Part shown: in pieces, positions 1 to 64,000 of the stretch
Position numbering within the stretch: the stretch's first letter is position 1
How the letters are laid out: each line of letters begins with the position of its first letter
Assembly (NCBI GenBank): GCA_039804025.1
Contig: JBDRZP010000011.1
Coordinates: 1 to 64,000 of the forward strand
Origin: a candidate division WOR-3 bacterium
Lineage (GTDB): Bacteria > Hydrothermota > Hydrothermia > Hydrothermales > JAJRUZ01
Direction: 5' to 3'
DNA length: 64,000 bases
Made by a program: the position numbers and the translations under genes
Notes under the pieces: model-generated
What the model was told of the DNA's origin: nothing
Database searches by the model: none
Seen by the model: only the letters and a program-made list of their open reading frames with translations

Positions 1-116
1 GATCATACAGGAATATTTTGTAGTAGGCACTCCTTATAATCTTATTGAACCAGAAAAATTCAATATATTTATATATTAATAATCCTTACAAGTCTAAAAT
101 GTTATGGGATTTTACA
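1..116 (+). mobile_element. Relic copy 1 of an insertion sequence 3' end
   Basis: This stretch is nearly identical to segments at 29162-29216, 58360-58587 (reverse) and 59172-59250 (reverse). In one frame it reads IIQEYFVVGTPYNLIEPEK and then stops near 79, like the C-terminal tail of a DDE transposase. It closes at about 116 with a sequence whose reverse complement begins TGTA and resembles TGTAGAATACCATAACA, seen at the ends of copies 3 and 4. That shared end is probably the terminal inverted repeat. The left part of the element lies outside the window. Identification as an IS remnant is inference from repetition and the transposase-like reading. Confidence 0.6.
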
Positions 117-213
117 CTTTAAAATTTATTTCAGAAAAAAAATTCAAACCACAAAAACAAATTTCTAAACCAGGGCCCCCTCCTGCCCCAGTTTTTTTAC
201 TTAATCCCTCCAT
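112..213 (-). pseudogene. 33-aa Gly-rich/Cys peptide, probably truncated by the IS relic
   Basis: The ATG at 213 follows a near-perfect ribosome binding site (AAAGGAGGT, about 6 nt upstream) and a sigma-54-type promoter. The peptide has a Gly-rich middle (TGAGGGPG, residues 8-15) followed by CFCG, then a hydrophobic, low-information tail. The stop codon lies inside the end of the IS relic, so the native C-terminus was probably cut off by the insertion. The Gly-rich-then-Cys layout resembles small metal-cluster-associated proteins in which a Gly/Arg-rich N-terminus precedes CxC/CxxC motifs; that family link is recollection and weak. It shares its promoter and enhancer layout with the Hdr-Mvh operon at 20891. 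It could also simply be an intact short peptide. Confidence 0.45.
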
Positions 214-244
214 AACTTTACCTCCTTTTAGAGATTTCATAAAA

Positions 245-260
245 TGCAAATTTTGTTCCA
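245..260 (-). promoter_or_regulatory. Sigma-54 (-24/-12) promoter for the 33-aa ORF
   Basis: The minus strand reads TGGAAC-N5-TTGCA with exactly 10 bp between the GG and GC dinucleotides, the spacing sigma-54 requires. A start about 12 nt downstream gives a leader of roughly 20 nt that contains AAAGGAGGT before the ATG at 213. The same 16-bp motif, with one internal difference, lies upstream of hdrC at 20936-20951. Confidence 0.7.
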
Positions 261-300
261 GAATTAAAAACCTTTAAAATAGAGGATTTTTTATATTTAA

Positions 301-334
301 AAGTGTCTCAATGAGACAGGCTTATGGGACACTT
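301..334 (-). promoter_or_regulatory. Probable enhancer/activator site: 13-bp-period TGTCYCA repeats
   Basis: On the minus strand TGTCCCA (325-331) and TGTCTCA (312-318) are direct repeats 13 bp apart. A third, inverted half-site (304-310) makes TGTCTCA-T-TGAGACA palindromic. The block is 44-70 bp upstream of the sigma-54 motif at 245-260. The same 13-bp spacing of TGTCYYA occurs at 20981-21000. It lies just past the hypE stop and could also fold as a hairpin (AAGTGTC/GACACTT followed by T residues), so a terminator role for hypE mRNA is an alternative or additional reading. Confidence 0.55.
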
Positions 335-338
335 GAAA

Positions 339-1346
339 TCAGCAGATTCTTGGTAAGGGATCAGAGTAGGGCATATCAAGAATTCTTGTAACACCTAATT
401 TTGTTTTTAATTTAAGGATGCCTTTATCTTTTTTTTCTTTTACTTCACCTATTATTTCACTATCTTTTCCTTTTTCACATTTCCTTAATATTTCAACTGC
501 CTTTTCTGCATCTTTTCTTTTTACAAAGAATATCATTTTCCCCTCATTTGCCATTAAAAGTGGATCTATCCCAAGTATTTCAGAAAGTCCTTTTACTTCA
601 TCTGTAACAGGGATTTTTTCTTCAAAAAGAATTATATCAAAACCTGATTCCCTTGCAATTTCATTTAAAACTCCCTGAACACCTCCTCTTGTTGGGTCTC
701 TCATAAAGTGAACTTCTATTTTATTTTCATATAATTTTTCCCATAATTCATTTAAAGGTGCTGTATCGCTTTTTAGTTCACCTTCAATTTCAATATTTTC
801 CCGTGAAACAAGAATTGAAAAACCATGAAGTCCAATGGGTCCATTTACTATTAAAAGGTCTCCCTCTTCAATTTTTTCGTATCCAATTTCAACATCCTCT
901 GGAATAAATCCTATTCCTGAAGTATTTATAAAAATTCCGTCTCCTTTACCTTTTTCAACAACCTTTGTATCTCCTGTAACAATTTTAACTTTTGCTTTTT
1001 CAGCCGAAATTTTTACTGAATCAAGAATTTTTCTTAAATCTTCAAAAGGGAATCCTTCTTCTATTATAAGGGATAAGGTTATAAACTCAGGAAATGCACC
1101 AACTGCAACAAGGTCATTAACAGTTCCATTTACAGCGAGTTCTCCAATATTTCCACCAGGGAAAAAAATAGGAGACACAACATAGGAATCAGTGGTAAAG
1201 GCAATTTTTTTGTTTTTATTTGTTAAAATGGCCGAATCTAATAATTTTTCTAAAAAAGGATTTTTGAATCTTTTTTTTATTTCATTTTCTATGAATTCTC
1301 TCATCAAAATTCCGCCTGAACCGTGAGCAAGTTCAATTTTATCCAT
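339..1346 (-). CDS. hypE: Hydrogenase maturation protein HypE
   Basis: HypE dehydrates the S-carboxamido group that HypF places on its C-terminal cysteine to thiocyanate, giving the CN ligand of the NiFe site. The 335-aa length is normal. The N-terminal AHGSGG motif (residues 7-12) and the ATP-binding core of the PurM/AIR-synthase fold (TTDSYVVSP; GGNIGELAVNGTVNDL) are present. The protein ends in the diagnostic PRIC with the acceptor cysteine last. It is the last gene of a minus-strand run hypC-hypD-ABC ATPase-ABC permease-hypE. The permease ends 2 nt upstream of the ATG. Its client in the window is most likely the Mvh-type hydrogenase at 14.5-17 kb. Confidence 0.96.
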   Translation of the reverse strand: MDKIELAHGSGGILMREFIENEIKKRFKNPFLEKLLDSAILTNKNKKIAFTTDSYVVSPIFFPGGNIGELAVNGTVNDLVAVGAFPEFITLSLIIEEGFPFEDLRKILDSVKISAEKAKVKIVTGDTKVVEKGKGDGIFINTSGIGFIPEDVEIGYEKIEEGDLLIVNGPIGLHGFSILVSRENIEIEGELKSDTAPLNELWEKLYENKIEVHFMRDPTRGGVQGVLNEIARESGFDIILFEEKIPVTDEVKGLSEILGIDPLLMANEGKMIFFVKRKDAEKAVEILRKCEKGKDSEIIGEVKEKKDKGILKLKTKLGVTRILDMPYSDPLPRIC

Positions 1347-1348
1347 AA

Positions 1349-2122
1349 TTAATAATGTCCGAGAACACCCAATTTTTTTGCTTTTTTCTCACAGATACTA
1401 AAAATATAAAAACCTGTTAAAAAGTAAAAAATAAAAACAAAAAGAAGAATAATAAAATCCACTGGATTCATCTCAAAAATTCTAACCTTATGAATCATAT
1501 TCTGCGCAATCATTCTAACTCCAAGGGAAAAGGGTAAAAATTTAAACAAAAATATTTTATCAGAAGGTGCCATTATAAAAAATACAAATAAGAACTGGAA
1601 AATCTGATAAGTTGCCTGAATTCTTTTAAAGATTAAACCAAGACCAGCTAATATAAATCCAATTCCAAAACTTGGGAAAATTGTTAATAAAAGAAGAGGA
1701 AAAAGAGAAATAATATCAATATTTAAAAATTTACCTGTTGTTATCATCATTAAAAAAAGTAAAGGAATTGTCCACAGAAGATTTATAATGTAAGTTGATA
1801 TTGTTCTATACAATAATACTTTATGTAATCCAAAAGGGGTCATTGAAAGTTGTTCAAGCGTTCCTGCCCGTGCTTCCTCAGTAATATGCCAGCATATTTC
1901 GTATCCAAGGATTGAAAAGATCCATATATAGTAGCCTATTATTAATCCTTCAAGGGTATTTCCTAAATTAAATGTTGAGGGCGAAATAATTTTAACACCT
2001 AAAAATAAGAGTATAAAAATTACATAAATTGTAATCATTGAAAAGAGAGTATTGAATAAATAACTTTTCATTTCTCTAATTTCCTTTTTAAAAATAGCCT
2101 TTAAAAGTATTAAATCATTCAT
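1349..2122 (-). CDS. ABC-2 type transporter permease
   Basis: A 257-aa integral membrane protein with about six hydrophobic segments (near residues 22-45, 60-80, 105-135, 140-165, 175-195 and 225-245), of the ABC-2 permease type. A cytoplasmic segment containing EEARAGTLEQLSMTPF, a coupling-helix-like stretch typical of ABC-2 export permeases, lies near residue 85. The start overlaps the end of the ATPase gene by 8 nt, so the two are translationally coupled and form one transporter. The substrate cannot be read from sequence. Lying between hypD and hypE it could have some role tied to hydrogenase assembly, but simple operon sharing is equally likely. Confidence 0.85.
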   Translation of the reverse strand: MNDLILLKAIFKKEIREMKSYLFNTLFSMITIYVIFILLFLGVKIISPSTFNLGNTLEGLIIGYYIWIFSILGYEICWHITEEARAGTLEQLSMTPFGLHKVLLYRTISTYIINLLWTIPLLFLMMITTGKFLNIDIISLFPLLLLTIFPSFGIGFILAGLGLIFKRIQATYQIFQFLFVFFIMAPSDKIFLFKFLPFSLGVRMIAQNMIHKVRIFEMNPVDFIILLFVFIFYFLTGFYIFSICEKKAKKLGVLGHY

Positions 2123-3053
2123 TTTTTACAATTTTTAAATAAATTTCTTCAAAGTCAGGTGTTATTTCTTCAAATTTTTTTAACCTGAAATTTTTATTTC
2201 TCATCATTTCAATAACATCGTAAATAATTTCGATTGATTTCAATTCTATTTCCATGTTTGTGTTATATTCATTTTCAATAAATTTTACAAGTTCAAATTT
2301 TTCTTTGAATTCTTTTTTAATATTTTCATTTATTTTCCCTTCAATTTCAAAACTAAAAGCTTTATATCCAAAAAATTCTTTTAAGTTTTTTATTGAATCA
2401 ATTGCAACAATTTTCCCTCTGTTTATGATAATAACTCTATCACATATATCTTCAATCAGTTTCATATTATGAGAACTAACAATAAGTGTTTTGGATTCCT
2501 CTTTTGCTTTTTTTCTTATTAATTCTTTAAGTTCACGGGTGGTTTCAACATCAAGTCCAAGTGTGGGTTCATCCAGAAGAATTATTTCAGTATCTTTTAT
2601 AAAAGCACAGGCAACTGCAAGTTTCTGCTGCATCCCCCTTGAAAGAAATCTTGCCTCTTTTTTTTCTTTTTCCCTTAAATTAAAGAAATCAATAAGTTCC
2701 TCAATTTTATTTTTAACATTTTTATAACTCAATCCCTGTAGAGAAGCAAAAAATTCAAGGTTATCCCTTACATTCAATCTCCAGTAAATATTTCTATTTC
2801 CTTCAAGAACAGATGCTATATTTTTTAAGGCAAAAGAAGGGGCTTTCAAAATATCTTTCCCTTTTACAATTATTTGACCTGAATCAGGAATTATAAGTGT
2901 TGAAATGCATTTTATTGTTGTTGTTTTTCCAGCTCCATTTGGACCTAAAAGACCTACAATCTCTCCTCTTTTTATTTCAAAAGAAATGTTATCAACTGCC
3001 TTAATTCCTCCCTTGTAAGTTTTTTTTAAATTTATTACTTCAAGAACATTCAT
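2115..3053 (-). CDS. ABC transporter ATP-binding protein
   Basis: The nucleotide-binding subunit paired with the permease at 1349-2122. Walker A is GPNGAGKTTTIK (about residues 37-48), the signature is LSRGMQQKLA, which deviates from LSGGQ with Arg at the third position, Walker B is ILLDEPTLGLD, and the switch His is in VSSHNM. After the roughly 220-aa nucleotide-binding domain a C-terminal accessory region of about 90 residues follows, as in CcmA/DrrA/NatA-like exporters. It sits 8 nt downstream of hypD on the same strand. Export of an unknown substrate is the family expectation; no nickel-uptake feature is visible. Confidence 0.9.
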   Translation of the reverse strand: MNVLEVINLKKTYKGGIKAVDNISFEIKRGEIVGLLGPNGAGKTTTIKCISTLIIPDSGQIIVKGKDILKAPSFALKNIASVLEGNRNIYWRLNVRDNLEFFASLQGLSYKNVKNKIEELIDFFNLREKEKKEARFLSRGMQQKLAVACAFIKDTEIILLDEPTLGLDVETTRELKELIRKKAKEESKTLIVSSHNMKLIEDICDRVIIINRGKIVAIDSIKNLKEFFGYKAFSFEIEGKINENIKKEFKEKFELVKFIENEYNTNMEIELKSIEIIYDVIEMMRNKNFRLKKFEEITPDFEEIYLKIVKNE

Positions 3054-3060
3054 AATTAAA

Positions 3061-4155
3061 TTAATCTACTATTTTTTTATATTTATAATAGGCTGCACAA
3101 GCGCCTTCTGAAGAAACCATTGGAGCACCAAGGGGATTTAGTGGAGTGCAATCTTTCCCAAATAGAGAACATTCAAAGGGTTTCTTCTTTCCCTGTAATA
3201 TAAGGGCAGCAATACATCCTTCCTTTGTTTCCTCTATTTCCTCAATTTTTTCCTTAAGTAGATTTAAAGCATCAAATTCTCTAAATTCTTCCCTTAAAAT
3301 CCATCCACTATCAGGAATTAAACCAATTCCCCTCCATTTTTGAGGTCCTATTTTAAAAACTTTTTTCATTATCTCCTTTGCTTTTAAATTACCTTGAGGT
3401 TTACAGGACCTTTTATATTGAATTTTTACAGTATTTTCACTTCTTTCAAGCATTTGAATTAACATAAAAATTCCCTCTGCTAAATCAACAGATTCAAAAC
3501 CTGTTACAACTATTGGAACCTTGTATTTTTCTGAGATAGGGATATATTCCTCAATTCCCATTACTGTGCATACATGACCTGGTGCTAAAAATCCCTGAAT
3601 CTTATTAAAGGGATCATTTAAAATTGCTTCAATAGCAGGTGGGACTCTAAATTGACTTAATAAAACAAAAAAATTTTTCAAATTCAATTCCCTTGCTTTT
3701 AATATTACACTGGCATGGCTCGGAGTTGTTGTTTCAAATCCAATACCAAAGAATATACATTTTTTTTCTTGATTACTTTTAGCAAATTCTATTACCTCAA
3801 AAGGTGAATAAATCATTTTGATTTTTGCTCCATCAACTTTTGCTTTAAAAAGAGATTCCCTTGAACCTGGAACTCTTAACATATCTCCGTAAGTAAAAAG
3901 TATTGTATCCTTTTTTTTGGAAAGTAAAATTGCTGTATCAATTATCTCTTTTGGAGTAACACAAACAGGACAACCTGGTCCATGAACAAGTGTTATATTT
4001 GGGGGCAAAAGTTCATCAATCCCTGAACTTAAAATTGAATGGGTCTGAGAACCGCATACTTCCATTATAGTCCATTTTCCCCTTACTATTCTTTTAGTTT
4101 CTTCTATAAATAATTTTGTCTTTGAAGCTTCTCTGAATTCAGAAAGATATTTCAT
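3061..4155 (-). CDS. hypD: Hydrogenase maturation protein HypD
   Basis: HypD is the [4Fe-4S] scaffold that, with HypC, assembles the Fe(CN)2CO unit. Diagnostic motifs are EVCGSQTHS with Cys34, GPGCPVCVTP with the CPVC pair in the 60s, GFETTTPSHA, and the C-terminal cysteine cluster (CSLFGKDC... then a final Cys in SSEGACAAYY). The 364-aa length is standard. The ATG overlaps the hypC stop region by 17 nt, consistent with coupled expression of the two partners. Confidence 0.96.
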   Translation of the reverse strand: MKYLSEFREASKTKLFIEETKRIVRGKWTIMEVCGSQTHSILSSGIDELLPPNITLVHGPGCPVCVTPKEIIDTAILLSKKKDTILFTYGDMLRVPGSRESLFKAKVDGAKIKMIYSPFEVIEFAKSNQEKKCIFFGIGFETTTPSHASVILKARELNLKNFFVLLSQFRVPPAIEAILNDPFNKIQGFLAPGHVCTVMGIEEYIPISEKYKVPIVVTGFESVDLAEGIFMLIQMLERSENTVKIQYKRSCKPQGNLKAKEIMKKVFKIGPQKWRGIGLIPDSGWILREEFREFDALNLLKEKIEEIEETKEGCIAALILQGKKKPFECSLFGKDCTPLNPLGAPMVSSEGACAAYYKYKKIVD

Positions 4156-4390
4156 TTTCTTCTAATTTTTTTAAATAATCTTCATAGGTTTTTAAACTTT
4201 CTTCCGCTTCTTTTTTATCAAGAATCTGAATAGCAAAACCAACATGAACAATCACATAATCTCCTTCTTTTGCTTCAGGGGTTAGGTCAATACATACTTC
4301 CCTTTTTATTCCTCCAAATTCAACTTTAGCAAATTTTGAACCATCTTTCTCATATATGTTTATTATCTTACCTGGTATTCCGAGACACAT
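4139..4390 (-). CDS. hypC: Hydrogenase maturation chaperone HypC
   Basis: An 83-aa HypC/HybG-family chaperone that carries the Fe(CN)2CO unit from HypD to the hydrogenase large subunit. It begins with the essential MCLGIPG, in which Cys2 is the ligand after Met removal. The VEFGGIKREVCIDL strand and GDYVIVHVGFAI are typical. It is the first gene of the minus-strand hypCD-ABC-hypE unit. The upstream region has no sigma-54 motif. A TATATT box about 10 nt from the ATG suggests a sigma-70 promoter and a very short or absent leader. Confidence 0.96.
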   Translation of the reverse strand: MCLGIPGKIINIYEKDGSKFAKVEFGGIKREVCIDLTPEAKEGDYVIVHVGFAIQILDKKEAEESLKTYEDYLKKLEENEISF

Positions 4391-4411
4391 TATTAATTTT
4401 AATATAAATCA

Positions 4412-4440
4412 TTGAACTAAAAAAATTTTTTTAATATTAT
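4412..4440 (+). promoter_or_regulatory. Sigma-70 promoter for the TauE gene, leaderless geometry
   Basis: TTGAAC (4412-4417), a 17-bp spacer, then TATTAT (4435-4440). The ATG at 4446 begins 5 nt past the -10 box, so transcription should start at or next to the start codon. Confidence 0.55.
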
Positions 4441-4445
4441 TAAAT

Positions 4446-4808
4446 ATGGTTCAAATTACAGGTTTTGTTTTAATAGGACTCCTTGCAGGTATTTTGTCTG
4501 GATTATTTGGAATAGGAGGAGGGCTTATAATAATACCTGCTTTAATTTTGTTTTTTAAGATGAATCAGCATCTTGCTCAAGGAACTTCCCTTGGTGCTCT
4601 CCTTCTTCCTGTGGGTATTTTAGGATTTCTTGAATACTGGAGAAACGGAAATGTTCATATTAAAGGGGCACTTCTTATTGCTCTTGGACTTTTTATAGGT
4701 GCTTTTTTTGGTGCCTATATTGCTAATATTATTCCTACCAAAACTCTTTCTAAACTATTTGCCATTTTTCTAATTATAGTTGCATTAAGGCTCTTTTTTG
4801 GAAAATAA
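4446..4808 (+). CDS. Half-size TauE/SafE (TSUP) membrane permease
   Basis: A 120-aa, four-helix protein of the TSUP family, whose members move sulfite, sulfonates or other small anions. The N-terminal GLLAGILSGLFGIGGGLIIIPAL repeat motif is the hallmark. Common TSUP proteins are about 250 aa with two such repeats. This has one, so it probably works as a homodimer; short forms of this kind are known. The next gene downstream, after only 8 nt, is a sulfur-carrier-like protein, which makes a sulfur-related anion a reasonable but unproven guess. Translation is probably from a leaderless mRNA. Confidence 0.8.
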   Translation: MVQITGFVLIGLLAGILSGLFGIGGGLIIIPALILFFKMNQHLAQGTSLGALLLPVGILGFLEYWRNGNVHIKGALLIALGLFIGAFFGAYIANIIPTKTLSKLFAIFLIIVALRLFFGK

Positions 4809-4816
4809 TTATACCT

Positions 4817-5011
4817 ATGAAAGTTAAAATAGGTAAAGAAGAAAAAATTTTTAAGGAAGAAATAAAAAGGGTTTCGGATATTTTTAAAAAACTTGCTCTT
4901 AACCCTGAAGAATATATTGTTGTTAGAAAAAATGAAGTTTTAACTGAAGATGAAATTTTAAGAGAAGATGATGAGATAGAACTTATAAGGGTTATTTCAG
5001 GTGGAATTTGA
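4817..5011 (+). CDS. ttuB: TtuB-like ubiquitin-fold sulfur carrier
   Basis: A 64-aa beta-grasp protein of the ThiS/MoaD/TtuB type. Length, the VRKNEVLTEDEILREDDEIELI pattern, and the ending RVISGG+Ile match the TtuB layout of Thermus (about 65 aa ending ISGG). TtuB thiocarboxylate donates sulfur to TtuA for 2-thiolation of T54 in tRNA. A TtuA-like protein is encoded at 33441. Odd point: the diglycine is followed by one extra Ile codon before TGA, so activation as a thiocarboxylate would need removal of one residue. The stop overlaps the TTG start of the next gene. A ThiS or MoaD role cannot be excluded. Confidence 0.7.
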   Translation: MKVKIGKEEKIFKEEIKRVSDIFKKLALNPEEYIVVRKNEVLTEDEILREDDEIELIRVISGGI

Positions 5012-7548
5012 TAGCAGAAATTTTATTTTCTGTTAACTTAATTGTTCCTCTTGGAAAGCCTGATTATAACTTATCCTATAAAGAATTAAAAAGAGAAATT
5101 GAGATAAAAAAGGAAAAATTTTTAAATAATTTTAAATTTTTAAAAAATAATATAAAAATTAAAAAAACTCTTATTCTTTCCCAGAAAATTCTTATTGAAA
5201 TTCCTGATTCTCTTTTAAAATATTTTGAAATTAATAAAGTGCCTTACTCCTTTGACCATATTATACCTCTCCCTAAACTTTCGCCTTCAGGTTCCTCAGG
5301 TTCTTTCTGGCACAAAAAATTTATAAATGCGGACACTTTTTATAAAATTGGTATTAAGGGTAAAGGAAATGTAGCTGTCATTATTGATACAGGAATTGAT
5401 ACAACACATACTGAGTTAAAAAATAAATTAATTCTCTTCAAAGATTTTGTAAATTATGGACCACCTTCTGATCCTCTCGGTCATGGAACTTTTGTTGCAT
5501 CACTTATTGCAGGTGATTCAGCAGGAATTGCTCCTCTAACAAAACTTATTGTTCTAAAGGTTTTTTCAGAGTTAGGTGGGTTAATATCGGATATTCATGA
5601 AGCCTTTGATTATGTTGCAGAACTTATTGAAAATGGAATAAATGTAAAAATATTAAATGGCTCTTTTGGAACTCATCCTCTTTTTGATGAATTTTTTCCA
5701 GATTTATTCTATTTAAAAAATAAGGGTGTATTTCTTTGTTTTGCAGCAGGAAACGAAGGACCCTCATCAGGGACAACATCCTCTCCGGGTAATTATCCCT
5801 TTGTTTTTTCCTCAGGAGCCTGTGATTCAAATTCAAATGTTACTAATTTTTCTTCAAGAGGACCTTCTCCCTTTTCTCATCCTTGGAGTGATACAATTTA
5901 TTATTTTTTTAAAGAATGGAACTTTGTCTCACCTTTTTTAATTGCACCTGGAAAAGACATAAAGGGTGCTTTTCCTTTAAATCAGTATATAATAGCAGAT
6001 GGAACAAGTGCCTCTTCACCAATTTTAGCAGGTAGCATTTCCCTTATACTTCAATATAATCCCTTTTTAACACCTGATTCTCTTGCAAGAATTTTTAAAA
6101 ATAATTTAAGAAGAAAACCTTTTAATAATTATCCCAATTATGAGGAGGGTTTTGGTTTTCTTGATTTAAAAAAAATAATTAAAGTTTTAGAAAGAAAGGA
6201 TACTCTTTTATACTCAATTCAGAATTTTTCCCTTAATTCAAAAAGTTTTCCCATTTTTCAGAATGACACTTTTATAGTTAATGTATCTTTAATTTCAAAT
6301 AAGATTTTTAATGACAGTGTAAAAATAAAATTTTTAAAAAACCCGGATTATATTATTTTTGATACTCTTTTTAATTTCTATGCTCAGGATATTTTAAATT
6401 TTTCTTCAAGGGGAGTTCTTTTAAATTATCCTGATAATGACACACTTAAATTTAACTTTATACTAACTTTTTCAAATTTCTCAAAAATTTATGAAATGAA
6501 AGTTTTTCTTTCTGATTCCCTTTTAACAATAAAAAATAAGAATTATGAGTTTTCCATTTCTTCAACAGGTTCAATTGGATTTTTAAGTTCAGAGCAAAAG
6601 AAAGGAAAAGGTTTTATTTTTAAAAATTACGGAAATTTACTTTATTACGGCAGTTTTGCTTTTGGAAATTCTTTTAATTATATTGTTGATAGATTTTATG
6701 AAAAATTTAATATAGATGATAGAGATACAAGACCTTTAAAGGAAGATAAATTTTATTTTAAAAAAGAAAATAATTTCTATACCTTTAAATTCAGCGATGA
6801 TTATTCTCAACATCCAAAGGGAAATATATTGAAGGTAAAATTAAAGGATTTTGATGAAGGTTTTTTATTTATTTTAAAACCTGAAAATTTTGTAGAGGAG
6901 ATGTATTTGTCTTCCTTTTTTGACCCAGATATTTTAAATCCCCTTACAAATTTTGCAGATTACGACAGTGCTTCAAGAATACTTTTTACTTCAAAACAGG
7001 GGGGCCCTGTTTTTGGAATCCTTGATATTGATAATTCTACATTTTGTGGTGTTTTAAAAAATGAAATATACACCTACCCTTATGGAGGACTTCCTGATTC
7101 ACTCCAATATCTTTTTATGAAGGGAGATATATGGGATTTTAGCAAGGATTTAGGTGATTATTCAATTTATATTTCAAAGAAAGTAAATCCGTTAGATTCT
7201 CTTTTATTTTTTATTTTTGCAGGAGAAAATTTTGATACACTTTTATCAAAGAGGGAAAGAATTTTGAATAAATTAAATTTAAGTCAGAGAAATAATTTTA
7301 GAGGAATTTCAAGAATCTATCCAAATCCATTTATAGACCCTTATCAAAAAAATTTAAAGATTATAAATTACGGTAAGGGAAAAATAACTTTTTATGATTT
7401 AACAGGTAGAAAAACTTATGAAACTCAGATTTTAAAGGATGGTTTAAATGTTATTAAATTAAATAATTTTAAAAATTCAGGTATTTATTTTTTAAGGTTT
7501 AATGATAAAAATAAAATTTATAAACTTGTATATCTTAATTTAAGATGA
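5008..7548 (+). CDS. Secreted subtilisin-like (S8) protease with C-terminal sorting domain
   Basis: An 846-aa extracellular serine protease. The catalytic triad is visible: Asp about 127 (IIDTGIDTTHTEL), His about 159 (DPLGHGTFVASLIAGD) and Ser334 (DGTSASSPILAGS), with the oxyanion-hole Asn near 248 (AAGNEG). The N-terminus is hydrophobic and may be a short signal peptide. A propeptide-like stretch precedes the catalytic domain, and a beta-rich region of about 370 residues follows it. The last roughly 80 residues (IYPNPFIDPYQ..., ITFYDLTGRK, NSGIYFLRF) look like a T9SS type A sorting domain of FCB bacteria. The start is TTG, overlapping the previous stop by 4 nt (TTGA) with AGGTGG close upstream. 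It is followed by scpA with a 4-nt overlap. Confidence 0.9.
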   Translation: MIAEILFSVNLIVPLGKPDYNLSYKELKREIEIKKEKFLNNFKFLKNNIKIKKTLILSQKILIEIPDSLLKYFEINKVPYSFDHIIPLPKLSPSGSSGSFWHKKFINADTFYKIGIKGKGNVAVIIDTGIDTTHTELKNKLILFKDFVNYGPPSDPLGHGTFVASLIAGDSAGIAPLTKLIVLKVFSELGGLISDIHEAFDYVAELIENGINVKILNGSFGTHPLFDEFFPDLFYLKNKGVFLCFAAGNEGPSSGTTSSPGNYPFVFSSGACDSNSNVTNFSSRGPSPFSHPWSDTIYYFFKEWNFVSPFLIAPGKDIKGAFPLNQYIIADGTSASSPILAGSISLILQYNPFLTPDSLARIFKNNLRRKPFNNYPNYEEGFGFLDLKKIIKVLERKDTLLYSIQNFSLNSKSFPIFQNDTFIVNVSLISNKIFNDSVKIKFLKNPDYIIFDTLFNFYAQDILNFSSRGVLLNYPDNDTLKFNFILTFSNFSKIYEMKVFLSDSLLTIKNKNYEFSISSTGSIGFLSSEQKKGKGFIFKNYGNLLYYGSFAFGNSFNYIVDRFYEKFNIDDRDTRPLKEDKFYFKKENNFYTFKFSDDYSQHPKGNILKVKLKDFDEGFLFILKPENFVEEMYLSSFFDPDILNPLTNFADYDSASRILFTSKQGGPVFGILDIDNSTFCGVLKNEIYTYPYGGLPDSLQYLFMKGDIWDFSKDLGDYSIYISKKVNPLDSLLFFIFAGENFDTLLSKRERILNKLNLSQRNNFRGISRIYPNPFIDPYQKNLKIINYGKGKITFYDLTGRKTYETQILKDGLNVIKLNNFKNSGIYFLRFNDKNKIYKLVYLNLR

Positions 7549-8213
7549 CTGTAATTATAAAAACTTCCTTTTATTATGGTCCCCTTGAAATTCTTTTAAA
7601 GTGGCTTTTATCAAAGGAACTTGATCCTTTTAAAATTAAAATTTCTGTTTTAGCAGACGAATTTTTAAATTATTACTTGAAAAATCACCAAGTTTCATTT
7701 AAAGATGCTCTTGAATTTTTATATGCTTTAACTTTTTTCCTTGTTTATAAAACACACCACCTTTTTGAAAAATTTGATGGTGAAGAAGAAGAGGTGGAAA
7801 AAAAAGAGGAAGTTACTATTTCTTTTATCGAAATTATTGAATTTTTAAATGAAAGATATGAGAAGATGTCAAAAATGTATGGAAGGGAAGGGGAAGAGAG
7901 TTTAGATTATGATGAGAGTTTTGATCCTTCTCTTTTGTTTTCTCTTTTTACAAAATTAATTCAGAAATTACCAGAATTAAAGGAAAAACTTGAGGAAATA
8001 CCAAAGATAGAAGAAAAGATTGATTACATACTTAAAGAATTAGAGAAAAATGAAATTATTTTTTTCAGTAATCTCATCTTAGGGTCAAAAAGTAAAATAG
8101 AGGCTATTGTTATGTTTCTTGCGCTTCTTGAACTTATAAGATTAAGAAAAATCTTATGTATACAGGAAAAAATTTTTGATGATATAATAATTAAGAAAAG
8201 AAATGAAGTTTAG
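7545..8213 (+). CDS. scpA: Segregation and condensation protein A
   Basis: ScpA is the kleisin subunit of the bacterial SMC condensin. The N-terminal FYYGPLEILLKWLLSKELDPFKIKI matches the SMC-binding helix region, followed by the acidic middle (EEEEVEKKEE). The C-terminal winged-helix segment, FLALLELIRLRKILCIQEKIFDDIII, is the most diagnostic part. The 222-aa length is close to the family norm of 230-250. No scpB is visible next to it. It overlaps the preceding protease gene by 4 nt and the next gene by 11 nt. Confidence 0.88.
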   Translation: MTVIIKTSFYYGPLEILLKWLLSKELDPFKIKISVLADEFLNYYLKNHQVSFKDALEFLYALTFFLVYKTHHLFEKFDGEEEEVEKKEEVTISFIEIIEFLNERYEKMSKMYGREGEESLDYDESFDPSLLFSLFTKLIQKLPELKEKLEEIPKIEEKIDYILKELEKNEIIFFSNLILGSKSKIEAIVMFLALLELIRLRKILCIQEKIFDDIIIKKRNEV

Positions 8214-9057
8214 TTATAATTTAAGAGATAAATTTTTATTTTTTTTATCTTATTTATTTTATAAGTTTATAGTTCCTTTAGAAGTTAAAAGACCAAGAAC
8301 AAAGATGTTTATTTATGAAATGATTTATTCCTTTTATAAACTGATTGATTACAAGAAAAATTTCCCTTATTTTTTTAACGATAATTTAATAGTGACAAAA
8401 TTTGGTAAATTTAAAATAAGAAGCAAAACTGCTGATGCAGCTTCTGTTTCACCTGCTTATGAAAGAAGGGATGTAAATTTTTTAATTAAAAAAATTGATG
8501 AAAAAATAAAAGAAAATAAAAAAATTTTATTTTGCGATATAGGTGCTGATATTGGTTACTATTCTATTTTGATAGGTAATAAGTTTAAAAGGAAGATAAA
8601 AATTTTTTCCTTTGAACCATTAAAAGAAAGTTTTGAATTATTGAAGGAAAATATTAATATAAATAATCTATCAGATACTATAGTTCCCTTAAATTTTGCT
8701 CTATCAGATTCTGAAGGTGAGTTTTACATTAATGTTAATATCTTATCACCTGGTGATAGTTCTTTGATTTATAGTTTTGATAATGGAGTTAAGATTAAAG
8801 TAAAAACAAAGAGACTTGATGATATTCTCGGAGATTATGTCAGGGAATTTGATACTGTTCTTGCTAAAATTGATGTAGAGGGTTTTGAAGAGAAAGTTTT
8901 AACTGGAGCAAAAAGATTTTTAGAAAATTCAAAAGAAGTAATTTTATTAATAGAAGATTTTATTAATCCTGAAATTATAAACTATCTTGAAAAAAATAAT
9001 TTTAAATTTTTATGTAAATTAACAACATATAACAGTTTCTGGACCTATAAGTTATGA
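8203..9057 (+). CDS. FkbM-family SAM-dependent methyltransferase
   Basis: A 284-aa protein with the FkbM layout: DIGADIGYYSI (SAM-binding glycine motif, near residue 108), IFSFEPLKESFELLKENI, then IDVEGFEEKVLTGAKRFL, the signature of the family's C-terminal half. FkbM proteins usually O-methylate sugars or polyketides. The 80 N-terminal residues are family-poor. The gene ends tail-to-tail with hypF, overlapping it by 13 nt. The substrate is unknown. Confidence 0.85.
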   Translation: MKFSYNLRDKFLFFLSYLFYKFIVPLEVKRPRTKMFIYEMIYSFYKLIDYKKNFPYFFNDNLIVTKFGKFKIRSKTADAASVSPAYERRDVNFLIKKIDEKIKENKKILFCDIGADIGYYSILIGNKFKRKIKIFSFEPLKESFELLKENININNLSDTIVPLNFALSDSEGEFYINVNILSPGDSSLIYSFDNGVKIKVKTKRLDDILGDYVREFDTVLAKIDVEGFEEKVLTGAKRFLENSKEVILLIEDFINPEIINYLEKNNFKFLCKLTTYNSFWTYKL

Positions 9058-11312
9058 TAGCTAATCTTGATCTGTCCTATAGAAATACCTCCATCATTTG
9101 GAGGTATCTGAGAATGAATAAAAATTTTTTTATTTTTTATTTTTTTAAAAATAAGTTCAGTTAAAAGTTTATTCTGAAATACACCTCCACTTAATAGTAT
9201 TTTATCTTTATCTATAAGCTGGCTTATTTTTTTTACTATTTCTGCAAGGGTTAAATGAAATTTATAAGCAATGTAACTTTTATCCTTTTTTCTTTTAATA
9301 TCAGAAATAATTTCTTCAAAAATTGGAACAAAGTCAATAACATAGTAATTTTCTTTTTTAATTTCAAAAGTGTAAGGAGATTTTAATTTTCCTTTATAAT
9401 TTTCTGCAATCCATTCTAATATCATTGCTGCCTGACCTTCAAAAGTGCTTTTCTGTTTTAAGTTTAATAGTGAAGAAACTGCATCAAATATTCTACCAGC
9501 AGATGTTGTTTTAAAAATAGAAAGATTTTTTTCATAAGCACTTTTAAATATTTTCTTTTCTTCCTCAGTTAAACTTTTAATAGGTTCAAAATCCATTTCA
9601 AAAATTTTTTCACCGTAAATTTCATATAAAATACCAATTGCACTTCTTCTTGGTTCCTTTATTGCTTTATCTCCGCCCAGTAAGCCGAATTCCCTGAAAC
9701 TGGCAAACCTTTTAAAATCTTTAAAATCACATATTAAAAATTCACCACCCCATATTTTACCATCTCTTCCATAACCTGTTCCATCCCAGGAAACTCCTAA
9801 AACCTCTTCTTCAATCCTGTTTTCAATCATACAGGAAGCAATATGAGCATGATGATGGAAAACTTTTATTAAGGGAATATTTTCATTTTTGCTTAATTCC
9901 TCGCCATATTTTGTTGAAAGATATTCAGGGTGAGCATCACAGGCAATAATTTCTGGTTTAAATTCATAAAGCTTTTTAAAGTCTTCTATTACTTTTTTAA
10001 AAGCATTGAAGGATTTTTCATTATCTAAATCTCCTATGTGTTGTGAAACAATTATTCTGTTAAACTTTGATATTGCGATAGTATTTTTAAGGTAAGGTCC
10101 AAGGGCAAGTATCTGTGGTAAGTTTTTTTTGATAATAAAAGGAAGGGGGGCATATCCTCTTGCTCTTCTTATTACGAGAGGTTTATTGTTAATAATTTTA
10201 ACAACTGAATCGTCAATATATCTTTCAATAGGCCTTGTATTCATTAAAAAGTAATCTGCTATATCTTTTAATCTCATAAGAGCTTCTTCATTTTCATAGG
10301 CAATGGGTTCTTCTGATAAATTACCAGAAGTGCATATAATTGGAAAATCAATTTTACTCATTAAAAGGTGATGTAAGGGTGTATAAGGTAAAATTGCACC
10401 TATATAGGGATTATCTGGAGCACAATATTTTGATAATTTATTGTCTTTTTTTGATTTTATAGTTAAAATCGGTGATTGAGGTGATAAAAGTATTTCTTTT
10501 TCAATTGAAGAAATATAGGCATATTCTTTTAAATGTTCAAGGTTTTTAAACATAATTGCGAAGGGTTTTTCGTCCCTCTTTTTTCTTTTTCTTAATTCTA
10601 AAACACATTCATCAGATAAGGCATTTGTTAAAAGTTGAAATCCGCCAATTCCCTTTAAGGCTATTATTTTTCCCTTCTTTAGAAATTGTGCTGTTTTTTC
10701 TATTGCTTTTTCTCCTTTTTCAATAATATTTCCTTCTCTATCTGTAAGAAAAACTTCTGGACCGCATTCAGGACAGGCATTTGGTTGTGCATGAAATCTT
10801 CTATTGATGGGATTTTCGTATTCTTCCTTGCATTCAGGACACATTTCAAAAATTTTCATTGTTGTATTTTTTCTATCATAGGGAATATTTTGAATTATAC
10901 TGAACCTTGGACCACAATTAGTGCAGTTTGTAAAAGGATAAAAGTATCTTCTATTTTTTTTATCAAAAATTTCTCTTTTGCATTCTTCACAGGTTGCAAT
11001 ATCTGGTAGAATAAAAGCGATTTTTTCTCCCTTTTCTTCTGATTTTAAAATTTCAAATTCATTTTCATTTTTAAGGGGAATTTCTTTTATTTCAAATAGT
11101 GTATATGTTGTTAAGGGAGGTTTATCCCTTTTAAGTTTTGAAAGAAATTTGTTTAAGTTTTTAACTTCTCCTTCGACTTCAATTGTAACTCCTTCAGGAT
11201 TATTTTTAACAAATCCATTTAATTTGTTTTCCTTTGCAATTCTATAAACAAAGGGTCTAAATCCTATTCCCTGAACTGTTCCTTCTATTTTTATTAAAAA
11301 TCTTTTCTTCAA
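9045..11312 (-). CDS. hypF: Carbamoyltransferase HypF
   Basis: HypF makes carbamoyl-adenylate from carbamoyl phosphate and transfers the carbamoyl group to HypE as precursor of the cyanide ligand. Domains in order over 755 aa: acylphosphatase (GTVQGIGFRPFVYRIA, residues 10-25), two zinc fingers (CEECKR... NCTNCGP and CPECKEEY... ACPECGP), a YrdC-like domain (KGIGGFQLLTNA; CTSGNLSEEPI) and a Kae1-like C-terminal domain (KVFHHHAHIASC; GVSWDGTGYG; LSGGVFQNKLL). It is the last gene of the long Hdr-Mvh operon and overlaps hypB by 4 nt. Its stop overlaps the convergent FkbM gene. Confidence 0.96.
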   Translation of the reverse strand: MKKRFLIKIEGTVQGIGFRPFVYRIAKENKLNGFVKNNPEGVTIEVEGEVKNLNKFLSKLKRDKPPLTTYTLFEIKEIPLKNENEFEILKSEEKGEKIAFILPDIATCEECKREIFDKKNRRYFYPFTNCTNCGPRFSIIQNIPYDRKNTTMKIFEMCPECKEEYENPINRRFHAQPNACPECGPEVFLTDREGNIIEKGEKAIEKTAQFLKKGKIIALKGIGGFQLLTNALSDECVLELRKRKKRDEKPFAIMFKNLEHLKEYAYISSIEKEILLSPQSPILTIKSKKDNKLSKYCAPDNPYIGAILPYTPLHHLLMSKIDFPIICTSGNLSEEPIAYENEEALMRLKDIADYFLMNTRPIERYIDDSVVKIINNKPLVIRRARGYAPLPFIIKKNLPQILALGPYLKNTIAISKFNRIIVSQHIGDLDNEKSFNAFKKVIEDFKKLYEFKPEIIACDAHPEYLSTKYGEELSKNENIPLIKVFHHHAHIASCMIENRIEEEVLGVSWDGTGYGRDGKIWGGEFLICDFKDFKRFASFREFGLLGGDKAIKEPRRSAIGILYEIYGEKIFEMDFEPIKSLTEEEKKIFKSAYEKNLSIFKTTSAGRIFDAVSSLLNLKQKSTFEGQAAMILEWIAENYKGKLKSPYTFEIKKENYYVIDFVPIFEEIISDIKRKKDKSYIAYKFHLTLAEIVKKISQLIDKDKILLSGGVFQNKLLTELIFKKIKNKKIFIHSQIPPNDGGISIGQIKISYHNL

Positions 11313-11974
11313 GATTTGAAGTATTCTTCTCTTTTATTTTTAATAAATTCTGCTACTTCTTTTATATTATCTCCTTTTAATGCTGATATTTTGAAAATTT
11401 TAATGTTTTCTTTAATTTTTTTTGCTTCTTCTTCAACTTTTTCAATATCAAAGTTAAGATATGGTAAAAGGTCAATTTTATTTATTAATATAACATCACC
11501 TGTTAAAAAGGCTTTAGGATATTTTGGTAATTTATCGTCACCCTCAGGTGTTGATAACATTATAATTCTTAAATGTTCTCCCAAATCATAACTTGCAGGG
11601 CAGACAAGGTTACCAACATTTTCAATAAAGAGATATTCTGTGTTTTCAGGTATTAGTGAAATAGATTTTTTTATCATAATTGCTTCAAGGTGACAGGTTC
11701 CGCCTGTTACAATCTGGTAGGAATTTCCTCCTTTTTCCCTTATTCTTTTTGCATCTCTTTCAGTTTCAATATCTCCAACGAGTATAAAAACTTTATTTTT
11801 TTCAAAAAAGCTAAGTAATTTTTCAATGAAAGTTGTTTTACCTGCTCCAGGTGAAGATATTATATTTATTACAAATATTTTTCTTTTATTAAAAAATTCT
11901 CTTAACTCCTGAGCAATTTCTTCATTAACTTTTAAAATTGGTATTGAGATATCTTCTCTAATTATTTTTGTCAT
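11309..11974 (-). CDS. hypB: Hydrogenase nickel incorporation GTPase HypB
   Basis: HypB is the GTPase that drives nickel insertion into the hydrogenase large subunit with HypA. Seen over 221 aa: P-loop SSPGAGKTTF, GDIETERDA, the metal-site TGGTCHLEA with Cys and His, ENVGNLVCPASYDLGE, and the specificity loop LINKIDL. It lacks the His-rich N-terminal nickel-storage tail of some homologues. It sits between hypA and hypF, with a 21-nt gap after hypA and a 4-nt ATGA overlap with hypF. Confidence 0.96.
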   Translation of the reverse strand: MTKIIREDISIPILKVNEEIAQELREFFNKRKIFVINIISSPGAGKTTFIEKLLSFFEKNKVFILVGDIETERDAKRIREKGGNSYQIVTGGTCHLEAIMIKKSISLIPENTEYLFIENVGNLVCPASYDLGEHLRIIMLSTPEGDDKLPKYPKAFLTGDVILINKIDLLPYLNFDIEKVEEEAKKIKENIKIFKISALKGDNIKEVAEFIKNKREEYFKS

Positions 11975-11995
11975 AATTTTATATTAAATTCTCTT

Positions 11996-12343
11996 TTAAA
12001 AATTTTCAATAACTAAACTTTTTATAAAAATTTTATCTCCTTTAATTATTTCTCCGCCAAAGTTTTCGCAAAAAGGGCATAGAAAGGGAAAATAAGGAGT
12101 ATTAAAAGTTTTTCCGCATTTTAAACATTTAATTTCAGGTTCTATTAAGTTTATTTTTAATTCTGTTTCTTTGAATTCTGTTTCTTTTTTTAATATTTCA
12201 AAGGCTTCTTCAAAAAGAACCGGTTCTGCTCCTGAAAGTTTTCCAAAATCAAGTTCTACCTTAAGGATTTTTTTTGCTTTTTTCTCCTTTTTCTGTTCTC
12301 TTAGTAATTCAATAAGATTATTTGCTAAAGAGTATTCGTGCAT
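11996..12343 (-). CDS. hypA: Hydrogenase nickel chaperone HypA
   Basis: A 115-aa HypA with the nickel-binding N-terminus MHEYSLA (His2) and a structural zinc site with two cysteine pairs (CLKCGKTF and FLCPFC). It delivers nickel to the large subunit with HypB. The ATG overlaps the fhs stop by one base (TAATG), indicating coupled translation inside the Hdr-Mvh-fhs-hyp operon. Confidence 0.95.
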   Translation of the reverse strand: MHEYSLANNLIELLREQKKEKKAKKILKVELDFGKLSGAEPVLFEEAFEILKKETEFKETELKINLIEPEIKCLKCGKTFNTPYFPFLCPFCENFGGEIIKGDKIFIKSLVIENF

Positions 12344-14010
12344 TAAAATATTCCTGTTATTTCTCCATTTTCATCAATATCAATATTAATTGCTGCTGGT
12401 TCTTTGGGTAATCCAGGCATTTCAAGTATGTCACCGCAAAGGGGAACTATGAATTTTGCTCCTGATTTAATTCTTACATCATCTATTCTAAGTTCGAAAT
12501 TTTTAGGCCATCCCCTTAATTTTGAATTATCTGAGATTGAATACTGGGTTTTTGCCATACAGATATAAAAATCATTGAAATTAAGTGTTTCACAAAGTTC
12601 TATTTTCTTTAAAGCATTTTCTGAATATATAACTGTGTTTGCTCCATAAACTTCTTTTGATATTTTTTCAATTTTTTCCTTTATTCCTGATTTTATATCA
12701 TAAAGTCTTTTAAAGTTTTCTTTTTCATTTTCAATAACTTCAATAATTTTATTTGCTAATTCTTTACTACCTTCTCCCCCTTTTAAGAAACCTTCACATA
12801 TAGAAAAGGGAACTTTTTCCTCAATTAATAGTTCTTCGAGTTTTTTTATTTCTCTTTCTGTATCAGAAGGAAATCTGTTTATAGCCACCACTGTTCTGAG
12901 TCCGAATACATTTTTAAGTATATTTATATGTGCTTTCAAATTTTCAAAACCTTTTATTAGGGCGTTTTCATTTTCTGTTTTTAATTGTTCCTTTTTAAGA
13001 CCCCCGTGATATTTCAATGCTCTTATTGAAACTACGAGAACTGCACAATCTACTTTTGTATCAAGTTCCCTTGTTACAATATTTATGAATTTTTCAGCAC
13101 CAAGGTCAGAACCAAATCCTGCTTCTACAACTGCGTATTCGCAAAGTTTTAATGCTAAATCTATTGCTAAAACTGAACATGTGCCATGAGCTATATTTCC
13201 AAAAGGTCCTGTGTGTATTATTGCAGGTGTATTTTCACTTGTTTGAACAAGGTTAGGTTTTAAAGCATCTTTTAGAAGTGCAGCCATAGCTCCCTGGGCT
13301 TTTAAATTTTTTGCAAAAACCGGTTCCTTTTTATAGGTAAATCCTAAAAGAATGTTTGAAATTCTTTCTTTAAGTTCATTATAGTTTTTAGAAAGTCCAA
13401 GTATTGCCATTATTTCAGAAGCAGGAGTGATTACAAATCCATCCTCCCTTAAAGGTCCATTTTTCAAGGGATTGAGTCCTACTATCACCTTTCTTAAAGA
13501 TCTATCATTCATATCAATGGTTCTTGGCCATAATATATCGTTAGGGTTTATTCCAAGAGAGTTGCCATGGAAAATTGAAGCATCTAACATGGCTGAAAGC
13601 AAATTATGAGCTGAACTTACTGCGTGAAAATCTCCTGTAAAGTGAAGGTTTATTTCTTCCATAGGTAAAACCTGGGAATAACCACCACCTGTGGCTCCCC
13701 CCTTTATTCCAAAAACAGGTCCAAGTGAGGGTTCCCTTAAACAGACGATAGATGTTTTTCCCAATTTCCAGAAAGCCATAGAAAGGGAAATTGAAACAGT
13801 TGTTTTACCTTCACCAAAGGGCGTTGGAGTCATTGCAGTTACAAGGATTAGTTTGCCTTTTCTTTCCTTTGTTTTAAAAAATTCTGGTTCAATTTTAGCC
13901 TTATATTTTCCGTAAAGATATAGAGAATTTTCGTTTATTCCAATTTTTTCAGCAATTTCTTTTATATCAAAGAGTTTTATAGATTTAGCAATTTCAATAT
14001 CAGATTTCAA
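12343..14010 (-). CDS. fhs: Formate-tetrahydrofolate ligase
   Basis: This enzyme condenses formate with tetrahydrofolate using ATP to give 10-formyl-THF, the entry to the methyl branch of the Wood-Ljungdahl pathway and to C1 biosynthesis. The 555-aa length fits. TPFGEGKTTVSISLS (near residue 65) is the ATP-binding loop. FHAVSSAHNLLSAMLDA and GGATGGGYSQVLPMEEINLHFTGD cover the folate/formate site. Its position inside the hydrogenase/Hdr operon, between the maturation protease and hypA, suggests that H2-derived reductant and C1 metabolism are co-regulated. No formate dehydrogenase, folD or metF lies in the window. Confidence 0.96.
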   Translation of the reverse strand: MKSDIEIAKSIKLFDIKEIAEKIGINENSLYLYGKYKAKIEPEFFKTKERKGKLILVTAMTPTPFGEGKTTVSISLSMAFWKLGKTSIVCLREPSLGPVFGIKGGATGGGYSQVLPMEEINLHFTGDFHAVSSAHNLLSAMLDASIFHGNSLGINPNDILWPRTIDMNDRSLRKVIVGLNPLKNGPLREDGFVITPASEIMAILGLSKNYNELKERISNILLGFTYKKEPVFAKNLKAQGAMAALLKDALKPNLVQTSENTPAIIHTGPFGNIAHGTCSVLAIDLALKLCEYAVVEAGFGSDLGAEKFINIVTRELDTKVDCAVLVVSIRALKYHGGLKKEQLKTENENALIKGFENLKAHINILKNVFGLRTVVAINRFPSDTEREIKKLEELLIEEKVPFSICEGFLKGGEGSKELANKIIEVIENEKENFKRLYDIKSGIKEKIEKISKEVYGANTVIYSENALKKIELCETLNFNDFYICMAKTQYSISDNSKLRGWPKNFELRIDDVRIKSGAKFIVPLCGDILEMPGLPKEPAAINIDIDENGEITGIF

Positions 14011-14034
14011 TTTCCCCTCCTCCTTTTTTAAAAT

Positions 14035-14532
14035 TTATTTTAAAAAATCCCTTATTATTTTTTCAATTTTTGTGATAATTTCAGGTATTTTTTTCTTTAA
14101 GTTTTCAGATAGTTCTGGTTTTATAGTATATGGGTCTTCAACAGAAATTCCTATTATAAGCAATTCTTTTGGGAAAGGAATTTTTAATTTTTTTGCAATT
14201 TTATAAATTTCAGGTAATCCTATGTAATGGTTACTTTTTATTTGTTTTGAATCAAAATCTTTCTGTTTAAAAATGTATATTTCTCCTATGTCTTTTTTTC
14301 CGGTGAAAATACTGTCAATTATTACTGCTTTTTCATAAGGCGAAAGAAAATCAATTAAAGAAAGCCCCATTTCTTCAGTGGATATAATGTCAGCAAGATT
14401 TAAAAATTTTTTTTCTAAAAATTTGGTTAAATATATTCCTATTCCATCGTCACCTCTTATTGTATTACCGAGTCCAAGAATTAAATACTTCTTCCTTAAA
14501 TCTTTTTTTTCAAAAGTTTTTAATCTTATCAA
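14035..14532 (-). CDS. Hydrogenase maturation protease (HyaD/HycI family)
   Basis: A 165-aa nickel-dependent endopeptidase that clips the C-terminal tail of the large subunit after nickel insertion. Seen: LGLGNTIRGDDGIGIYL with the metal-binding Asp, the middle Asp in VIIDSIFTG, and the His in SNHYIG. It overlaps the 3' end of mvhA by 23 nt, just where the tail it should cleave is encoded. The start appears to be TTG at 14532, preceded by AAGGG about 9 nt upstream; no in-frame ATG lies before the conserved LILGLGN. Confidence 0.9.
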   Translation of the reverse strand: MIRLKTFEKKDLRKKYLILGLGNTIRGDDGIGIYLTKFLEKKFLNLADIISTEEMGLSLIDFLSPYEKAVIIDSIFTGKKDIGEIYIFKQKDFDSKQIKSNHYIGLPEIYKIAKKLKIPFPKELLIIGISVEDPYTIKPELSENLKKKIPEIITKIEKIIRDFLK

Positions 14533-15973
14533 TTATGTTGCCCTTTTTATCCCTTATATTTATAAGAAGTGGTATATTTCCTGGTAGTGAATGAGTTCCG
14601 CAAGCATGACATGGATCATAAGCTCTAAAGGCCATTTCAATCATATTTAATATTCCTTCATCATATTTTCCATTTTTTATAAGACCTTTTGCTGCTTTTT
14701 CTACGGACATTGCAATTCTTGCTGCATTGTTCTGGGTAGCAACAATAAGATTTGCTTTTGTTATAAATCCCTTTTCATCAGTTTCATAGTGATGTATTAG
14801 TATTCCTCTTGGTGCTTCAACAACACCAATACCTACTGAAGGTATTTCTTTACTTATGTTTCTTATATTATCTGATGTAATTTCAGGATCCTTTGCCAAT
14901 TCAAGAAATCTCTCAGCAGCATAAATCATTTCAATTACTCTTGCCCAGTGATTTGCAAGTGTATGGTGAACAGGTTTTACGCCCAGTGTTTTATAAAATT
15001 CTTCATACGCCTCTTGAGCTTTTGGTGTTGCCATTCCCTCTGAAGCATTTAACCTTGCAAGAGGTGCTACAGAATAAACACCTGAATCCTTTCCGTCAAT
15101 AAATCCTTTCCATCCTACTTTTTTAAGGAAAGGAAACTTTATATAGGTCCAGTTTTCAACATGTTCTGCTATGTAATCTTTGTAATCCCTTACATCAAAT
15201 AGAGCAAATTCTTTTCCTTCAGGGTCTACAACTCTTATTTTTCCGTCATAGAAATTAACCTTTTTGTTATTATCAACAAGACCCATATAATAGGTTCTAT
15301 GGGTGTAAGTATCCGATGTTATAAGTTCTACATATTCTTTGTTTGACAAAACTATATCTTTGAAAACCTTTAAAGTAAAGAGGGCAAATTCAACTCCTTT
15401 TTCAGCAACCTTTACAAAATTTTTTCTTTCTTCCTCTTTTAATCCTCTTGTAACACCACCTGGAACTCCCCATGCGGGGTGAATAACTTTTCCTGCAAGA
15501 AGTGTCATAAGTTCTCTTATTTCCCTTCTCATTGAAATTACTTTTTTACCTATTTCAAGCCCCACCTTCTGTATTACTCCTAAAACATTTCTTTCTTCTT
15601 TTTTTGCTTTTGGTCCAACAATAAAGTCAGGTCCTCCAAGAATATAAACATGGAGTGCATGGTCTTCAAGCATAAACATATTGTAGAGCATTTCTCTTAA
15701 TTTTTTTGCAGGAGAAGGTGGTTCCACTTTATAAAGGTCATCGAGAGCTTTTGTGCTTGCCATGTGATGTGCTGTTGGACAGACACCACAGATTCTTGGT
15801 GTTATAATTGGCATATCCTCAGCTGGTTTACCTTTAACAAAAATTTCAAATCCTCTTAACTCTGGGACGACAAAATAGGCTTTTTCTACATTTCCATTTT
15901 CGTCAAGAAAAATTTCTATTTTTCCGTGCCCTTCAAGTCTTGTAATTGGGTCAATTGTTATTCTATGTTCCAT
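14510..15973 (-). CDS. mvhA: [NiFe]-hydrogenase large subunit (Mvh type, group 3)
   Basis: The catalytic subunit that splits H2 at a Ni-Fe(CN)2CO centre. Over 487 aa the N-terminal RICGVCPTAH (near residue 61) and C-terminal DPCHACGTH supply the four nickel cysteines. About 26 residues follow that His and are expected to be removed by the neighbouring protease. TRLEGHGKIEI at the start and the overall length fit group 3c/MvhA-type soluble hydrogenases. It forms an operon with mvhG, mvhD and hdrABC, so electrons should pass to the FAD of HdrA for flavin-based bifurcation. Confidence 0.95.
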   Translation of the reverse strand: MEHRITIDPITRLEGHGKIEIFLDENGNVEKAYFVVPELRGFEIFVKGKPAEDMPIITPRICGVCPTAHHMASTKALDDLYKVEPPSPAKKLREMLYNMFMLEDHALHVYILGGPDFIVGPKAKKEERNVLGVIQKVGLEIGKKVISMRREIRELMTLLAGKVIHPAWGVPGGVTRGLKEEERKNFVKVAEKGVEFALFTLKVFKDIVLSNKEYVELITSDTYTHRTYYMGLVDNNKKVNFYDGKIRVVDPEGKEFALFDVRDYKDYIAEHVENWTYIKFPFLKKVGWKGFIDGKDSGVYSVAPLARLNASEGMATPKAQEAYEEFYKTLGVKPVHHTLANHWARVIEMIYAAERFLELAKDPEITSDNIRNISKEIPSVGIGVVEAPRGILIHHYETDEKGFITKANLIVATQNNAARIAMSVEKAAKGLIKNGKYDEGILNMIEMAFRAYDPCHACGTHSLPGNIPLLINIRDKKGNIIDKIKNF

Positions 15974-15976
15974 TTT

Positions 15977-16963
15977 TTACCCTCCATTTTTTTTATTTTT
16001 TGTTTCAAAAATTAAAGATTTAGGTAAGGAATATTTATAAACTATTCCAAGGGGATTTGGCATCCATTCATTTATTATTTTTTCAATCTCTTCTTCATTA
16101 TTTGAATCAATTAAAGATGCTAAAAAAGAAAGAGCTTTGGCACCGTAGTCTTCAATTCCGTCGAGAGGTCCAAAACAACCTGTGCAAGGATAATTTGCTT
16201 TTACACATAAAGCTTCACATCCACCCCTTGTTACAGGTCCAAGACAGGCAAATCCCTGTATTAGTAAGCACTTATCCTTTTCCGGTTGATTTTTATCAAT
16301 TCTTTTAAATTCTTTTAAAGTAATTTTTTCTGGTTTTGTGTCATTTAAAGGACATTCATTACATAGTGCTTTGCTACTTGCACCCAAAACACTTCCCTTT
16401 GGTGGTAAATTACCAGAAAATAAAGTATCAATAGAATTTTTAACAACATTTCTTGTTGGAGCACATCCAGGAATATAATAGTCTACATCTATTACCTGGT
16501 CAAGAGCATAAACTCTCTCATAGAATTCTGGAATTTCAAAAGCAAGGTTTTTCTCTATGTATTGTGGTGTTGGTCTTTTGTCCTCTGGATTAAAAACAGT
16601 TAAACCTTCCTTGTAATAGTAATTCATTATTTCTTCTTTTGAGTAAGAGTTAGCGAGTCCTGGTATGCCACCAGTATATGCACAGGAGCCAAAAGCTATA
16701 ACAATTTTTGATTTTTTTCTTAAAAGTTTTACCATTTCTTCCTGTTCAGAATTTCTAACTGATCCATTGATGAAGGATACAAGAATTTCTCCGTCTTTTA
16801 GATTTTCTACATCTTTTCTTTTAAAATCCATCGCGACTGGCCAGAATACAATTTCTGCTTTTTCTACAACCTGTAAAATATCTTCAGCAAGGTCTACTAC
16901 TGCTTCCTCACATCCTCCACATGAAGCACACCAGTAAAGAGCAATTTTAGGTTTTTCACTCAT
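15977..16963 (-). CDS. mvhG: [NiFe]-hydrogenase small subunit (Mvh type)
   Basis: The electron-transfer subunit with iron-sulfur clusters. LYWCASCGGCEEAVVDL near the N-terminus carries the proximal-cluster cysteines (CxxC). Later cysteine sets are FGSCAYTGGIPG, PGCAPTR, KALCNECPL and CLGPVTRGGCEALC... CTGCFGPLDG. There is no Tat signal peptide, so the enzyme is cytoplasmic. The 328-aa length is at the long end for group 3 small subunits. It overlaps nothing: it ends 3 nt before mvhA and follows mvhD. Confidence 0.93.
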   Translation of the reverse strand: MSEKPKIALYWCASCGGCEEAVVDLAEDILQVVEKAEIVFWPVAMDFKRKDVENLKDGEILVSFINGSVRNSEQEEMVKLLRKKSKIVIAFGSCAYTGGIPGLANSYSKEEIMNYYYKEGLTVFNPEDKRPTPQYIEKNLAFEIPEFYERVYALDQVIDVDYYIPGCAPTRNVVKNSIDTLFSGNLPPKGSVLGASSKALCNECPLNDTKPEKITLKEFKRIDKNQPEKDKCLLIQGFACLGPVTRGGCEALCVKANYPCTGCFGPLDGIEDYGAKALSFLASLIDSNNEEEIEKIINEWMPNPLGIVYKYSLPKSLIFETKNKKNGG

Positions 16964-16966
16964 TTT

Positions 16967-17419
16967 TTACCCCCCTTTTGTAGAAGTTAATAATTTTTTA
17001 AAGGCTTCATCATTGGAAATAGGACCTAAATTTTTTATCTCTTCTACAAATTCCTTAACAACCCTTTGTAATTTTTCTCCTTCTGATGCTGAAATCCATT
17101 CAAGTCTCAATCTTTTATCGTTGATTCCCATTTCTTTTAAAACTCTTTTTAGAAGTTTATATCTCCTTAAGGTTTTGTAATTACCTTCAATATAGTGGCA
17201 ATCACCTGGATGGCAACCCCCAATTAAAACACCATCTGCACCGTTTCTGAATGCCCATAAAATGAACTGAGGGTCAATTCTTCCAGAACACATTGTTCTT
17301 ACAATCCTTAAATTAGCTGGATAATCCATTCTTGAGACACCAGCTAAATCTGCTGCAAGGTAAGTACACCAGTTACAAAATATTCCAAGTAATTTTGGTT
17401 CAAAATTATTATTTTTCAT
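16967..17419 (-). CDS. mvhD: MvhD-type [2Fe-2S] electron-transfer subunit
   Basis: A 150-aa protein linking hydrogenase to HdrA. Conserved cysteines occur in FCNWCTYLAADLAG, RTMCSGRI and GGCHPGDCHYIEGN, the standard MvhD pattern. Genes named MvhD or FlpD occur wherever an Mvh hydrogenase or formate dehydrogenase docks onto HdrA. Its location between hdrA and mvhG supports assembly of a single HdrABC-MvhADG complex. Confidence 0.93.
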   Translation of the reverse strand: MKNNNFEPKLLGIFCNWCTYLAADLAGVSRMDYPANLRIVRTMCSGRIDPQFILWAFRNGADGVLIGGCHPGDCHYIEGNYKTLRRYKLLKRVLKEMGINDKRLRLEWISASEGEKLQRVVKEFVEEIKNLGPISNDEAFKKLLTSTKGG

Positions 17420-17432
17420 TTTAAACCTCCTT

Positions 17433-19424
17433 TTAAACTAAAGCACCTTCAATTTCAGCGTAAATTTGTTCATCAAGGAATAATCTTTGCTGTGCTGCCT
17501 TAGATGGGCAGGCAGCAACACAAACTCCACATCCCTTACAGAGTGCTTCGTTTATATGAGCAATCTTCTTTTCTTCGTTAAAGGAAATAGCAGAATAGGG
17601 ACATAGAGCAATGCAGACATGGCATCCTGAACATTTTTCTTCATCAATAAAAGCTGTATTGGGTTCAAGAGTAATTTCGGATTTATCAATGAGGGCAAGG
17701 GCTTCTGCTGCAGCTGCTTCTGCTTGAGCTACTGTATCGGGAATATCCTTTGGACCCTGACATGCACCTGCAATAAAAACTCCATCTGTGAATGTTGAAA
17801 CAGGAGCAAGTTTTGGATGCCTTTCAAGGAACCAGCCTTCCTTTGAGCAGGAAATGTTTAAAAGTCTCCTTACTTCATCGGCATCAGGTTGAGGGGTGAG
17901 ACCAACTGAGAGAATAACCATATCAACTGGAATTCTCCTTACAACACCGATAAGGGTATCTTCCACTCTTATTATTAATTTACCCTCTTCTTCAGGAGTA
18001 ATTGCCCAATCAGTAACTTCTGCAACTTTACCTCTTATAAAATGGACTCCTTCTTCCATTAATTTGAGATAAAACTCCTCATAACCTTTTCCAGGTGTTC
18101 TCATATCAATATAAAAGTTATAGACCTCAGCGCCTGTTCTTTCCTTTATAAGGTGGGCAAGTTTGAGTGAATACATACAGCATACTCTTGAACACCATAT
18201 ATTATAATTCTTATCCCTTGAACCAACACAGTGAACAATTCCAACGGATTTTGGTGTTCTTCCATCCCTTAAAATAATTTCGCCTCCAGTGGGTCCAGAA
18301 GAGTTTACAAGTCTTTCCACCTCAAGGGAAGTATAAACATTTGGATATCTGCCATATCCATACTGAGGAATCTGGGAAGGATCAAAAATTTTAAATCCTG
18401 TTGCAACTATTATAGCTCCAACTTCAACTTCAATTATCTCCTCTCTCATATTGAAGTCTATTGCACCCCTTTCACAGGCTTCCTGACATGCTTTCTTGCA
18501 TTTCCCAGATAAAAACTGAATACATGTAGCAGGATCTATTATAGCAGCAAGAGGAACGGCCTGAGGAAAAGGAATATAAATTGGTTTTCTTTTTGAAAGA
18601 CCTTCATCAAATTCATTTGGAAATTTTCCTTCTTTATAAACGCAATTTTTTATACACTCGTAACATCCAACACATTTTTCAATGTCAACATATCTTGGTT
18701 TTTTTCTAATTTTTACTTTAAAGTTACCTACATAACCATCTACATTTTCTACTTCTGAATAGGTTAGAAGTGTAATATTAGGGTGGTCTTTAACAGCAGT
18801 CATTTTGGGTGTTAAAATACAGGAAGCACAGTCAAGGGTTGGGAAAGTTTTATCAAATTTTGCCATATGACCACCTATTGATGGTTCTCTTTCAACAAGA
18901 TAGACTTTTTTACCAGCATCTGCAATTGTTAAGGCAGCAGTAATTCCTGCTATACCACCACCAATAATAAGGACATCTGGATTTATTTTTTCTTTCTTCT
19001 TTTCAAGTGCTTCGTGAAATACAACCCTGTAAACTGCCGCTTTTACCATGGCTTTGGCTTTTTCTGTTGCTTCTTTTGAGTCCTTTGTTACCCAGGACAC
19101 ATGCTCTCTTATGTTTGCCATCTGGAAATAAAAGGGATTAAGTCCTGCTTCCTCAGCTGCTTTCCTGAAGGTGTGTTCATGAAGATGGGGAGAACAGGAC
19201 GCTACAACAATTCTATTTAATTTCAGTTCCTTTATATCTTTCTTTATTAAATCCTGTCCTGGGTCAGAACACATGTATTTATAATCTCTTGCTACTATAA
19301 CATTTGGTAAATTCTGTGCATACTTTACTACTTCTTCTATCTTAACTTTCCCTGCTATATTTGTTCCACAATGGCATATATAAACACCTATTCTTATTTC
19401 ACCATTATGTTTTACACTTTTCAT
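17433..19424 (-). CDS. hdrA: Heterodisulfide-reductase-like subunit A, bifurcating flavoprotein
   Basis: A 663-aa FAD and iron-sulfur protein, the site of flavin-based electron bifurcation in HdrABC-MvhADG complexes. Order: N-terminal cysteine domain (GVYICHCGTN), FAD-binding DVLIIGGGIAGITAALTIAD, the FDKTFPTLDCASCILTPKM region, an inserted ferredoxin cluster (CVGCYECIKNC), and two C-terminal [4Fe-4S] ferredoxin motifs (CSGCHVCIALCPYSAI and CKGCGVCVAACPSKAA). Length and domain order match archaeal HdrA. In a bacterium the disulfide acceptor is unknown, because CoM-S-S-CoB is not expected. It is part of the 11.8-kb operon. Confidence 0.94.
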   Translation of the reverse strand: MKSVKHNGEIRIGVYICHCGTNIAGKVKIEEVVKYAQNLPNVIVARDYKYMCSDPGQDLIKKDIKELKLNRIVVASCSPHLHEHTFRKAAEEAGLNPFYFQMANIREHVSWVTKDSKEATEKAKAMVKAAVYRVVFHEALEKKKEKINPDVLIIGGGIAGITAALTIADAGKKVYLVEREPSIGGHMAKFDKTFPTLDCASCILTPKMTAVKDHPNITLLTYSEVENVDGYVGNFKVKIRKKPRYVDIEKCVGCYECIKNCVYKEGKFPNEFDEGLSKRKPIYIPFPQAVPLAAIIDPATCIQFLSGKCKKACQEACERGAIDFNMREEIIEVEVGAIIVATGFKIFDPSQIPQYGYGRYPNVYTSLEVERLVNSSGPTGGEIILRDGRTPKSVGIVHCVGSRDKNYNIWCSRVCCMYSLKLAHLIKERTGAEVYNFYIDMRTPGKGYEEFYLKLMEEGVHFIRGKVAEVTDWAITPEEEGKLIIRVEDTLIGVVRRIPVDMVILSVGLTPQPDADEVRRLLNISCSKEGWFLERHPKLAPVSTFTDGVFIAGACQGPKDIPDTVAQAEAAAAEALALIDKSEITLEPNTAFIDEEKCSGCHVCIALCPYSAISFNEEKKIAHINEALCKGCGVCVAACPSKAAQQRLFLDEQIYAEIEGALV

Positions 19425-19438
19425 TATTTTTCCTCCTT

Positions 19439-20323
19439 TTAAACAGCTGCTTTTTGATATAAAATTTCAGGGTAAATAATATGATGATTAAATCCGAGTT
19501 CCTTTTCATCAATACCAAAAGCAACACCAAGAAGCTGTGTAAAGTAAATAACAGGTATAGAGAGCTTATCCTTAAACATTTTTTCCATTCTATCTTGATA
19601 AACTTCAAGGTTGAACTGACATAAAGGACAAACTGTGACAATCAAATGAGCACCTTTTCTTTTTGCTTCTCTTAATATAAGGTAAGAAAGACGGAATCCT
19701 ACTTCCTCTATAGTTCCTGAAAGAGATCCTCCGCAGCATTTAGTTTTTAAAGCACTTTCAACAGTTTCTGCACCGGTTGCCTCAACAATCCTATCAAGAT
19801 TTACAGGGTATCTTGGATTATCAAACTCTGTGAAGGGTCTTGTGAGAAGGCAACCATAATAGGAAAATACTCTTATCCCCCCAAGTGTTCTTTTAACTTT
19901 AGATTTTATTTTTTCAATTCCTACATCATTTATTAAAACATCAAGAGGGTGTCTCACTTTGACTTTCCCTTCGTAAACTTCTTTAAGGTTTGCCTTTTTA
20001 ACTGCTTCACATATTTTTTCTCTTATATCAGGGTATTCCTTGATAAAATGAATCGTTTTGTTTAACACCATATAACAAGCTGAACAGGGTGCTATAATGT
20101 CTCTTTCTTCTTTTTCAGCTATTGATAAATTTCTTACAGCCATTTTAAAAGATGCAAGCTCATCAATTGACATGTAAGTTGTAGCACCACAGCAATTCCA
20201 GTCCGGAAGTTCTGGTATATCCATTTCAAGATATTTAAAAACAGCAAGAAGAGATTTTTCATAAGATTTTCCTGTGCCCTTTAATGAGCAACCAGGATAA
20301 TAAAAATACTTTTTCTGATTCAT
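19439..20323 (-). CDS. hdrB: Heterodisulfide-reductase-like subunit B
   Basis: A 294-aa protein with two CCG domains that bind noncubane [4Fe-4S] clusters, the site of disulfide reduction in HdrB. The first domain has YPGCSLKGTG, WNCCGATTY and PCSACYMV. The second has YYGCLLTRP, KCCGGSLSG and CPLCQFNLE. Both cysteine sets look complete, so catalysis on a disulfide-type substrate is plausible. It starts 2 nt after the hdrC stop and is followed by hdrA after a 14-nt gap. Confidence 0.93.
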   Translation of the reverse strand: MNQKKYFYYPGCSLKGTGKSYEKSLLAVFKYLEMDIPELPDWNCCGATTYMSIDELASFKMAVRNLSIAEKEERDIIAPCSACYMVLNKTIHFIKEYPDIREKICEAVKKANLKEVYEGKVKVRHPLDVLINDVGIEKIKSKVKRTLGGIRVFSYYGCLLTRPFTEFDNPRYPVNLDRIVEATGAETVESALKTKCCGGSLSGTIEEVGFRLSYLILREAKRKGAHLIVTVCPLCQFNLEVYQDRMEKMFKDKLSIPVIYFTQLLGVAFGIDEKELGFNHHIIYPEILYQKAAV

Positions 20324-20324
20324 C

Positions 20325-20891
20325 TTAAACCTCCTTTAAAAGTTTTTTTAAAGTGCTTTTATCCTTTATTTTTTCTTCCTTAAAACTTAATCTTCCCTTA
20401 CTTAAAAGTTTTAATCCTAATGAAGCATTTTGAATAATTTTTAAAAGGGAAGTTTTAAGCCATAAATTCATAACAAGCTTTGCTTCAGATTGTCTTCCAT
20501 TTCTTGAAACTATATCATAAAAAGTTTTTGCTAAAATGGGAATCGGGAATTTTTTGGGATACTTTCCTTCTTTTATAGCCATTCTTTTAAGAGCATACAT
20601 AATGTATGTGATCTTTATGTTTTGAGGACATTCCACCTGACAAGAATAGCAAGAAGCACACAACCATATTGTTTTTGATGAGAGAACTTCATCTTTGAAT
20701 CCTTCCCTTACCATCGCAATTATCCTTCTTGGTGGATAATCCATATAAATTGAAAGGGGACATGTTCCAGAACATGTTCCACACTGTATACATTCTAAAA
20801 TACCTTCACCCCCTGGAGAATTTATAACTTCTTTTGTAAAATCCCTGTTAAGTTCACTTTCATATTTAATTGTTCTTTTAAATTTTTCCAT
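20325..20891 (-). CDS. hdrC: Heterodisulfide-reductase-like subunit C
   Basis: A 188-aa iron-sulfur protein with two [4Fe-4S] motifs, CIQCGTCSGTCPLSIY and CASCYSCQVECPQNI, that connects HdrA to HdrB. There are no membrane segments, matching the soluble HdrABC type and not membrane HdrDE. It is the first gene of the Hdr-Mvh-fhs-hyp operon. Its ATG lies about 35 nt downstream of the start site predicted from the sigma-54 motif at 20936-20951. Confidence 0.93.
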   Translation of the reverse strand: MEKFKRTIKYESELNRDFTKEVINSPGGEGILECIQCGTCSGTCPLSIYMDYPPRRIIAMVREGFKDEVLSSKTIWLCASCYSCQVECPQNIKITYIMYALKRMAIKEGKYPKKFPIPILAKTFYDIVSRNGRQSEAKLVMNLWLKTSLLKIIQNASLGLKLLSKGRLSFKEEKIKDKSTLKKLLKEV

Positions 20892-20935
20892 AATCTTAAT
20901 TTTACTTTAACTGGAATTGAACCTTCTTATTATAA

Positions 20936-20951
20936 TGCAAATTCTGTTCCA
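20936..20951 (-). promoter_or_regulatory. Sigma-54 promoter of the Hdr-Mvh operon
   Basis: The minus strand reads TGGAAC-N5-TTGCA with the obligatory 10 bp between GG and GC. It matches the 245-260 motif at all but one internal position. It predicts transcription start near 20925 and a leader of about 35 nt before hdrC. Confidence 0.72.
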
Positions 20952-20980
20952 CCTATTTTTTTATTAAAATTGTGTTTTTT

Positions 20981-21000
20981 TAGGACATTTTTTTGAGACA
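20981..21000 (-). promoter_or_regulatory. Probable enhancer site for the Hdr-Mvh sigma-54 promoter
   Basis: The minus strand carries TGTCTCA and, 13 bp later, TGTCCTA, separated by an A-tract. This is the same spacing and half-site as at 312-331. It lies 30 bp upstream of the sigma-54 motif. It also overlaps the -35 hexamer (TTGAGA, 20993-20998) of the divergent aminotransferase promoter, so a bound activator could repress that gene. Confidence 0.55.
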
Positions 21001-21022
21001 CAGATTACATTTAAATTATAAT
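20993..21022 (+). promoter_or_regulatory. Sigma-70 promoter of the aminotransferase-fumarase unit, leaderless geometry
   Basis: TTGAGA (20993-20998), an 18-bp spacer, then TATAAT (21017-21022). The ATG at 21028 begins 5 nt past the -10 box, so the mRNA should start at the start codon. Confidence 0.6.
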
Positions 21023-21027
21023 TTTTT

Positions 21028-22101
21028 ATGAAAAGAAAAAAACTTTTTATTCCTGGTCCAACTGAAGTCAGGGAGGAGGTGCTTGAGGCGCAGAGAAAGT
21101 GGATGATAGGGCACAGGGAAAAGGATTTTTCTACACTTTATGAAAGAGTTATAGAAAAATTAAGAAAGGTTCTTGAGACAAAAAATTTTGTTACAATTTT
21201 TACCTCCTCTGCAACAGGTGTTATGGAAGGTTCAATAAGGAATTTAGTTAAAAAGAATTTACTTTCAACTGTTTGTGGTGCCTTTTCTTACAGGTGGATG
21301 GATATAGCAAAAAGATGTGGAAAAGAGGTGGATGTAATTGAGGTGGATTGGGGAAAGGCAATAAAACCTTTTATGGTTGAAAGGGAATTAAAAAATAAAA
21401 AATATGAGGCAATTCTTATTACTCATAATGAAACTTCTACAGGTGTTACAAATCCCTTAAAAGAAATCTGTGAAGTTGTGAGGAATTTGTCACCTAATAC
21501 ATTGATTTTAGTAGATGCTGTTAGTTCTCTTGCTGGTATAGAAATTCCAATTGATGAACTTGGGCTTGATGTTATTTTTGCAAGTGTTCAAAAGTGTTTT
21601 GCAATGCCTCCTGGTTTGACTGTTACTGTTGTAAGTGAAAGAGCACTTGAAAAATCAAAAGAAATAAATGATAGAGGTTATTATTTTGATTTTCTTGAGA
21701 TGAAAAAGTATTATGATGAGAGAAAACAGACACCGGCAACTCCAGCAATTTCCCTTCTTTTTGCTTTTGATTATCAACTTGATAGAATGTTAAAAGAGGG
21801 AATGAAGGAGAGGTTTTTAAGACATTTAAAGATGGCTGAAAGAGTAAGAGATTGGGTAAAGGAAAGGGGATTTGAACTATTCCCTGAGAAGGGTTATGAG
21901 AGTAACACAGTTACTGTAATAAAAAATAACAAAAATATTGATGTTCCCTCAATGATTGAGAAATTAAGGGAAAGGGGATTTAAGATTGCAAATGGATATG
22001 GAAAACTTAAAAATATTACTTTTAGAATAGGTCATATGGGTGATTTGACTTTAGAAGAAATTGATGAACTTTTAAAAAATATGGATGAGGTTTTAAAGTG
22101 A
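21028..22101 (+). CDS. Class V aminotransferase (alanine-glyoxylate / serine-pyruvate type)
   Basis: A 357-aa PLP enzyme. It opens with LFIPGPTEVREEVLEAQ and GHREKDF, typical of the alanine-glyoxylate/serine-glyoxylate/PucG-like group. FTSSATGVMEGSIRNL is the phosphate-binding part, THNETSTGVTNPL and VDAVSSLAG follow, and the PLP lysine is in FASVQKCFAMPPGL near residue 190. Specificity cannot be fixed; roles in serine/glycine or phosphoserine metabolism are the usual options. Coupled with the next gene by a 4-nt overlap. No Shine-Dalgarno sequence is seen, consistent with a leaderless mRNA. Confidence 0.85.
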   Translation: MKRKKLFIPGPTEVREEVLEAQRKWMIGHREKDFSTLYERVIEKLRKVLETKNFVTIFTSSATGVMEGSIRNLVKKNLLSTVCGAFSYRWMDIAKRCGKEVDVIEVDWGKAIKPFMVERELKNKKYEAILITHNETSTGVTNPLKEICEVVRNLSPNTLILVDAVSSLAGIEIPIDELGLDVIFASVQKCFAMPPGLTVTVVSERALEKSKEINDRGYYFDFLEMKKYYDERKQTPATPAISLLFAFDYQLDRMLKEGMKERFLRHLKMAERVRDWVKERGFELFPEKGYESNTVTVIKNNKNIDVPSMIEKLRERGFKIANGYGKLKNITFRIGHMGDLTLEEIDELLKNMDEVLK

Positions 22102-23477
22102 AAAAAGACAGAATAGAGAGAGATAGTTTAGGTGAAGTTAAAGTTCCTTTTGATAAATATTACGGTGCTCATACACAGAGAGCTTTAGAAAATTTTTCTG
22201 TTTCTGAATTTAATTTTCCTTTTGAGTTTATAAAGGCATTATCTCTTATTAAAATCTGTGCTGCTGAGGTAAATTATGAACTTGGAAATTTAGAAGAGAG
22301 TTTATATAAATCAATAGTTAAGGCAGGAGAAGAAATTTATGAAGGAAAACTAAAGGATAATTTTCCCCTTGATATATTTCAGACTGGTTCTGGAACAAGC
22401 ACAAATATGAATATAAATGAAGTAATTGCTGGAAGGGTTAATGAGATTATGACAGGAAAAAGGGGTGGAAAAAATCCCTGTCATCCGAATGATCATGTTA
22501 ATATGGGGCAATCCTCTAATGATGTTATTCCCTCAGCAATGCAGATTGCTTCAAGAATTTTGCTTGATGAGTTAGTTTATGAAATTAAAAATTTTATAAA
22601 AATTTTAAAATTAAAGGAAAGGGAATTTAAAAAGATTATAAAAATAGGAAGGACCCATTTGCAGGATGCTGTTCCAATGACCCTTGGGCAGGAATTTTCA
22701 GGTTATCGTTCTCAAATGGAGAGTAATCTTAGAAGAATTAAGGGAGTTTTTAAAAATCTTGAACAATTGCCCCTTGGAGGAACAGCAATAGGAACCGGGA
22801 TTAATTCTCATCCTGAATTTGGTAAAAGAGTATGTAAAAAAATATCAGAAAGAACGGGAATAAAATTTAAGGAGGCAAAAAACAAATTTGAGTATATAGC
22901 AGGAAGAGATTGTATGGTTGAGTTAATGGGTGCTTTGAATACACTTGCAGTAAGTTTAATGAAGATTTCAAATGATATAAGACTTCTTTCAAGTGGTCCT
23001 ATGGCAGGATTTAATGAGATAGAGCTTCCTTCTCTTCAGGCTGGTAGTTCAATAATGCCAGGAAAAGTAAATCCTGTTATTCCTGAAATGATGATTCAGG
23101 TATGTGCTTTTGTTCATGGTGCTTACAATTCTGTTGTAACAGGTGCAGAGACTGGTCCTCTTGAACTAAATATGATGATGCCTCTTATTGCTTTTCTTTC
23201 AATAAATTCTATAAAGATTTTGAAAAATGCTATTAGGATTTTTGGAGAAAAATGCATAAAAGGAATAAAGGCAAATGAGGATGTCTGTAAAAGGTATGCA
23301 GAGATGAGTTTTGCTTTAATAACACCCCTTGCAAAAAGGATAGGTTATGATAAGGCTTCTTATATTGTTATGAAAGCAAAGAGGGAAAGAAAGACCCTGA
23401 AGGAGGTTTTAAAGGAGGAAAAAATTCTTGATGAAAAGGAGATTGAAGATATATTAAATCCCTTTAAAATGATTTAA
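22098..23477 (+). CDS. fumC: Class II fumarate hydratase (fumarase/aspartase superfamily)
   Basis: A 459-aa member of the fumarase/aspartase superfamily. Seen: ERDSLGEVKVPFDKYYGAHTQRALENF, FQTGSGTSTNMNINEV, the HPNDHVNMGQSSNDV substrate site, TGRTHLQDA-like IGRTHLQDAVPMTLGQE, and the catalytic loop GSSIMPGKVNP. GSSIMPGK, with Gly-Lys, favours fumarase; aspartases usually have MPAKVNPV. The flanking ELPSLQAGSS and PVIPEMMIQVC are aspartase-like, so an aspartate ammonia-lyase role is not ruled out. It is coupled to the aminotransferase by a 4-nt overlap. Confidence 0.8.
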   Translation: MKKDRIERDSLGEVKVPFDKYYGAHTQRALENFSVSEFNFPFEFIKALSLIKICAAEVNYELGNLEESLYKSIVKAGEEIYEGKLKDNFPLDIFQTGSGTSTNMNINEVIAGRVNEIMTGKRGGKNPCHPNDHVNMGQSSNDVIPSAMQIASRILLDELVYEIKNFIKILKLKEREFKKIIKIGRTHLQDAVPMTLGQEFSGYRSQMESNLRRIKGVFKNLEQLPLGGTAIGTGINSHPEFGKRVCKKISERTGIKFKEAKNKFEYIAGRDCMVELMGALNTLAVSLMKISNDIRLLSSGPMAGFNEIELPSLQAGSSIMPGKVNPVIPEMMIQVCAFVHGAYNSVVTGAETGPLELNMMMPLIAFLSINSIKILKNAIRIFGEKCIKGIKANEDVCKRYAEMSFALITPLAKRIGYDKASYIVMKAKRERKTLKEVLKEEKILDEKEIEDILNPFKMI

Positions 23478-23601
23478 AGATGATTTATAATAATCTTACA
23501 GAAATGGAATATAACGCAACCTAAAGGTTGCGGCTACAATAAATTATGGTAATAAATGTTAAAAAAATTAAAAAAATGGTAGGCGCAGGCTTTAGCCTGC
23601 G
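23478..23601. repeat. Two short palindromic repeats between convergent genes
   Basis: Two strong hairpins of G+C-rich sequence stand out in an A+T-rich gap: CGCAACC-TAAA-GGTTGCG at 23515-23532 and CGCAGGCT-TT-AGCCTGCG at 23584-23601. Sequences of this type (a palindrome around CTAAAGG or CTTTAGC) recur as interspersed repeats in many uncultured bacterial genomes; that is recollection, not a search. They sit between the convergent fumarase gene and tolB and could also end transcription in both directions. Confidence 0.65.
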
Positions 23602-23819
23602 AATTTTTAATGATATTGAATGCTTCCCCCTTTAACCTTTCTCCACATTTTTCATAAGCTATTTAATCTTAATCTTTTTAACCAATATTTCACCATATTC
23701 TTTCTCTATTTCCTCCAAATTATAACAGGGCAATTTAAATTCTTTCGGTCTCATAAATAATTTTAAAGTATCTTCTATCTTTATTCAATAATTCTATTAT
23801 CCCTTTAAAATTTTTCAGT
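23602..23819 (-). pseudogene. Gene remnant: short decayed reading frames
   Basis: No intact gene is seen here. On the minus strand a 31-codon frame (23754 to 23659, beginning MRPKEFKLPCYNLEEIEKE) reads like real protein. A different frame just upstream (LKNFKGIIELLNKDRRYFKIIYE, read from about 23818) joins it in sense, as if one gene had taken a frameshift and lost its ends. The family is not recognised. Confidence 0.3.
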
Positions 23820-25088
23820 TTACTCTAAAATTCCAGACCAATAAGGAAAATGGCAATTTCCAAGATCTGTTAATTTTTTTACATTTGAACCATCTATATT
23901 CATTACATAAACATCATTTTTTCCCTCTCTATTAGAAACAAATACGATATGAAGGCCATCAGGAGAAAAACAGGGATCCTCATTTACCCCTTCATATGTT
24001 AATTTATAAACTTTTTCACCAAAATTATCAGTCAGATATATTTGATTTTTGCCTTCATCATCAAGTCCTACATATACAACATAATCACCTTTTGGAGAAA
24101 AATTGGGAGAAGTATTATAACTTGTCTCATAGGTAATTCTCCTTAAATTCAATCCATCTCTATCCATAACAAAAATATGAGGAGAACCCAAACGATCTGA
24201 TACAAAAGCTATCTCGTTTCCATTTCCTGAAACCGAGGGTGATATATCTATAAAGGGGGAAAAAGTTAGTCTCTTTAACTTTTTATTTTCAATATTTAAA
24301 ATGTATATTTCAGGATCTCCATCTTTTGAAAGAGTTACACATAACTCTTTTGAATTTGGGAAAAATCCACCAGGGAGAAGAAGATTTTCACCCTGTAATA
24401 AAAGAGAACTTTTATTCTTTTCAAGATCTATTAAATAAATACCCATTAAATCTCTTTTTATATAGGTTGAATACACTATCTTTTTTCCACAGAAAGAAAC
24501 CCTCGGAAAAAGTTTTTTCTCACCTTGAGAATCTATCTTTTTCATGTTATAACCGTCATAATCCATAATATAAAGATCCCTTTTACCATTTATATCACGG
24601 GTAAAAACAATATATGTTTCAAATATTCCTTTTTCACCTACTAATTTTTCTACCACAAAATTACTGATTTTATGAGCTAATTTTCTTTTTTCCAGGTTCA
24701 AAGAAAAATTCTCTGACGCTACTTTTTTCTCAAGAATAACATCTAAAAGCTCAATAATTAAACTGTTATTTCTTATATCTACCTTAGACCTTAAAAGAAT
24801 ATTTGTTCCAAGTGTTCTCCAGAAACCAAAATCAGAATAATGATTTTTTTCTATAATATCCAGATTTGGAACAGTTAGAGTAAAATAAAGGGAAAATTCA
24901 AGATCACTTATTACAACTTTCTCTATCTCCCTTAAATTCATCTTAAGTTCATCAGAAATTTCTTCAAAAAATCCAAAAGGAAAAATACCTATATCAAGTT
25001 TCTTAAATTCTCCTCCTTTCAACTTCAAATAAACTTCACCCTGTGAAAATAAGAGAACTGGTAAAATAAAAATTATTAATTTTTTCAT
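23820..25088 (-). CDS. tolB: Tol-Pal system beta-propeller protein TolB
   Basis: A periplasmic protein of the Tol-Pal envelope-maintenance system that binds Pal. The 422 aa comprise a signal peptide (first roughly 17 residues, ending before QGEVYLKL), an N-terminal domain of about 130 residues, and repeated propeller blades with the TolB/PD40 signature: GKRDLYIMDYDGYNMKKI, ISPSVSGNGNEIAFVSDR, SPNFSPKGDYVVYVG, DPCFSPDGLHIVFVSNREGK. It is last in the operon pal-cpoB-tolQ-tolR-tolA-like-tolB and overlaps the preceding stop by 4 nt. Confidence 0.92.
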   Translation of the reverse strand: MKKLIIFILPVLLFSQGEVYLKLKGGEFKKLDIGIFPFGFFEEISDELKMNLREIEKVVISDLEFSLYFTLTVPNLDIIEKNHYSDFGFWRTLGTNILLRSKVDIRNNSLIIELLDVILEKKVASENFSLNLEKRKLAHKISNFVVEKLVGEKGIFETYIVFTRDINGKRDLYIMDYDGYNMKKIDSQGEKKLFPRVSFCGKKIVYSTYIKRDLMGIYLIDLEKNKSSLLLQGENLLLPGGFFPNSKELCVTLSKDGDPEIYILNIENKKLKRLTFSPFIDISPSVSGNGNEIAFVSDRLGSPHIFVMDRDGLNLRRITYETSYNTSPNFSPKGDYVVYVGLDDEGKNQIYLTDNFGEKVYKLTYEGVNEDPCFSPDGLHIVFVSNREGKNDVYVMNIDGSNVKKLTDLGNCHFPYWSGILE

Positions 25089-25657
25089 GGAACTTCAAAT
25101 TCAAGATAAACTCTTAAAAATTCCATATTCATCTCTATAGGTAATGGTGGAACTTTTTTTGTCAGAACAACTGCTCTGTATGCTGATTGGTCAAAAATTG
25201 TGTTACCTGAAGTTTTTTCTATCTTTATATCCTTTATACTTCCATCCTTTAAAATAACAAAGAAAATTGTTGTTCTTAAAGTATCTCTGTTTACATATCC
25301 ATAACTCCAGTTTTCACCTATTTTCCTTAAAAGAATATCAAAATAATAGGAATAAGGCATATCTAAATTTATCTTTGCTTTCCCTCCACCCTTTAATGGA
25401 AGTTCTTTCAAAGATTCCTTTTTTACTTCCTTCTTTTGCTCTTTCTTCTTTGATACCTTTTTAAATTCTTTTACTTTTTCAACAACCTGAGGTTCTTCAG
25501 GAGCTTTCTCAATAAATTTACTTTCACCTTCTATTTCCTTAAATTCCATATAAAAAACTGTGGGAGATAAAGAAAATTTTTCTCTTTCCTTTTTTAATAA
25601 AAGGAAATTAAAAAAAATAATATGTAAAAAAAAGGAAATTAAAAACTCCCTTAACAT
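25085..25657 (-). CDS. TonB/TolA-family energy-transducing protein
   Basis: A 190-aa protein with one N-terminal membrane helix (residues 5-21), a Lys/Glu-rich periplasmic linker (about 55-90), and a C-terminal TonB-like domain (FFVILKDGSIKDIKIEKTSGN, FDQSAYRAVVLTKKVPPLP). In this position, between tolR and tolB, it should play the TolA role of linking the TolQR motor to the outer membrane. The linker is much shorter than that of E. coli TolA, as is common outside proteobacteria. Confidence 0.85.
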   Translation of the reverse strand: MLREFLISFFLHIIFFNFLLLKKEREKFSLSPTVFYMEFKEIEGESKFIEKAPEEPQVVEKVKEFKKVSKKKEQKKEVKKESLKELPLKGGGKAKINLDMPYSYYFDILLRKIGENWSYGYVNRDTLRTTIFFVILKDGSIKDIKIEKTSGNTIFDQSAYRAVVLTKKVPPLPIEMNMEFLRVYLEFEVP

Positions 25658-26040
25658 TATCTTTTTGGTTCAATTATAAATCCGAGTTTTTCAAAACCTT
25701 TTTCTCTTACTTCACCAACAATTTCCATGACAAACCCATAAGATAGATCCCTGTCAGCCTTTATAAATACTTTTCTTTTTCCTTTCTTTTTAAGAAGCTC
25801 AAGGTAAAAAGGAAGTTTTGAAAACTCAACTTCTTGTTCCCCTAAAAATATTTTTTTATCATTTCTTATTGTTATTGTAATTTCCTCATCCTTTATTTCT
25901 TCAACCTTTTTTGACTTGGGCAGATTAACCTCAAAACCTGTCTGAAGAAGTGGACTTGTTATCAAAAATATAACAAGTAATGTTATACTAACATCAGCAA
26001 GGGAGGTTATATTTATTTCTGAAATATATTTTCTATCCAT
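25657..26040 (-). CDS. tolR: TolR/ExbD proton-channel subunit
   Basis: A 127-aa ExbD/TolR-family protein with one membrane helix near residues 15-33. The helix contains the proton-conducting Asp in SLADVSITLLVIFLITSPL, followed by a periplasmic domain (EVNLPKSK, KADRDLSYGFVMEIVGEVREKGF). It shares one base with the tolQ stop region and one with the next start, so the genes are tightly coupled. Confidence 0.92.
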   Translation of the reverse strand: MDRKYISEINITSLADVSITLLVIFLITSPLLQTGFEVNLPKSKKVEEIKDEEITITIRNDKKIFLGEQEVEFSKLPFYLELLKKKGKRKVFIKADRDLSYGFVMEIVGEVREKGFEKLGFIIEPKR

Positions 26041-26714
26041 TAACTAAAATATATGTATTTTTTAAATTTTATTTTCATCTCAGCAAGAAAATTATTGCAT
26101 AGTGAATCATATCTCTCTATCTGATTTATAAAATAATTGTGAAAGATAAGCGAGGGTATAGCAACAAGTAAACCTGCTATTGTTGTTACAAGAGCATCAG
26201 CAATTCCAGGAGCAAGAACACTTATATGAGCAGAACCTGTCCTTTTTATCTCAAGAAAAGATTCCATAATTCCCCATACAGTCCCGAGAAGACCAAGAAA
26301 GGGACTTACACTTGTTATTGTTGCTAAAACTGGGACATATTTTTCAAGTTTTTTTATTTCTCTTTTATAAATGTTATCAATGTTATCAAAAAGAATTGAG
26401 AGATAATTATTCTTTTCTTCGTTTTCTTTAATTTTATTAGCCTCATTCCTCAGTTCTTTAAAAATTAAAGAGAGTAAAATATCTTCCCCCAAAAAGAGAG
26501 GATTTTTTTCCATTAACTCTTTAAAACTATAGTTTTTTAAATTATTGATAAATTTTTTTGTTTTATTTTTCAAAAATAAAAATTCAAAAAATTTTTTAAA
26601 AAATATTGCCCAGGAAATAACTGAAAGAAAAAAAAGTATTATAAGGATTAATTTTGCAAAGGGACTTGCGGTCTTAAATCCCCTCACAATAATATCAAGA
26701 TTTAAATTACTCAT
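26040..26714 (-). CDS. tolQ: TolQ/ExbB proton-channel subunit
   Basis: A 224-aa MotA/TolQ/ExbB-family protein with three membrane segments: about residues 18-38, 125-150 (TITSVSPFLGLLGTVWGIMESF) and 165-190 (PGIADALVTTIAGLLVAIPSLI). The latter two contain the conserved pore threonines and glycines. With TolR it forms the motor of the Tol-Pal system. It overlaps the cpoB gene end by 8 nt. Confidence 0.93.
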   Translation of the reverse strand: MSNLNLDIIVRGFKTASPFAKLILIILFFLSVISWAIFFKKFFEFLFLKNKTKKFINNLKNYSFKELMEKNPLFLGEDILLSLIFKELRNEANKIKENEEKNNYLSILFDNIDNIYKREIKKLEKYVPVLATITSVSPFLGLLGTVWGIMESFLEIKRTGSAHISVLAPGIADALVTTIAGLLVAIPSLIFHNYFINQIERYDSLCNNFLAEMKIKFKKYIYFS

Positions 26715-27387
26715 TTTCTAAAAACTTTAACCTTTCACCTGCCCTCAATGCCTCTTCAGAATCAGGAAACTTTTTTATAATCTCCTTGTAATAAAATTTA
26801 GCCTTTTTTATATTCCCTTCCTTTTCCTCTAAATCTGCAAGTTTCAAAAGAGACTCTTTAGACCTTTGAGAATTTGGATAGTTTCTAACAATTTCTTCAA
26901 AATTTAACCTTGCCTTTTCTTTATCTCCAAGTAAAAGGTAGGAATCACCAAGAAAATACTTTACATCTATAATAAGATCACTTTCAGGAAATTTCCTTAT
27001 AAACTCCTCAAATTCATCTTTTGCCAAATTATATTCACCAAGTGTATAATCTCTTAAAGCTTGAGAATAAAGAAAGGATTCTTCATAAGACCGAGATTTT
27101 TCCTCACTTTCAATCACTTTATTTCTTGATTTTCTGATAGAGTTTTCTATCTCAGAAAGTCTTGTTTCAAGGGATAAGAGTTTCCTTTCAAGAATTTCAA
27201 GTCTATATGTTATATCTGCTTTTAATTCTTTTATTTCCTTATATTCCCTTCTTTGCAAAGTATCAATTTTCTGAGTTCTTACATAAATTTCATCAATTTC
27301 ATCCCTAACTCTATTAAGTTCATTTCTAAAATTTCTTATAGATGCACATTGATTTAAAACTAAAAATAAGAAAATTAATCTTTTAAT
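26707..27387 (-). CDS. cpoB: CpoB/YbgF-type TPR lipoprotein, likely ATT start
   Basis: CpoB links Tol-Pal to peptidoglycan synthesis in diderms. From the TTG at 27258 the frame gives 183 aa: coiled coil (EYKEIKELKADITYRLEILE...) then about three TPR units (FLYSQALRDYTLGEYNLAKDEFEEFIRKFP and so on). However, the frame continues open for 43 codons upstream to the pal stop and reads KRLIFLFLVLNQCAS then more coiled coil, that is, a lipoprotein signal with Cys in a lipobox-like setting. No ATG, GTG or TTG precedes it; the only candidate is ATT at 27387, 3 nt after the pal TAA. I chose this start because the signal peptide makes biological sense. A TTG start at 27258 remains the conservative option. 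Confidence 0.7.
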   Translation of the reverse strand: MKRLIFLFLVLNQCASIRNFRNELNRVRDEIDEIYVRTQKIDTLQRREYKEIKELKADITYRLEILERKLLSLETRLSEIENSIRKSRNKVIESEEKSRSYEESFLYSQALRDYTLGEYNLAKDEFEEFIRKFPESDLIIDVKYFLGDSYLLLGDKEKARLNFEEIVRNYPNSQRSKESLLKLADLEEKEGNIKKAKFYYKEIIKKFPDSEEALRAGERLKFLENE

Positions 27388-27390
27388 TTT

Positions 27391-27870
27391 TTATTCTTTT
27401 ACCTTAAATTCAGCTCTTCTGTTAATTGGTTTATTGTTTGGGTCTATAAGCCTTGTTTCACCGTAACTGACGATTGAAAGTCTTTTGGGATCAATTCCAA
27501 GTTTTATAAAGTAATCTCTTGCAGATTTTGCTCTTCTTTCACCAAGACCCATATTGTATTCCTCAGTTCCTATATCGCAGGTATGTCCTTCAATTATCAC
27601 ATTAACCTCAGGATAAGCCTTTAAGATTTCAGCATTCTTTTTAAGAATTTCAGCATCAAGGGGTCTAATATCATATTTATCAAAATCAAAATGTATTGTT
27701 TCAAGAATAAGAGGCGGTCTTTGAGGTGTTTCTTCCTTTATTTCTTCTTTTACTTCTTCAAGAGGTTTTGGAAGTTCTTCTTTAACAGGTTCAGGTTTAA
27801 CCGTTTTTCTTGGTGCACACATAAATAGAATTGATATAGCACCTGCTAAAAATAAGAATTTCTTTATCAT
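27391..27870 (-). CDS. pal: Peptidoglycan-associated lipoprotein Pal (OmpA family)
   Basis: A 159-aa outer-membrane lipoprotein. Signal peptide MIKKFLFLAGAISILFM then Cys19 (lipobox FMCA), a Pro/Glu/Lys-rich linker, and an OmpA-like peptidoglycan-binding domain (HFDFDKYDIRPLDAEILKKNAE, EGHTCDIGTEEYNMGLGERRAKSARDYF, NRRAEFKV). It is the first gene of the Tol-Pal operon. It has a clear promoter (27893-27921) and an AAAAGGAGGA ribosome binding site. Confidence 0.93.
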   Translation of the reverse strand: MIKKFLFLAGAISILFMCAPRKTVKPEPVKEELPKPLEEVKEEIKEETPQRPPLILETIHFDFDKYDIRPLDAEILKKNAEILKAYPEVNVIIEGHTCDIGTEEYNMGLGERRAKSARDYFIKLGIDPKRLSIVSYGETRLIDPNNKPINRRAEFKVKE

Positions 27871-27892
27871 GGGTCCTCCTTTTAAGTTTATT

Positions 27893-27921
27893 ATTATAAC
27901 ATTTCAAAATTCAATTTTCAA
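27893..27921 (-). promoter_or_regulatory. Sigma-70 promoter of the Tol-Pal operon
   Basis: The minus strand has TTGAAA (27916-27921), exactly 17 bp, then TATAAT (27893-27898). Start is predicted near 27886, leaving a short leader with AAAAGGAGGA before the pal ATG at 27870. It is divergent from the FIST-gene promoter in the same gap. Confidence 0.7.
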
Positions 27922-27931
27922 TATTTAAGTT

Positions 27932-27961
27932 TTGATACCACTGGAAAATTCTCTATATAAT
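27932..27961 (+). promoter_or_regulatory. Sigma-70 promoter of the FIST-domain gene
   Basis: TTGATA (27932-27937), an 18-bp spacer, TATAAT (27956-27961). Start is predicted near 27968, followed at once by AAAAGGAGGT and ATG at 27985, a leader of about 17 nt. Confidence 0.65.
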
Positions 27962-27984
27962 ATAATTTTAAAAAGGAGGTAAAT

Positions 27985-29139
27985 ATGAAAGTATTTACAT
28001 TTAAAGAAAATGGTGAAATAAATGGTAATATAAAAGGTTTAGATGCAAGATGGTGTCTTTTATATTCTACCTGCACAAGTAAATACAGGAATGTGATTAA
28101 TGAAATAAAAAATACCTATCCAGATATAGATGTTTTTGGAGCTACTTCTTTTCAAGGTACCTTTTCTCCAGCAGGTTTTCAAAGAGGAGGCAGTTTTTTA
28201 ATTGGTGAAAGTAAAGATGAAATAAATGTAAAGGCAGTTATTGATGCTTTTGATGTAAATGAAGCAAGAAAAAGAAGCTTAAGCTTGGCTGAAAAAATAA
28301 AAGAGGGGTTGGGAGATTTACCAGATGTAATACTTATGCATGCGACTCCCGGATTTGAGGAAAGGATAATAGAAGGAATAAATGATTTTTATGGAAATGA
28401 AGTTCCTGTATATGGAGGCAGTGCAGGAGATGATGATTTAACCGGAAAATGGAAAATTTTTTTAAATTTAAAGGAAGTAAGTGAAGGTTTATTACTTGTG
28501 GGAATAAAATCAAGAAAAAAAATATATAGTGGGTTTTTGTCAGGTTATTTACCAACTAACAAAAAGGGGAAAGTAACAAAAGCAGAAGGAAGAATAATTT
28601 ATGAGATTGATAACCGACCTGCTGCAATAGTTTATAATGAATGGACAAATAATCTTATTTCAGAGGAATTGGAAAAAGGGGGAGTTATTTTAGGAAAAAC
28701 AACACTTTACCCAATTGGAAGAATAATTGAAAAAATTGCAGGGGTTCCCTTTTATCTTCTTTCCCATCCACATATGGTTTTTCCGGATAAAAAATCATTA
28801 AGTTTTTTCACAGAGTTTAAAGAAGGAGATGAAGTTATTTTGATGCATGGTTCAGTAAATGCTTTAATTGATAGAACAGAACAGGTAGCTTCAAGAGCCT
28901 TAGGGCTTGATAAAGGTAAAGCAAAATTATATGGAGGAATTCTCATTTACTGTGCAGGTTGTGTAGGTGCAGTAGGAGAAAAAAGAGATGAAATTATTGA
29001 TGCTTATAAAAAAATTGTAGGAGACATACCTTTCATAGGTGCTGCAACTTTTGGTGAGCAGGGTTGCTTCAGAACTAAAGGTGGTGAAAATAAGCACGGT
29101 AATTTAATGTGCAACACAATTCTGTTTGGAGAGATATAA
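27985..29139 (+). CDS. FIST-domain sensory protein
   Basis: A 384-aa protein with FIST N and FIST C domains, predicted to bind small ligands, possibly amino acids, in signal transduction. Seen: VFGATSFQGTFSPAGF, DVILMHATPGFEERIIEGIND, the GGSAGDDDLTG motif typical of FIST N (near residue 145), then the FIST C part (YNEWTN, LHSHPH-like YLLSHPHMVF, LMHGSVNALIDRTEQVASRAL, CAGCVGAVGE, GAATFGEQGCF). It stands alone with no linked kinase or cyclase domain, which is common. It has a strong ribosome binding site and its own promoter. Confidence 0.85.
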   Translation: MKVFTFKENGEINGNIKGLDARWCLLYSTCTSKYRNVINEIKNTYPDIDVFGATSFQGTFSPAGFQRGGSFLIGESKDEINVKAVIDAFDVNEARKRSLSLAEKIKEGLGDLPDVILMHATPGFEERIIEGINDFYGNEVPVYGGSAGDDDLTGKWKIFLNLKEVSEGLLLVGIKSRKKIYSGFLSGYLPTNKKGKVTKAEGRIIYEIDNRPAAIVYNEWTNNLISEELEKGGVILGKTTLYPIGRIIEKIAGVPFYLLSHPHMVFPDKKSLSFFTEFKEGDEVILMHGSVNALIDRTEQVASRALGLDKGKAKLYGGILIYCAGCVGAVGEKRDEIIDAYKKIVGDIPFIGAATFGEQGCFRTKGGENKHGNLMCNTILFGEI

Positions 29140-29161
29140 AATATGATGCAAACAGCAATAT

Positions 29162-29216
29162 AAAGAGGAACATTTTGTAGTAGGGACTCCTTGTAATCTT
29201 ATTGAGCCAAAAAATT
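29162..29216 (+). mobile_element. Relic copy 2 of the same IS 3' end
   Basis: Matches copy 1 and copy 3 over about 55 bp, reading EEHFVVGTPCNLIEPKN then stop in the transposase frame. Relative to copy 3 it lacks 10 bp (ATCATACAGG), a deletion bounded by AGG on both sides. It lies between the FIST gene and the restriction-modification pair. Confidence 0.6.
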
Positions 29217-29298
29217 AAATATAAATATCATAATTGATATTTTACTTCTTTTTTCTTTAAAATTTACAAATAAAAAAAAATATAAAAAATATATTTAT

Positions 29299-30000
29299 AT
29301 GAAATTTGAAGATTTGATAAAACTCTATGAAGAAAAAAAGAGGCAATATAAAGATAGGGCTTTTGAACACATTTCAGAATTATTAAAAGAAGCAAAAGAA
29401 TTACATAAAAAAGATTGGGAAAAATCTCCGACACCAAATAAAGATCATGAACAATCCTGGCGTGCATTTAAAGGTAAAAATTTAGAAAAACTTATTATTT
29501 ATATTATTAAAGATGAAGTAAAAAGCCTCGGTCTAAGAATTGTAGAAGGTAATGTATTAGAAAGAAAAAATAGTAATAACTTGTCTGAAGAGTTAAATCG
29601 TGTAAAAAGAAACCTTTTAATTGATTATGGAGAATTTGGATTTCATTTGCCCGACGTTGATATAATTATTTACGAACCAAAAACCTGTGAAATTATTGCT
29701 GTCATTTCAAGTAAGGTGACACTGCGCGAAAGAATTGCTCAAACTGGTTATTGGAAAATTAAATTAAGCCAGGATAAAATTACAAAAAATATTAAAGTTT
29801 TCTTTATAACACCTGATGAAGATAAGACTCTAAGCATTAGAAAACCGGCAAAGAAAGGCAGAGCAATTGTTGAAGTGGATACAGATGGAAGTTATGTTAT
29901 GAGTGAAGAGGAAATTGAAGAAAGTGATAAAGTTAAAAAATTTGATAAATTTCTTATTGATTTAAAAAAATTGATAAATGAAAAAAGAAACAAAAGATAA
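29299..30000 (+). CDS. Type II restriction endonuclease, BsaWI-like
   Basis: A 233-aa probable restriction enzyme. HEQSWRAFKGKNLEKLI is followed by a PD-(D/E)xK-like core: PDVDIIIYEPKTCEIIAVISSK then VTLRERIAQTGYWK. This order resembles R.BsaWI (recognition WCCGGW), which has a similar xSK in place of ExK and a following RxR segment. The resemblance is from memory and the cut site is not established. A DNA methyltransferase gene overlaps its 3' end by 23 nt, the expected arrangement. The N-terminal 60 residues are charged and helical. Confidence 0.65.
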   Translation: MKFEDLIKLYEEKKRQYKDRAFEHISELLKEAKELHKKDWEKSPTPNKDHEQSWRAFKGKNLEKLIIYIIKDEVKSLGLRIVEGNVLERKNSNNLSEELNRVKRNLLIDYGEFGFHLPDVDIIIYEPKTCEIIAVISSKVTLRERIAQTGYWKIKLSQDKITKNIKVFFITPDEDKTLSIRKPAKKGRAIVEVDTDGSYVMSEEEIEESDKVKKFDKFLIDLKKLINEKRNKR

Positions 30001-30808
30001 ATTAAAGCAACCCCACCTTTTTCCAGAAGAAAAAGAGGATAAGAAACAACCTTTCTTACACGAAGCGGATGAAAAACCGCCTTTGGAAACGACCACTCTC
30101 TGGGATTACCCTAAGCAGAGTTATGGCAAAAAGCCCAAAGGAGATAACAAATTTCAAGGCGTAACTCCTGCTTTCATCATTTGGAATATGGTTCAAAGGT
30201 ATACAAAGCCGGGCGATTTAGTTGTTGACCCCATGGCAGGAAGTGGAACAACGATTGATGTATGCGAAGAAGAGGGAAGAAGGGTAATCGGTTATGATAT
30301 TAATCCAAAACATCCAAAAGTTATAAAAAATGATTCGCGGAAAATTCCTCTTCCTGATAATTCCGTAGATATGGTTTTTATTGATTCTCCTTATGGTGAT
30401 AATGTTAATTATTCTGATGACCCGGCTGACATTGGAAAAATTTCTGCTGAAGACCCAAAATTCTATGAGGAATTAGAAAAAGTTGCCAGAGAAATTTACA
30501 GGATTTTAAAACCAGGAAAGGTATTGGGGTGGTTAATAGGTGATCAATGGGTAAAAAGAAGATTTACTCCTGTGGGATTTAAAATTTATCAAATGTTAGT
30601 TGATAAGGTAGGGTTTGAACCAATTGATATAATATGTGTGGCAAGAAGAAATCAGAGTTCAAATACAAGGATTTGGCATTATAGGGCAAAGAAATTTAAT
30701 TTCTTTTTGCGAGGATTTAAATATTTATTTTTGGTAAAGAAACCCGATATAAAAGCAGAGAAAAAATCTAAGTCTCCTGCAAAAATAAAATGGCAGAAAT
30801 ACAAGTAA
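29978..30808 (+). CDS. Modification DNA methyltransferase of the adjacent R-M system
   Basis: A 276-aa SAM-dependent N4-cytosine/N6-adenine type methyltransferase. TTLWDYPKQSYG opens the domain. Motif I is VVDPMAGSGTTID (near residue 80), and motif IV is VFIDSPYGDN (near residue 132), followed by RILKPGKVLGWLIGDQW. The order motif I before IV and a DSPY in place of the usual (S/N/D)PPY are unusual details. It has visibly more G+C and different codons in its first third than its neighbours, suggesting acquisition. It should protect the site cut by the overlapping upstream endonuclease. Confidence 0.85.
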   Translation: MKKETKDKLKQPHLFPEEKEDKKQPFLHEADEKPPLETTTLWDYPKQSYGKKPKGDNKFQGVTPAFIIWNMVQRYTKPGDLVVDPMAGSGTTIDVCEEEGRRVIGYDINPKHPKVIKNDSRKIPLPDNSVDMVFIDSPYGDNVNYSDDPADIGKISAEDPKFYEELEKVAREIYRILKPGKVLGWLIGDQWVKRRFTPVGFKIYQMLVDKVGFEPIDIICVARRNQSSNTRIWHYRAKKFNFFLRGFKYLFLVKKPDIKAEKKSKSPAKIKWQKYK

Positions 30809-30947
30809 TATCCCATTTGTGAATTTCATCAATAATTTTTTTAAATCTTCAAGTTGAACCTTCAATCAATAGGCATAACTTCAAAGGAATATCAACTTAC
30901 AATAGCTATGAGATGAGCATTGAAAATTAAAAGAGTTTGCAGGATAA

Positions 30948-30976
30948 TTGATTTTTTAGAAGAGAAACTTTATAAT
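30948..30976 (+). promoter_or_regulatory. Sigma-70 promoter for the tRNA pair
   Basis: TTGATT (30948-30953), a 17-bp spacer and TATAAT (30971-30976), 10 nt before the tRNA-Glu 5' end. Confidence 0.65.
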
Positions 30977-30986
30977 TAATAAAAAA

Positions 30987-31061
30987 GGCGCCATCGTCTA
31001 GCAAGGTCAAGGACACCTGGTTCTCAGCCAGGAAACCCGGGTTCAAATCCCGGTGGCGCCA
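30987..31061 (+). tRNA. tRNA-Glu (CTC anticodon)
   Basis: A 75-nt cloverleaf: acceptor GGCGCCA/TGGCGCC, anticodon stem CCTGG/CCAGG with loop TTCTCAG (anticodon CTC), and T arm CCGGGTTCAAATCCCGG. Discriminator A; the 3' CCA is not encoded. The T loop has the T54 that TtuA would thiolate. Confidence 0.95.
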
Positions 31062-31071
31062 ACTTATAAAC

Positions 31072-31143
31072 TGGGGGATCGTCTAATTGGCAGGACGTCT
31101 GGCTCTGGACCAGATAGTCGGGGTTCGAGTCCCTGTCCCCCAG
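31072..31143 (+). tRNA. tRNA-Gln (CTG anticodon)
   Basis: A 72-nt cloverleaf: acceptor TGGGGGA/TCCCCCA, anticodon stem TCTGG/CCAGA with loop CTCTGGA (anticodon CTG), T loop in GGGGTTCGAGTCCC. Discriminator G; CCA is not encoded. It is 10 nt after tRNA-Glu and probably co-transcribed. Confidence 0.94.
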
Positions 31144-31163
31144 TTTTTGATTGGAACTTAAAT

Positions 31164-31222
31164 TTAATTTTTATCGTCTTTAAGATAAGTATAGCTAAAG
31201 GTTCAAATCCTCTAAAATTTTT
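31164..31222 (+). other. tRNA-like remnant upstream of degP
   Basis: Shortly after tRNA-Gln the sequence contains ATCGTCT (31173-31179, identical to the D-arm start of tRNA-Glu) and GGTTCAAATCC (31200-31210, identical to the tRNA-Glu T arm), but only about 20 nt lie between them, too few for an anticodon arm. A/T-rich segments at both ends pair poorly. It may be a decayed third tRNA or a chance or attachment-site-like fragment. Confidence 0.3.
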
Positions 31223-31230
31223 AACTTAAA

Positions 31231-32727
31231 ATGAAAAAGATTTTTATTGCCTCAATAATATCTCTTTTTGCAGGGTTTGTTATTGCAAGTATTTTACTTT
31301 TTAAACTGGAAAAAGCAAATAAACTTGAAGCAGAAGTAAAAACATCCGAATCAGAAAAAAAACCAAATATAGAAATTTCACCGGGTTCAAATTTTTCTTT
31401 TTCTGAACTCGCAAAAAATGTTATACCAGGTGTTGTTAATATAAGGGCTACAAAAAAAATAAAACTCCCCTCATTCCATTTTGAAGACCCATTTTTCAGG
31501 GAATTCTTTAAAGATTTTTTCAAATTTGAGCCACCAAGAGAGCAGGAATATGAAACAGATATTTTAGGTTCTGGTTTTATTTTCAGGAAAAATGGAAATA
31601 AATATTACATAATGACAAACTACCATGTAATAAGAGAAGTTGATAAAATAAAAATAATTCTATGGGATAAAAGAGAATTTGACCCTGAAGAAGTAAAAAT
31701 TGTAGGAAAGGATAAATTAACAGATATTGCAGTTCTTGAAGTGGAGTCAAAAGATGAATTAACTGTTTTAAAACTTGGAAATTCCGATGAAATTGAAATT
31801 GGTGACTGGGTGATCGCAGTTGGTAACCCATTTGGATTAAACGGAACTGTAACCTTCGGTGTAGTTTCAGCTAAACACAGATCAGGAATAAACTTACCCG
31901 GCGGAGAAATTTATCAGGACTTCATACAAACTGATGCTGCTATAAACCCTGGGAATTCAGGTGGACCTCTTATAAATATGAAAGGAGAAGTGATAGGAGT
32001 AAACACAGCTATAACCTCCCCAACTGCTGGAAATGTGGGTATAGGTTTTGCTATTCCCATAAATATTGCTAAAAAAACTGCAGAACAGCTTATAGAAAAA
32101 GGTGTTGTAAAAAGAGGTTATCTTGGTGTAAGAATACAGGAAGTAAGTTCAAGTATTGCAGAAAGGTACAAATTAAAAAAGCCTATGGGAGCACTTGTAA
32201 CAAATGTGGAAAAGGGAACACCTGCTGAAAAGGCAAAAATAAATGAAGGTGATTTAATTATTGAAGTGGATGGAGAACCTGTAAAGGATGTAGAAGATTT
32301 AAGGCTCAAAATCGGTTCCCATTTCCCTGGAGATAAAGTAAAAATTAAACTTATAAATAAAGAAGGAAAAGAAAGGGAAGTAACAGTTACCCTTGCTGAA
32401 CTTAAAGAAGAAAAAATAGCAAAAACTCAAGAAGAAAGAGAAGAATATACCTGGCTTGGAATGAAGGTTGAAACAATTGATGAAAGATTAAAGGATAAAT
32501 ATGGAATTGAAGAAGATGAAGGTGTTGTTGTAGTTGATATTGAACCTGATTCTCCTGCTTATGATTCTGGAATTAGAGAAGGTGACCTAATTGTAAAAGT
32601 TGAAGATATGAGAATAAAAGATTATGAAGATTTTGAAAAAGCAAAAGAAAAATACGAAAAGCAAAAGGTAATTTTATTCACTGTGATGAGAAAGGGAATT
32701 AAAACTATTATAGCAGTTAAAAAGTAA
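31231..32727 (+). CDS. degP: HtrA/DegP-type periplasmic serine protease
   Basis: A 498-aa envelope protease/chaperone. An N-terminal membrane anchor or signal (residues 1-22), then a trypsin-like domain with His about 132 (TNYHVI), Asp about 165 (LTDIAVLEV) and Ser about 243 (NPGNSGGPLIN). Two PDZ domains follow: about 290-380 (RGYLGVRIQEVSS, KGTPAEKAKINEGDLI) and about 405-498 (WLGMKVETID, DSPAYDSGIREGDLI). It degrades misfolded envelope proteins. It is first in a plus-strand run with lepB immediately downstream. Confidence 0.94.
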   Translation: MKKIFIASIISLFAGFVIASILLFKLEKANKLEAEVKTSESEKKPNIEISPGSNFSFSELAKNVIPGVVNIRATKKIKLPSFHFEDPFFREFFKDFFKFEPPREQEYETDILGSGFIFRKNGNKYYIMTNYHVIREVDKIKIILWDKREFDPEEVKIVGKDKLTDIAVLEVESKDELTVLKLGNSDEIEIGDWVIAVGNPFGLNGTVTFGVVSAKHRSGINLPGGEIYQDFIQTDAAINPGNSGGPLINMKGEVIGVNTAITSPTAGNVGIGFAIPINIAKKTAEQLIEKGVVKRGYLGVRIQEVSSSIAERYKLKKPMGALVTNVEKGTPAEKAKINEGDLIIEVDGEPVKDVEDLRLKIGSHFPGDKVKIKLINKEGKEREVTVTLAELKEEKIAKTQEEREEYTWLGMKVETIDERLKDKYGIEEDEGVVVVDIEPDSPAYDSGIREGDLIVKVEDMRIKDYEDFEKAKEKYEKQKVILFTVMRKGIKTIIAVKK

Positions 32728-32728
32728 T

Positions 32729-33460
32729 TTGGATAAAAAACCTTTAAAAAAACATATTGAAGAATGGGTATGGGCTTTTATTGTTGTATTCTTTGTAATT
32801 AGACCCTTTTTTCTTCAGGCTTACAGAATCCCATCTGGCTCAATGGAAGATACTCTTTTGCCGGGTGATTTTCTTTTTGTTTTTAAACCAATATTCGGAT
32901 TTGAAATTCCTTACACAGAAATAAAGTTTTTTCAATTTATAAAACCTAAAAGGGGTGATATTGTTGTTTTTAGATACCCCCTTGACATATCAAAAGATTT
33001 TGTTAAAAGGGTTATAGGTTTAGAGGGTGATACGATAATGATAAGGGATAAAAGGGTATATGTTAACGGTAAATTACTTATTGAAGAATATGCAATCCAC
33101 AAGGATGAAAGAATAATCCAGTCTCCTTACAATTTAGATAACAAAGTATTTATTGAATATTTTCAAAAGGAATGGGAAAAAAGAGTTTTTATTGATGATA
33201 TAAATATAAGGGATAATTTTGGACCAGTCGTTGTTCCACCCAAAACATATTTTGTTATGGGCGATAATAGAGATTTTTCTTCTGATTCAAGATTTTTTGG
33301 GCCTGTTCCTGAAAAATACTTAAAAGGAATACCATTTTTTATTTATTTTTCTTGGGATGGAAGTGTTCCTTTTTATAATATATTTAAAAGCATAAGATGG
33401 AATAGATTGTTCCAGTTCCCCTTTCTATGGAGAAAAAGATATGAGATGCAGAATATGTAA
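32729..33460 (+). CDS. lepB: Signal peptidase I
   Basis: A 243-aa type I signal peptidase with one N-terminal membrane helix. Catalytic Ser38 is in IPSGSMEDTLLPGD and the general-base Lys93 in DFVKRVIGLEGD. MGDNRDFSSDSRFFGPV is the C-terminal signature. The start is TTG at 32729, only 1 nt after the degP stop and without a clear ribosome binding site, so translation is probably coupled. It ends overlapping the ttuA start by 20 nt. Confidence 0.94.
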   Translation: MDKKPLKKHIEEWVWAFIVVFFVIRPFFLQAYRIPSGSMEDTLLPGDFLFVFKPIFGFEIPYTEIKFFQFIKPKRGDIVVFRYPLDISKDFVKRVIGLEGDTIMIRDKRVYVNGKLLIEEYAIHKDERIIQSPYNLDNKVFIEYFQKEWEKRVFIDDINIRDNFGPVVVPPKTYFVMGDNRDFSSDSRFFGPVPEKYLKGIPFFIYFSWDGSVPFYNIFKSIRWNRLFQFPFLWRKRYEMQNM

Positions 33461-34376
33461 GGAAAGAGCCGTTATAAACATAAAAACACATAACTTACAG
33501 CTCTGTAAAGAACACTTTTTAGAAAGATTTGAATCAGAAACTAAAAGAATAATTAAAAAATATAAAATGATTAAAAATGAAGATAAGGTAGCAGTTGCAG
33601 TTTCAGGAGGCAAAGATTCTCTCTCCCTTTTATATGTTCTTCATAAACTTAAATACAATGTCCTTGGAATACATTTAAACCTTGGTATATATAGTGAAAA
33701 TTATTCTTTAAATTCTGAAAACTTTGTTAGAGATTTTCAGGAGAAATTTAATATACCAATTTTAATTTATGATATAAAGAGAAATCAGGAAAAGGGAATT
33801 GAAGACCTTATTAAAAATAGATGGAAAGAAAAACCCTGTTCAGTTTGTGGTATGGTTAAAAGATATTTAATGAACATTCTTGCACTCAAAAATAACTGTA
33901 ATGTTTTAGCAACAGGACACAACCTTGATGATGAATCAGCAAGACTCTTCGGAAATATTCTATACTGGCAGGAAGAACATATTGAGCATCAGGAATTGGT
34001 TTTAAAAGAAGAAGAAGGTTTACTCAAAAAAGTTAAACCCTTTATTTTTTTCACTGAAAAGGAAATTGCTTTATATGCTATTTTAAAAGGAATTCCATAT
34101 ATAAGGGATGAGTGTCCTTACTCAATTGGTGCAAAAACTTTAAAATATAAAAGTATTCTAAATAATCTTGAAAATGATTCACCGGGAACAAAATTGAGAT
34201 TTCTAAAGGGATTTTATGAATTTAAAAGCAAAATAAATAAAAGTAATTTAAAAACTTTTAAGGGAACAAAAAAGTGCCAGGAGTGTGGAATGCCTACAAA
34301 AAGGGATATATGCACTTTTTGCACAACCTTTGAAAAACATCCTTTTAAAATTGAATTAAAGGTAAATGAAGGATAA
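33441..34376 (+). CDS. ttuA: tRNA-5-methyluridine(54) 2-sulfurtransferase, TtuA-like
   Basis: A 311-aa PP-loop ATPase of the TtcA/TtuA/NcsA group. An N-terminal zinc site (Cys3, Cys6, Cys22, His25), P-loop VAVSGGKDSLSLLY, cluster cysteines KPCSVCGMVKRY and later DECPY, and a second zinc finger at the C-terminus (CQECG... CTFC) give the TtuA layout. TtuA adenylates C2 of m5U54 and inserts sulfur to make s2T54, stabilising tRNA in thermophiles. The TtuB-like carrier is at 4817. An NcsA/Ncs6-type role at U34 is the main alternative. Confidence 0.82.
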   Translation: MRCRICKERAVINIKTHNLQLCKEHFLERFESETKRIIKKYKMIKNEDKVAVAVSGGKDSLSLLYVLHKLKYNVLGIHLNLGIYSENYSLNSENFVRDFQEKFNIPILIYDIKRNQEKGIEDLIKNRWKEKPCSVCGMVKRYLMNILALKNNCNVLATGHNLDDESARLFGNILYWQEEHIEHQELVLKEEEGLLKKVKPFIFFTEKEIALYAILKGIPYIRDECPYSIGAKTLKYKSILNNLENDSPGTKLRFLKGFYEFKSKINKSNLKTFKGTKKCQECGMPTKRDICTFCTTFEKHPFKIELKVNEG

Positions 34377-35118
34377 AAAAATTTTTGTTATAATACCTGT
34401 TTTCAATGAGGGAGAAACACTTTACAGAATAATTGCAGAAACAAAAGACACTTTACCTGAAGCAAAGATAATCGTAGTTGACGATGGTTCAGATCCACCT
34501 GTAAGACTTATAAAAAATCCTAAATTGATTCTTATAAGGCATGATGAAAATAAAGGTTATGGCTATACTTTAATAAGTGGTATAAATTTTTCAATCTCAG
34601 AAGGGGCTGAAATAATTCTAACAATAGACTCAGATGGACAACACTTCCCAAAAAGAATACCTGAATTTTTAAAAAAGATTGAAAAAAATGACTTAGTTTC
34701 AGGGACACGTTACCACCCTCTTTCCATTAAATTATCAGAACCCCCATTTGATAGAAAAATAATAAATAAAATAATAACAGAAATTTTAAATGAATTAACT
34801 GGTTACAGAATAACTGATTCCTTCTGTGGTTACAGGTGTTATAGAAGTTTTGTATTTGAAGGATTTTACCCTGAGGATAAAGGTTACGGATTTCCACTTG
34901 AATTATGGTATCACATTTACAAACACAAATTTAAATATGATGAAGTTCCAGTCGAACTTTATTATCCCGTTAAAAAAGATTTCCCAGGTGAAATAAGTTA
35001 TTCTGAAAAGAGATTAAAGTATTATTTAAAAATAATAGAAAAAAAGTTTAACAAAAAAGTTACTAAAAAGGGAATGGAACTTTTTAAAAAATATTTAATG
35101 GAAAGGGAGAAAGTATGA
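34366..35118 (+). CDS. Family 2 glycosyltransferase
   Basis: A 250-aa GT-A fold transferase resembling dolichyl/undecaprenyl-phosphate mannosyl or glucosyl transferases: VIIPVFNEGETLYRII, VVDDGSD, DSDGQHFPKRIPEF (DxD metal site), GTRYHP, DSFCGYRCYR and KGYGFPLELWYHIYK. There is no C-terminal membrane domain. It overlaps ttuA by 11 nt and the deacetylase by 4 nt. It is not a GT4 enzyme, so it is not an obvious BshA, but its place next to BshB1- and BshC-like genes leaves a role in that pathway open. Confidence 0.85.
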   Translation: MKDKKIFVIIPVFNEGETLYRIIAETKDTLPEAKIIVVDDGSDPPVRLIKNPKLILIRHDENKGYGYTLISGINFSISEGAEIILTIDSDGQHFPKRIPEFLKKIEKNDLVSGTRYHPLSIKLSEPPFDRKIINKIITEILNELTGYRITDSFCGYRCYRSFVFEGFYPEDKGYGFPLELWYHIYKHKFKYDEVPVELYYPVKKDFPGEISYSEKRLKYYLKIIEKKFNKKVTKKGMELFKKYLMEREKV

Positions 35119-35804
35119 AAAAAACTCTAATTGCCTTTGGTGCCCATCCTGATGATGTGGAACTCTCCATAGGTGGTTTTATTGCAAAACTTTCAAGAAA
35201 GGGGTATAAAGTTATAATATGCGATTTAACAAATGGTGAACCTACACCCTTTGGGAATCCTGAAACAAGAAAAAAAGAATCAGAGGAAGCAGCAAAAATT
35301 CTCGGTGTAGAAAGAATAACACTTGATTTACCAAACAGATACCTGATGGATAGTGTGGAAGCAAGAATAAAAGTTGCAGAAGTTATGAGAGAATTTAAAC
35401 CTGAAATAATATTAACCCACCATGGAGAGGATCAGCATCCTGACCACATAGAAACAAGGAAAATTGTTCAGGCTGCAAGATTTTATTCAAAACTTACAAA
35501 AGTGGACTGGAAAGGAGAACCATTTTATCCACCAAAACTTTTATTCTTTCACGCCTCCCATAAAAGAAAAATCTTTCATCCTCATTTAGTTATAGATATA
35601 ACAGATACCTTTGAAATAAAAATGAAAGCATGCGATGCCTATAAATCCCAATTTGGTTTTTATGAAGAGAAAAGAAGAGAATTTCTTAACATAATAGAAA
35701 TATTTAATAGATTTTATGGAAGACTAATAGGTGTAAAATATGGTGAAATTCTTTTTATTGAAGAACCCCTTCCTGTTAAGAGTTTTGATTTTCTCTTTGA
35801 GTAA
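35115..35804 (+). CDS. PIG-L/BshB1-like N-acetylglucosaminyl deacetylase
   Basis: A 229-aa zinc-dependent deacetylase of the LmbE/PIG-L family. The zinc motif is AHPDDVE (His11, Asp13, Asp14) and the third ligand is in DQHPDH. The LTNGEPTPFGNPETRKKESEEAAKILGV segment resembles BshB1, which deacetylates GlcNAc-malate during bacillithiol synthesis. The next gene is BshC-like, which supports that assignment. Other LmbE substrates are possible. Confidence 0.8.
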   Translation: MKKTLIAFGAHPDDVELSIGGFIAKLSRKGYKVIICDLTNGEPTPFGNPETRKKESEEAAKILGVERITLDLPNRYLMDSVEARIKVAEVMREFKPEIILTHHGEDQHPDHIETRKIVQAARFYSKLTKVDWKGEPFYPPKLLFFHASHKRKIFHPHLVIDITDTFEIKMKACDAYKSQFGFYEEKRREFLNIIEIFNRFYGRLIGVKYGEILFIEEPLPVKSFDFLFE

Positions 35805-35810
35805 TAAAAA

Positions 35811-36935
35811 ATGGAATTATACAAAATCCCTGAAAAATCCGGTGAATTTATAATTAAACCTTTAAATACTGAGGAAATTTTAAAATTATGTGAGGAAAAT
35901 AGAAAAAAAAGAGAGAAATTTAAAAAATTTTTTGATTTTGAAATTAAAGGTAATTTTACAGTTACATCCTCCCATCAAACAGTTTTTTATCATCCAGGAA
36001 TATGGATAAAACCTTTATTTATGACTGAATTAAAAAAAAGAGGAATAAATTCAAAATTTTATGAAAATGATATAGATGGGACTGATAGAATTTTTTTTTA
36101 TTATCCTGATAAAGAATTTAAGATAAAAAGAGAATTTTTATTTTACAGTCCCTTTAAAATTGCCCTTGAATATATTGAGAGTAAAGAAATTGAAAAAAAT
36201 AAAAGTCTGATTGAAAAAGTTATTGAAAAACTTCCCGAAAATTTAAAAATAAGAGCAGAAAAATTTTTTCAAATTTTTTTTAAAAATCTTGAAATAAAAA
36301 ATTTTTTTTCAGAAGCCTTCTCAACTTCAAGAATTCAATTTGAACAGGAAGCACTATATGAAAATTTTTTTCTTTCAGATATCTTAACTTCAAAAGAATT
36401 TTTTTCCTTTTTTTCCTATTTTTTTATCAATGCTGAGAAAGTTTATGAATGTTATAATGAAGCAATAATTGAGTATAGAAAAAAATTTAATATAAAGAAT
36501 AAAACTGAACCAGCCCTTCTTTTAGAAAAAAAGGATGATATAATAGAACTCCCCTTTTTCTTAAATTTAAAAGAAAGATTTAGAGTTTTTAAAAAGAAGG
36601 ATAATCTATACACTGAAAAATTTGAAATTTATCTTGGTAGGGAAAAAGAGGAAGTATTATTTAATTCAATTACATTACCAATAAGACCAAGAAGTTTAAT
36701 TTTATCAATGTATTATAAAATCTTTGAATCTGACCTTTTTTATCATGGCATTTCAGGTAAAAATTATGATATAGCAACAGATATTTTTATAGAGAAACTT
36801 TTCGGAATTTCCCCACCTGTTACAGGAGTTATAAGTTTAACCCTTTTCTTAGAGAATATAGAGAGAAGGGATTTTCCTTTTTTCTTTTTTGATAAAGGAG
36901 GAATATTAGATTTAATAAACTCTACTTTTTCTTAA
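35811..36935 (+). CDS. BshC-like protein (putative cysteine ligase)
   Basis: A 374-aa protein with the BshC-type Rossmann beginning (TVTSSHQTVFYHPGIWIKPLF, comparable to the TTGQQPG region of BshC) and a conserved tail, LPIRPRSLILSMYYKIF then DLFYHGISGKNYD and FGISPPVTGVISLTL. It is shorter than standard BshC (about 540 aa) and lacks part of the middle. It matches a BshC-related group remembered from planctomycetes and others. In bacillithiol synthesis BshC adds cysteine to GlcN-malate. Whether this makes bacillithiol or a variant thiol is open. It overlaps the convergent YbbR gene by 14 nt. Confidence 0.6.
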   Translation: MELYKIPEKSGEFIIKPLNTEEILKLCEENRKKREKFKKFFDFEIKGNFTVTSSHQTVFYHPGIWIKPLFMTELKKRGINSKFYENDIDGTDRIFFYYPDKEFKIKREFLFYSPFKIALEYIESKEIEKNKSLIEKVIEKLPENLKIRAEKFFQIFFKNLEIKNFFSEAFSTSRIQFEQEALYENFFLSDILTSKEFFSFFSYFFINAEKVYECYNEAIIEYRKKFNIKNKTEPALLLEKKDDIIELPFFLNLKERFRVFKKKDNLYTEKFEIYLGREKEEVLFNSITLPIRPRSLILSMYYKIFESDLFYHGISGKNYDIATDIFIEKLFGISPPVTGVISLTLFLENIERRDFPFFFFDKGGILDLINSTFS

Positions 36936-37827
36936 AAAGTTTAACCCTAACATTTTCTGGTTCCAGTTTTACTACACTAACATTATCTGGAAGCCTGACT
37001 TTGGGTTTAAGAAAAAATTCACCCTCAGAAAAATTCAAAGCATTTACAATTACACTAATATCCTCTCTATTTAAATTTCTCAAAACCGATTCAGGTCCCT
37101 TTAATCTTAAAAACAATTTTGAAGGTTCAGTTTCAATCATATACTCTTTTGGAGCTAAAACTATATAAGGAATATTTGTAAAATCTTTTTCTTCAAGTCT
37201 TTCTATTTCTACATAAACATCTATTGAATCAGGAGAGATATCTATAACTTCTGATGGTTTTAAAAGACCAACCTTTTCTCTAAAACTTTTTTCTCTTTTT
37301 TCCACTGACACATAATTGGTTTTTATACTATCTATACTTTTTAAAATTGAAAGAGGTCCTGTTATTTTTACGTATCCTTCAGCTTTTTTTAACTTAATAG
37401 TAAAGCCAGATCTTGGATTTCCTGTTATCATTGCACTTACAGGAACTTCCTTTTCGGATTTTTTATCAAATCTTAAATTTAAAAAATCCTGTTTGAATTT
37501 TATATCATTTATTTTTACAAAATGAGGTATTACGAATTTTATATCAGAAGTTTTATAAATATTTTTACCCCTTTTGGGATTCTCAAGATTAATTAAAAAT
37601 TTGGGTCTAAAAAAATTAATAAAGATAAGAGACCTACCATCTGCTACTACTTCCACCTTTATTTTTTTAGGGGGAGGTTCAAGAAAAGTAAGAGAATCAG
37701 GAATTCCTTCATAAGTTATTTCAAAATCCCTTTCCACCTTATAAGTTTTACTGGTAACAGAAAAAAACCAGATCAAAATTCCAAAAACAAAGGAAATTAA
37801 AATTTCTATTATATCCCTTTTTTTCAT
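36922..37827 (-). CDS. YbbR/CdaR-domain membrane-anchored protein
   Basis: A 301-aa protein with one N-terminal membrane helix (residues 9-26) and several YbbR-type beta domains on the outside (VPVSAMITGNPRSGFTI, VKITGPLSILKSIDSI, VYVEIE, FLRLKGPESVLRNL). In Firmicutes CdaR regulates the diadenylate cyclase CdaA; no cdaA is visible in the window. It is downstream of the macro-domain gene on the same strand. Confidence 0.8.
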   Translation of the reverse strand: MKKRDIIEILISFVFGILIWFFSVTSKTYKVERDFEITYEGIPDSLTFLEPPPKKIKVEVVADGRSLIFINFFRPKFLINLENPKRGKNIYKTSDIKFVIPHFVKINDIKFKQDFLNLRFDKKSEKEVPVSAMITGNPRSGFTIKLKKAEGYVKITGPLSILKSIDSIKTNYVSVEKREKSFREKVGLLKPSEVIDISPDSIDVYVEIERLEEKDFTNIPYIVLAPKEYMIETEPSKLFLRLKGPESVLRNLNREDISVIVNALNFSEGEFFLKPKVRLPDNVSVVKLEPENVRVKLFKKK

Positions 37828-37830
37828 TAA

Positions 37831-38364
37831 TTATAAAAACTCTTCAAAATACTTACAGGTTTCTAAGTTTATATCACAGAGATAAACTTCTCTAATTGAA
37901 TCTGCCTCCCTGGTAAGAAAATCCTTAACTTCCTCCACTATTATTTTAGTTCCCTTTTCTTTTGGAAAACCAAAAATACCTGTTGAAATAGCAGGAATAG
38001 CAATACTTTTTATTTTTTTATCTTCACCAAGTTTTAATGCGCTTCTAACAGCATTTTTTAACTTTTTTTCCTCATCACCCTCACCCCATCTTGGACCAAC
38101 AGCATGTATTACATATTTAGCCTTCAGTTTTCCTGCACTTGTTACAACAGCACTTCCCACAGGACAATAACCAATTTTATCACTTTCTTCCTGTATAATT
38201 TTTCCACCTTTTCTCACAATAACTCCTGCAAGTCCTCCCCCATGTTTCAAGTACTCATTCGCAGCATTTACTATTGCGTCAACTTCAAGTTCAGTAATAT
38301 CACCATAAAAAACATATACTTTTCTTTTATTTATTTCTTTCTCCTTTAAAATTTCGGTGGTCAT
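37831..38364 (-). CDS. Macro-domain ADP-ribose-binding protein
   Basis: A 177-aa protein that is essentially one macro domain: [27 protein letters not shown] near residue 30 and [25 protein letters not shown] near residue 125. This is the YmdB/TM-type form that hydrolyses O-acetyl-ADP-ribose or removes ADP-ribose from proteins. The promoter TATAAT is 6 nt before the ATG, so its mRNA is probably leaderless. Divergent from the 566-aa gene with a 39-nt gap. Confidence 0.9.
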
Positions 38365-38403
38365 TTTTTAATTATATACCATTTTTAAGTTAAAATTAAA
38401 AAT

Positions 38404-40104
38404 ATGGAAAAAAGACTTTTACAAGATGAAAAAGAATATTTAAATAAGATGATTAGAATTGCTAATAAAAAGGGAGTTTGTGTAAAGATTGTTGAAGATA
38501 ATGAAAGGGGGAGAATATTTATGGTGGCAAAAGATTGGCCAGGACTCCAGGATGCAATTTCAACTGCAATACATGAAAGGGGGTTTAATCTTAAGTTCTT
38601 TATGGGGTTTGTTCTTGAGAATGATTTAGCCGGTATAATTGCAGAGGTAGATATAAGAGATAAAGAAATAAGAGAAAAGTTTAACAAAGAAAAGGAATTT
38701 TTAAAACATTATTTACCTGATATTGCTAAATTTGATCCATGGATGAAAAGTTTAATTGATTCAACGGCTTCAAAATTAAGAATTTTCAGAGAGGTTTTAA
38801 GAATTTTAAGAAAAGAAGTGAAAAAGAAAAAATTGATAAAGGAAATAGTTCTTGAAACTGAAAAATTCTTTTCTTCAAGATCATGGGCTTATATAGGAGA
38901 TAGAAAACCTCAGGATTTAGCTCAACAGATTTTAATGCAGATTGAACTTAGAAACTTAGTCAAGGAAAAAGGGGGTATTCATGTCCATATTAAAAATTTC
39001 AGAACAGTTTCAGAGGAGTTAACTGGCATTTTAATAGCAGGTCCAGCAAGAGAACTTTTTTTAGATCAGGTTTTGGATGTTTTAAGGGATATAATACCTG
39101 ATTTTAGAAGGAAGTTTGAAAAGGTTTTTACAGAAGAGGGTGTTACTGTTATAAGACTTGAAATTCAAACACCAGAGGAAACATGGTATCCTGAGGAAAA
39201 ACATCTTTTAATTGAAAACTATTTAATTGAACATCTTAAATTAAGAAGAAGAAAAATATTGAGTGAAAGAATGAGGATAAGTCCTGAAATTATTGGAAGA
39301 ATAATAATTCCATCTCTTATTCAAGAAGCAAGAAATACAAAAATACCACAGATTTATATTTCTTTAACGGGTATAACTGAAGAAAACTACTACTTTAAAA
39401 TAATGGGGGTTGTGCCAAGAAAGGAGGAAGGTTCATACACCGATAATATTATAAAGTTTCTTGATAAAGAAGAAGGCATAAGGGTTTTATCTTCAAAAGC
39501 ACCGACCTTTTCCCATGAATTCGAAATAATAATTATTAATATATGTGCTGAAACAATTATATATGATACACCGGAGGATGTTTATAAGAGGTTAAATGAA
39601 ATTTTAAGGGAATTAATAGGATCTTTTAGGGATTTTGATCAGGGATTAAGAAATATAGAACAGTTCAAATTTAATCAACTGGAAGAAAAAATGGCAGGTT
39701 CTGGGATTGAATCCCATCTTTTAAGGAGACTCTTTTATTCCTTAGATGAATTTTTCAGAGTTCAAGCGGATATAGATGATCTTTCCGTAGGTTTTAAAAT
39801 ATTCTGGGATAGTATTAATAAATATATTAGTAAACACGAATTTATATGCAATTTGAAAAATGCAAAAAAAACCTCAATAATTACTTTCTGTGGAGAGCAT
39901 TCAGAAAAGATATTTGAAAAAATTCTTGATGAATTCAGAGGAAAAGAAATCTCTGCTTTGAGATTTGATGACCTTGGTTTTATTGCTTATTTAATATTTT
40001 TATCTTATAATCAAAAACCTGTAGAGTATGAAGAAATCTACAAAAAACTGAAAAAAATCTGCGAAAATCTTTTAATAAAGGTTCAAATCCCTGAAAAAGT
40101 GTAA
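38404..40104 (+). CDS. Uncharacterised 566-aa protein with ACT-like N-terminus
   Basis: The function is not recognised. Residues about 20-75 (KIVEDNERGRIFMVAKDWPGLQDAISTAIHERGFNLKF...) have the strand-helix-strand rhythm and D.PGL motif of ACT domains, which sense small ligands. The rest is helical with two further possible ACT-like or ferredoxin-like repeats (IHVHIKNFRTVSEELTGILIAG; IYISLTGITEENYYFKIMGVV). There are no membrane helices, no catalytic motif and no DNA-binding motif that I can name. It is immediately upstream of sucC (5-nt gap), which hints at a role in central metabolism. It is probably leaderless (TAAAAT 7 nt before the ATG). Confidence 0.7.
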   Translation: MEKRLLQDEKEYLNKMIRIANKKGVCVKIVEDNERGRIFMVAKDWPGLQDAISTAIHERGFNLKFFMGFVLENDLAGIIAEVDIRDKEIREKFNKEKEFLKHYLPDIAKFDPWMKSLIDSTASKLRIFREVLRILRKEVKKKKLIKEIVLETEKFFSSRSWAYIGDRKPQDLAQQILMQIELRNLVKEKGGIHVHIKNFRTVSEELTGILIAGPARELFLDQVLDVLRDIIPDFRRKFEKVFTEEGVTVIRLEIQTPEETWYPEEKHLLIENYLIEHLKLRRRKILSERMRISPEIIGRIIIPSLIQEARNTKIPQIYISLTGITEENYYFKIMGVVPRKEEGSYTDNIIKFLDKEEGIRVLSSKAPTFSHEFEIIIINICAETIIYDTPEDVYKRLNEILRELIGSFRDFDQGLRNIEQFKFNQLEEKMAGSGIESHLLRRLFYSLDEFFRVQADIDDLSVGFKIFWDSINKYISKHEFICNLKNAKKTSIITFCGEHSEKIFEKILDEFRGKEISALRFDDLGFIAYLIFLSYNQKPVEYEEIYKKLKKICENLLIKVQIPEKV

Positions 40105-40109
40105 AAGAA

Positions 40110-41255
40110 ATGAAACTACTTGAATATCAAGGAAGGATTTTATTTGAAAAATATGGAATCCCTGTTAAAAAGGGAGATGTGGCAAAAACACCTGAAGAAG
40201 CATACGAAATTCACAAAAAAATAGGAGGGGAAGTGGTCATTAAAGCCCAGGTTCCGGTTGGTGGAAGGGGAAAAGCGGGTGGAATAAAAATTTCTGATTC
40301 ACCTGAAAGGACCAAGGAACTTGCAGAAAAAATACTTTCTTTAACTATAAAATCATACCCAGTAAAAAAGGTTCTTGTGGCTGAAAGTGCAAAAATTAAA
40401 AAGGAAATGTACTTATCTCTTACACTTGACAGAAAAAGTTCTAAAATTCTTTTAATGGCAATTAGAGAAGGTGGAATTGAAGTTGAAGAAATTGCAAGGG
40501 AAAGACCCGAAAGTATTTACACAGATTTTATACCAGTATTAAGGGGGATATCAAATTATCAATTAAGAAGGTTTTCAAGTTTTCTTTTCCCTGATAACAT
40601 TAACTTAAGGAAAGAGGCTGAATCAATACTTTTAAAAATATATAAACTATTTAGAGAATGTAATGCAAATCTTGTGGAAATTAATCCTCTTGCCCTCTGT
40701 GATGATGGGAAACTGTGGGCTATTGATTCAAAAATAATATTAGATGACAATGCTTCTTATAAATATCCTGAATTTGTTCCAGAAAGGGACATGGATTATG
40801 AAAACCTGAAAGAATTTGAAGCAAAGGAACATGGATTATCCTATGTTAAACTTAACGGAAAAGTTGGTTGTGTTGTAAATGGCGCTGGTCTTGCAATGGC
40901 TACTATGGATACCCTTAAAAAATTCGGGGGTGAACCCGCTAATTTCCTTGATATAGGTGGTTCATCATCTCCTGAAAAAGTAAAGGCAGCTATACAAATT
41001 CTTCTTTCTGATGCAAATGTAAAATCTGTATTTTTAAATATATTTGGCGGTATAACAAGATGTGATGATGTAGCAAATGGTCTTGTTAGTGCTTTTAAAG
41101 AGTTAAAACCTAATGTCCCAATTGTAATAAGACTTACAGGAACAAATGAAGAGGAAGGAAGGAAAATAATTGAAAATTCAGGACTTAAACTTTTTACTGC
41201 AAAAAGCATGGATGAAGGCGCAAAATTAGCAGTTGAAATGGCTGAGAAGATGTAA
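40110..41255 (+). CDS. sucC: Succinate-CoA ligase, ADP-forming, beta subunit
   Basis: A 381-aa ATP-grasp protein of the SucC family that makes ATP from succinyl-CoA. KAQVPVGGRGKAGGIK is the ATP-binding start, EINPLALCDDGKLWAIDSKI the metal site, and the C-terminal CoA-ligase domain contains LNGKVGCVVNGAGLAMATMD, FLDIGGSSSPEKV and NIFGGITRCDDVANG. The alpha subunit gene sucD, usually adjacent, is not here; asd follows. It must pair with an alpha subunit encoded elsewhere. Confidence 0.92.
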   Translation: MKLLEYQGRILFEKYGIPVKKGDVAKTPEEAYEIHKKIGGEVVIKAQVPVGGRGKAGGIKISDSPERTKELAEKILSLTIKSYPVKKVLVAESAKIKKEMYLSLTLDRKSSKILLMAIREGGIEVEEIARERPESIYTDFIPVLRGISNYQLRRFSSFLFPDNINLRKEAESILLKIYKLFRECNANLVEINPLALCDDGKLWAIDSKIILDDNASYKYPEFVPERDMDYENLKEFEAKEHGLSYVKLNGKVGCVVNGAGLAMATMDTLKKFGGEPANFLDIGGSSSPEKVKAAIQILLSDANVKSVFLNIFGGITRCDDVANGLVSAFKELKPNVPIVIRLTGTNEEEGRKIIENSGLKLFTAKSMDEGAKLAVEMAEKM

Positions 41256-41264
41256 AGCTTATTT

Positions 41265-42200
41265 ATGAGAATCTGTATTCTTGGTGCAAGTGGTCTTGTT
41301 GGAAAAACTCTTCTAAAAGTTTTAGAGGAGAAAAAATTCCCCTTTAAAGAAATCATTCTTTTTGGAGGAGAAGAAAAAGAAATAAAAATAAATGGAAAAG
41401 AATTTAAAATAGAAAAATTTGAAGGAAAATTACCTGAATGTGACCTTTTTTTTTCCTGTCTTGATACAGATGAAGCAATTCAAATTGTTCCCCAAATATT
41501 AAAAATGAGAAAAAGAGTTATTGATAATTCTTCAGCCTTCAGACTAAAAGAGGATGTCCCCCTTGTGATACCAGAAATAAATATAAATGTCCTGAAAAAA
41601 GAAAATCTTCTAATTGCAAATCCCAACTGTTCCACAATTCAACTTTTACTTTCAATTTTCCCACTTTTTAAATTCGGAATTAAAAAAATTTTTGTATCAA
41701 CATATCAATCGGTGTCAGGGGCAGGTAAAAAGGGACTTTTATCTTATAATTATGAAAAAAGGGGTGAAATATATAAGGAAAGTCCCTTCCCTTATAGGAT
41801 TTTTGAAAACCTATTTCCTTACATAGGAGAAATAGAAGAAGGTGAAACTCTTGAAGAAAGAAAAATAAAGGAAGAAAGTAAGAAAATTTTAAATAGAAGA
41901 GATATAGAAATTTACCCTTTATGTGTAAGAGTTCCTGTTCCATATGTTCATTCCCAAACTGTTTTTCTTGAAATCTCAAAAAGTGTAAAAGAAGAGGAAA
42001 TAATAGATGAAATTAATAGTAAAAGTTATTTAAAATATGAGGAAATTCCATCACCAATTAATTATATAGATAAAGATATTGTCGGAATAGGAAGGATAAA
42101 AGTAAATGGTAAAATTGTTAAATTTTTTTCCTGTATGGATAATTTAAGAAAAGGTGCTGCAACCAATGCAATACAAATAGGGGAGTATTATGTCAGATAA
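41265..42200 (+). CDS. asd: Aspartate-semialdehyde dehydrogenase
   Basis: A 311-aa NADP-dependent enzyme of the lysine/threonine/methionine and meso-DAP pathways. GASGLVGKTLLKVL is the nucleotide-binding loop, NPNCSTIQLLL carries the catalytic Cys (about 127), TYQSVSGAGKKG is the substrate loop, and VRVPVPYVHSQTV with the final DNLRKGAATNAIQIGE match the family. The typical length is about 330-370, so it is compact. It overlaps the sigma-factor start by 11 nt. Confidence 0.93.
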   Translation: MRICILGASGLVGKTLLKVLEEKKFPFKEIILFGGEEKEIKINGKEFKIEKFEGKLPECDLFFSCLDTDEAIQIVPQILKMRKRVIDNSSAFRLKEDVPLVIPEININVLKKENLLIANPNCSTIQLLLSIFPLFKFGIKKIFVSTYQSVSGAGKKGLLSYNYEKRGEIYKESPFPYRIFENLFPYIGEIEEGETLEERKIKEESKKILNRRDIEIYPLCVRVPVPYVHSQTVFLEISKSVKEEEIIDEINSKSYLKYEEIPSPINYIDKDIVGIGRIKVNGKIVKFFSCMDNLRKGAATNAIQIGEYYVR

Positions 42201-43425
42201 AAAATCATACGGAGATAAGGTTCTTGAAATATATTTCAAAGAAATATCAAGATACCCGATTCTACCTCCTGATGAAATAGATGAACTTGTGATAAAAGCA
42301 CAAAAAGGAGATAAAATTGCAAAGGAAAAAGTTGTCCATTCTCTTTTGAGAATGGTTGTCAGCATAGCAATGAAGTATAAAGACTTTGGAGTGCCTGTCC
42401 AGGATTTGATAAATGAAGGTAACCTTGGTCTTTTAAGGGCAATTGAGAAATTTGACCCAACTAAAAAAGTTCACTTTATAGGGTATGCTCCTTACTGGAT
42501 AAAACAAGCAATAACAAGGGCTCTTGATGAACAATCCACAACTGTTAGAATTCCCTCTGAACACAGAACAGCAATAAGAAAAATAAAAAGAGCCGAGGAG
42601 GAACTGGGTTTTAAAAGAGGAGAAATAACAGATGAGGAAATAGCAAAACTAACAGGTTTACCTCTGGAGGAAATAAAATTTGCAAAATCTATAATCAGTC
42701 AGGAATTTTCCCTCGACCAACTGACAATTGAAGGTGAAGAAAAATCTTCATGGGAGGAGATAGTAGAGCAAAAATCCCTCCCTTCACCTGAAGTGGAATT
42801 TGCTGAAGAAAAGAGAAAATTGAAAATAAGAAAAATTTTAAACAATTTACCTTTAAGAGAAAGACTGATAATCTATCTTTATACAGGCACTGAATTTTCC
42901 TGTTACGAGATACTGAAAATAGTTAAGGAATACATGAAAATGATGGGTTATGATTTTAACCCAAAGGAATTAATAATTAATACAGTCCACAAAGTTATAA
43001 ATGATTCTCTAAATGAACTTAATAAATTAGGTGAGAGATGTTATGATTTCCTTAACAACCTTAAAAAAACAGGTGATTTTGAATTATGGAAAAAAATTGC
43101 TAAAAATAAATCTCTTATTGAAAAAATATTTCAATCAGATAAAATTGATATAAAAGAGGCTGTTCTTATTCACAGGTTCTGGAAATATATAGAGGATGAC
43201 ATAGAAAGAAAAAAGATTTTCCTAAAATGGACAAAAGAGACATTACCAGAAAAAGATAAAAGAAATGTATTTTTACTTTACTTTGCCCTTGATTCAGGTT
43301 ATCCCCAGATACTTGAATTTATAGGTGATTTATTAAATATTTCAAGAGAAAGGGTAAGACAGATAAAAGAAAGAACAATGAAAGAACTTCAGGAAAAATT
43401 TAAAAAGGAAAGGGTCGAAATTTGA
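42190..43425 (+). CDS. Sigma-70 family RNA polymerase sigma factor with interrupted region 4
   Basis: A 411-aa group 1/2-type sigma factor. Region 1.2 (YFKEISRYPILPPDEIDELV), region 2 (NEGNLGLLRAIEKFDP, YAPYWIKQAITRAL for -10 recognition) and region 3 (RKIKRAEEELGFKRGEITDEEIAKLTG) are canonical. NLPLRERLIIYLYTG (near residue 220) looks like the start of region 4. Then comes an insertion of roughly 110-120 helical residues without similarity that I recognise, before a second region-4-like block (RNVFLLYFALDSG, LNISRERVRQIKERTMKEL). Region 4 is therefore split or duplicated. It may be the housekeeping sigma of this lineage or an alternative one. Confidence 0.88.
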   Translation: MSDKKSYGDKVLEIYFKEISRYPILPPDEIDELVIKAQKGDKIAKEKVVHSLLRMVVSIAMKYKDFGVPVQDLINEGNLGLLRAIEKFDPTKKVHFIGYAPYWIKQAITRALDEQSTTVRIPSEHRTAIRKIKRAEEELGFKRGEITDEEIAKLTGLPLEEIKFAKSIISQEFSLDQLTIEGEEKSSWEEIVEQKSLPSPEVEFAEEKRKLKIRKILNNLPLRERLIIYLYTGTEFSCYEILKIVKEYMKMMGYDFNPKELIINTVHKVINDSLNELNKLGERCYDFLNNLKKTGDFELWKKIAKNKSLIEKIFQSDKIDIKEAVLIHRFWKYIEDDIERKKIFLKWTKETLPEKDKRNVFLLYFALDSGYPQILEFIGDLLNISRERVRQIKERTMKELQEKFKKERVEI

Positions 43426-44225
43426 AAATAGGTTTTTTTCAGTTTAAGCCCTATCACGGAGATAAAGAGAAAAATCTTGAAATAATAAAAGAAATAACAA
43501 AAAAAAGTAAATCTGAATTAATTGTTTTTCCGGAACTTGCTACATCAGGATATCTTGTTCCAGATAAAAATTTTTTAGAAAAAAATTCCTTTTCTGTTCC
43601 TGAAAGCAAGGAATTTGAAGTTCTTTTAAAAACTGTCAAAGAAACAAGAACAGGTTTAGTAACAGGTTTTCCTGAAAAAAATAATGGAAAATTTTATAAC
43701 TCTGCCTTATATATTTTACCTGATGGTAAGTATGGCGTTTATAGAAAAATACATCTTTTCTATAAAGAAAAACTACATTTTGAAAAAGGTAACAATCCTC
43801 TCGATGGTATATTTGAATATAATGGATTTAAATTTGGAATAATAGTTTGTTTTGATTGGTTTTTTCCTGAACAGATAAGGTATTTAACCTTTAAAGGTGT
43901 AAACATGATTTTACATTGTGCAAATCTTGTTTTACCATGGTCTCAGAGAGCAATGAGAATTTATTCTGTTATCAATAGAATTTTCACTTTGACATGTAAC
44001 AGGATTGGAGAGGAAAGTTGCGGGAATGAAAAGTATATCTTCACAGGAAAAAGTCAGATTGTTTCACCCTCGGGTAAAATAATAGCAAGAGCAAACTCTA
44101 ACAATGAAATTTTAAGAGTAAAAGAAATAAATTTAAAGGAGTCAGAAGACAAAAATATAAATGAATACAACAACATATTTGAAGATATAAAAAATTTCTT
44201 CCCCTATAACATAAAAATTCTATAA
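43422..44225 (+). CDS. Carbon-nitrogen hydrolase (nitrilase superfamily)
   Basis: A 267-aa amidase-fold enzyme with the Glu-Lys-Cys triad: Glu in VFPELATSGY, Lys in YGVYRKIHLF and Cys in GIIVCFDWFFPE. Members hydrolyse amides such as omega-amides, N-carbamoyl compounds or beta-ureidopropionate. The substrate is not evident. It overlaps the sigma-factor gene by 4 nt and is the last gene of the plus-strand run before the A2M promoter. Confidence 0.87.
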   Translation: MKIGFFQFKPYHGDKEKNLEIIKEITKKSKSELIVFPELATSGYLVPDKNFLEKNSFSVPESKEFEVLLKTVKETRTGLVTGFPEKNNGKFYNSALYILPDGKYGVYRKIHLFYKEKLHFEKGNNPLDGIFEYNGFKFGIIVCFDWFFPEQIRYLTFKGVNMILHCANLVLPWSQRAMRIYSVINRIFTLTCNRIGEESCGNEKYIFTGKSQIVSPSGKIIARANSNNEILRVKEINLKESEDKNINEYNNIFEDIKNFFPYNIKIL

Positions 44226-44257
44226 AATTTTTCCCCTTTTTTAAAAAAACTTTTAAA

Positions 44258-44285
44258 TTGAAAGAATTTAATTAAGAGTTATAAA
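44258..44285 (+). promoter_or_regulatory. Sigma-70 promoter of the A2M-PBP1C operon, leaderless geometry
   Basis: TTGAAA (44258-44263), a 16-bp spacer, TATAAA (44280-44285). The ATG at 44293 is 7 nt past the -10 box, so the transcript should begin at or 1 nt before the start codon. Confidence 0.6.
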
Positions 44286-44292
44286 ATTTACT

Positions 44293-47200
44293 ATGAAGGA
44301 TAAAAAAATTTTTTTTATTTTATTATCATCATTTTTTATTTTAATAATTTTAGTTATATCTCTTTTAATTATCCTCTTAAAACCTGAAAAAGAGAAAAAA
44401 ATAAAAGAAGGTTTAATAAAGGTCCAAATTGAAACTCAGGGGGAACTTGATTATATTCCTAATGAAATACCTATTCAATTTTCCAGAAAATTCTTAGGGG
44501 CTGAGGGAATAATTATTGAAGAGGAAGAGATTAGTAATTTTATCCTAATTGAACCCTTTATAAAGTCTTATGGAAAATGGGTATCTGAAAATACATTTGT
44601 AATTTATTTTTTAGAAAGACCTGAACTTGATAGAGATTATACTATAAAATTATTAAAAATCCCCTTAAAAGCTGAAGTAGAATCAATAACTCCCATCAAA
44701 ATAAGTTTTAAAACACCACCCTTTAAAGTTTTAAATGCCTCTCTTTTCTCAATTGAAAAGAAAAAAGCAAGTGTAAAAATTGAATTTAATGAGTCTTTAA
44801 ATATTAAAGAAATACTCAATAAAGAGATAAAAAAATTTTTAAAAGTTCTTGATTCAAAAAATAATGAGGTTGAGATTGTTGATATACAGAGATTTCAACA
44901 AAACCTTGAAGAGATCCTTTTGACCTTTTCTATCACAAAAGCACCAGAAAAGTATAAATTAGTTGTTTTAAAAGGACTCAAAAGCACAAGAGGTTTCCCT
45001 TTAAAGGAAGATTACGAGTTTGAGATTCCAATTGGATTTCATGAAAATCCAATAAGTGTCCTGTCTTACAATGTGGAAGAAATAGAAGAGGGATTTATGA
45101 TTACCTTTAATCTTTCATCTCCAGGGGAAGAAAAATTTAAAATTATTAATAAAAACCTTTCGGCACTAATAAGAATTAACCCGCCAATTTCTTTTAAAGC
45201 ACAAACTTCGCAAAATTACATATACATTTTAGGGAATTTCAGCCCTGATAGGGAATATGAAGTAATTCTTAAATCAGGAATAAAGAGCGAAAAAAGTGCT
45301 CTTTTATCTGATTATAAAGTTAAAATAAAAATTCCGGAGAAAAAGGAAGTTCTTCAATTTCTTTACAGGGGAAGGTATTTTGGGAAAAAGGGAGAATGGA
45401 AATTACCTTTAAAAATTTCAAAAATAGATTCTTTAAAAATGAATATAGTTTATGTGCCACCCCAGAATGTTCTTTTCTGGTATTCAAGAGACTGGGGAGA
45501 AATTTATTCTTTTAGAAGCTACGGAGAAGAAGTAGTAAAAAATTATAAATTAGAGGTAGAAGAAAATAAAAAATTGTTATGGATTGACCTTAAAGATTTT
45601 TTAAAGGAAATTGAAAAGGGGATTTATTTAGTTGAAGTTTTTGGAAAAACAAAGAAAAATAGATTCTTAAGTGATAGAATTGTTGTATGCATATCTGATA
45701 TTTCCCTTATAGTAAAGTGGAGTGATAAATACATATATGTTTGGGCACTTTCATCCTCAACCCTTGAACCTGAACAGAATGTTAATATTGAAGTAAGATC
45801 AAGTAAAAACTTTTTAACAGGTAAAGGTATAACAGATAATAACGGCTTTTGTAAAATACCGATTTTAAAAAAGGAAAGAGAACCCTATATAGTTTTTGCA
45901 GAGAAGGATAGGGAATGGACATACATGCATATTCCTTCCCTGAGGTTAAAAAAGGAAGAGTTTGAAATATACGGAGAAGACCCTTATATTCCTTATCTTA
46001 CTTATATTTATCCTGAAAGAAATCTTTATAGACCAGGTGAAGAAATTCATTTTGCAGTAATTGTAAGAGAACCAAAAACCTTTAAAGGAGTTTCAATTCC
46101 TCTTAAAGTTATTATCAGGGATCCGAGAGGTAAAGATGCACTTTCCTTAACCGGTAATACAGATCAATCGGGTATTGCTGAATTTTCTTTCCCAACAACT
46201 CCTGCATCACCAACTGGAAAGTATATGATTGACCTTCAAATTGGTGATAGAGTCCTTACCAATAGTTATGTTTTTGTTGAAACTTTTGTTCCAGAAAAAA
46301 TGAGTATAGATATTAAAATTCCTGAAAAGATAAACATTTACGAAAAATTCCCTGTAAATATAAAAGCAGAATATCTCTTTGGAGCACCTGCTTCTCTTGA
46401 AAGTTATTCAATCTGGATAAAGGCAAGTGAAACTGAATTTAAACCTTCAGGATATTACGGATACTCCTTTGGAACTATAAAAACACAAGATAAGGCTTTA
46501 CCCTATTATCAATCAGAAAGAATTTATGGAAAACTTGACGAAAAAGGTGAAGCTGAAGTTTTCATGCAGGTTCCAAAGGATATTACCTTTTATGAGCCTA
46601 TCAATTTAGAAATAAATGTGGAAGTTACAGAAGGGGGAAGCGGCAGGGTAAGTTCAAAAAGTTTAAGTAAAATAATTCATCAGAGACCCTTTTATATAGG
46701 GCTTATTTCAGACATTAAAAGAATAAGAGAAGGATTCCCTGTTAAAATAAAGGGGGTTCTATTAAAACCTGATGGCTACTTTTATACAAATAAAACAAAA
46801 CTTACTTACAGGGTTTATATGTTAAAATGGTCTTACAGCTATTATTACTATGAGGAAGAATATGAATACTATGAAGGGGATAGTCACTGGGAATCTAAAT
46901 CACTTAAAATACCTGTTTCAGAAGAAAAGGAAGTAATTGCTGAGGATGGAAAATTTTCCTTTACCTTTACTCCCCAGAGTTCCTATTATGATTATCTTGT
47001 TGAGGTTACTGATGAAAAAAATCTTGCCTTTAGTGAGTTAAAAATATCAGGGTGGGGATGGTATTATGAAAGAGATTTTGTGGAATCACCCGAAATAATT
47101 CCTATAAGCGTCGATAAAAAGGAATATGATGAAGGTGAAATTGTTAATGTGGAAGCACTTTTACCCTTTGAGGGAAAAATTTTATGGACTGTGGAACTTG

Positions 47201-49635
47201 ATTCTATTTACATTAGGGAAATTAAAGAATATAAGGGAGAACTTGCAAATTGGTCATTTAAAGCTCCTTCAGGTGTTTCAACTGTTTATATAAGTGCTCT
47301 ACTTGTCAGGTCAGGTGAAAATTATCTCGTTCAAAGGGCTTATGGAATTCAGAAAATAAGAATAAGACCCAAAAAAATTCATCTTGATTTAAAAGTAGAA
47401 GTTCCGGAAAAGATAAAACCTGGAGAAGAACTTTTAATAAAAGTTAAAGGTGGAGAAAAATTTAAAGGAACTATTTCAATTGTGGATGAGGGAATTCTTC
47501 AGATTACCTCTTTTAAGACACCTGACCCATATAACGGTATTTTGAAAGATTTAGGATTAATTTTAAATACAGCAGAATCTTTTGGATGGATTATAAAGAA
47601 GTTTTTAGAAAAAACAGGGGGTGGACTTGCTGAAAGGGAAGAAGAATTTGTATCACCAAGATTTACAAAACTTGTTTCCTACTGGAGCGGAATAATTGAA
47701 AGTTCCTCTGATGGGAAAATTGAATATAAAGTTAAAATTCCTCAATATAATGGAAAATTGAGAATAATGATTTCAGGAGTTAATGAAAAAAAACTTGGAA
47801 GTGCTGAAAAAGAAGTAATAGTAAAAAGCGATGTTATTGTTTCTCCAACAATTCCAAGATTTATGTGCACAAATGATGAGTTCAGTTTCCCGATTACAAT
47901 TATAAATACAACCAAATCAATTAAAAGAACTGAAATTAAAGTATCACTTGAAGGAGCAAAATCTGAAGAAGATAAATTTATTGTTACAACACCTGCTGAA
48001 GGAAAAAATATTATATGGGTAAATTGCAAGGCAGATAATATGCCAGGTTCAATTAAAATAAAAATTGAAGGAAATAGTGAGGGAGAAAGGTACTATGAAG
48101 ATTTTGAAATTCCACTTTATCCAAATAAGCCTTATATAACTAAAACAGAGTATGTAAAAGTTACTCCTGATAAAAATGATTTATCACAATATTTTGAAGA
48201 ATTTTATCCAAAAGCCCATGACGTAAATCTAATACTTGCTCCAATACCAGGTCTTACAAGACTAAATCATTTAAAATATGTTATTTCCTATCCTTACGGC
48301 TGTATAGAGCAAACATCAACAAAAACCCTTCTCCTAATTAAACTTAAAAATCTTTTACCCTTCATAAACCCTGAAATTACACAAGATAAATATACGGATA
48401 TGGTAAATTCAGGAATAAGAAGGATAATATCAATGCAAACTCCTTCAGGTGGTTTTGCCTTCTGGCCTGGAGGAGGAGATCCAGAACCCTGGGCAAGTGC
48501 TTATGCAACACTTGTTTTAATTGAAGCAGAAAAGGAAGGATTTTTTGTTCCTGAAGGAGTTATAGAATCTGCGCTTAATTACCTTGATGCAATTTATGAT
48601 AAAAACGGGCTTACATACTATGTTCTTGCAAGGGGCGGCTATCTTTCTAAAAAGAAAGAATATTTAGATAGAATTATAGCTCTTTCAAGAAAGGAAAAAT
48701 TTGATGTTCCAAGCGGAATTTTTGTTTGTGGAGCAATAAATGAATTAGGTAAAAAAGAAGAGGCAAAAAATCTCCTTGAAAAAGTTTTAAAAGAAGAAGA
48801 ACCAAAAACAAGGAGATATTCCTTTGACTTTTATACTCCCCTTCAATATAAGGGAATGAAATTATTTATTACACAGACTATTGACCCCGCTAATTCTGAA
48901 ATAGAAAAACTTCTAATAGAAATTGGAGAAGCTCTTTCAAGAAAAAGTTTCTATTATACTACACAGGAACTTGCATGGTGTTTAGCAGGAATAGGAATGT
49001 ATATGGAAAGATTTGAAAGAGAGAAATATGATGTTGAACTTTCAATTGATGGTAAAAAATATAAACCCTATGAGGGGAAAGGTGTTTATTCATGGTTTTT
49101 AAAAAATATAGGTGGTAAAAAAGTTTCGCTTAAAATAAAATCAAAGGAAAATCTGTATCTCTGTATTGAAAACTCAGGTTTTTCTAAAAGGGGAGAAAGT
49201 TTTAAAGCGGAAATAAATGGTCTTTATTTAAAAAGGAAAATTTATACCTTTAAAGGAGAAAAAACTGAAAACGCAGAACAGGGTGATTTACTTGTTGTAA
49301 AAATTGCTGTCAAATCAACAGGTTATTATGAAAATGTTGCAATAGAATCACCCATTCCGGCAGGTCTTGAAATTGTAAATCCAAGAATTGAAGAAACAAG
49401 CTTACCTTTCTGGGTAAAAAGAACAAAAATAATGACACCTACATATGTGGATATAAGAGATGATAGAATAATTTTATTTGGAAGTGTTATGCCAGATACT
49501 CTTTATTATTATTACTTAACCCGTGCTGTAACTCCTGGAAAATTCTTTACATCTCCTGTCAGGGGATTTGTTATGTATAATCCAGAAATAAATGGTAACT
49601 CCGATGCCTTTTATTTTAAAGTTAACAAAAAATAA
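44293..49635 (+). CDS. Bacterial alpha-2-macroglobulin (YfhM type)
   Basis: A 1780-aa periplasmic protease trap. An N-terminal membrane helix (residues 6-31) is followed by many beta-sandwich MG domains and the bait-like middle (YRPGEEIHFAVIVREP, PTTPASPTGKYMI). The thioester motif is YGCIEQTS (Cys1337, Gln1340). The helical TED domain follows (GGFAFWPGGGDPEPWASAYATLVL), then a C-terminal receptor-like domain. The intact thioester predicts covalent capture of attacking proteases. The next gene, overlapping by 44 nt, is PBP1C, the well-known partner of A2M in envelope repair. Confidence 0.92.
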   Translation: MKDKKIFFILLSSFFILIILVISLLIILLKPEKEKKIKEGLIKVQIETQGELDYIPNEIPIQFSRKFLGAEGIIIEEEEISNFILIEPFIKSYGKWVSENTFVIYFLERPELDRDYTIKLLKIPLKAEVESITPIKISFKTPPFKVLNASLFSIEKKKASVKIEFNESLNIKEILNKEIKKFLKVLDSKNNEVEIVDIQRFQQNLEEILLTFSITKAPEKYKLVVLKGLKSTRGFPLKEDYEFEIPIGFHENPISVLSYNVEEIEEGFMITFNLSSPGEEKFKIINKNLSALIRINPPISFKAQTSQNYIYILGNFSPDREYEVILKSGIKSEKSALLSDYKVKIKIPEKKEVLQFLYRGRYFGKKGEWKLPLKISKIDSLKMNIVYVPPQNVLFWYSRDWGEIYSFRSYGEEVVKNYKLEVEENKKLLWIDLKDFLKEIEKGIYLVEVFGKTKKNRFLSDRIVVCISDISLIVKWSDKYIYVWALSSSTLEPEQNVNIEVRSSKNFLTGKGITDNNGFCKIPILKKEREPYIVFAEKDREWTYMHIPSLRLKKEEFEIYGEDPYIPYLTYIYPERNLYRPGEEIHFAVIVREPKTFKGVSIPLKVIIRDPRGKDALSLTGNTDQSGIAEFSFPTTPASPTGKYMIDLQIGDRVLTNSYVFVETFVPEKMSIDIKIPEKINIYEKFPVNIKAEYLFGAPASLESYSIWIKASETEFKPSGYYGYSFGTIKTQDKALPYYQSERIYGKLDEKGEAEVFMQVPKDITFYEPINLEINVEVTEGGSGRVSSKSLSKIIHQRPFYIGLISDIKRIREGFPVKIKGVLLKPDGYFYTNKTKLTYRVYMLKWSYSYYYYEEEYEYYEGDSHWESKSLKIPVSEEKEVIAEDGKFSFTFTPQSSYYDYLVEVTDEKNLAFSELKISGWGWYYERDFVESPEIIPISVDKKEYDEGEIVNVEALLPFEGKILWTVELDSIYIREIKEYKGELANWSFKAPSGVSTVYISALLVRSGENYLVQRAYGIQKIRIRPKKIHLDLKVEVPEKIKPGEELLIKVKGGEKFKGTISIVDEGILQITSFKTPDPYNGILKDLGLILNTAESFGWIIKKFLEKTGGGLAEREEEFVSPRFTKLVSYWSGIIESSSDGKIEYKVKIPQYNGKLRIMISGVNEKKLGSAEKEVIVKSDVIVSPTIPRFMCTNDEFSFPITIINTTKSIKRTEIKVSLEGAKSEEDKFIVTTPAEGKNIIWVNCKADNMPGSIKIKIEGNSEGERYYEDFEIPLYPNKPYITKTEYVKVTPDKNDLSQYFEEFYPKAHDVNLILAPIPGLTRLNHLKYVISYPYGCIEQTSTKTLLLIKLKNLLPFINPEITQDKYTDMVNSGIRRIISMQTPSGGFAFWPGGGDPEPWASAYATLVLIEAEKEGFFVPEGVIESALNYLDAIYDKNGLTYYVLARGGYLSKKKEYLDRIIALSRKEKFDVPSGIFVCGAINELGKKEEAKNLLEKVLKEEEPKTRRYSFDFYTPLQYKGMKLFITQTIDPANSEIEKLLIEIGEALSRKSFYYTTQELAWCLAGIGMYMERFEREKYDVELSIDGKKYKPYEGKGVYSWFLKNIGGKKVSLKIKSKENLYLCIENSGFSKRGESFKAEINGLYLKRKIYTFKGEKTENAEQGDLLVVKIAVKSTGYYENVAIESPIPAGLEIVNPRIEETSLPFWVKRTKIMTPTYVDIRDDRIILFGSVMPDTLYYYYLTRAVTPGKFFTSPVRGFVMYNPEINGNSDAFYFKVNKK

Positions 49636-51901
49636 ATATTCAATTTTTTTAATTTTTGTTTCTATTTTCCTTTTTTTAATTTATTTTATTCCTTTACCTG
49701 AAAATATAAATCCTGAATGGTCAAAAATTGTTAGGTTCAGAGATGGTTCTCCAATGAGGGTTTATATAACCTCTGATGAAAAATGGAGAATCTTTATACC
49801 CCTTGAAAAAATTGATCCACTCTTTGTTAAAACAACAATACTCTATGAGGATAAATATTTTTATTATCATCCTGGTTTTAACCCCTTTTCCCTTTTGAGA
49901 GCACTCATTCAGAACATAAAGGAAAGGAAAATTGTTTCAGGTGGTTCAACAATAACAATGCAATTAGCAAGGATTCTTGAACCAAAGGAAAGAACAATAA
50001 TAAACAAAATTATAGAGATTTTTAGAGCAATTCAATTTGAATTAAGACTCGGTAAAAAGAAAATACTTGAACTATACCTAAATATTGCACCTTATGGAGG
50101 AAACATAGAAGGAATAGGGGCTGCGATGCTTTTCTATTATGGAAGATTACCTATAAATATGACACCTGAGGAAGTCGCTTTTTTAGTTTCACTTCCCCAG
50201 TCTCCTTCAATAAGATTTCAAAAGGAAAAAGATAAGATAATAGGAAGAAACAGGGTTTTAAAAATTATGTTTGATAAGGGTCTAATAAGTGAAAGGGATT
50301 ACTTTGAAGGATTAAAAGCGCACATACCTGAATTAAAAAAGGCTCCCTTTTATGCTCCCCATATAAGTGATTTTCTTGTTTTGAATTATTCTCAAAATGA
50401 TATAAAAAGCACCATTGATAAGGAAATTCAACAAAAAATTGAAAATATTGCAAAATCTTACAAAAAGAGAATAAGGGATATGGGGGCAACAAATTTAAGT
50501 GTTGTTGTAATTGAAAATAAAACAAGAAAAGTAAGGGGGGCTATAGGTTCTCTTGATTATTTTGATAAGGAAAATCAGGGTGAGGTGAGGGGTTTCTATG
50601 CTTACAGGTCTCCTGGTTCTACTTTAAAACCCTTTCTTTATATTCTTGCAATAGAGGATGGACTTATTAACCCTTTATCACTTATTGAGGATGCACCTTA
50701 CAAATTTGGTGATTTTGAACCTGTAAATTTTTTGAAGGATTTTAAAGGACTTGTAAAAGCTGAAGAAGCCCTTTCTAATTCTTTAAATATCCCCTTTATA
50801 TTAATTTTAAAAAGATATGGGTATTCAAGATTTGTCAGAAAATTAATGGAAGCTGGTTTAAAAGGTCCTCTAAGTTTTGAAAAATACGGGCTTCCAATAA
50901 TAACAGGTGGTATGGATACAAGACTCTTAGATTTAACAAATTTATATGTAACAATTGCAAAAGGTGGTATGCATGGTAAATATGTTTTAATTGAGGATGA
51001 AAATACAGAAGAGAAGGAACTTTTTAATAAAGGAGCCTGTTTTTTAGCATTAAAAGCACTATCAAAAAGATCAAGACCCGATGCTCCAAATTTAAAAAAA
51101 TTTGTTATGCCCTCAGGAAGAATATGCTGGAAAACAGGAACCTCTTTTGGTAGAAGGGATGCATGGTCAATTGGATTTCAGAAAGACTTTACAGTTGGTG
51201 TATGGGTTGGAAATTTTAGTGGTGAAGGTTCTGACAGTATTATTGGAGTAAAATTAGCTGCACCGATAATGTTTGATATAATAAAGGCAATAGAAAAACC
51301 TTTTAATGGATTCTTTGACTGGGAATATAAAGCAATTAATGAAATAGATTCAGTTGAAGTATGTGCCTTTTCAGGATATAAAAAGGGAAATGCTTGCAGT
51401 GAAACAAAACTTGCACCAATGTTAAGGAATGCTCACACTTATATAGAATGTCCCTTTCATAAGAAGTTTATTATAGAAAAGAAAACAGGATACAGAGCAA
51501 ATCCTTATAAAAATTACAAGAAAAATGAAATTGTTGAAAAAACCTTTATTGTATTTCCCCCGCCAGTTCAGAAAATTTTAGGTGGTAAGGGAAAACCCCC
51601 TGAATTTCCCCCTGATTTTAAAATTGTTGAAAAAAAGGAAAAATTGAAAATATTAAGTCCTATTGATAATGCCTTATATTTAATTCCCAAGGGGATAAAA
51701 AGGGCATCAAAAATTCCCTTATTGGGTTTTACCTCAGCAAAAAAAGATACTATATTCTGGTTTTTAAATGGAAAATTTATTGGCAGGACAAGGTCAGGTG
51801 AGGTTCTTGAGATAGAACCTGATGAAGAAGAAGTTGTAATTGCAGGTCAGGATGCATCAGGTAACACTGAAGTTGTTCGTATTCAGGTTATAAGGGAATA
51901 A
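49592..51901 (+). CDS. pbpC: Penicillin-binding protein 1C
   Basis: A 769-aa bifunctional peptidoglycan synthase. A membrane anchor (residues about 15-32), a glycosyltransferase domain with EDKYFYYHPGFNP, GGSTITMQLARIL and KKKILELYLN, a transpeptidase domain with STLK (Ser343), and KTGT (near 514), plus the C-terminal BiPBP_C domain found in PBP1C (LSPIDNALYLIP... VVIAGQDASGN). Two possible ATG starts (49592, 49604) lie within the A2M gene in another frame; the upstream one is used here. It probably repairs peptidoglycan after envelope breach, with A2M. Confidence 0.93.
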   Translation: MVTPMPFILKLTKNKYSIFLIFVSIFLFLIYFIPLPENINPEWSKIVRFRDGSPMRVYITSDEKWRIFIPLEKIDPLFVKTTILYEDKYFYYHPGFNPFSLLRALIQNIKERKIVSGGSTITMQLARILEPKERTIINKIIEIFRAIQFELRLGKKKILELYLNIAPYGGNIEGIGAAMLFYYGRLPINMTPEEVAFLVSLPQSPSIRFQKEKDKIIGRNRVLKIMFDKGLISERDYFEGLKAHIPELKKAPFYAPHISDFLVLNYSQNDIKSTIDKEIQQKIENIAKSYKKRIRDMGATNLSVVVIENKTRKVRGAIGSLDYFDKENQGEVRGFYAYRSPGSTLKPFLYILAIEDGLINPLSLIEDAPYKFGDFEPVNFLKDFKGLVKAEEALSNSLNIPFILILKRYGYSRFVRKLMEAGLKGPLSFEKYGLPIITGGMDTRLLDLTNLYVTIAKGGMHGKYVLIEDENTEEKELFNKGACFLALKALSKRSRPDAPNLKKFVMPSGRICWKTGTSFGRRDAWSIGFQKDFTVGVWVGNFSGEGSDSIIGVKLAAPIMFDIIKAIEKPFNGFFDWEYKAINEIDSVEVCAFSGYKKGNACSETKLAPMLRNAHTYIECPFHKKFIIEKKTGYRANPYKNYKKNEIVEKTFIVFPPPVQKILGGKGKPPEFPPDFKIVEKKEKLKILSPIDNALYLIPKGIKRASKIPLLGFTSAKKDTIFWFLNGKFIGRTRSGEVLEIEPDEEEVVIAGQDASGNTEVVRIQVIRE

Positions 51902-51904
51902 AAT

Positions 51905-52189
51905 TTATAAATATAAAAAAAATTTATATCTCTTTTCAGGGATTCTGTAAAGTTTTTTATCTATAAAAAGTTCAATATAAAATTTTACAAAGTTTAATCT
52001 CTTAAAAGGAGGGAATCTTCCATAAAACTTTTTCTCATTACCAAATAAAGGGGAAGGGAAAAAACTTTTATTCTTATAAAAAAAGAGAATACCTTTTTCT
52101 AAATTAACCTCCCTATCAAAATTCAAAACAATATCATAAAAAATTCTGTTAAAAATCTTTCTCCTTAATAACTTAATCCTTATCCTCAT
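51905..52189 (-). CDS. Small basic hypothetical protein
   Basis: A 94-aa frame rich in Arg, Lys, Phe and Tyr (MRIRIKLLRRKIFNRIFYDIVL... YKFFLYL), with no recognised domain. It overlaps the 3' end of the FG-GAP gene by 17 nt and ends 3 nt from the convergent pbpC. No membrane helix or signal peptide is evident. It may be a real last gene of the operon or a chance frame; its coherent overlap with the upstream gene is mild support. Confidence 0.4.
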   Translation of the reverse strand: MRIRIKLLRRKIFNRIFYDIVLNFDREVNLEKGILFFYKNKSFFPSPLFGNEKKFYGRFPPFKRLNFVKFYIELFIDKKLYRIPEKRYKFFLYL

Positions 52190-53327
52190 TGCCTAAAAAA
52201 CCATTACCATAATTTCCCCTGAATCTTTTAAAGCTTGATTTTTTTCCCTCTGTTTTTATAACAAAAAGTTTTCCATCAAAACTCACATTAACAATTTCAA
52301 GTAACCCATCACCATCCAGATCCTCAATATAAGGAGTTGCCACAAAAGAATTTGAAAGTTTTACAGGATTAAAAAGCCTTTTACCTTCTCTATTTACAAC
52401 ATAATAATTACCCTCATAATCAAAAATCACTATTTCCTCATATCCATCATTGTCAAAATCAAGGGTACAGGGTGATGAAATTGAGGGACTTTTAATCTTA
52501 AAGGGAAAACATTCAAGAATTTCTCCCCTTATATTGAAAACATAGAGAGCATCAGAAATAACAATTATCTCTTTAAAATTATCACCATCAATATCAGCAA
52601 TACAAGGAGATGAAATCGTAAAACTCTTAAATCTATAAGGAAAATTTTTTAGATAATTACCAGTAAAATCAAGAACATGCAAACTGTTATTTGTAACTAT
52701 AATTTCATTTTTTCCATCAAAATTAATATCATCAATAACTGGACTTGCCCATATATAAAAGGAAAGATCTTTTTTGAATTTTAATTCTATATTATTACCA
52801 TCAAAGTAACCGAGATATAAAAAATTATCCCAGGAACAGAAAACAAAAAAATTTTTACCATTTAACTTAAAAAGAGAGGGAGAAGAAGAAATAAAACCTA
52901 AAGTTTTATATCTAAAAATTTTTTCACTTTTAATTATATAAAGATAAAAATCATCGGAACCAAAAATTATCTCCTCAATACCATCCTTATCTATATCATA
53001 GATAAGTGGGGAAGAAAAAATATCACCTCCTGTTTTCAAAAATTTATAATCTATTTTATTATTCTTTATCCTTAAAGTATAAAAGTTTTTGTTATCAGAA
53101 CCAAAATATAAGAAAATGCTCTCATCTTTTTTTGTTATATAAGGTGTTGAAGCAACTGGACCTGATATTTTCAAAGGAAAGGGGTTTATAAATTTAAAAT
53201 TCAAAGGATCTATAACAAATATACTTTCACTCAAAACTATAATTTCCTTTATTCCATCAGAATTTATATCATATACAATAGGTGAAGATGTAAAACTTTC
53301 CTTAAGATCAATTTTTTTTATAATCAT
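52173..53327 (-). CDS. FG-GAP/VCBS-like beta-propeller repeat protein
   Basis: A 384-aa protein made almost wholly of repeats of about 50 residues with the pattern SSP.(I/L)YDI(N/D).DG..EI(I/V), for example SSPIVYDINSDGIKEIIVLS, SSPLIYDIDKDGIEEIIFGS, ATPYIEDLDGDGLLEIVNVS. The Asp-rich DxDxDG loops are typical calcium-binding FG-GAP/VCBS propeller blades, about seven to eight in number. No signal peptide is seen at the start, which is odd for a family that is usually secreted or surface bound. Overlaps the methyltransferase by 4 nt. Confidence 0.75.
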   Translation of the reverse strand: MIIKKIDLKESFTSSPIVYDINSDGIKEIIVLSESIFVIDPLNFKFINPFPLKISGPVASTPYITKKDESIFLYFGSDNKNFYTLRIKNNKIDYKFLKTGGDIFSSPLIYDIDKDGIEEIIFGSDDFYLYIIKSEKIFRYKTLGFISSSPSLFKLNGKNFFVFCSWDNFLYLGYFDGNNIELKFKKDLSFYIWASPVIDDINFDGKNEIIVTNNSLHVLDFTGNYLKNFPYRFKSFTISSPCIADIDGDNFKEIIVISDALYVFNIRGEILECFPFKIKSPSISSPCTLDFDNDGYEEIVIFDYEGNYYVVNREGKRLFNPVKLSNSFVATPYIEDLDGDGLLEIVNVSFDGKLFVIKTEGKKSSFKRFRGNYGNGFLGNEDKD

Positions 53328-54091
53328 TTTCTCTGAATAACAAAAATAAGTTGTTCACCCATTATGTTAAATGGATATCTTAAAAAAAGGAAATTTTCTA
53401 TTTTAAATAATATTTTTAAAATAAAAGAGGGCAATTTTCTGTGAGGTCTTAAATAGGATGGCGGAACCAAAAATGGGAGTGCAAATATTTTTATCACCCT
53501 GAAATTTTTCTTTAAACATCTTATTACATATTTATAGGAATAATACCTTGCTATACAATCGTATTCTTTTCCATCAACTGTTATCTTTCCATAACCCTTT
53601 AATCTCTTTTTAAAAAAGTTATATTTCCTAATTAGAAAAAAAATAAAATCAAAAAAATAGAACCTATTTATAATAGAGAAAACAAAAATTGAATTTTTCT
53701 TTAAAACTTTACTTAATTTATCAAAAAAGGATTCAAGTTCATAAAGACAATTTAAAACGCCAAAGGAAGAGTAAGCACCATCAAATTTTTTCCTCAGAAG
53801 GTCAATATCTTCGGCTTTCATATTTATTAAATAAACTTTTCCATTTTTTATTTTTTCCTTCGCCCTTTTTAACATTCCTATACTTAAATCAAGGGCTAAA
53901 ATTTTCTTTACCCTTTTTACCATAAACTCTGTATCTGTTCCTGTTCCACAACCAATTTCAAGTAAAAAATTCTTATCCTTTAAATAATTTTCCAAAATTA
54001 AAAAATTTATCCTTCTGAAATTTAAATCAAAGTCTTTCTTTTTTTCATCATAGATTTCTGAATAAAAGTCCCAAAAATCTTTTTCCTTCAA
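53324..54091 (-). CDS. Class I SAM-dependent methyltransferase
   Basis: A 255-aa protein with motif I LLEIGCGTGTDTEFMVK near residue 42, ILALDLSIGMLKRAKEKI (motif II) and FDGAYSSFGVLNCLYELESF (motif IV-like). The C-terminal half is basic and aromatic with a hydrophobic patch, as in small-molecule or lipid methyltransferases (YRYPFNIMGEQLIFV-like LRYPFNIMGEQL). The substrate is unknown. It lies between the nucleotidyltransferase and FG-GAP genes in a compact minus-strand operon. Confidence 0.82.
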   Translation of the reverse strand: MKEKDFWDFYSEIYDEKKKDFDLNFRRINFLILENYLKDKNFLLEIGCGTGTDTEFMVKRVKKILALDLSIGMLKRAKEKIKNGKVYLINMKAEDIDLLRKKFDGAYSSFGVLNCLYELESFFDKLSKVLKKNSIFVFSIINRFYFFDFIFFLIRKYNFFKKRLKGYGKITVDGKEYDCIARYYSYKYVIRCLKKNFRVIKIFALPFLVPPSYLRPHRKLPSFILKILFKIENFLFLRYPFNIMGEQLIFVIQRK

Positions 54092-54092
54092 T

Positions 54093-54986
54093 TCAGCTCA
54101 AATTCAATTTTTTTATTCTTCTTTCAAATTCCTTTTCTATTATAGTAATTGTATCTCTCGGATGTATTTTGGCAGAATTTTCATTTATACCTTTTACAAT
54201 TATATCCCTTATATTATCTTTATATTTTTTTTCAAAATAATTTTTGGTTAAACTTAAAAACTTTTTTTCCAATTTATCAAAAATTCCGTAGGAAAAAATT
54301 TTTTCAAGAAAATATTTTAATTTTAAAAAAAGAGGAGGATAAGATTTATTTCCATTTCTTTTAAAATTTGGTAAATAAGTATTTATCCAACTATTACTTT
54401 CAAGAAACAAATCATAGTAAAAAGTATTGTAAACAGGGAGGAGGCTTGCAATTTCTACTGCATAAAAAATGTTTTTTTCTTTGATCTCTAAATCTTTATC
54501 TGAAATTATATAATTAGGACATAAATATTTATAGGAATTAAAAAGAAAAAACCTTTTAAAGGCAACAAGAAAGAATCTCAAAAAAAATACCCTTTTACTT
54601 CTTGCAATTATAAAGTAATCTATATCACTCTTTTTACCCGCAACTCCCTTTGAAATGTCACCGGAAATCATAATAGCCCTGACAAAAGGAAAAGAAGATA
54701 CTATCCTTATTAAAAGCTTCCCCCTTTTAAGAAGAGTTTTAGCCCTTTTTTCACCAAATTTTCTTATTTTTACTATACTTTCTCTGCCCTTTAGATAAAT
54801 ATAACCATCTTTACTTTGAATAAGACCTTCTTTTAAAAGTTCATTAAGTTTTTTTTCAAATTCTTTTTTTTCTATCTTTATATCAAAAAGAAAATTGTAA
54901 AGTTCTTCCTCTTTTAAAGGAAATTTAAAAATATCAAAATAGCAAAGAGTTTTTAATATTGATTTCTCAATAGAACTTCCACTCAT
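54093..54986 (-). CDS. Winged-helix plus nucleotidyltransferase-domain protein
   Basis: A 297-aa protein. An N-terminal winged-helix-like part (residues 5-70: KTLCYFDIFKFPLKEEELYNFL... KKLNELLKEGLIQSKDGYIYLK) precedes a minimal nucleotidyltransferase motif (MISGDISKGVAGKKSDIDYFIIARS; the GxS/GDIxKG and DxD pair near residues 107-124) and a basic C-terminal half. I recall similar proteins beside B12-radical SAM genes in Bacteroidetes, but with no assigned function. The substrate is unknown. Overlaps the radical SAM gene by 4 nt. Confidence 0.72.
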   Translation of the reverse strand: MSGSSIEKSILKTLCYFDIFKFPLKEEELYNFLFDIKIEKKEFEKKLNELLKEGLIQSKDGYIYLKGRESIVKIRKFGEKRAKTLLKRGKLLIRIVSSFPFVRAIMISGDISKGVAGKKSDIDYFIIARSKRVFFLRFFLVAFKRFFLFNSYKYLCPNYIISDKDLEIKEKNIFYAVEIASLLPVYNTFYYDLFLESNSWINTYLPNFKRNGNKSYPPLFLKLKYFLEKIFSYGIFDKLEKKFLSLTKNYFEKKYKDNIRDIIVKGINENSAKIHPRDTITIIEKEFERRIKKLNLS

Positions 54987-56467
54987 CTTCCAAAAGCAGG
55001 AATAAATTTTATCTTGTTTAGAAAGGGAAATTTTGAAAGGAGAAATCCCAAAAAATTTACAATAATCCTTATAACTATAAGTTCTATTTTGTTTTTAAAA
55101 TAAAGCCTTTTAAAACTTTTTTCTCTTAAGAATTTCTCATCCTTCCACTCTCTATAAAAAAGTCTTATAACCCACCTGTAAAAAGTTGTATTAAATTTTT
55201 CCCTTTTAAAAAGAAGTCTATTTTCTGCTGTATAATCCCAATCCATAAGATAATTGAACTCATCAAAGTGGAGCCTATTTCTTACATTTTCATAAAACTC
55301 TGTGCCCGGAAGTGGATAAGCAACTGTTACACTGAATTCATCAGGTAAAGTATCCCTTAAAAGTTTTATTGATTTTTTTATATCCTCAAAATCCTCTCCC
55401 GGATAACCCAACATCATAAAAAAGTGAGTTTTAACTCTGTATTTTTTACATAATTCCGAAGCCCTATATATATCTTCAACTTTTGTTCCTTTTTTCATAG
55501 AGTCAAGAACTTTTTGGGAGCCAGATTCTGCACCGAAATAAATCTTTATCATTTTTAAATCCTTAAGTGCTTTCATTAACTCTTCATCAATAAGGTCAAC
55601 TCTCGAAAGACATTCAAAAGGAATTGCTGCATCCCTTTTTAAAACCTCATCTCTCCACTTAAAAACAAAATCTCTTTTTATACCTGTTATATCATCAACC
55701 ACTCTCAAAAAATCAGGATTATATTTATCTTTTATAAGCTTCATTTCTTCTGCTACATTTTCAGGACTTCTTATTCTCAATTTTCTCCCAAATACAGATT
55801 TCTGACACCACTTACAACCATATGGACAGCCCCTTGAATTAATTATAGAAAGAGAAAAAACACCGTGTTTTTTTCTCCACATTCTTTCATAGGGTTCAAA
55901 ATCAACAAGTTCCCTCGCTGGAAAGGGAATTGAATCAAGATCCTCTACAAGTTTTCTTTCACCTGTAAAAAAAACTTTATCATCTTTTCTTATATAAATT
56001 CCCTCAATATCCCTTATATCTTCCTTATAATCTCCCTTCTTAAAAAAATGATTCATAAGTTCACAGATAGTAATTTCACCTTCACCTTTTACAACCACAT
56101 CAACAGGAAAATCACCTCCATCTTTATAAAGCAGATATCTTTCCGGAATAGCTGAAGGGTCAGGACCACCAAGAATAACCTTTGCTCCATAATTTTTTGC
56201 AATCTGAGCTATAATCAGGGAATTTCTTCTCACTGTCATCAATGCCTGAATACCCACAAATTCGGGTTTATTTCTTTTAACAAATTCCTCAAAATCAATA
56301 TAATCCTCTTTAAAAGCACAATCAAAAATTTCTACATCATAACCTTCTTTAATCAAACTTGAAGCAATATATAAAAGTCCAAGTGGAAAATAGGGAGCCT
56401 GAATCCTTTGCTCCACTGGGTCCTTCTTTATAAATAAAGCATGAACTAAAACAATTTTATTTTTCAT
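54983..56467 (-). CDS. B12-binding radical SAM protein
   Basis: A 494-aa enzyme with an N-terminal cobalamin-binding domain (YFPLGLLYIASSLIKEGYDVEIFD; VVKGEGEITICELM) and a radical SAM core, SRGCPYGCKWCQKS with the CxxxCxxC cluster near residue 206. It continues with FLRVVDDITGIKRDF, IYFGAESGSQKVLD and HFFMMLGYPGEDFEDI. Members methylate unactivated carbons or rearrange lipids and natural products (BchE/HpnP-like group). The substrate is not readable. It overlaps the DoxX gene by 4 nt. Confidence 0.9.
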   Translation of the reverse strand: MKNKIVLVHALFIKKDPVEQRIQAPYFPLGLLYIASSLIKEGYDVEIFDCAFKEDYIDFEEFVKRNKPEFVGIQALMTVRRNSLIIAQIAKNYGAKVILGGPDPSAIPERYLLYKDGGDFPVDVVVKGEGEITICELMNHFFKKGDYKEDIRDIEGIYIRKDDKVFFTGERKLVEDLDSIPFPARELVDFEPYERMWRKKHGVFSLSIINSRGCPYGCKWCQKSVFGRKLRIRSPENVAEEMKLIKDKYNPDFLRVVDDITGIKRDFVFKWRDEVLKRDAAIPFECLSRVDLIDEELMKALKDLKMIKIYFGAESGSQKVLDSMKKGTKVEDIYRASELCKKYRVKTHFFMMLGYPGEDFEDIKKSIKLLRDTLPDEFSVTVAYPLPGTEFYENVRNRLHFDEFNYLMDWDYTAENRLLFKREKFNTTFYRWVIRLFYREWKDEKFLREKSFKRLYFKNKIELIVIRIIVNFLGFLLSKFPFLNKIKFIPAFGR

Positions 56468-56889
56468 AGTCTATTTGTAAAAAAGGATTTAAACTTCCTT
56501 TCCAAAGAAAAACTATCAGAACCTTTTAAAAAAATAAAAAGAATAACAATAAAATTCTCTATTGCATGAGAAGCACCAAGTAAACTATCTCCTCTTCCAA
56601 AATGATAAAAAATTGCAACAATCATCGTAAGTGCAATAAAAAAAGAGGCTGGTCTTATAAATAAACCGAGCATTAAAAGTAAACCACCTAAAAATTCAGA
56701 AATAGAAGCCATAAAACCAAAAAAGGTTGGGAATACATTTATACCAATATAACCTGTTGCTTTCCCAATTTTAGCCCAAGTTTCAGGACCACCCTTTATC
56801 TTGGGCAAACCATGAACAAAAAAATACATAAAGCCAAATAAAAATCTCAAAAGAAAAAAATATAAATCATCCTTTATTTTATTTCCCAT
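56464..56889 (-). CDS. DoxX-family membrane protein
   Basis: A 141-aa four-helix membrane protein of the DoxX type: LLRFLFGFMYFFVHGLPKI near the start, FFGFMASISEFLGGLLLMLGLF and PASFFIALTMIVAIFYHFGRGD. Such proteins are often linked to redox or oxidative-stress functions. It sits between a His-rich four-helix protein and the radical SAM enzyme. Confidence 0.82.
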   Translation of the reverse strand: MGNKIKDDLYFFLLRFLFGFMYFFVHGLPKIKGGPETWAKIGKATGYIGINVFPTFFGFMASISEFLGGLLLMLGLFIRPASFFIALTMIVAIFYHFGRGDSLLGASHAIENFIVILFIFLKGSDSFSLERKFKSFFTNRL

Positions 56890-56903
56890 AATCTAATTTT
56901 TTA

Positions 56904-57434
56904 TTACCAGATAATTGTCCCCACTGATAAAAGGATTACACCGAATGATAAAAGCATCAAATTTCTATGCGTATAATAAAGGTTATAATCAGGTTTTGTC
57001 CTTGCAGAATAAGCCATATAAGCACCGTACCCCATCAAAGAAGCCGAAGTTAAAGACAAAATCATATGGATAGTCCTTTTCTTTCTTCCCTCTTTTTTAT
57101 TAATCAATTTAAAGTAGCTATAAGAACCTGTTAAACCATTAGTTAAATAAAGGCTGAAAGTTAAGTATCCGAAAACCTTATGCGTATACCTTAAACCCTG
57201 TGGTGGTAATTTACCTTCATTATAGTATCCATATAGAATTGTTGCCCCGAGGGCAGCATTTGTTAAACCTGATATAAGAGCAGTATAACCTGTAATTCTG
57301 TGTAATTTCAGAAGAAAGAAATCCTCTTTGAAAGTATCAGTTTTTTTTTCTTTAAGGTATTCTTTTGAAATATCCTGAGCAGATAGATATCCAAAAATTA
57401 AAAAAACTAAAACTATTTTTTTATTAAATAACAT
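56904..57434 (-). CDS. Four-helix membrane protein with paired histidines (b-type-cytochrome-like)
   Basis: A 176-aa secreted/membrane protein: signal peptide (to about residue 19, ending SAQ), then four hydrophobic helices, each with a histidine near its start (LHRITGYTALISG, THKVFGYLTFSL, IHMILSLTSASL, THRNLMLLSFG). Four helices with paired His resemble small cytochrome b561-like haem proteins; haem binding is inference. The start is set at 57434 and not at the TTG at 57449, because AGGAGG lies 6 nt before this ATG, inside the longer frame. The YceI-like gene two genes upstream supports a redox/quinone context. Confidence 0.7.
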   Translation of the reverse strand: MLFNKKIVLVFLIFGYLSAQDISKEYLKEKKTDTFKEDFFLLKLHRITGYTALISGLTNAALGATILYGYYNEGKLPPQGLRYTHKVFGYLTFSLYLTNGLTGSYSYFKLINKKEGRKKRTIHMILSLTSASLMGYGAYMAYSARTKPDYNLYYTHRNLMLLSFGVILLSVGTIIW

Positions 57435-57445
57435 TTTATTCCTCC

Positions 57446-57655
57446 TCAAAAAAAAACTTCAAATTCATAAATTTTTTCTTTTCCATTTATTTTTAAAATA
57501 AGGGGAAGTAATATTTCACCTACATTTTCCTGATATTCCTTTATAGTGTGCATTATTAATCCAAAAGTTAATACGTATGCTTCAAATTCAAAATTTCCAC
57601 TTAAAACTAAAAGCCTATAACTCAAAAGTATAAAGAGTAAATATTTAGGTAACAT
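57446..57655 (-). CDS. 69-aa YceI-like mini protein
   Basis: A short frame with a signal-peptide-like start (LLFILLSYRLLVLSG). The following part, VLTFGLIMHTIKEYQENVGEI, mirrors the segment FFGMMTHTIEGRNDSIKGEF of the next-door YceI protein, and the last part, ILKINGKEKIYEFEV, mirrors its KLTVKGVSKVYDLNV. It looks like a YceI copy with the central strands deleted. Whether it folds or is a decaying duplicate is unclear. It sits between the YceI gene (1-nt gap) and the membrane protein. Confidence 0.5.
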   Translation of the reverse strand: MLPKYLLFILLSYRLLVLSGNFEFEAYVLTFGLIMHTIKEYQENVGEILLPLILKINGKEKIYEFEVFF

Positions 57656-57656
57656 T

Positions 57657-58241
57657 TTATCTTATAACCTTTATTTTAACTATACCTGAAAGAAATATTT
57701 CATCAGGAGCATAGGTTATAACCCTTCCAAAAGCTCCAAGACCTTTTATTTCCGGAGGCCTTATACCGAAATCAGTAAATTTTGACTTTATTTCTGTTTT
57801 TAAAAGATAGGAATTTTCTCTTTCTTTTTCGTATAAGACATTTAAATCATAAACCTTTGAAACTCCCTTTACAGTTAATTTACCTTTTATAAAAAAATTG
57901 CCTTTATTTTTCATAATAGCTTCCTTAACCTTAACTGTATCAAGTCCAAGAGGCTCAAAAATTATTTCTTTAAATTTTTGGGATTCAAGGATAAAAGAGA
58001 CATCTTTATCTCTCCTTGAATTTCCTGACACAAAATAAGAGGATTTTATAATAATCTTACCTTCAATTTTGTCACCATCTTTAATAAATTCCCCCTTTAT
58101 ACTATCATTTCTCCCTTCAATTGTATGGGTCATCATTCCAAAAAAAGCCTTGGCATCAACTCTGTATTTAACAAAACCTTCCTCAATAAAAAACTTAGAG
58201 GGTAATTGAATAAATAAATATAAGATTAAAAAATTATTCAT
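57657..58241 (-). CDS. YceI-family periplasmic protein
   Basis: A 194-aa lipocalin-like protein of the YceI family, which binds isoprenoid or amide lipids in the periplasm. After a signal peptide it has the classic order: FVKYRVDAKAFFGMMTHTIEG, GKIIIKSSYFVSGNSRRDKDV, FKEIIFEPLG, KGKLTVKGVSKVYDL and KSKFTDFGIRPPEI. It is the first gene of a nine-gene minus-strand cluster with a proper ribosome binding site (AAAGGAGAAAC) just upstream. YceI genes often travel with cytochrome b561-like genes, as appears here. Confidence 0.85.
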   Translation of the reverse strand: MNNFLILYLFIQLPSKFFIEEGFVKYRVDAKAFFGMMTHTIEGRNDSIKGEFIKDGDKIEGKIIIKSSYFVSGNSRRDKDVSFILESQKFKEIIFEPLGLDTVKVKEAIMKNKGNFFIKGKLTVKGVSKVYDLNVLYEKERENSYLLKTEIKSKFTDFGIRPPEIKGLGAFGRVITYAPDEIFLSGIVKIKVIR

Positions 58242-58633
58242 AGTTTCTCCTTTCCCTTTTTCTCATGTGTAAAAATTTAAAATGAAAAAAATAAAAATAA
58301 ATAAAAAAATGAATAGCATATTAAATTATAAATTAAAAAAAATTAAAATTTCAAGTTTTTGTAGAATACCATAACATTTTAGACTGATAAGGATTATTAA
58401 TATATGTTTTTAAAAAATAATCAAGGAGAGAAAAATTATTTAAAGATTTATGATGTTTTTTAGTATTACAAAAGAAAAGGTAATTAATTAACTCAATATT
58501 GAATTTTTCTGGATCAATAAGTTACAAGGAGTGCCTACTACAAAATGTTCCTGTATGATCCTCTTTAAATCTTTCAACATAGGCATTTTCTCATAAAATC
58601 CTTTATATTTCACCTTAATTTTCCTCTCTATCA
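58242..58633 (-). mobile_element. Gap with relic copy 3 of the IS 3' end (about 58360-58587)
   Basis: No intact gene. On the minus strand 58587 to 58360 reads NAYVERFK in one frame, then IIQEHFVVGTPCNL in the next after a one-base shift. That composite is like the NAYVERF..IxxEF tail of an rve/DDE transposase. The copy ends at TGTAGAATACCATAACA (58360-58376), the probable terminal repeat. About 90 bp of unrelated A+T-rich DNA splits this copy relative to copy 1. The remainder (58242-58359 and 58588-58633) is A+T-rich with nothing recognised. Confidence 0.6.
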
Positions 58634-59131
58634 TTATTTAATAAATTTTAGAAAGGTAAAAAATATTAGGGTCATAACACTTATTTGTCCTACCCAGAAT
58701 ATAAACATCCATTTTATTATGTTCGCATAACTCCTTGAAAATTCAACTCTTAATTTTCCTGTTTCCTCAGTTATCCTTTTATCAAGTCTTGCAGTTTCTT
58801 CAGTTATCCTTTTATCAAGTCTTGCAATATCTTCAGACCTTAATTTGTTAATCTCTTCAGTTATTCTTTTGTCAAGTTTTGCACTTTCTTCAGTTATCCT
58901 TTTATCAAGTCTTGCAATATCTTCAGACCTTAATTTGTTAATCTCTTCAGTTATTCTTTTATCAATCTTTGCTGTTTCTTCAGCAAGTCTCCTTTCATAT
59001 TTTTCAGTCTGTAACTCAATTAAATCAATTTTCAGTTTTTCATTAGAGGCATTTAAAAGTTCAATTAATGCATCAACACCATCCTCCCCAAGTTTCTCCC
59101 TTAATACCTTTGGAATAGTTATTATTTTCAT
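58634..59131 (-). CDS. Coiled-coil protein with tandem repeats and C-terminal membrane helix
   Basis: A 165-aa protein. The N-terminal IPKVLREKLGEDGVDALIELLNASNEK resembles the start of DUF1640-like small proteins common in hot-spring bacteria. Then comes a long coiled coil of near-identical units (LDKRITEE, INKLRSEDIAR). At DNA level a unit of 90 bp is repeated in direct tandem (58801- and 58891-). The end is one membrane helix (WMFIFWVGQISVMTLIFF). The promoter is TTGAGT-17-TATAAT, 7 nt before the ATG (leaderless). IS relics flank it on both sides. The function is unknown. Confidence 0.72.
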   Translation of the reverse strand: MKIITIPKVLREKLGEDGVDALIELLNASNEKLKIDLIELQTEKYERRLAEETAKIDKRITEEINKLRSEDIARLDKRITEESAKLDKRITEEINKLRSEDIARLDKRITEETARLDKRITEETGKLRVEFSRSYANIIKWMFIFWVGQISVMTLIFFTFLKFIK

Positions 59132-59171
59132 AATTTAAATTATAAAGAAAAGATACGAAAAACTCAAATAT

Positions 59172-59250
59172 CTGTAGAATACAATAACAATATTGAATTT
59201 TTGGTTTAATTTACTGTATGATCCTTTTTAAATCTTTCAACATAGGCATT
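59172..59250 (-). mobile_element. Relic copy 4 of the IS 3' end, internally deleted
   Basis: On the minus strand 59250 to 59218 repeats the transposase-tail segment (AATGCCTATGTTGAAAG...), then jumps after ATACAG to the region just before the terminal repeat (TGTAGAATACAATAAC at 59172). The central 40-odd bp present in copies 1-3 are missing. The extra base that shifts the NAYVERF frame is also present here, as in copy 3. Confidence 0.55.
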
Positions 59251-59261
59251 ATTATATCTCT

Positions 59262-59468
59262 TTAAAATTTTTCAACCACATACCCAAGCAACTCAATTTC
59301 CTTTTTAATTTCAATAAGCTTTTCTTTATTTTCAAGTAAAAATTCTGCTTCATTTTTTTCAAGGGATACATTTATTTCCTTTGCTCCCATTCTTTCGAGG
59401 ACTTTTGTTATACTTCTCACACATCCCTGACAGGTCATTCCCTCAATTTTTATCTTAATTTTTTCCAT
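59262..59468 (-). CDS. Heavy-metal-associated (HMA) domain protein, CopZ-like
   Basis: A 68-aa protein that is a single HMA domain: IKIEGMTCQGCVRSITKVLERM with metal-binding Cys13 and Cys16, then the usual beta-alpha-beta pattern. Copper(I) or zinc chaperoning is the family role. It follows the glmL-like gene with a 12-nt gap and a good ribosome binding site (AAGGAGG). No copper ATPase is in the window. Confidence 0.9.
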   Translation of the reverse strand: MEKIKIKIEGMTCQGCVRSITKVLERMGAKEINVSLEKNEAEFLLENKEKLIEIKKEIELLGYVVEKF

Positions 59469-59480
59469 TTTAAAACCTCC

Positions 59481-61301
59481 TTATCTTTTTAAAAGTTCAA
59501 GGAAACTTTCTTTTGGATAAACATCAAGGGATAAAATCCATTCTGAAAACATATTCACCCTTTCCCCTTCATCTTTCGGAATTTCAAGAGGTCTTCCCCT
59601 TCCATCAAGTATAATTCCAACCACCCCACCCCTTATCTCCCTTTCCACTTTCTTTCCAGGACCTTCTCCAAGATCAAACCCTTTCTCTGGTTCTGCTATC
59701 ACCTTAGCCTTTTCACCTATTCCAAGTGGAACTCTTTTTAATTCACCAAATTTAATTTCTATTTCTATTTCTTCTCCATTTTCTTTTATTATCTTTAAAT
59801 AACATGTTTTTTTACCCTTTTTACCTATCCCCTTTGGTGCTATACAGGTTCCAAGCCATATGAGACAATCCTTTTCAAAAACTTCCATAGCCGATTTTTC
59901 ATGAACTGTTGAAAGAACACCGAGATGGGGCATCATAAAGATTGAATCCACTGTTAAATAAGTGAAACCTTCTGGTTGAAAGGCATCTATCATCATTAAA
60001 GCAGCTTGATTCCTTCTCGGAGCATGAGAAAGAACTCCTCCTGAACCGATAATCATACCCAAGGTCATCATATTCACAAGTGTTTCTCCTGTCATTGTCT
60101 GAGCAAAAACATCAGAAATTGTTCTTTCCTGCTGAATACCTTTTAAACCAACAGCCATCTGCTTGTGCTGTAAAAGAGCAAGCCTTAAAGCTTCTCTTGC
60201 TATTGCCTGTTCAACTATAAGATCTTCAAGAGTTTGAGGTATTGTTGTTGGTCTTATCATCTTATTTCTTATTCTGTTTCTTAATTCACTTTCCTTTATT
60301 TTAAATGGAATCCATCTAAGTATATTTTCCATACCAGCCTCAACCATTACATTTGAAATCGAATAACTCATTCCAAGATTAGCACTTACAGTTCTATTAA
60401 ATATTCCCTGAAATACACTGAATACATCAGTGGTTGCACCACCTATATCAACTCCCAGAACCTCTATACCTTCCATTTCAGCCACTTTCTGCATTAAAAG
60501 CCCAACCGCACCAGGTGTTGGCATTATTGGAACATCAGTCCAGCTCATAAGTTTTGGATAACCAGGAGCATGAGCCATAACATGTTCAAGGAAAAGGTCA
60601 TGAATTTTATCCCTTGCTGGCTTTAAATTTTCGACTTCAAGAACAGGTCTTATATTATCAACAAGAGAAAGAGCTGTCTTATCATCTAAAATTTTTTTTA
60701 TATCTTCCCTTGCATCCTTATTTCCAGCATAAATTACAGGTAACTTGTAGCTTACTCCAAATCTTGGTTTTGGTTCAGCAGCTCTTATTAACTCTGCAAG
60801 TTCAATTACATGTTTTTTTGTTCCTCCGTCAATTCCACCTGCAAGAAGTATCATATCAGGTCTCAATTGTCTTATAAGTTCAACCCTTTTATGAGGCAAT
60901 CTTCCATCATTTGAAGCAATTGTTTCCATTACAATAGCACCTGCACCGAGAGCTGCTCTTGCTGCAGATTCAGCTGTCATACTTTTAACAACCCCTGCAA
61001 CCATCATCTGAAGTCCCCCACCTGCTGAAGAAGTTGAAACATATAAATCAACACCCTTTTTATCTTCTGCTCCTTTTATTATTTTCTCTCCATCAAGAAT
61101 CTGAATTCCTGTTAGTTCTTCAAGTTCCCTAAAAGCATTTAAAGCTCCCTTTGTAACATCCTCAAAAGGTTTTTCTACTGTAGTAGGTGCCTCACCTCTT
61201 GCTACAAGAGAATATCTATCTCCTCTTTTTTCAATTAAAATAGCCTTGGTAGTAGTACTCCCACAATCAGTTGCAAGGATCCGTCTTGGTTCTCTTTCCA
61301 T
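59481..61301 (-). CDS. GlmL/MutL-family ASKHA protein (glutamate mutase accessory type)
   Basis: A 606-aa ATPase of the ASKHA fold: ATDCGSTTTKAILIEK at the N-terminus, ILLAGGIDGGTKKHV and VLGVDIGGATTDVFSVF as the second phosphate motif. It matches the MutL/GlmL family found with glutamate mutase, where it probably repairs or reactivates the B12 enzyme. No glutamate mutase subunits (glmS/glmE) are next to it; instead a 92-aa ORF and gcvPB are upstream. It may serve another cobalamin enzyme, or the family may have a wider role. Confidence 0.85.
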   Translation of the reverse strand: MEREPRRILATDCGSTTTKAILIEKRGDRYSLVARGEAPTTVEKPFEDVTKGALNAFRELEELTGIQILDGEKIIKGAEDKKGVDLYVSTSSAGGGLQMMVAGVVKSMTAESAARAALGAGAIVMETIASNDGRLPHKRVELIRQLRPDMILLAGGIDGGTKKHVIELAELIRAAEPKPRFGVSYKLPVIYAGNKDAREDIKKILDDKTALSLVDNIRPVLEVENLKPARDKIHDLFLEHVMAHAPGYPKLMSWTDVPIMPTPGAVGLLMQKVAEMEGIEVLGVDIGGATTDVFSVFQGIFNRTVSANLGMSYSISNVMVEAGMENILRWIPFKIKESELRNRIRNKMIRPTTIPQTLEDLIVEQAIAREALRLALLQHKQMAVGLKGIQQERTISDVFAQTMTGETLVNMMTLGMIIGSGGVLSHAPRRNQAALMMIDAFQPEGFTYLTVDSIFMMPHLGVLSTVHEKSAMEVFEKDCLIWLGTCIAPKGIGKKGKKTCYLKIIKENGEEIEIEIKFGELKRVPLGIGEKAKVIAEPEKGFDLGEGPGKKVEREIRGGVVGIILDGRGRPLEIPKDEGERVNMFSEWILSLDVYPKESFLELLKR

Positions 61302-61374
61302 ATTAAATTAAATACTTTTAAAAGGTATTGAACCCATTTTATTTTAAAATTTATTGTTTTATTATTTCAATTTT

Positions 61375-61653
61375 TCACCTTTTTTCTGAAAGCTCCTCAA
61401 TTTTTCTTATGAGTTTTTCAATATTTTCTCTATCCTCAAGCATCCTGTAAAACCTTTCATAATCCCTAAAGGAAAAAATTGACCTTATTATCGGTTCAAA
61501 AGCTACAAGAACACTTGAAGCAATAAAGGAAAGAGGTTTTATTGACTCAAATATAATTATAAAAATTGTCTCTAATTTTAAATCACAAATTCTACTTGCA
61601 ATTTTTTCTATAAGGTCATCATAAGTTTCTTTATTATTTAAATTATTACTCAC
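61375..61653 (-). CDS. Small hypothetical protein with one hydrophobic helix
   Basis: A 92-aa protein: a charged N-terminus, a hydrophobic segment (ETIFIIIFESIKPLSFIASSVLVAFEPII, about residues 29-57) and a C-terminal helix (YERFYRMLEDRENIEKLIRKIEEL). The family is not named with certainty; I recall proteins with a PLSFI...EDRENIE-like layout as small unknowns in other bacteria. It overlaps gcvPB by 8 nt, so translation is coupled, and is followed by the glmL-like gene after 73 nt. Confidence 0.6.
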   Translation of the reverse strand: MSNNLNNKETYDDLIEKIASRICDLKLETIFIIIFESIKPLSFIASSVLVAFEPIIRSIFSFRDYERFYRMLEDRENIEKLIRKIEELSEKR

Positions 61654-63073
61654 TAAAATTATACCTTACGTCAAGATCCTTATTTGCTTTTGCCTCATCT
61701 AACCTTTTTACTGGAGTATTATGAGGAGCATTTTTTACAAGGTCAGAATTTTCTTCAATTTCCTTCATTATCTTTTCAATAACCTCTGCAAATGCATCAA
61801 GAGTTTCAAGGGATTCTGTTTCGGTGGGTTCAATCATTAAAGCCTCCTTAACAATCAAAGGAAAATACATAGTTGGAGCATGAAATCCATAATCAAGGAG
61901 TCTTTTAGCAATATCAAGTGCTTTAACACCATATTTTCTTTTAATGTTTTCAGCAGATAAGACAAACTCATGCATAGATGGTCTATCAGGATAAGGATTT
62001 TCAAAATATTTTTCAAGTTTCCTTCTTAAATAATTAGCATTTAAAATTGCAAATTCTGAAATTTTTCTTAAATTTTCTCTTCCGACCCTTAAAATATAGG
62101 CAAAGGCTCTTATCCATATAAGTGGATGACCGTAAAAAGCATGAACTTTACCTATTGAATGGGGAAAATCATAGGAAAGTTCAAAATTACCTTTTCTTTC
62201 AACAATTCTTGGAACTGGAAGATATTTTTCAAGAAACTTTTTAACACCTATTGGACCTGAACCAGGACCTCCTGCTCCATGGGGTGTAGAAAATGTTTTG
62301 TGTAAATTAAAGTGCAAAATATCAACTCCTGCATCTCCTGGTCTTGTTATACCAAGCAGGGCGTTTAAATTTGCTCCATCCATATAAAGGAGAATATCCT
62401 TTTCATGTAAAATCTCCGAGATCAGTTTTATATTGGATTCAAACAAACCGAGGGTATTTGGATTTGTGATCATAAAGGCAGCAACATCCTCATTTACCTT
62501 TTTTCTTAGCTCATCAATATCAACAAGACCTTGAGAATTTGACTTTATTTCTAAAGCTGTGTAACCTGCAAGGGTCACTGAGGCTGGATTTGTTCCGTGT
62601 GCAGAATCCGGAATTAAAACATATTTTCTCGGATTACCTTTTTCTGTATGATATTTCCTTACAATTAACATTCCTACAAGCTCGCCATGAGCACCTGCAG
62701 CAGGCTGTAATGTAATTGCATCCATTCCTGAAATTAAAGAGAGAAAATTTTCAAGTTCTTTAGCTATTTTCAAAATTCCCTGAACTGTAAAAGCAGGCTG
62801 AAGGGGATGAAGTTCTGTAAAATTTGGGATACTTGCAAGCTCCTCATTTAACCTGGGATTGTATTTCATTGTGCAGGAACCAAGAGGATAAAACCCGTAA
62901 TCCACAGAATAATTTTTTCTTCCAAGTCTATCAAAGTGTCTTATAACTTCATTTTCCTTTAAATCAGGAATACGAGGGGGTCTTTTTCTTTTAAGGTATT
63001 CAGGAATAGTAGAAGGAATCTCAAAATCCCCCTCCCTGATTCTATTTTTAAATTGTGAAAATATATTTCCCAT
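61646..63073 (-). CDS. gcvPB: Glycine dehydrogenase (decarboxylating) subunit 2
   Basis: A 475-aa PLP-dependent subunit of the glycine cleavage system P protein. NPAAGAHGELVGML-like LQPAAGAHGELVGMLIVRKYH, GTNPASVTLAGY, PNTLGLFE and the PLP lysine in NLHKTFSTPHGAGGPGSGPIGV are diagnostic. Subunit 1 (gcvPA), gcvT and gcvH are not in the window. The ATG is 6 nt from a TAAAAT box (minus), so it is probably leaderless. With Fhs it suggests C1-THF metabolism linked to glycine. Confidence 0.94.
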   Translation of the reverse strand: MGNIFSQFKNRIREGDFEIPSTIPEYLKRKRPPRIPDLKENEVIRHFDRLGRKNYSVDYGFYPLGSCTMKYNPRLNEELASIPNFTELHPLQPAFTVQGILKIAKELENFLSLISGMDAITLQPAAGAHGELVGMLIVRKYHTEKGNPRKYVLIPDSAHGTNPASVTLAGYTALEIKSNSQGLVDIDELRKKVNEDVAAFMITNPNTLGLFESNIKLISEILHEKDILLYMDGANLNALLGITRPGDAGVDILHFNLHKTFSTPHGAGGPGSGPIGVKKFLEKYLPVPRIVERKGNFELSYDFPHSIGKVHAFYGHPLIWIRAFAYILRVGRENLRKISEFAILNANYLRRKLEKYFENPYPDRPSMHEFVLSAENIKRKYGVKALDIAKRLLDYGFHAPTMYFPLIVKEALMIEPTETESLETLDAFAEVIEKIMKEIEENSDLVKNAPHNTPVKRLDEAKANKDLDVRYNFSE

Positions 63074-63112
63074 AATTTAATTTTAAGATTTTTATAACTT
63101 ATAATCAAAATT

Positions 63113-64000
63113 ATGAGTGTAAGACTACGATTTGCCCCTTCACCAACTGGTGTCCTTCATGTAGGAGGAGTTAGAACTGCTATATATAATTACCTATATG
63201 CAAAAAATAGAGGAGGAAAATTTTTATTAAGAATAGAAGATACAGATGTTGAAAGATCAAAAGAAGAATGGACCCTTATAATACTTGATGGTCTTAAGTG
63301 GCTTGGAATTGAATGGGACGAAGAAATAGTATTTCAAAGTAAAAGGATCAATATTTATAAAGAATATGCAGAAAAACTTGTAAAAGAAGGGAAAGCCTAC
63401 TTTTGTTTCTGCACAGAAAAAGAACTTGAAGAAGAAAGAAATTTGCAGAAACTTGAAAAAAAACCAATTAAATATTCAAGAAAATGCTTAAAAAGAAAAA
63501 AGGAAGAAATTGAAAAACTTTTAAAAGAAGGAAGAGAAAAAACTATTAGATTTTATATACCTGAAGGTGAAACAAAATTTATTGATTTAATTCACGGAGA
63601 AATTATCTTTAAAAATGAGGAAATTGAAGATTTCATAATATTAAGAAGTGATGGAACCCCAACTTACAATTTTGCCTGTGTAATAGATGATAACTATATG
63701 GGCATAACCCATGTTATAAGAGGTGACGACCATATTTCAAATACACCCAAGCAAATACTTTTATACAATGCCCTTGGTTTTAAGATTCCAGAATTTGCAC
63801 ATTTACCAATGATTTTAGGACCTGATAGAAAGAAATTATCAAAAAGGCACGGAGCAACTTCTGTTCTTGAATATAAAGAAGAAGGATTTTTACCAGAGGC
63901 TTTATTTAACTTTCTTGCACTCCTTGGCTGGTCTCCTGGTGAAGACAGGGAAATAATATCAAAGGAAGAAATGATAAAAATATTTGATATAAAAGATTGC
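63113..64000 (+). CDS. gltX: Glutamyl-tRNA synthetase (partial, runs off the window)
   Basis: The first 296 codons are seen. Class I synthetase motifs: [17 protein letters not shown] (the HIGH equivalent is HVGG), [46 protein letters not shown] and KKLSKRHG (the KMSKS equivalent). These fit GltX of the bacterial type that charges tRNA-Glu and often tRNA-Gln. The ATG is 7 nt after TATAAT (63100-63105), so translation is likely leaderless. It diverges from gcvPB with a 39-nt gap. Confidence 0.95.

Follow-up and report, generated by a model that had tools for sequence, protein, structure and literature searches.

Predicted sigma-54 signals shared by an Hdr-Mvh operon and a candidate sponge RNA gene in a WOR-3 bacterium

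Short G-rich RNAs that act as sponges of C-rich small RNAs are known from Firmicutes. In Bacillus subtilis, RosA is a G-rich sponge of RoxS and FsrA, with targets that include TCA and sdh genes, and has a tiny ORF (PMC8216469). The same paper gives RsaI with RsaE of Staphylococcus aureus as a further pair of sponge and small RNA (PMC8216469). As summarised elsewhere, the sponge SroC is processed from the 3' UTR of the gltIJKL mRNA and titrates GcvB, the unit having a sigma-54-dependent promoter (PMC9731577). Among the sigma-54 response regulators of Desulfovibrio vulgaris, DVU2394 has control of an operon for adh and heterodisulfide reductase (PMC3333781), and several Desulfovibrio activator motifs have TGT/ACA half-sites 9, 11 or 12 bp apart, with three half-sites in one case (PMC4641369).

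Here, we analyse a stretch of 64,000 bp (the window), the initial 64 kb of contig C11 in the 2.12 Mb genome of a WOR-3 bacterium (G000; 30% GC). The best explanation of its signals, to which we assign a probability of about 0.55, is that a sigma-54 regulon of H2/Hdr metabolism also makes a sponge RNA; the promoter part of this reading is strong, and the sponge part would stand at about even odds. As with RosA and RsaI, the predicted RNA would be short, G-rich and complementary to a C-rich small RNA whose targets are mRNAs of central metabolism, sdh among them. Further likenesses to RosA would be a tiny ORF within the sponge and sponge transcription tied to metabolism. However, RosA is governed by sigma-A and CcpA, whereas sigma-54 and an enhancer would act here and the complementary block lies in a hairpin loop. 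The phyla are unrelated, and the likeness, known here from sequence alone, carries no claim of homology. A sponge from a transcription unit with a sigma-54-dependent promoter is shared with SroC (PMC9731577), although SroC is processed from a 3' UTR and the present candidate is a short separate unit. The D. vulgaris regulators are similar in that a response regulator would act over Hdr genes from enhancers with TGT...ACA half-sites; that phylum is a different one, and the DVU2394 operon has an alcohol dehydrogenase and is not known to us to have a NiFe hydrogenase. Given the precedents of RosA, SroC and DVU2394, none of the components is new in kind; what is new is their combination, and the lineage in which it occurs.

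Promoters and enhancers at two loci

A sequence-only reading of the window had proposed two sigma-54 promoters on the minus strand, each of the form TGGAAC-N5-TTGCA with exact GG-N10-GC spacing, and upstream of each a direct repeat of TGTCYYA with a 13-bp period. Re-reading confirmed the promoters at 245-260 (TGGAACAAAATTTGCA, mini-gene) and 20936-20951 (TGGAACAGAATTTGCA, hdr operon), each with one mismatch to TGGCAC-N5-TTGCW, and likewise the repeats at 312-331 and 20981-21000. A PWM scan of all GG-N10-GC sites, covering 2.097 of 2.123 Mb (98.8% of the genome), ranked the two promoters first and second among -24/-12 sites outside ORFs; two sites genome-wide scored higher, both within ORFs. 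The third-ranked intergenic site precedes pilin genes next to a PilR-like regulator, and serves as a good positive control.

On the minus strand, the repeat reads TGTCCCA-TAAGCC-TGTCTCA at the mini-gene (331-312) and TGTCTCA-AAAAAA-TGTCCTA at the hdr operon (21000-20981), 71 and 49 bp upstream of the respective promoter. The whole genome holds exactly two exact matches to TGTCYYA-N6-TGTCYYA, namely these two, in line with the earlier statement that there was no third example; one mismatch adds four more places compared with 14 for a control pattern. The chance of both exact repeats falling within 100 bp upstream of both promoters is an estimated 1e-9 or so, for a motif defined from these very sites, and relatives therefore provide the real test of the enhancer.

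In G001 and G002, which belong to the same genus, repeat and promoter are both kept ahead of hdrC at the G000 spacing of 49 bp, with different flanks; the hdrC promoter of G002 is identical to that of G000 and that of G001 is identical at 15 of 16 positions. The mini-gene enhancer is kept in G002 and in G003, which is of another genus and reads TGTCTCA-N6-TGTCTCA 71 bp from the promoter TGGAATGAAAATTGCA, a spacing identical to G000. Further, the inner half-site at the mini-gene belongs to a perfect palindrome and makes up one half of it, TGTCTCA-A-TGAGACA (304-318; central base T in the minus-strand listing), and the G001 hdrC enhancer, TGTCTCA-N6-TGTATC-AAA-GATACA, has the same layout of half-site and palindrome. 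The enhancer is thus more than a direct repeat, comprising an outer half-site and a TGT-N9-ACA inverted repeat. In full it spans 304-331 at the mini-gene (minus strand; half-site TGTCCCA at 325-331, then the palindrome) and 20973-21000 at the hdr operon (minus strand; half-site TGTCTCA at 20994-21000, then TGTCCTA at 20981-20987 in a degenerate palindrome). As in NtrC-type enhancers, a palindromic site lies upstream of the promoter and is conserved at orthologous genes.

Further regulon members were sought in several ways. A third exact match is absent from G000. In five relatives, the relaxed pattern TGTMYCA-N6-TGTMYYA occurred about 1-2 times as often as a control, and a convincing -24/-12 box accompanied just two of the matches inspected, hdrC and the mini-gene. 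A palindrome scan for other enhancers gave no convincing intergenic site. An apparent TGTGTCTC upstream of window position 4328 is merely the hypC start (ATG TGT CTC ...).

Both an intact rpoN and candidate AAA+ activators, which the sequence-only reading had named as a check, are present in G000, the latter as at least five NtrC-type response regulators and a sixth protein, a protein-kinase/AAA+ fusion of 1567 aa. A possible candidate for the activator of these sites, an orphan regulator on contig C31, has same-size matches in G001 to G003. The 1567-aa protein (G000:C21:21355-26055) combines a Ser/Thr-kinase-like N-terminus with a sigma-54 AAA+ activator domain at the C-terminus, and frames of similar size occur in G003 and G004.

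Promoter ranks, a repeat found only twice, the presence of rpoN and activators, and signals kept in relatives together support sigma-54 control of the hdr operon and the mini-gene. Many partial matches to TGGNNC-N5-TTGC do lie within genes, as would be expected if the signals were chance look-alikes in AT-rich DNA, but the unique enhancer pair, the top intergenic ranks and conservation in relatives whose flanks otherwise diverged make this very improbable; conservation in particular already counts against it, and we consider it disfavoured.

The 11.8-kb operon downstream of the second promoter lies on the minus strand and consists, in order, of hdrC-like (20325-20891; TIGR03290 9.8e-26, under the curated cut-off), hdrB-like (19439-20323; TIGR03288 2.2e-56, CCG domains), hdrA (HdrA2-like, 17433-19424; NF040770 2.4e-258), mvhD (16967-17419; PF02662 2.7e-54), mvhG for the hydrogenase small subunit (15977-16963; VhuG 1.8e-58), mvhA for the NiFe hydrogenase large subunit (14510-15973; VhuA 3.5e-122), a hydrogenase maturation protease gene (14035-14532; TIGR00072 1.9e-25), fhs for formate-tetrahydrofolate ligase (12343-14010; PRK13505 1.4e-243), hypA (11996-12343; putative, assigned by position and conservation in G001 and G002), hypB (11309-11974; TIGR00073 9.7e-74) and hypF (9045-11312; TIGR00143 1e-250). 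All six subunits of the flavin-based electron-bifurcating HdrABC-MvhADG complex are therefore encoded in one operon together with hydrogenase maturation genes. The present form differs from the known complex in being bacterial and in having fhs inside the operon, and heterodisulfide is probably not its substrate. The position of fhs is conserved in G001 and G002. Elsewhere in the window, an ABC transporter ATPase gene and a gene whose 257-aa product matches nothing in Pfam (1349-3053) separate hypD from hypE, and look like an insertion because hypD and hypE are adjacent in G001 and G002.

Close HdrA orthologues occur in G002 (97%), G001 (87%) and G009 (74%; same class), while G003 has no close orthologue of the operon. 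No -24/-12 box was found upstream of hdrC in G009, the next operon orthologue, which suggests that sigma-54 control of the hdr operon is recent and narrow.

The mini-gene and its hairpin

The first promoter precedes a mini-ORF of 33 aa (MEGLSKKTGAGGGPGLEICFCGLNFFSEINFKV; 112-213, minus strand) with the ribosome-binding site AGGAGG (221-226, minus strand). This ORF had been taken for a Gly-rich/Cys protein partner of the regulon, a claim that we reject. The G002 cassette is 97% identical to that of G000 as far as mid-ORF and diverged beyond, due to an interspersed repeat copy (1-149) in G000 that is, by sequence comparison, the source of the Cys-containing tail; the Cys tail is thus accidental, and the CFC tail is missing from the G002 and G003 ORFs. 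The repeat, of about 140 bp, also lies at 29166-29223 and 58341-58560 of the window and on many other contigs; copies in G000 and G002 number in the dozens.

What is conserved is an RNA-like block of 18 nt. In G003 the cassette sits among different genes and runs from enhancer and promoter to AGGAGGTAAAATTATG and then the invariant block ACTGGGGCAGGAGGGGGC (175-192, minus strand, in G000). The block supplies an arm, as well as the loop AGGAGGGG, of a 10-bp hairpin on the minus strand, AAACTGGGGC-AGGAGGGG-GCCCTGGTTT (167-194), which is a predicted fold and a candidate sponge-like element. Between G003 and G000, none of the 18 block positions changed and the 3' arm shows three changes, all pair-preserving on the minus strand. 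The hairpin is predicted at -13.3 kcal/mol on the minus strand vs -7.7 on the plus strand; overall the minus-strand form is more stable by 4.5-5.6 kcal/mol, with z about -4.8. These comparisons draw on three mini-gene sequences, two of them nearly identical.

The mini-gene could instead make a functional micro-protein (Mx-G-L-x-K-x-T-G-A-G-G-G) acting with Hdr-Mvh, the small-RNA match described below being incidental or a matter of translational control. Its start AGGAGGTAAARTTATG is conserved in G003, the ribosome-binding site is good, and an in-frame 3-nt indel between G000 and G003 suggests that the ORF may be translated; RosA, the closest known sponge, likewise has a tiny ORF (PMC8216469). 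Yet the mini-ORFs of G000, G002 and G003 (33, 26 and 18 aa) have different tails and nothing in common beyond the start and TGAGGG, the Cys part is repeat-derived, all 18 block nucleotides are invariant including wobble positions, and G003 has the mini-gene without a close orthologue of this hdr operon. We regard a micro-protein as unlikely.

Anti-SD seeds in terminator loops are known from other bacteria. The hairpin might be a terminator, possibly bidirectional, or its plus strand might yield another small RNA with the seed, derived from the 3' end of a convergent gene, with no sponge involved. The plus strand carries CCCCCTCCTGCCCCAG followed by seven T, and a convergent ORF ends 12-22 nt ahead of CCCCCTCCTGCCCCAG in G003 and G002. 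However, the plus-strand hairpin is the weaker one, with A.C mismatches in place of the G-U pairs of the minus strand. G002 and G003 also have different convergent genes, while enhancer, promoter and ribosome-binding site are all kept on the minus strand. Such a role is similarly doubtful, and a minus-strand sponge-like RNA is our preferred reading.

A class-wide C-rich small RNA and its candidate targets

When 147 genomes from the phylum were searched for the block, many of those belonging to the class had one or two copies of CTGGGGCAGGAGGGGG, antisense to a conserved element that runs from CCCCATCCAACCACCCCCTCCTG through a GCCCCAGGGAG...CTCCCTGGGGC hairpin to a T-run. A C-rich seed is thus followed by a predicted rho-independent terminator, the layout of a C-rich anti-SD small RNA like RoxS, RsaE and FsrA. 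The seed is invariant or nearly so at about 24 loci and a T-run terminator is present at all but one. In G000 the element lies at G000:C30:24879-24895 and surroundings; other loci are L248, L231, L203-L211 and L225-L232. Several families have a putative sigma-70-like promoter, read by eye (TTGACA-N17-TATAAA in L231, TTGAAA-N17-TATAAT in G003), and in other families the small RNA follows a ferredoxin gene by 20-50 nt. In the predicted fold, the seed is entirely unpaired in the L231 form and partly paired in the G000 form. Across 84,980 species, the exact pattern occurred in 18 stretches, all titled WOR-3 or Hydrothermota except one from an uncultured bacterium. No Rfam family matched the small RNA, and we found no paper on WOR-3 small RNAs.

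The mini-gene block is perfectly complementary to the invariant seed over 16 nt in G000 and 15 nt in G003. The small-RNA gene itself aside, there is no other complement of more than 12 nt in the 2.1 Mb. Co-folding of both RNAs was no better than with shuffled mini-genes (ddG -11.7 vs -10.3 +/- 3.8 in G000; -11.6 vs -6.7 +/- 3.1 in G003), since both hairpins have to open in a model that allows for no loop-loop or kissing contact. Co-folding thus failed as proof of a sponge, and for this reason the mini-gene RNA is not classed as a RosA/RsaI-type sponge but as one that may work like it.

The seed is complementary to an extended SD, and the ribosome-binding sites that match it include those of sdhB, Hdr and cytochrome genes. 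Candidate targets were ranked by contiguous match length; ranking by duplex folding was dropped as long gapped duplexes dominated. The longest match at a ribosome-binding site in G000 is that of sdhB (GCAGGAGGGG; G000:C15:30271-31080), and it is retained at sdhB of G002 and G003. No sdhB site was found in G001 with up to three mismatches allowed, and this genome also has no mini-gene. Coding constraint may contribute to the match, since the ORF before it runs into the sdhB SD. Fe-S/haem genes made up 5 of the 14 genes with at least 8 matching nt compared with 44 of 1915 (2.3% of genes; P 9e-6, the target list having been seen before testing), and the enrichment held against SD-matched genes with GGAGG (P about 0.001). 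Some of these genes sit in common operons, and shuffled-flank controls equalled the Fe-S/haem count in 15 of 300 trials, so that the SD regions of Fe-S/haem genes as small-RNA targets are suggestive only. Separately, a secreted-protein gene (L202; G032:C125) has CTGGGGCAGGAGGGGG in its SD region, a perfect complement over 16 nt to the small RNA that G032 itself carries.

A proposed circuit

In the circuit that we propose, one sigma-54/NtrC-type activator switch would control two transcripts. The activator would bind the outer TGTCYYA half-site and the TGT-N9-ACA palindrome, 49-71 bp upstream of the near-identical -24/-12 promoters. Transcript 1 would be the 11.8-kb hdrCBA-mvhDGA-protease-fhs-hypABF operon and transcript 2 a very short RNA that presents AGGAGGGG, complementary to the C-rich seed, on its hairpin. 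Pairing in the cell, this RNA would most probably titrate the class-wide small RNA, which itself, judging by its sequence, should mask the Shine-Dalgarno sites of selected mRNAs, sdhB first and then other Fe-S and cytochrome genes. Switching on H2/Hdr metabolism would thereby also relieve small-RNA repression of redox enzymes, including that of sdhB- and Hdr-type mRNAs. The promoters, enhancers, their conservation, the complementarity and the hairpin are established computationally, whereas the single activator and all steps from transcription to relief of repression are inferred.

The earlier proposal of a single NtrC-type activator and sigma-54 running an H2/Hdr regulon is borne out as regards rpoN, the activators and conservation upstream of hdrC; a single activator is plausible, given that both loci have matching half-sites and that the gap from enhancer to promoter is 22 bp longer at one than at the other, or roughly two turns of the helix. 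Alternatively, sigma-54 control of hdr may be real, but with a separate activator for each promoter or with a mini-gene that is no more than a remnant in decay. The number of activators in the genome would allow for the former, and G001 keeps the hdr promoter without a mini-gene while the G000 copy has been invaded by the repeat. Against this stand the shared half-sites, the two-turn spacing difference and an enhancer kept across genus divergence, and we judge separate activators or a remnant to be quite improbable.

In conclusion, if the reading of a shared regulon with a sponge RNA is true, a WOR-3 lineage has a sigma-54 regulon combined with a small-RNA circuit, and the Firmicutes design of C-rich small RNA and G-rich sponge also arose in a phylum unrelated to them, where it links hydrogen/Hdr metabolism to redox-enzyme translation. 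Directly testable predictions follow for the short RNA, for its loop and for the site at sdhB. More broadly, and somewhat short of even odds, a lineage-specific C-rich small RNA may govern Fe-S and cytochrome translation in WOR-3, and the sigma-54 activator of H2/Hdr genes may make an antidote RNA with an SD-like loop, which would couple electron-bifurcation genes to global redox translation.
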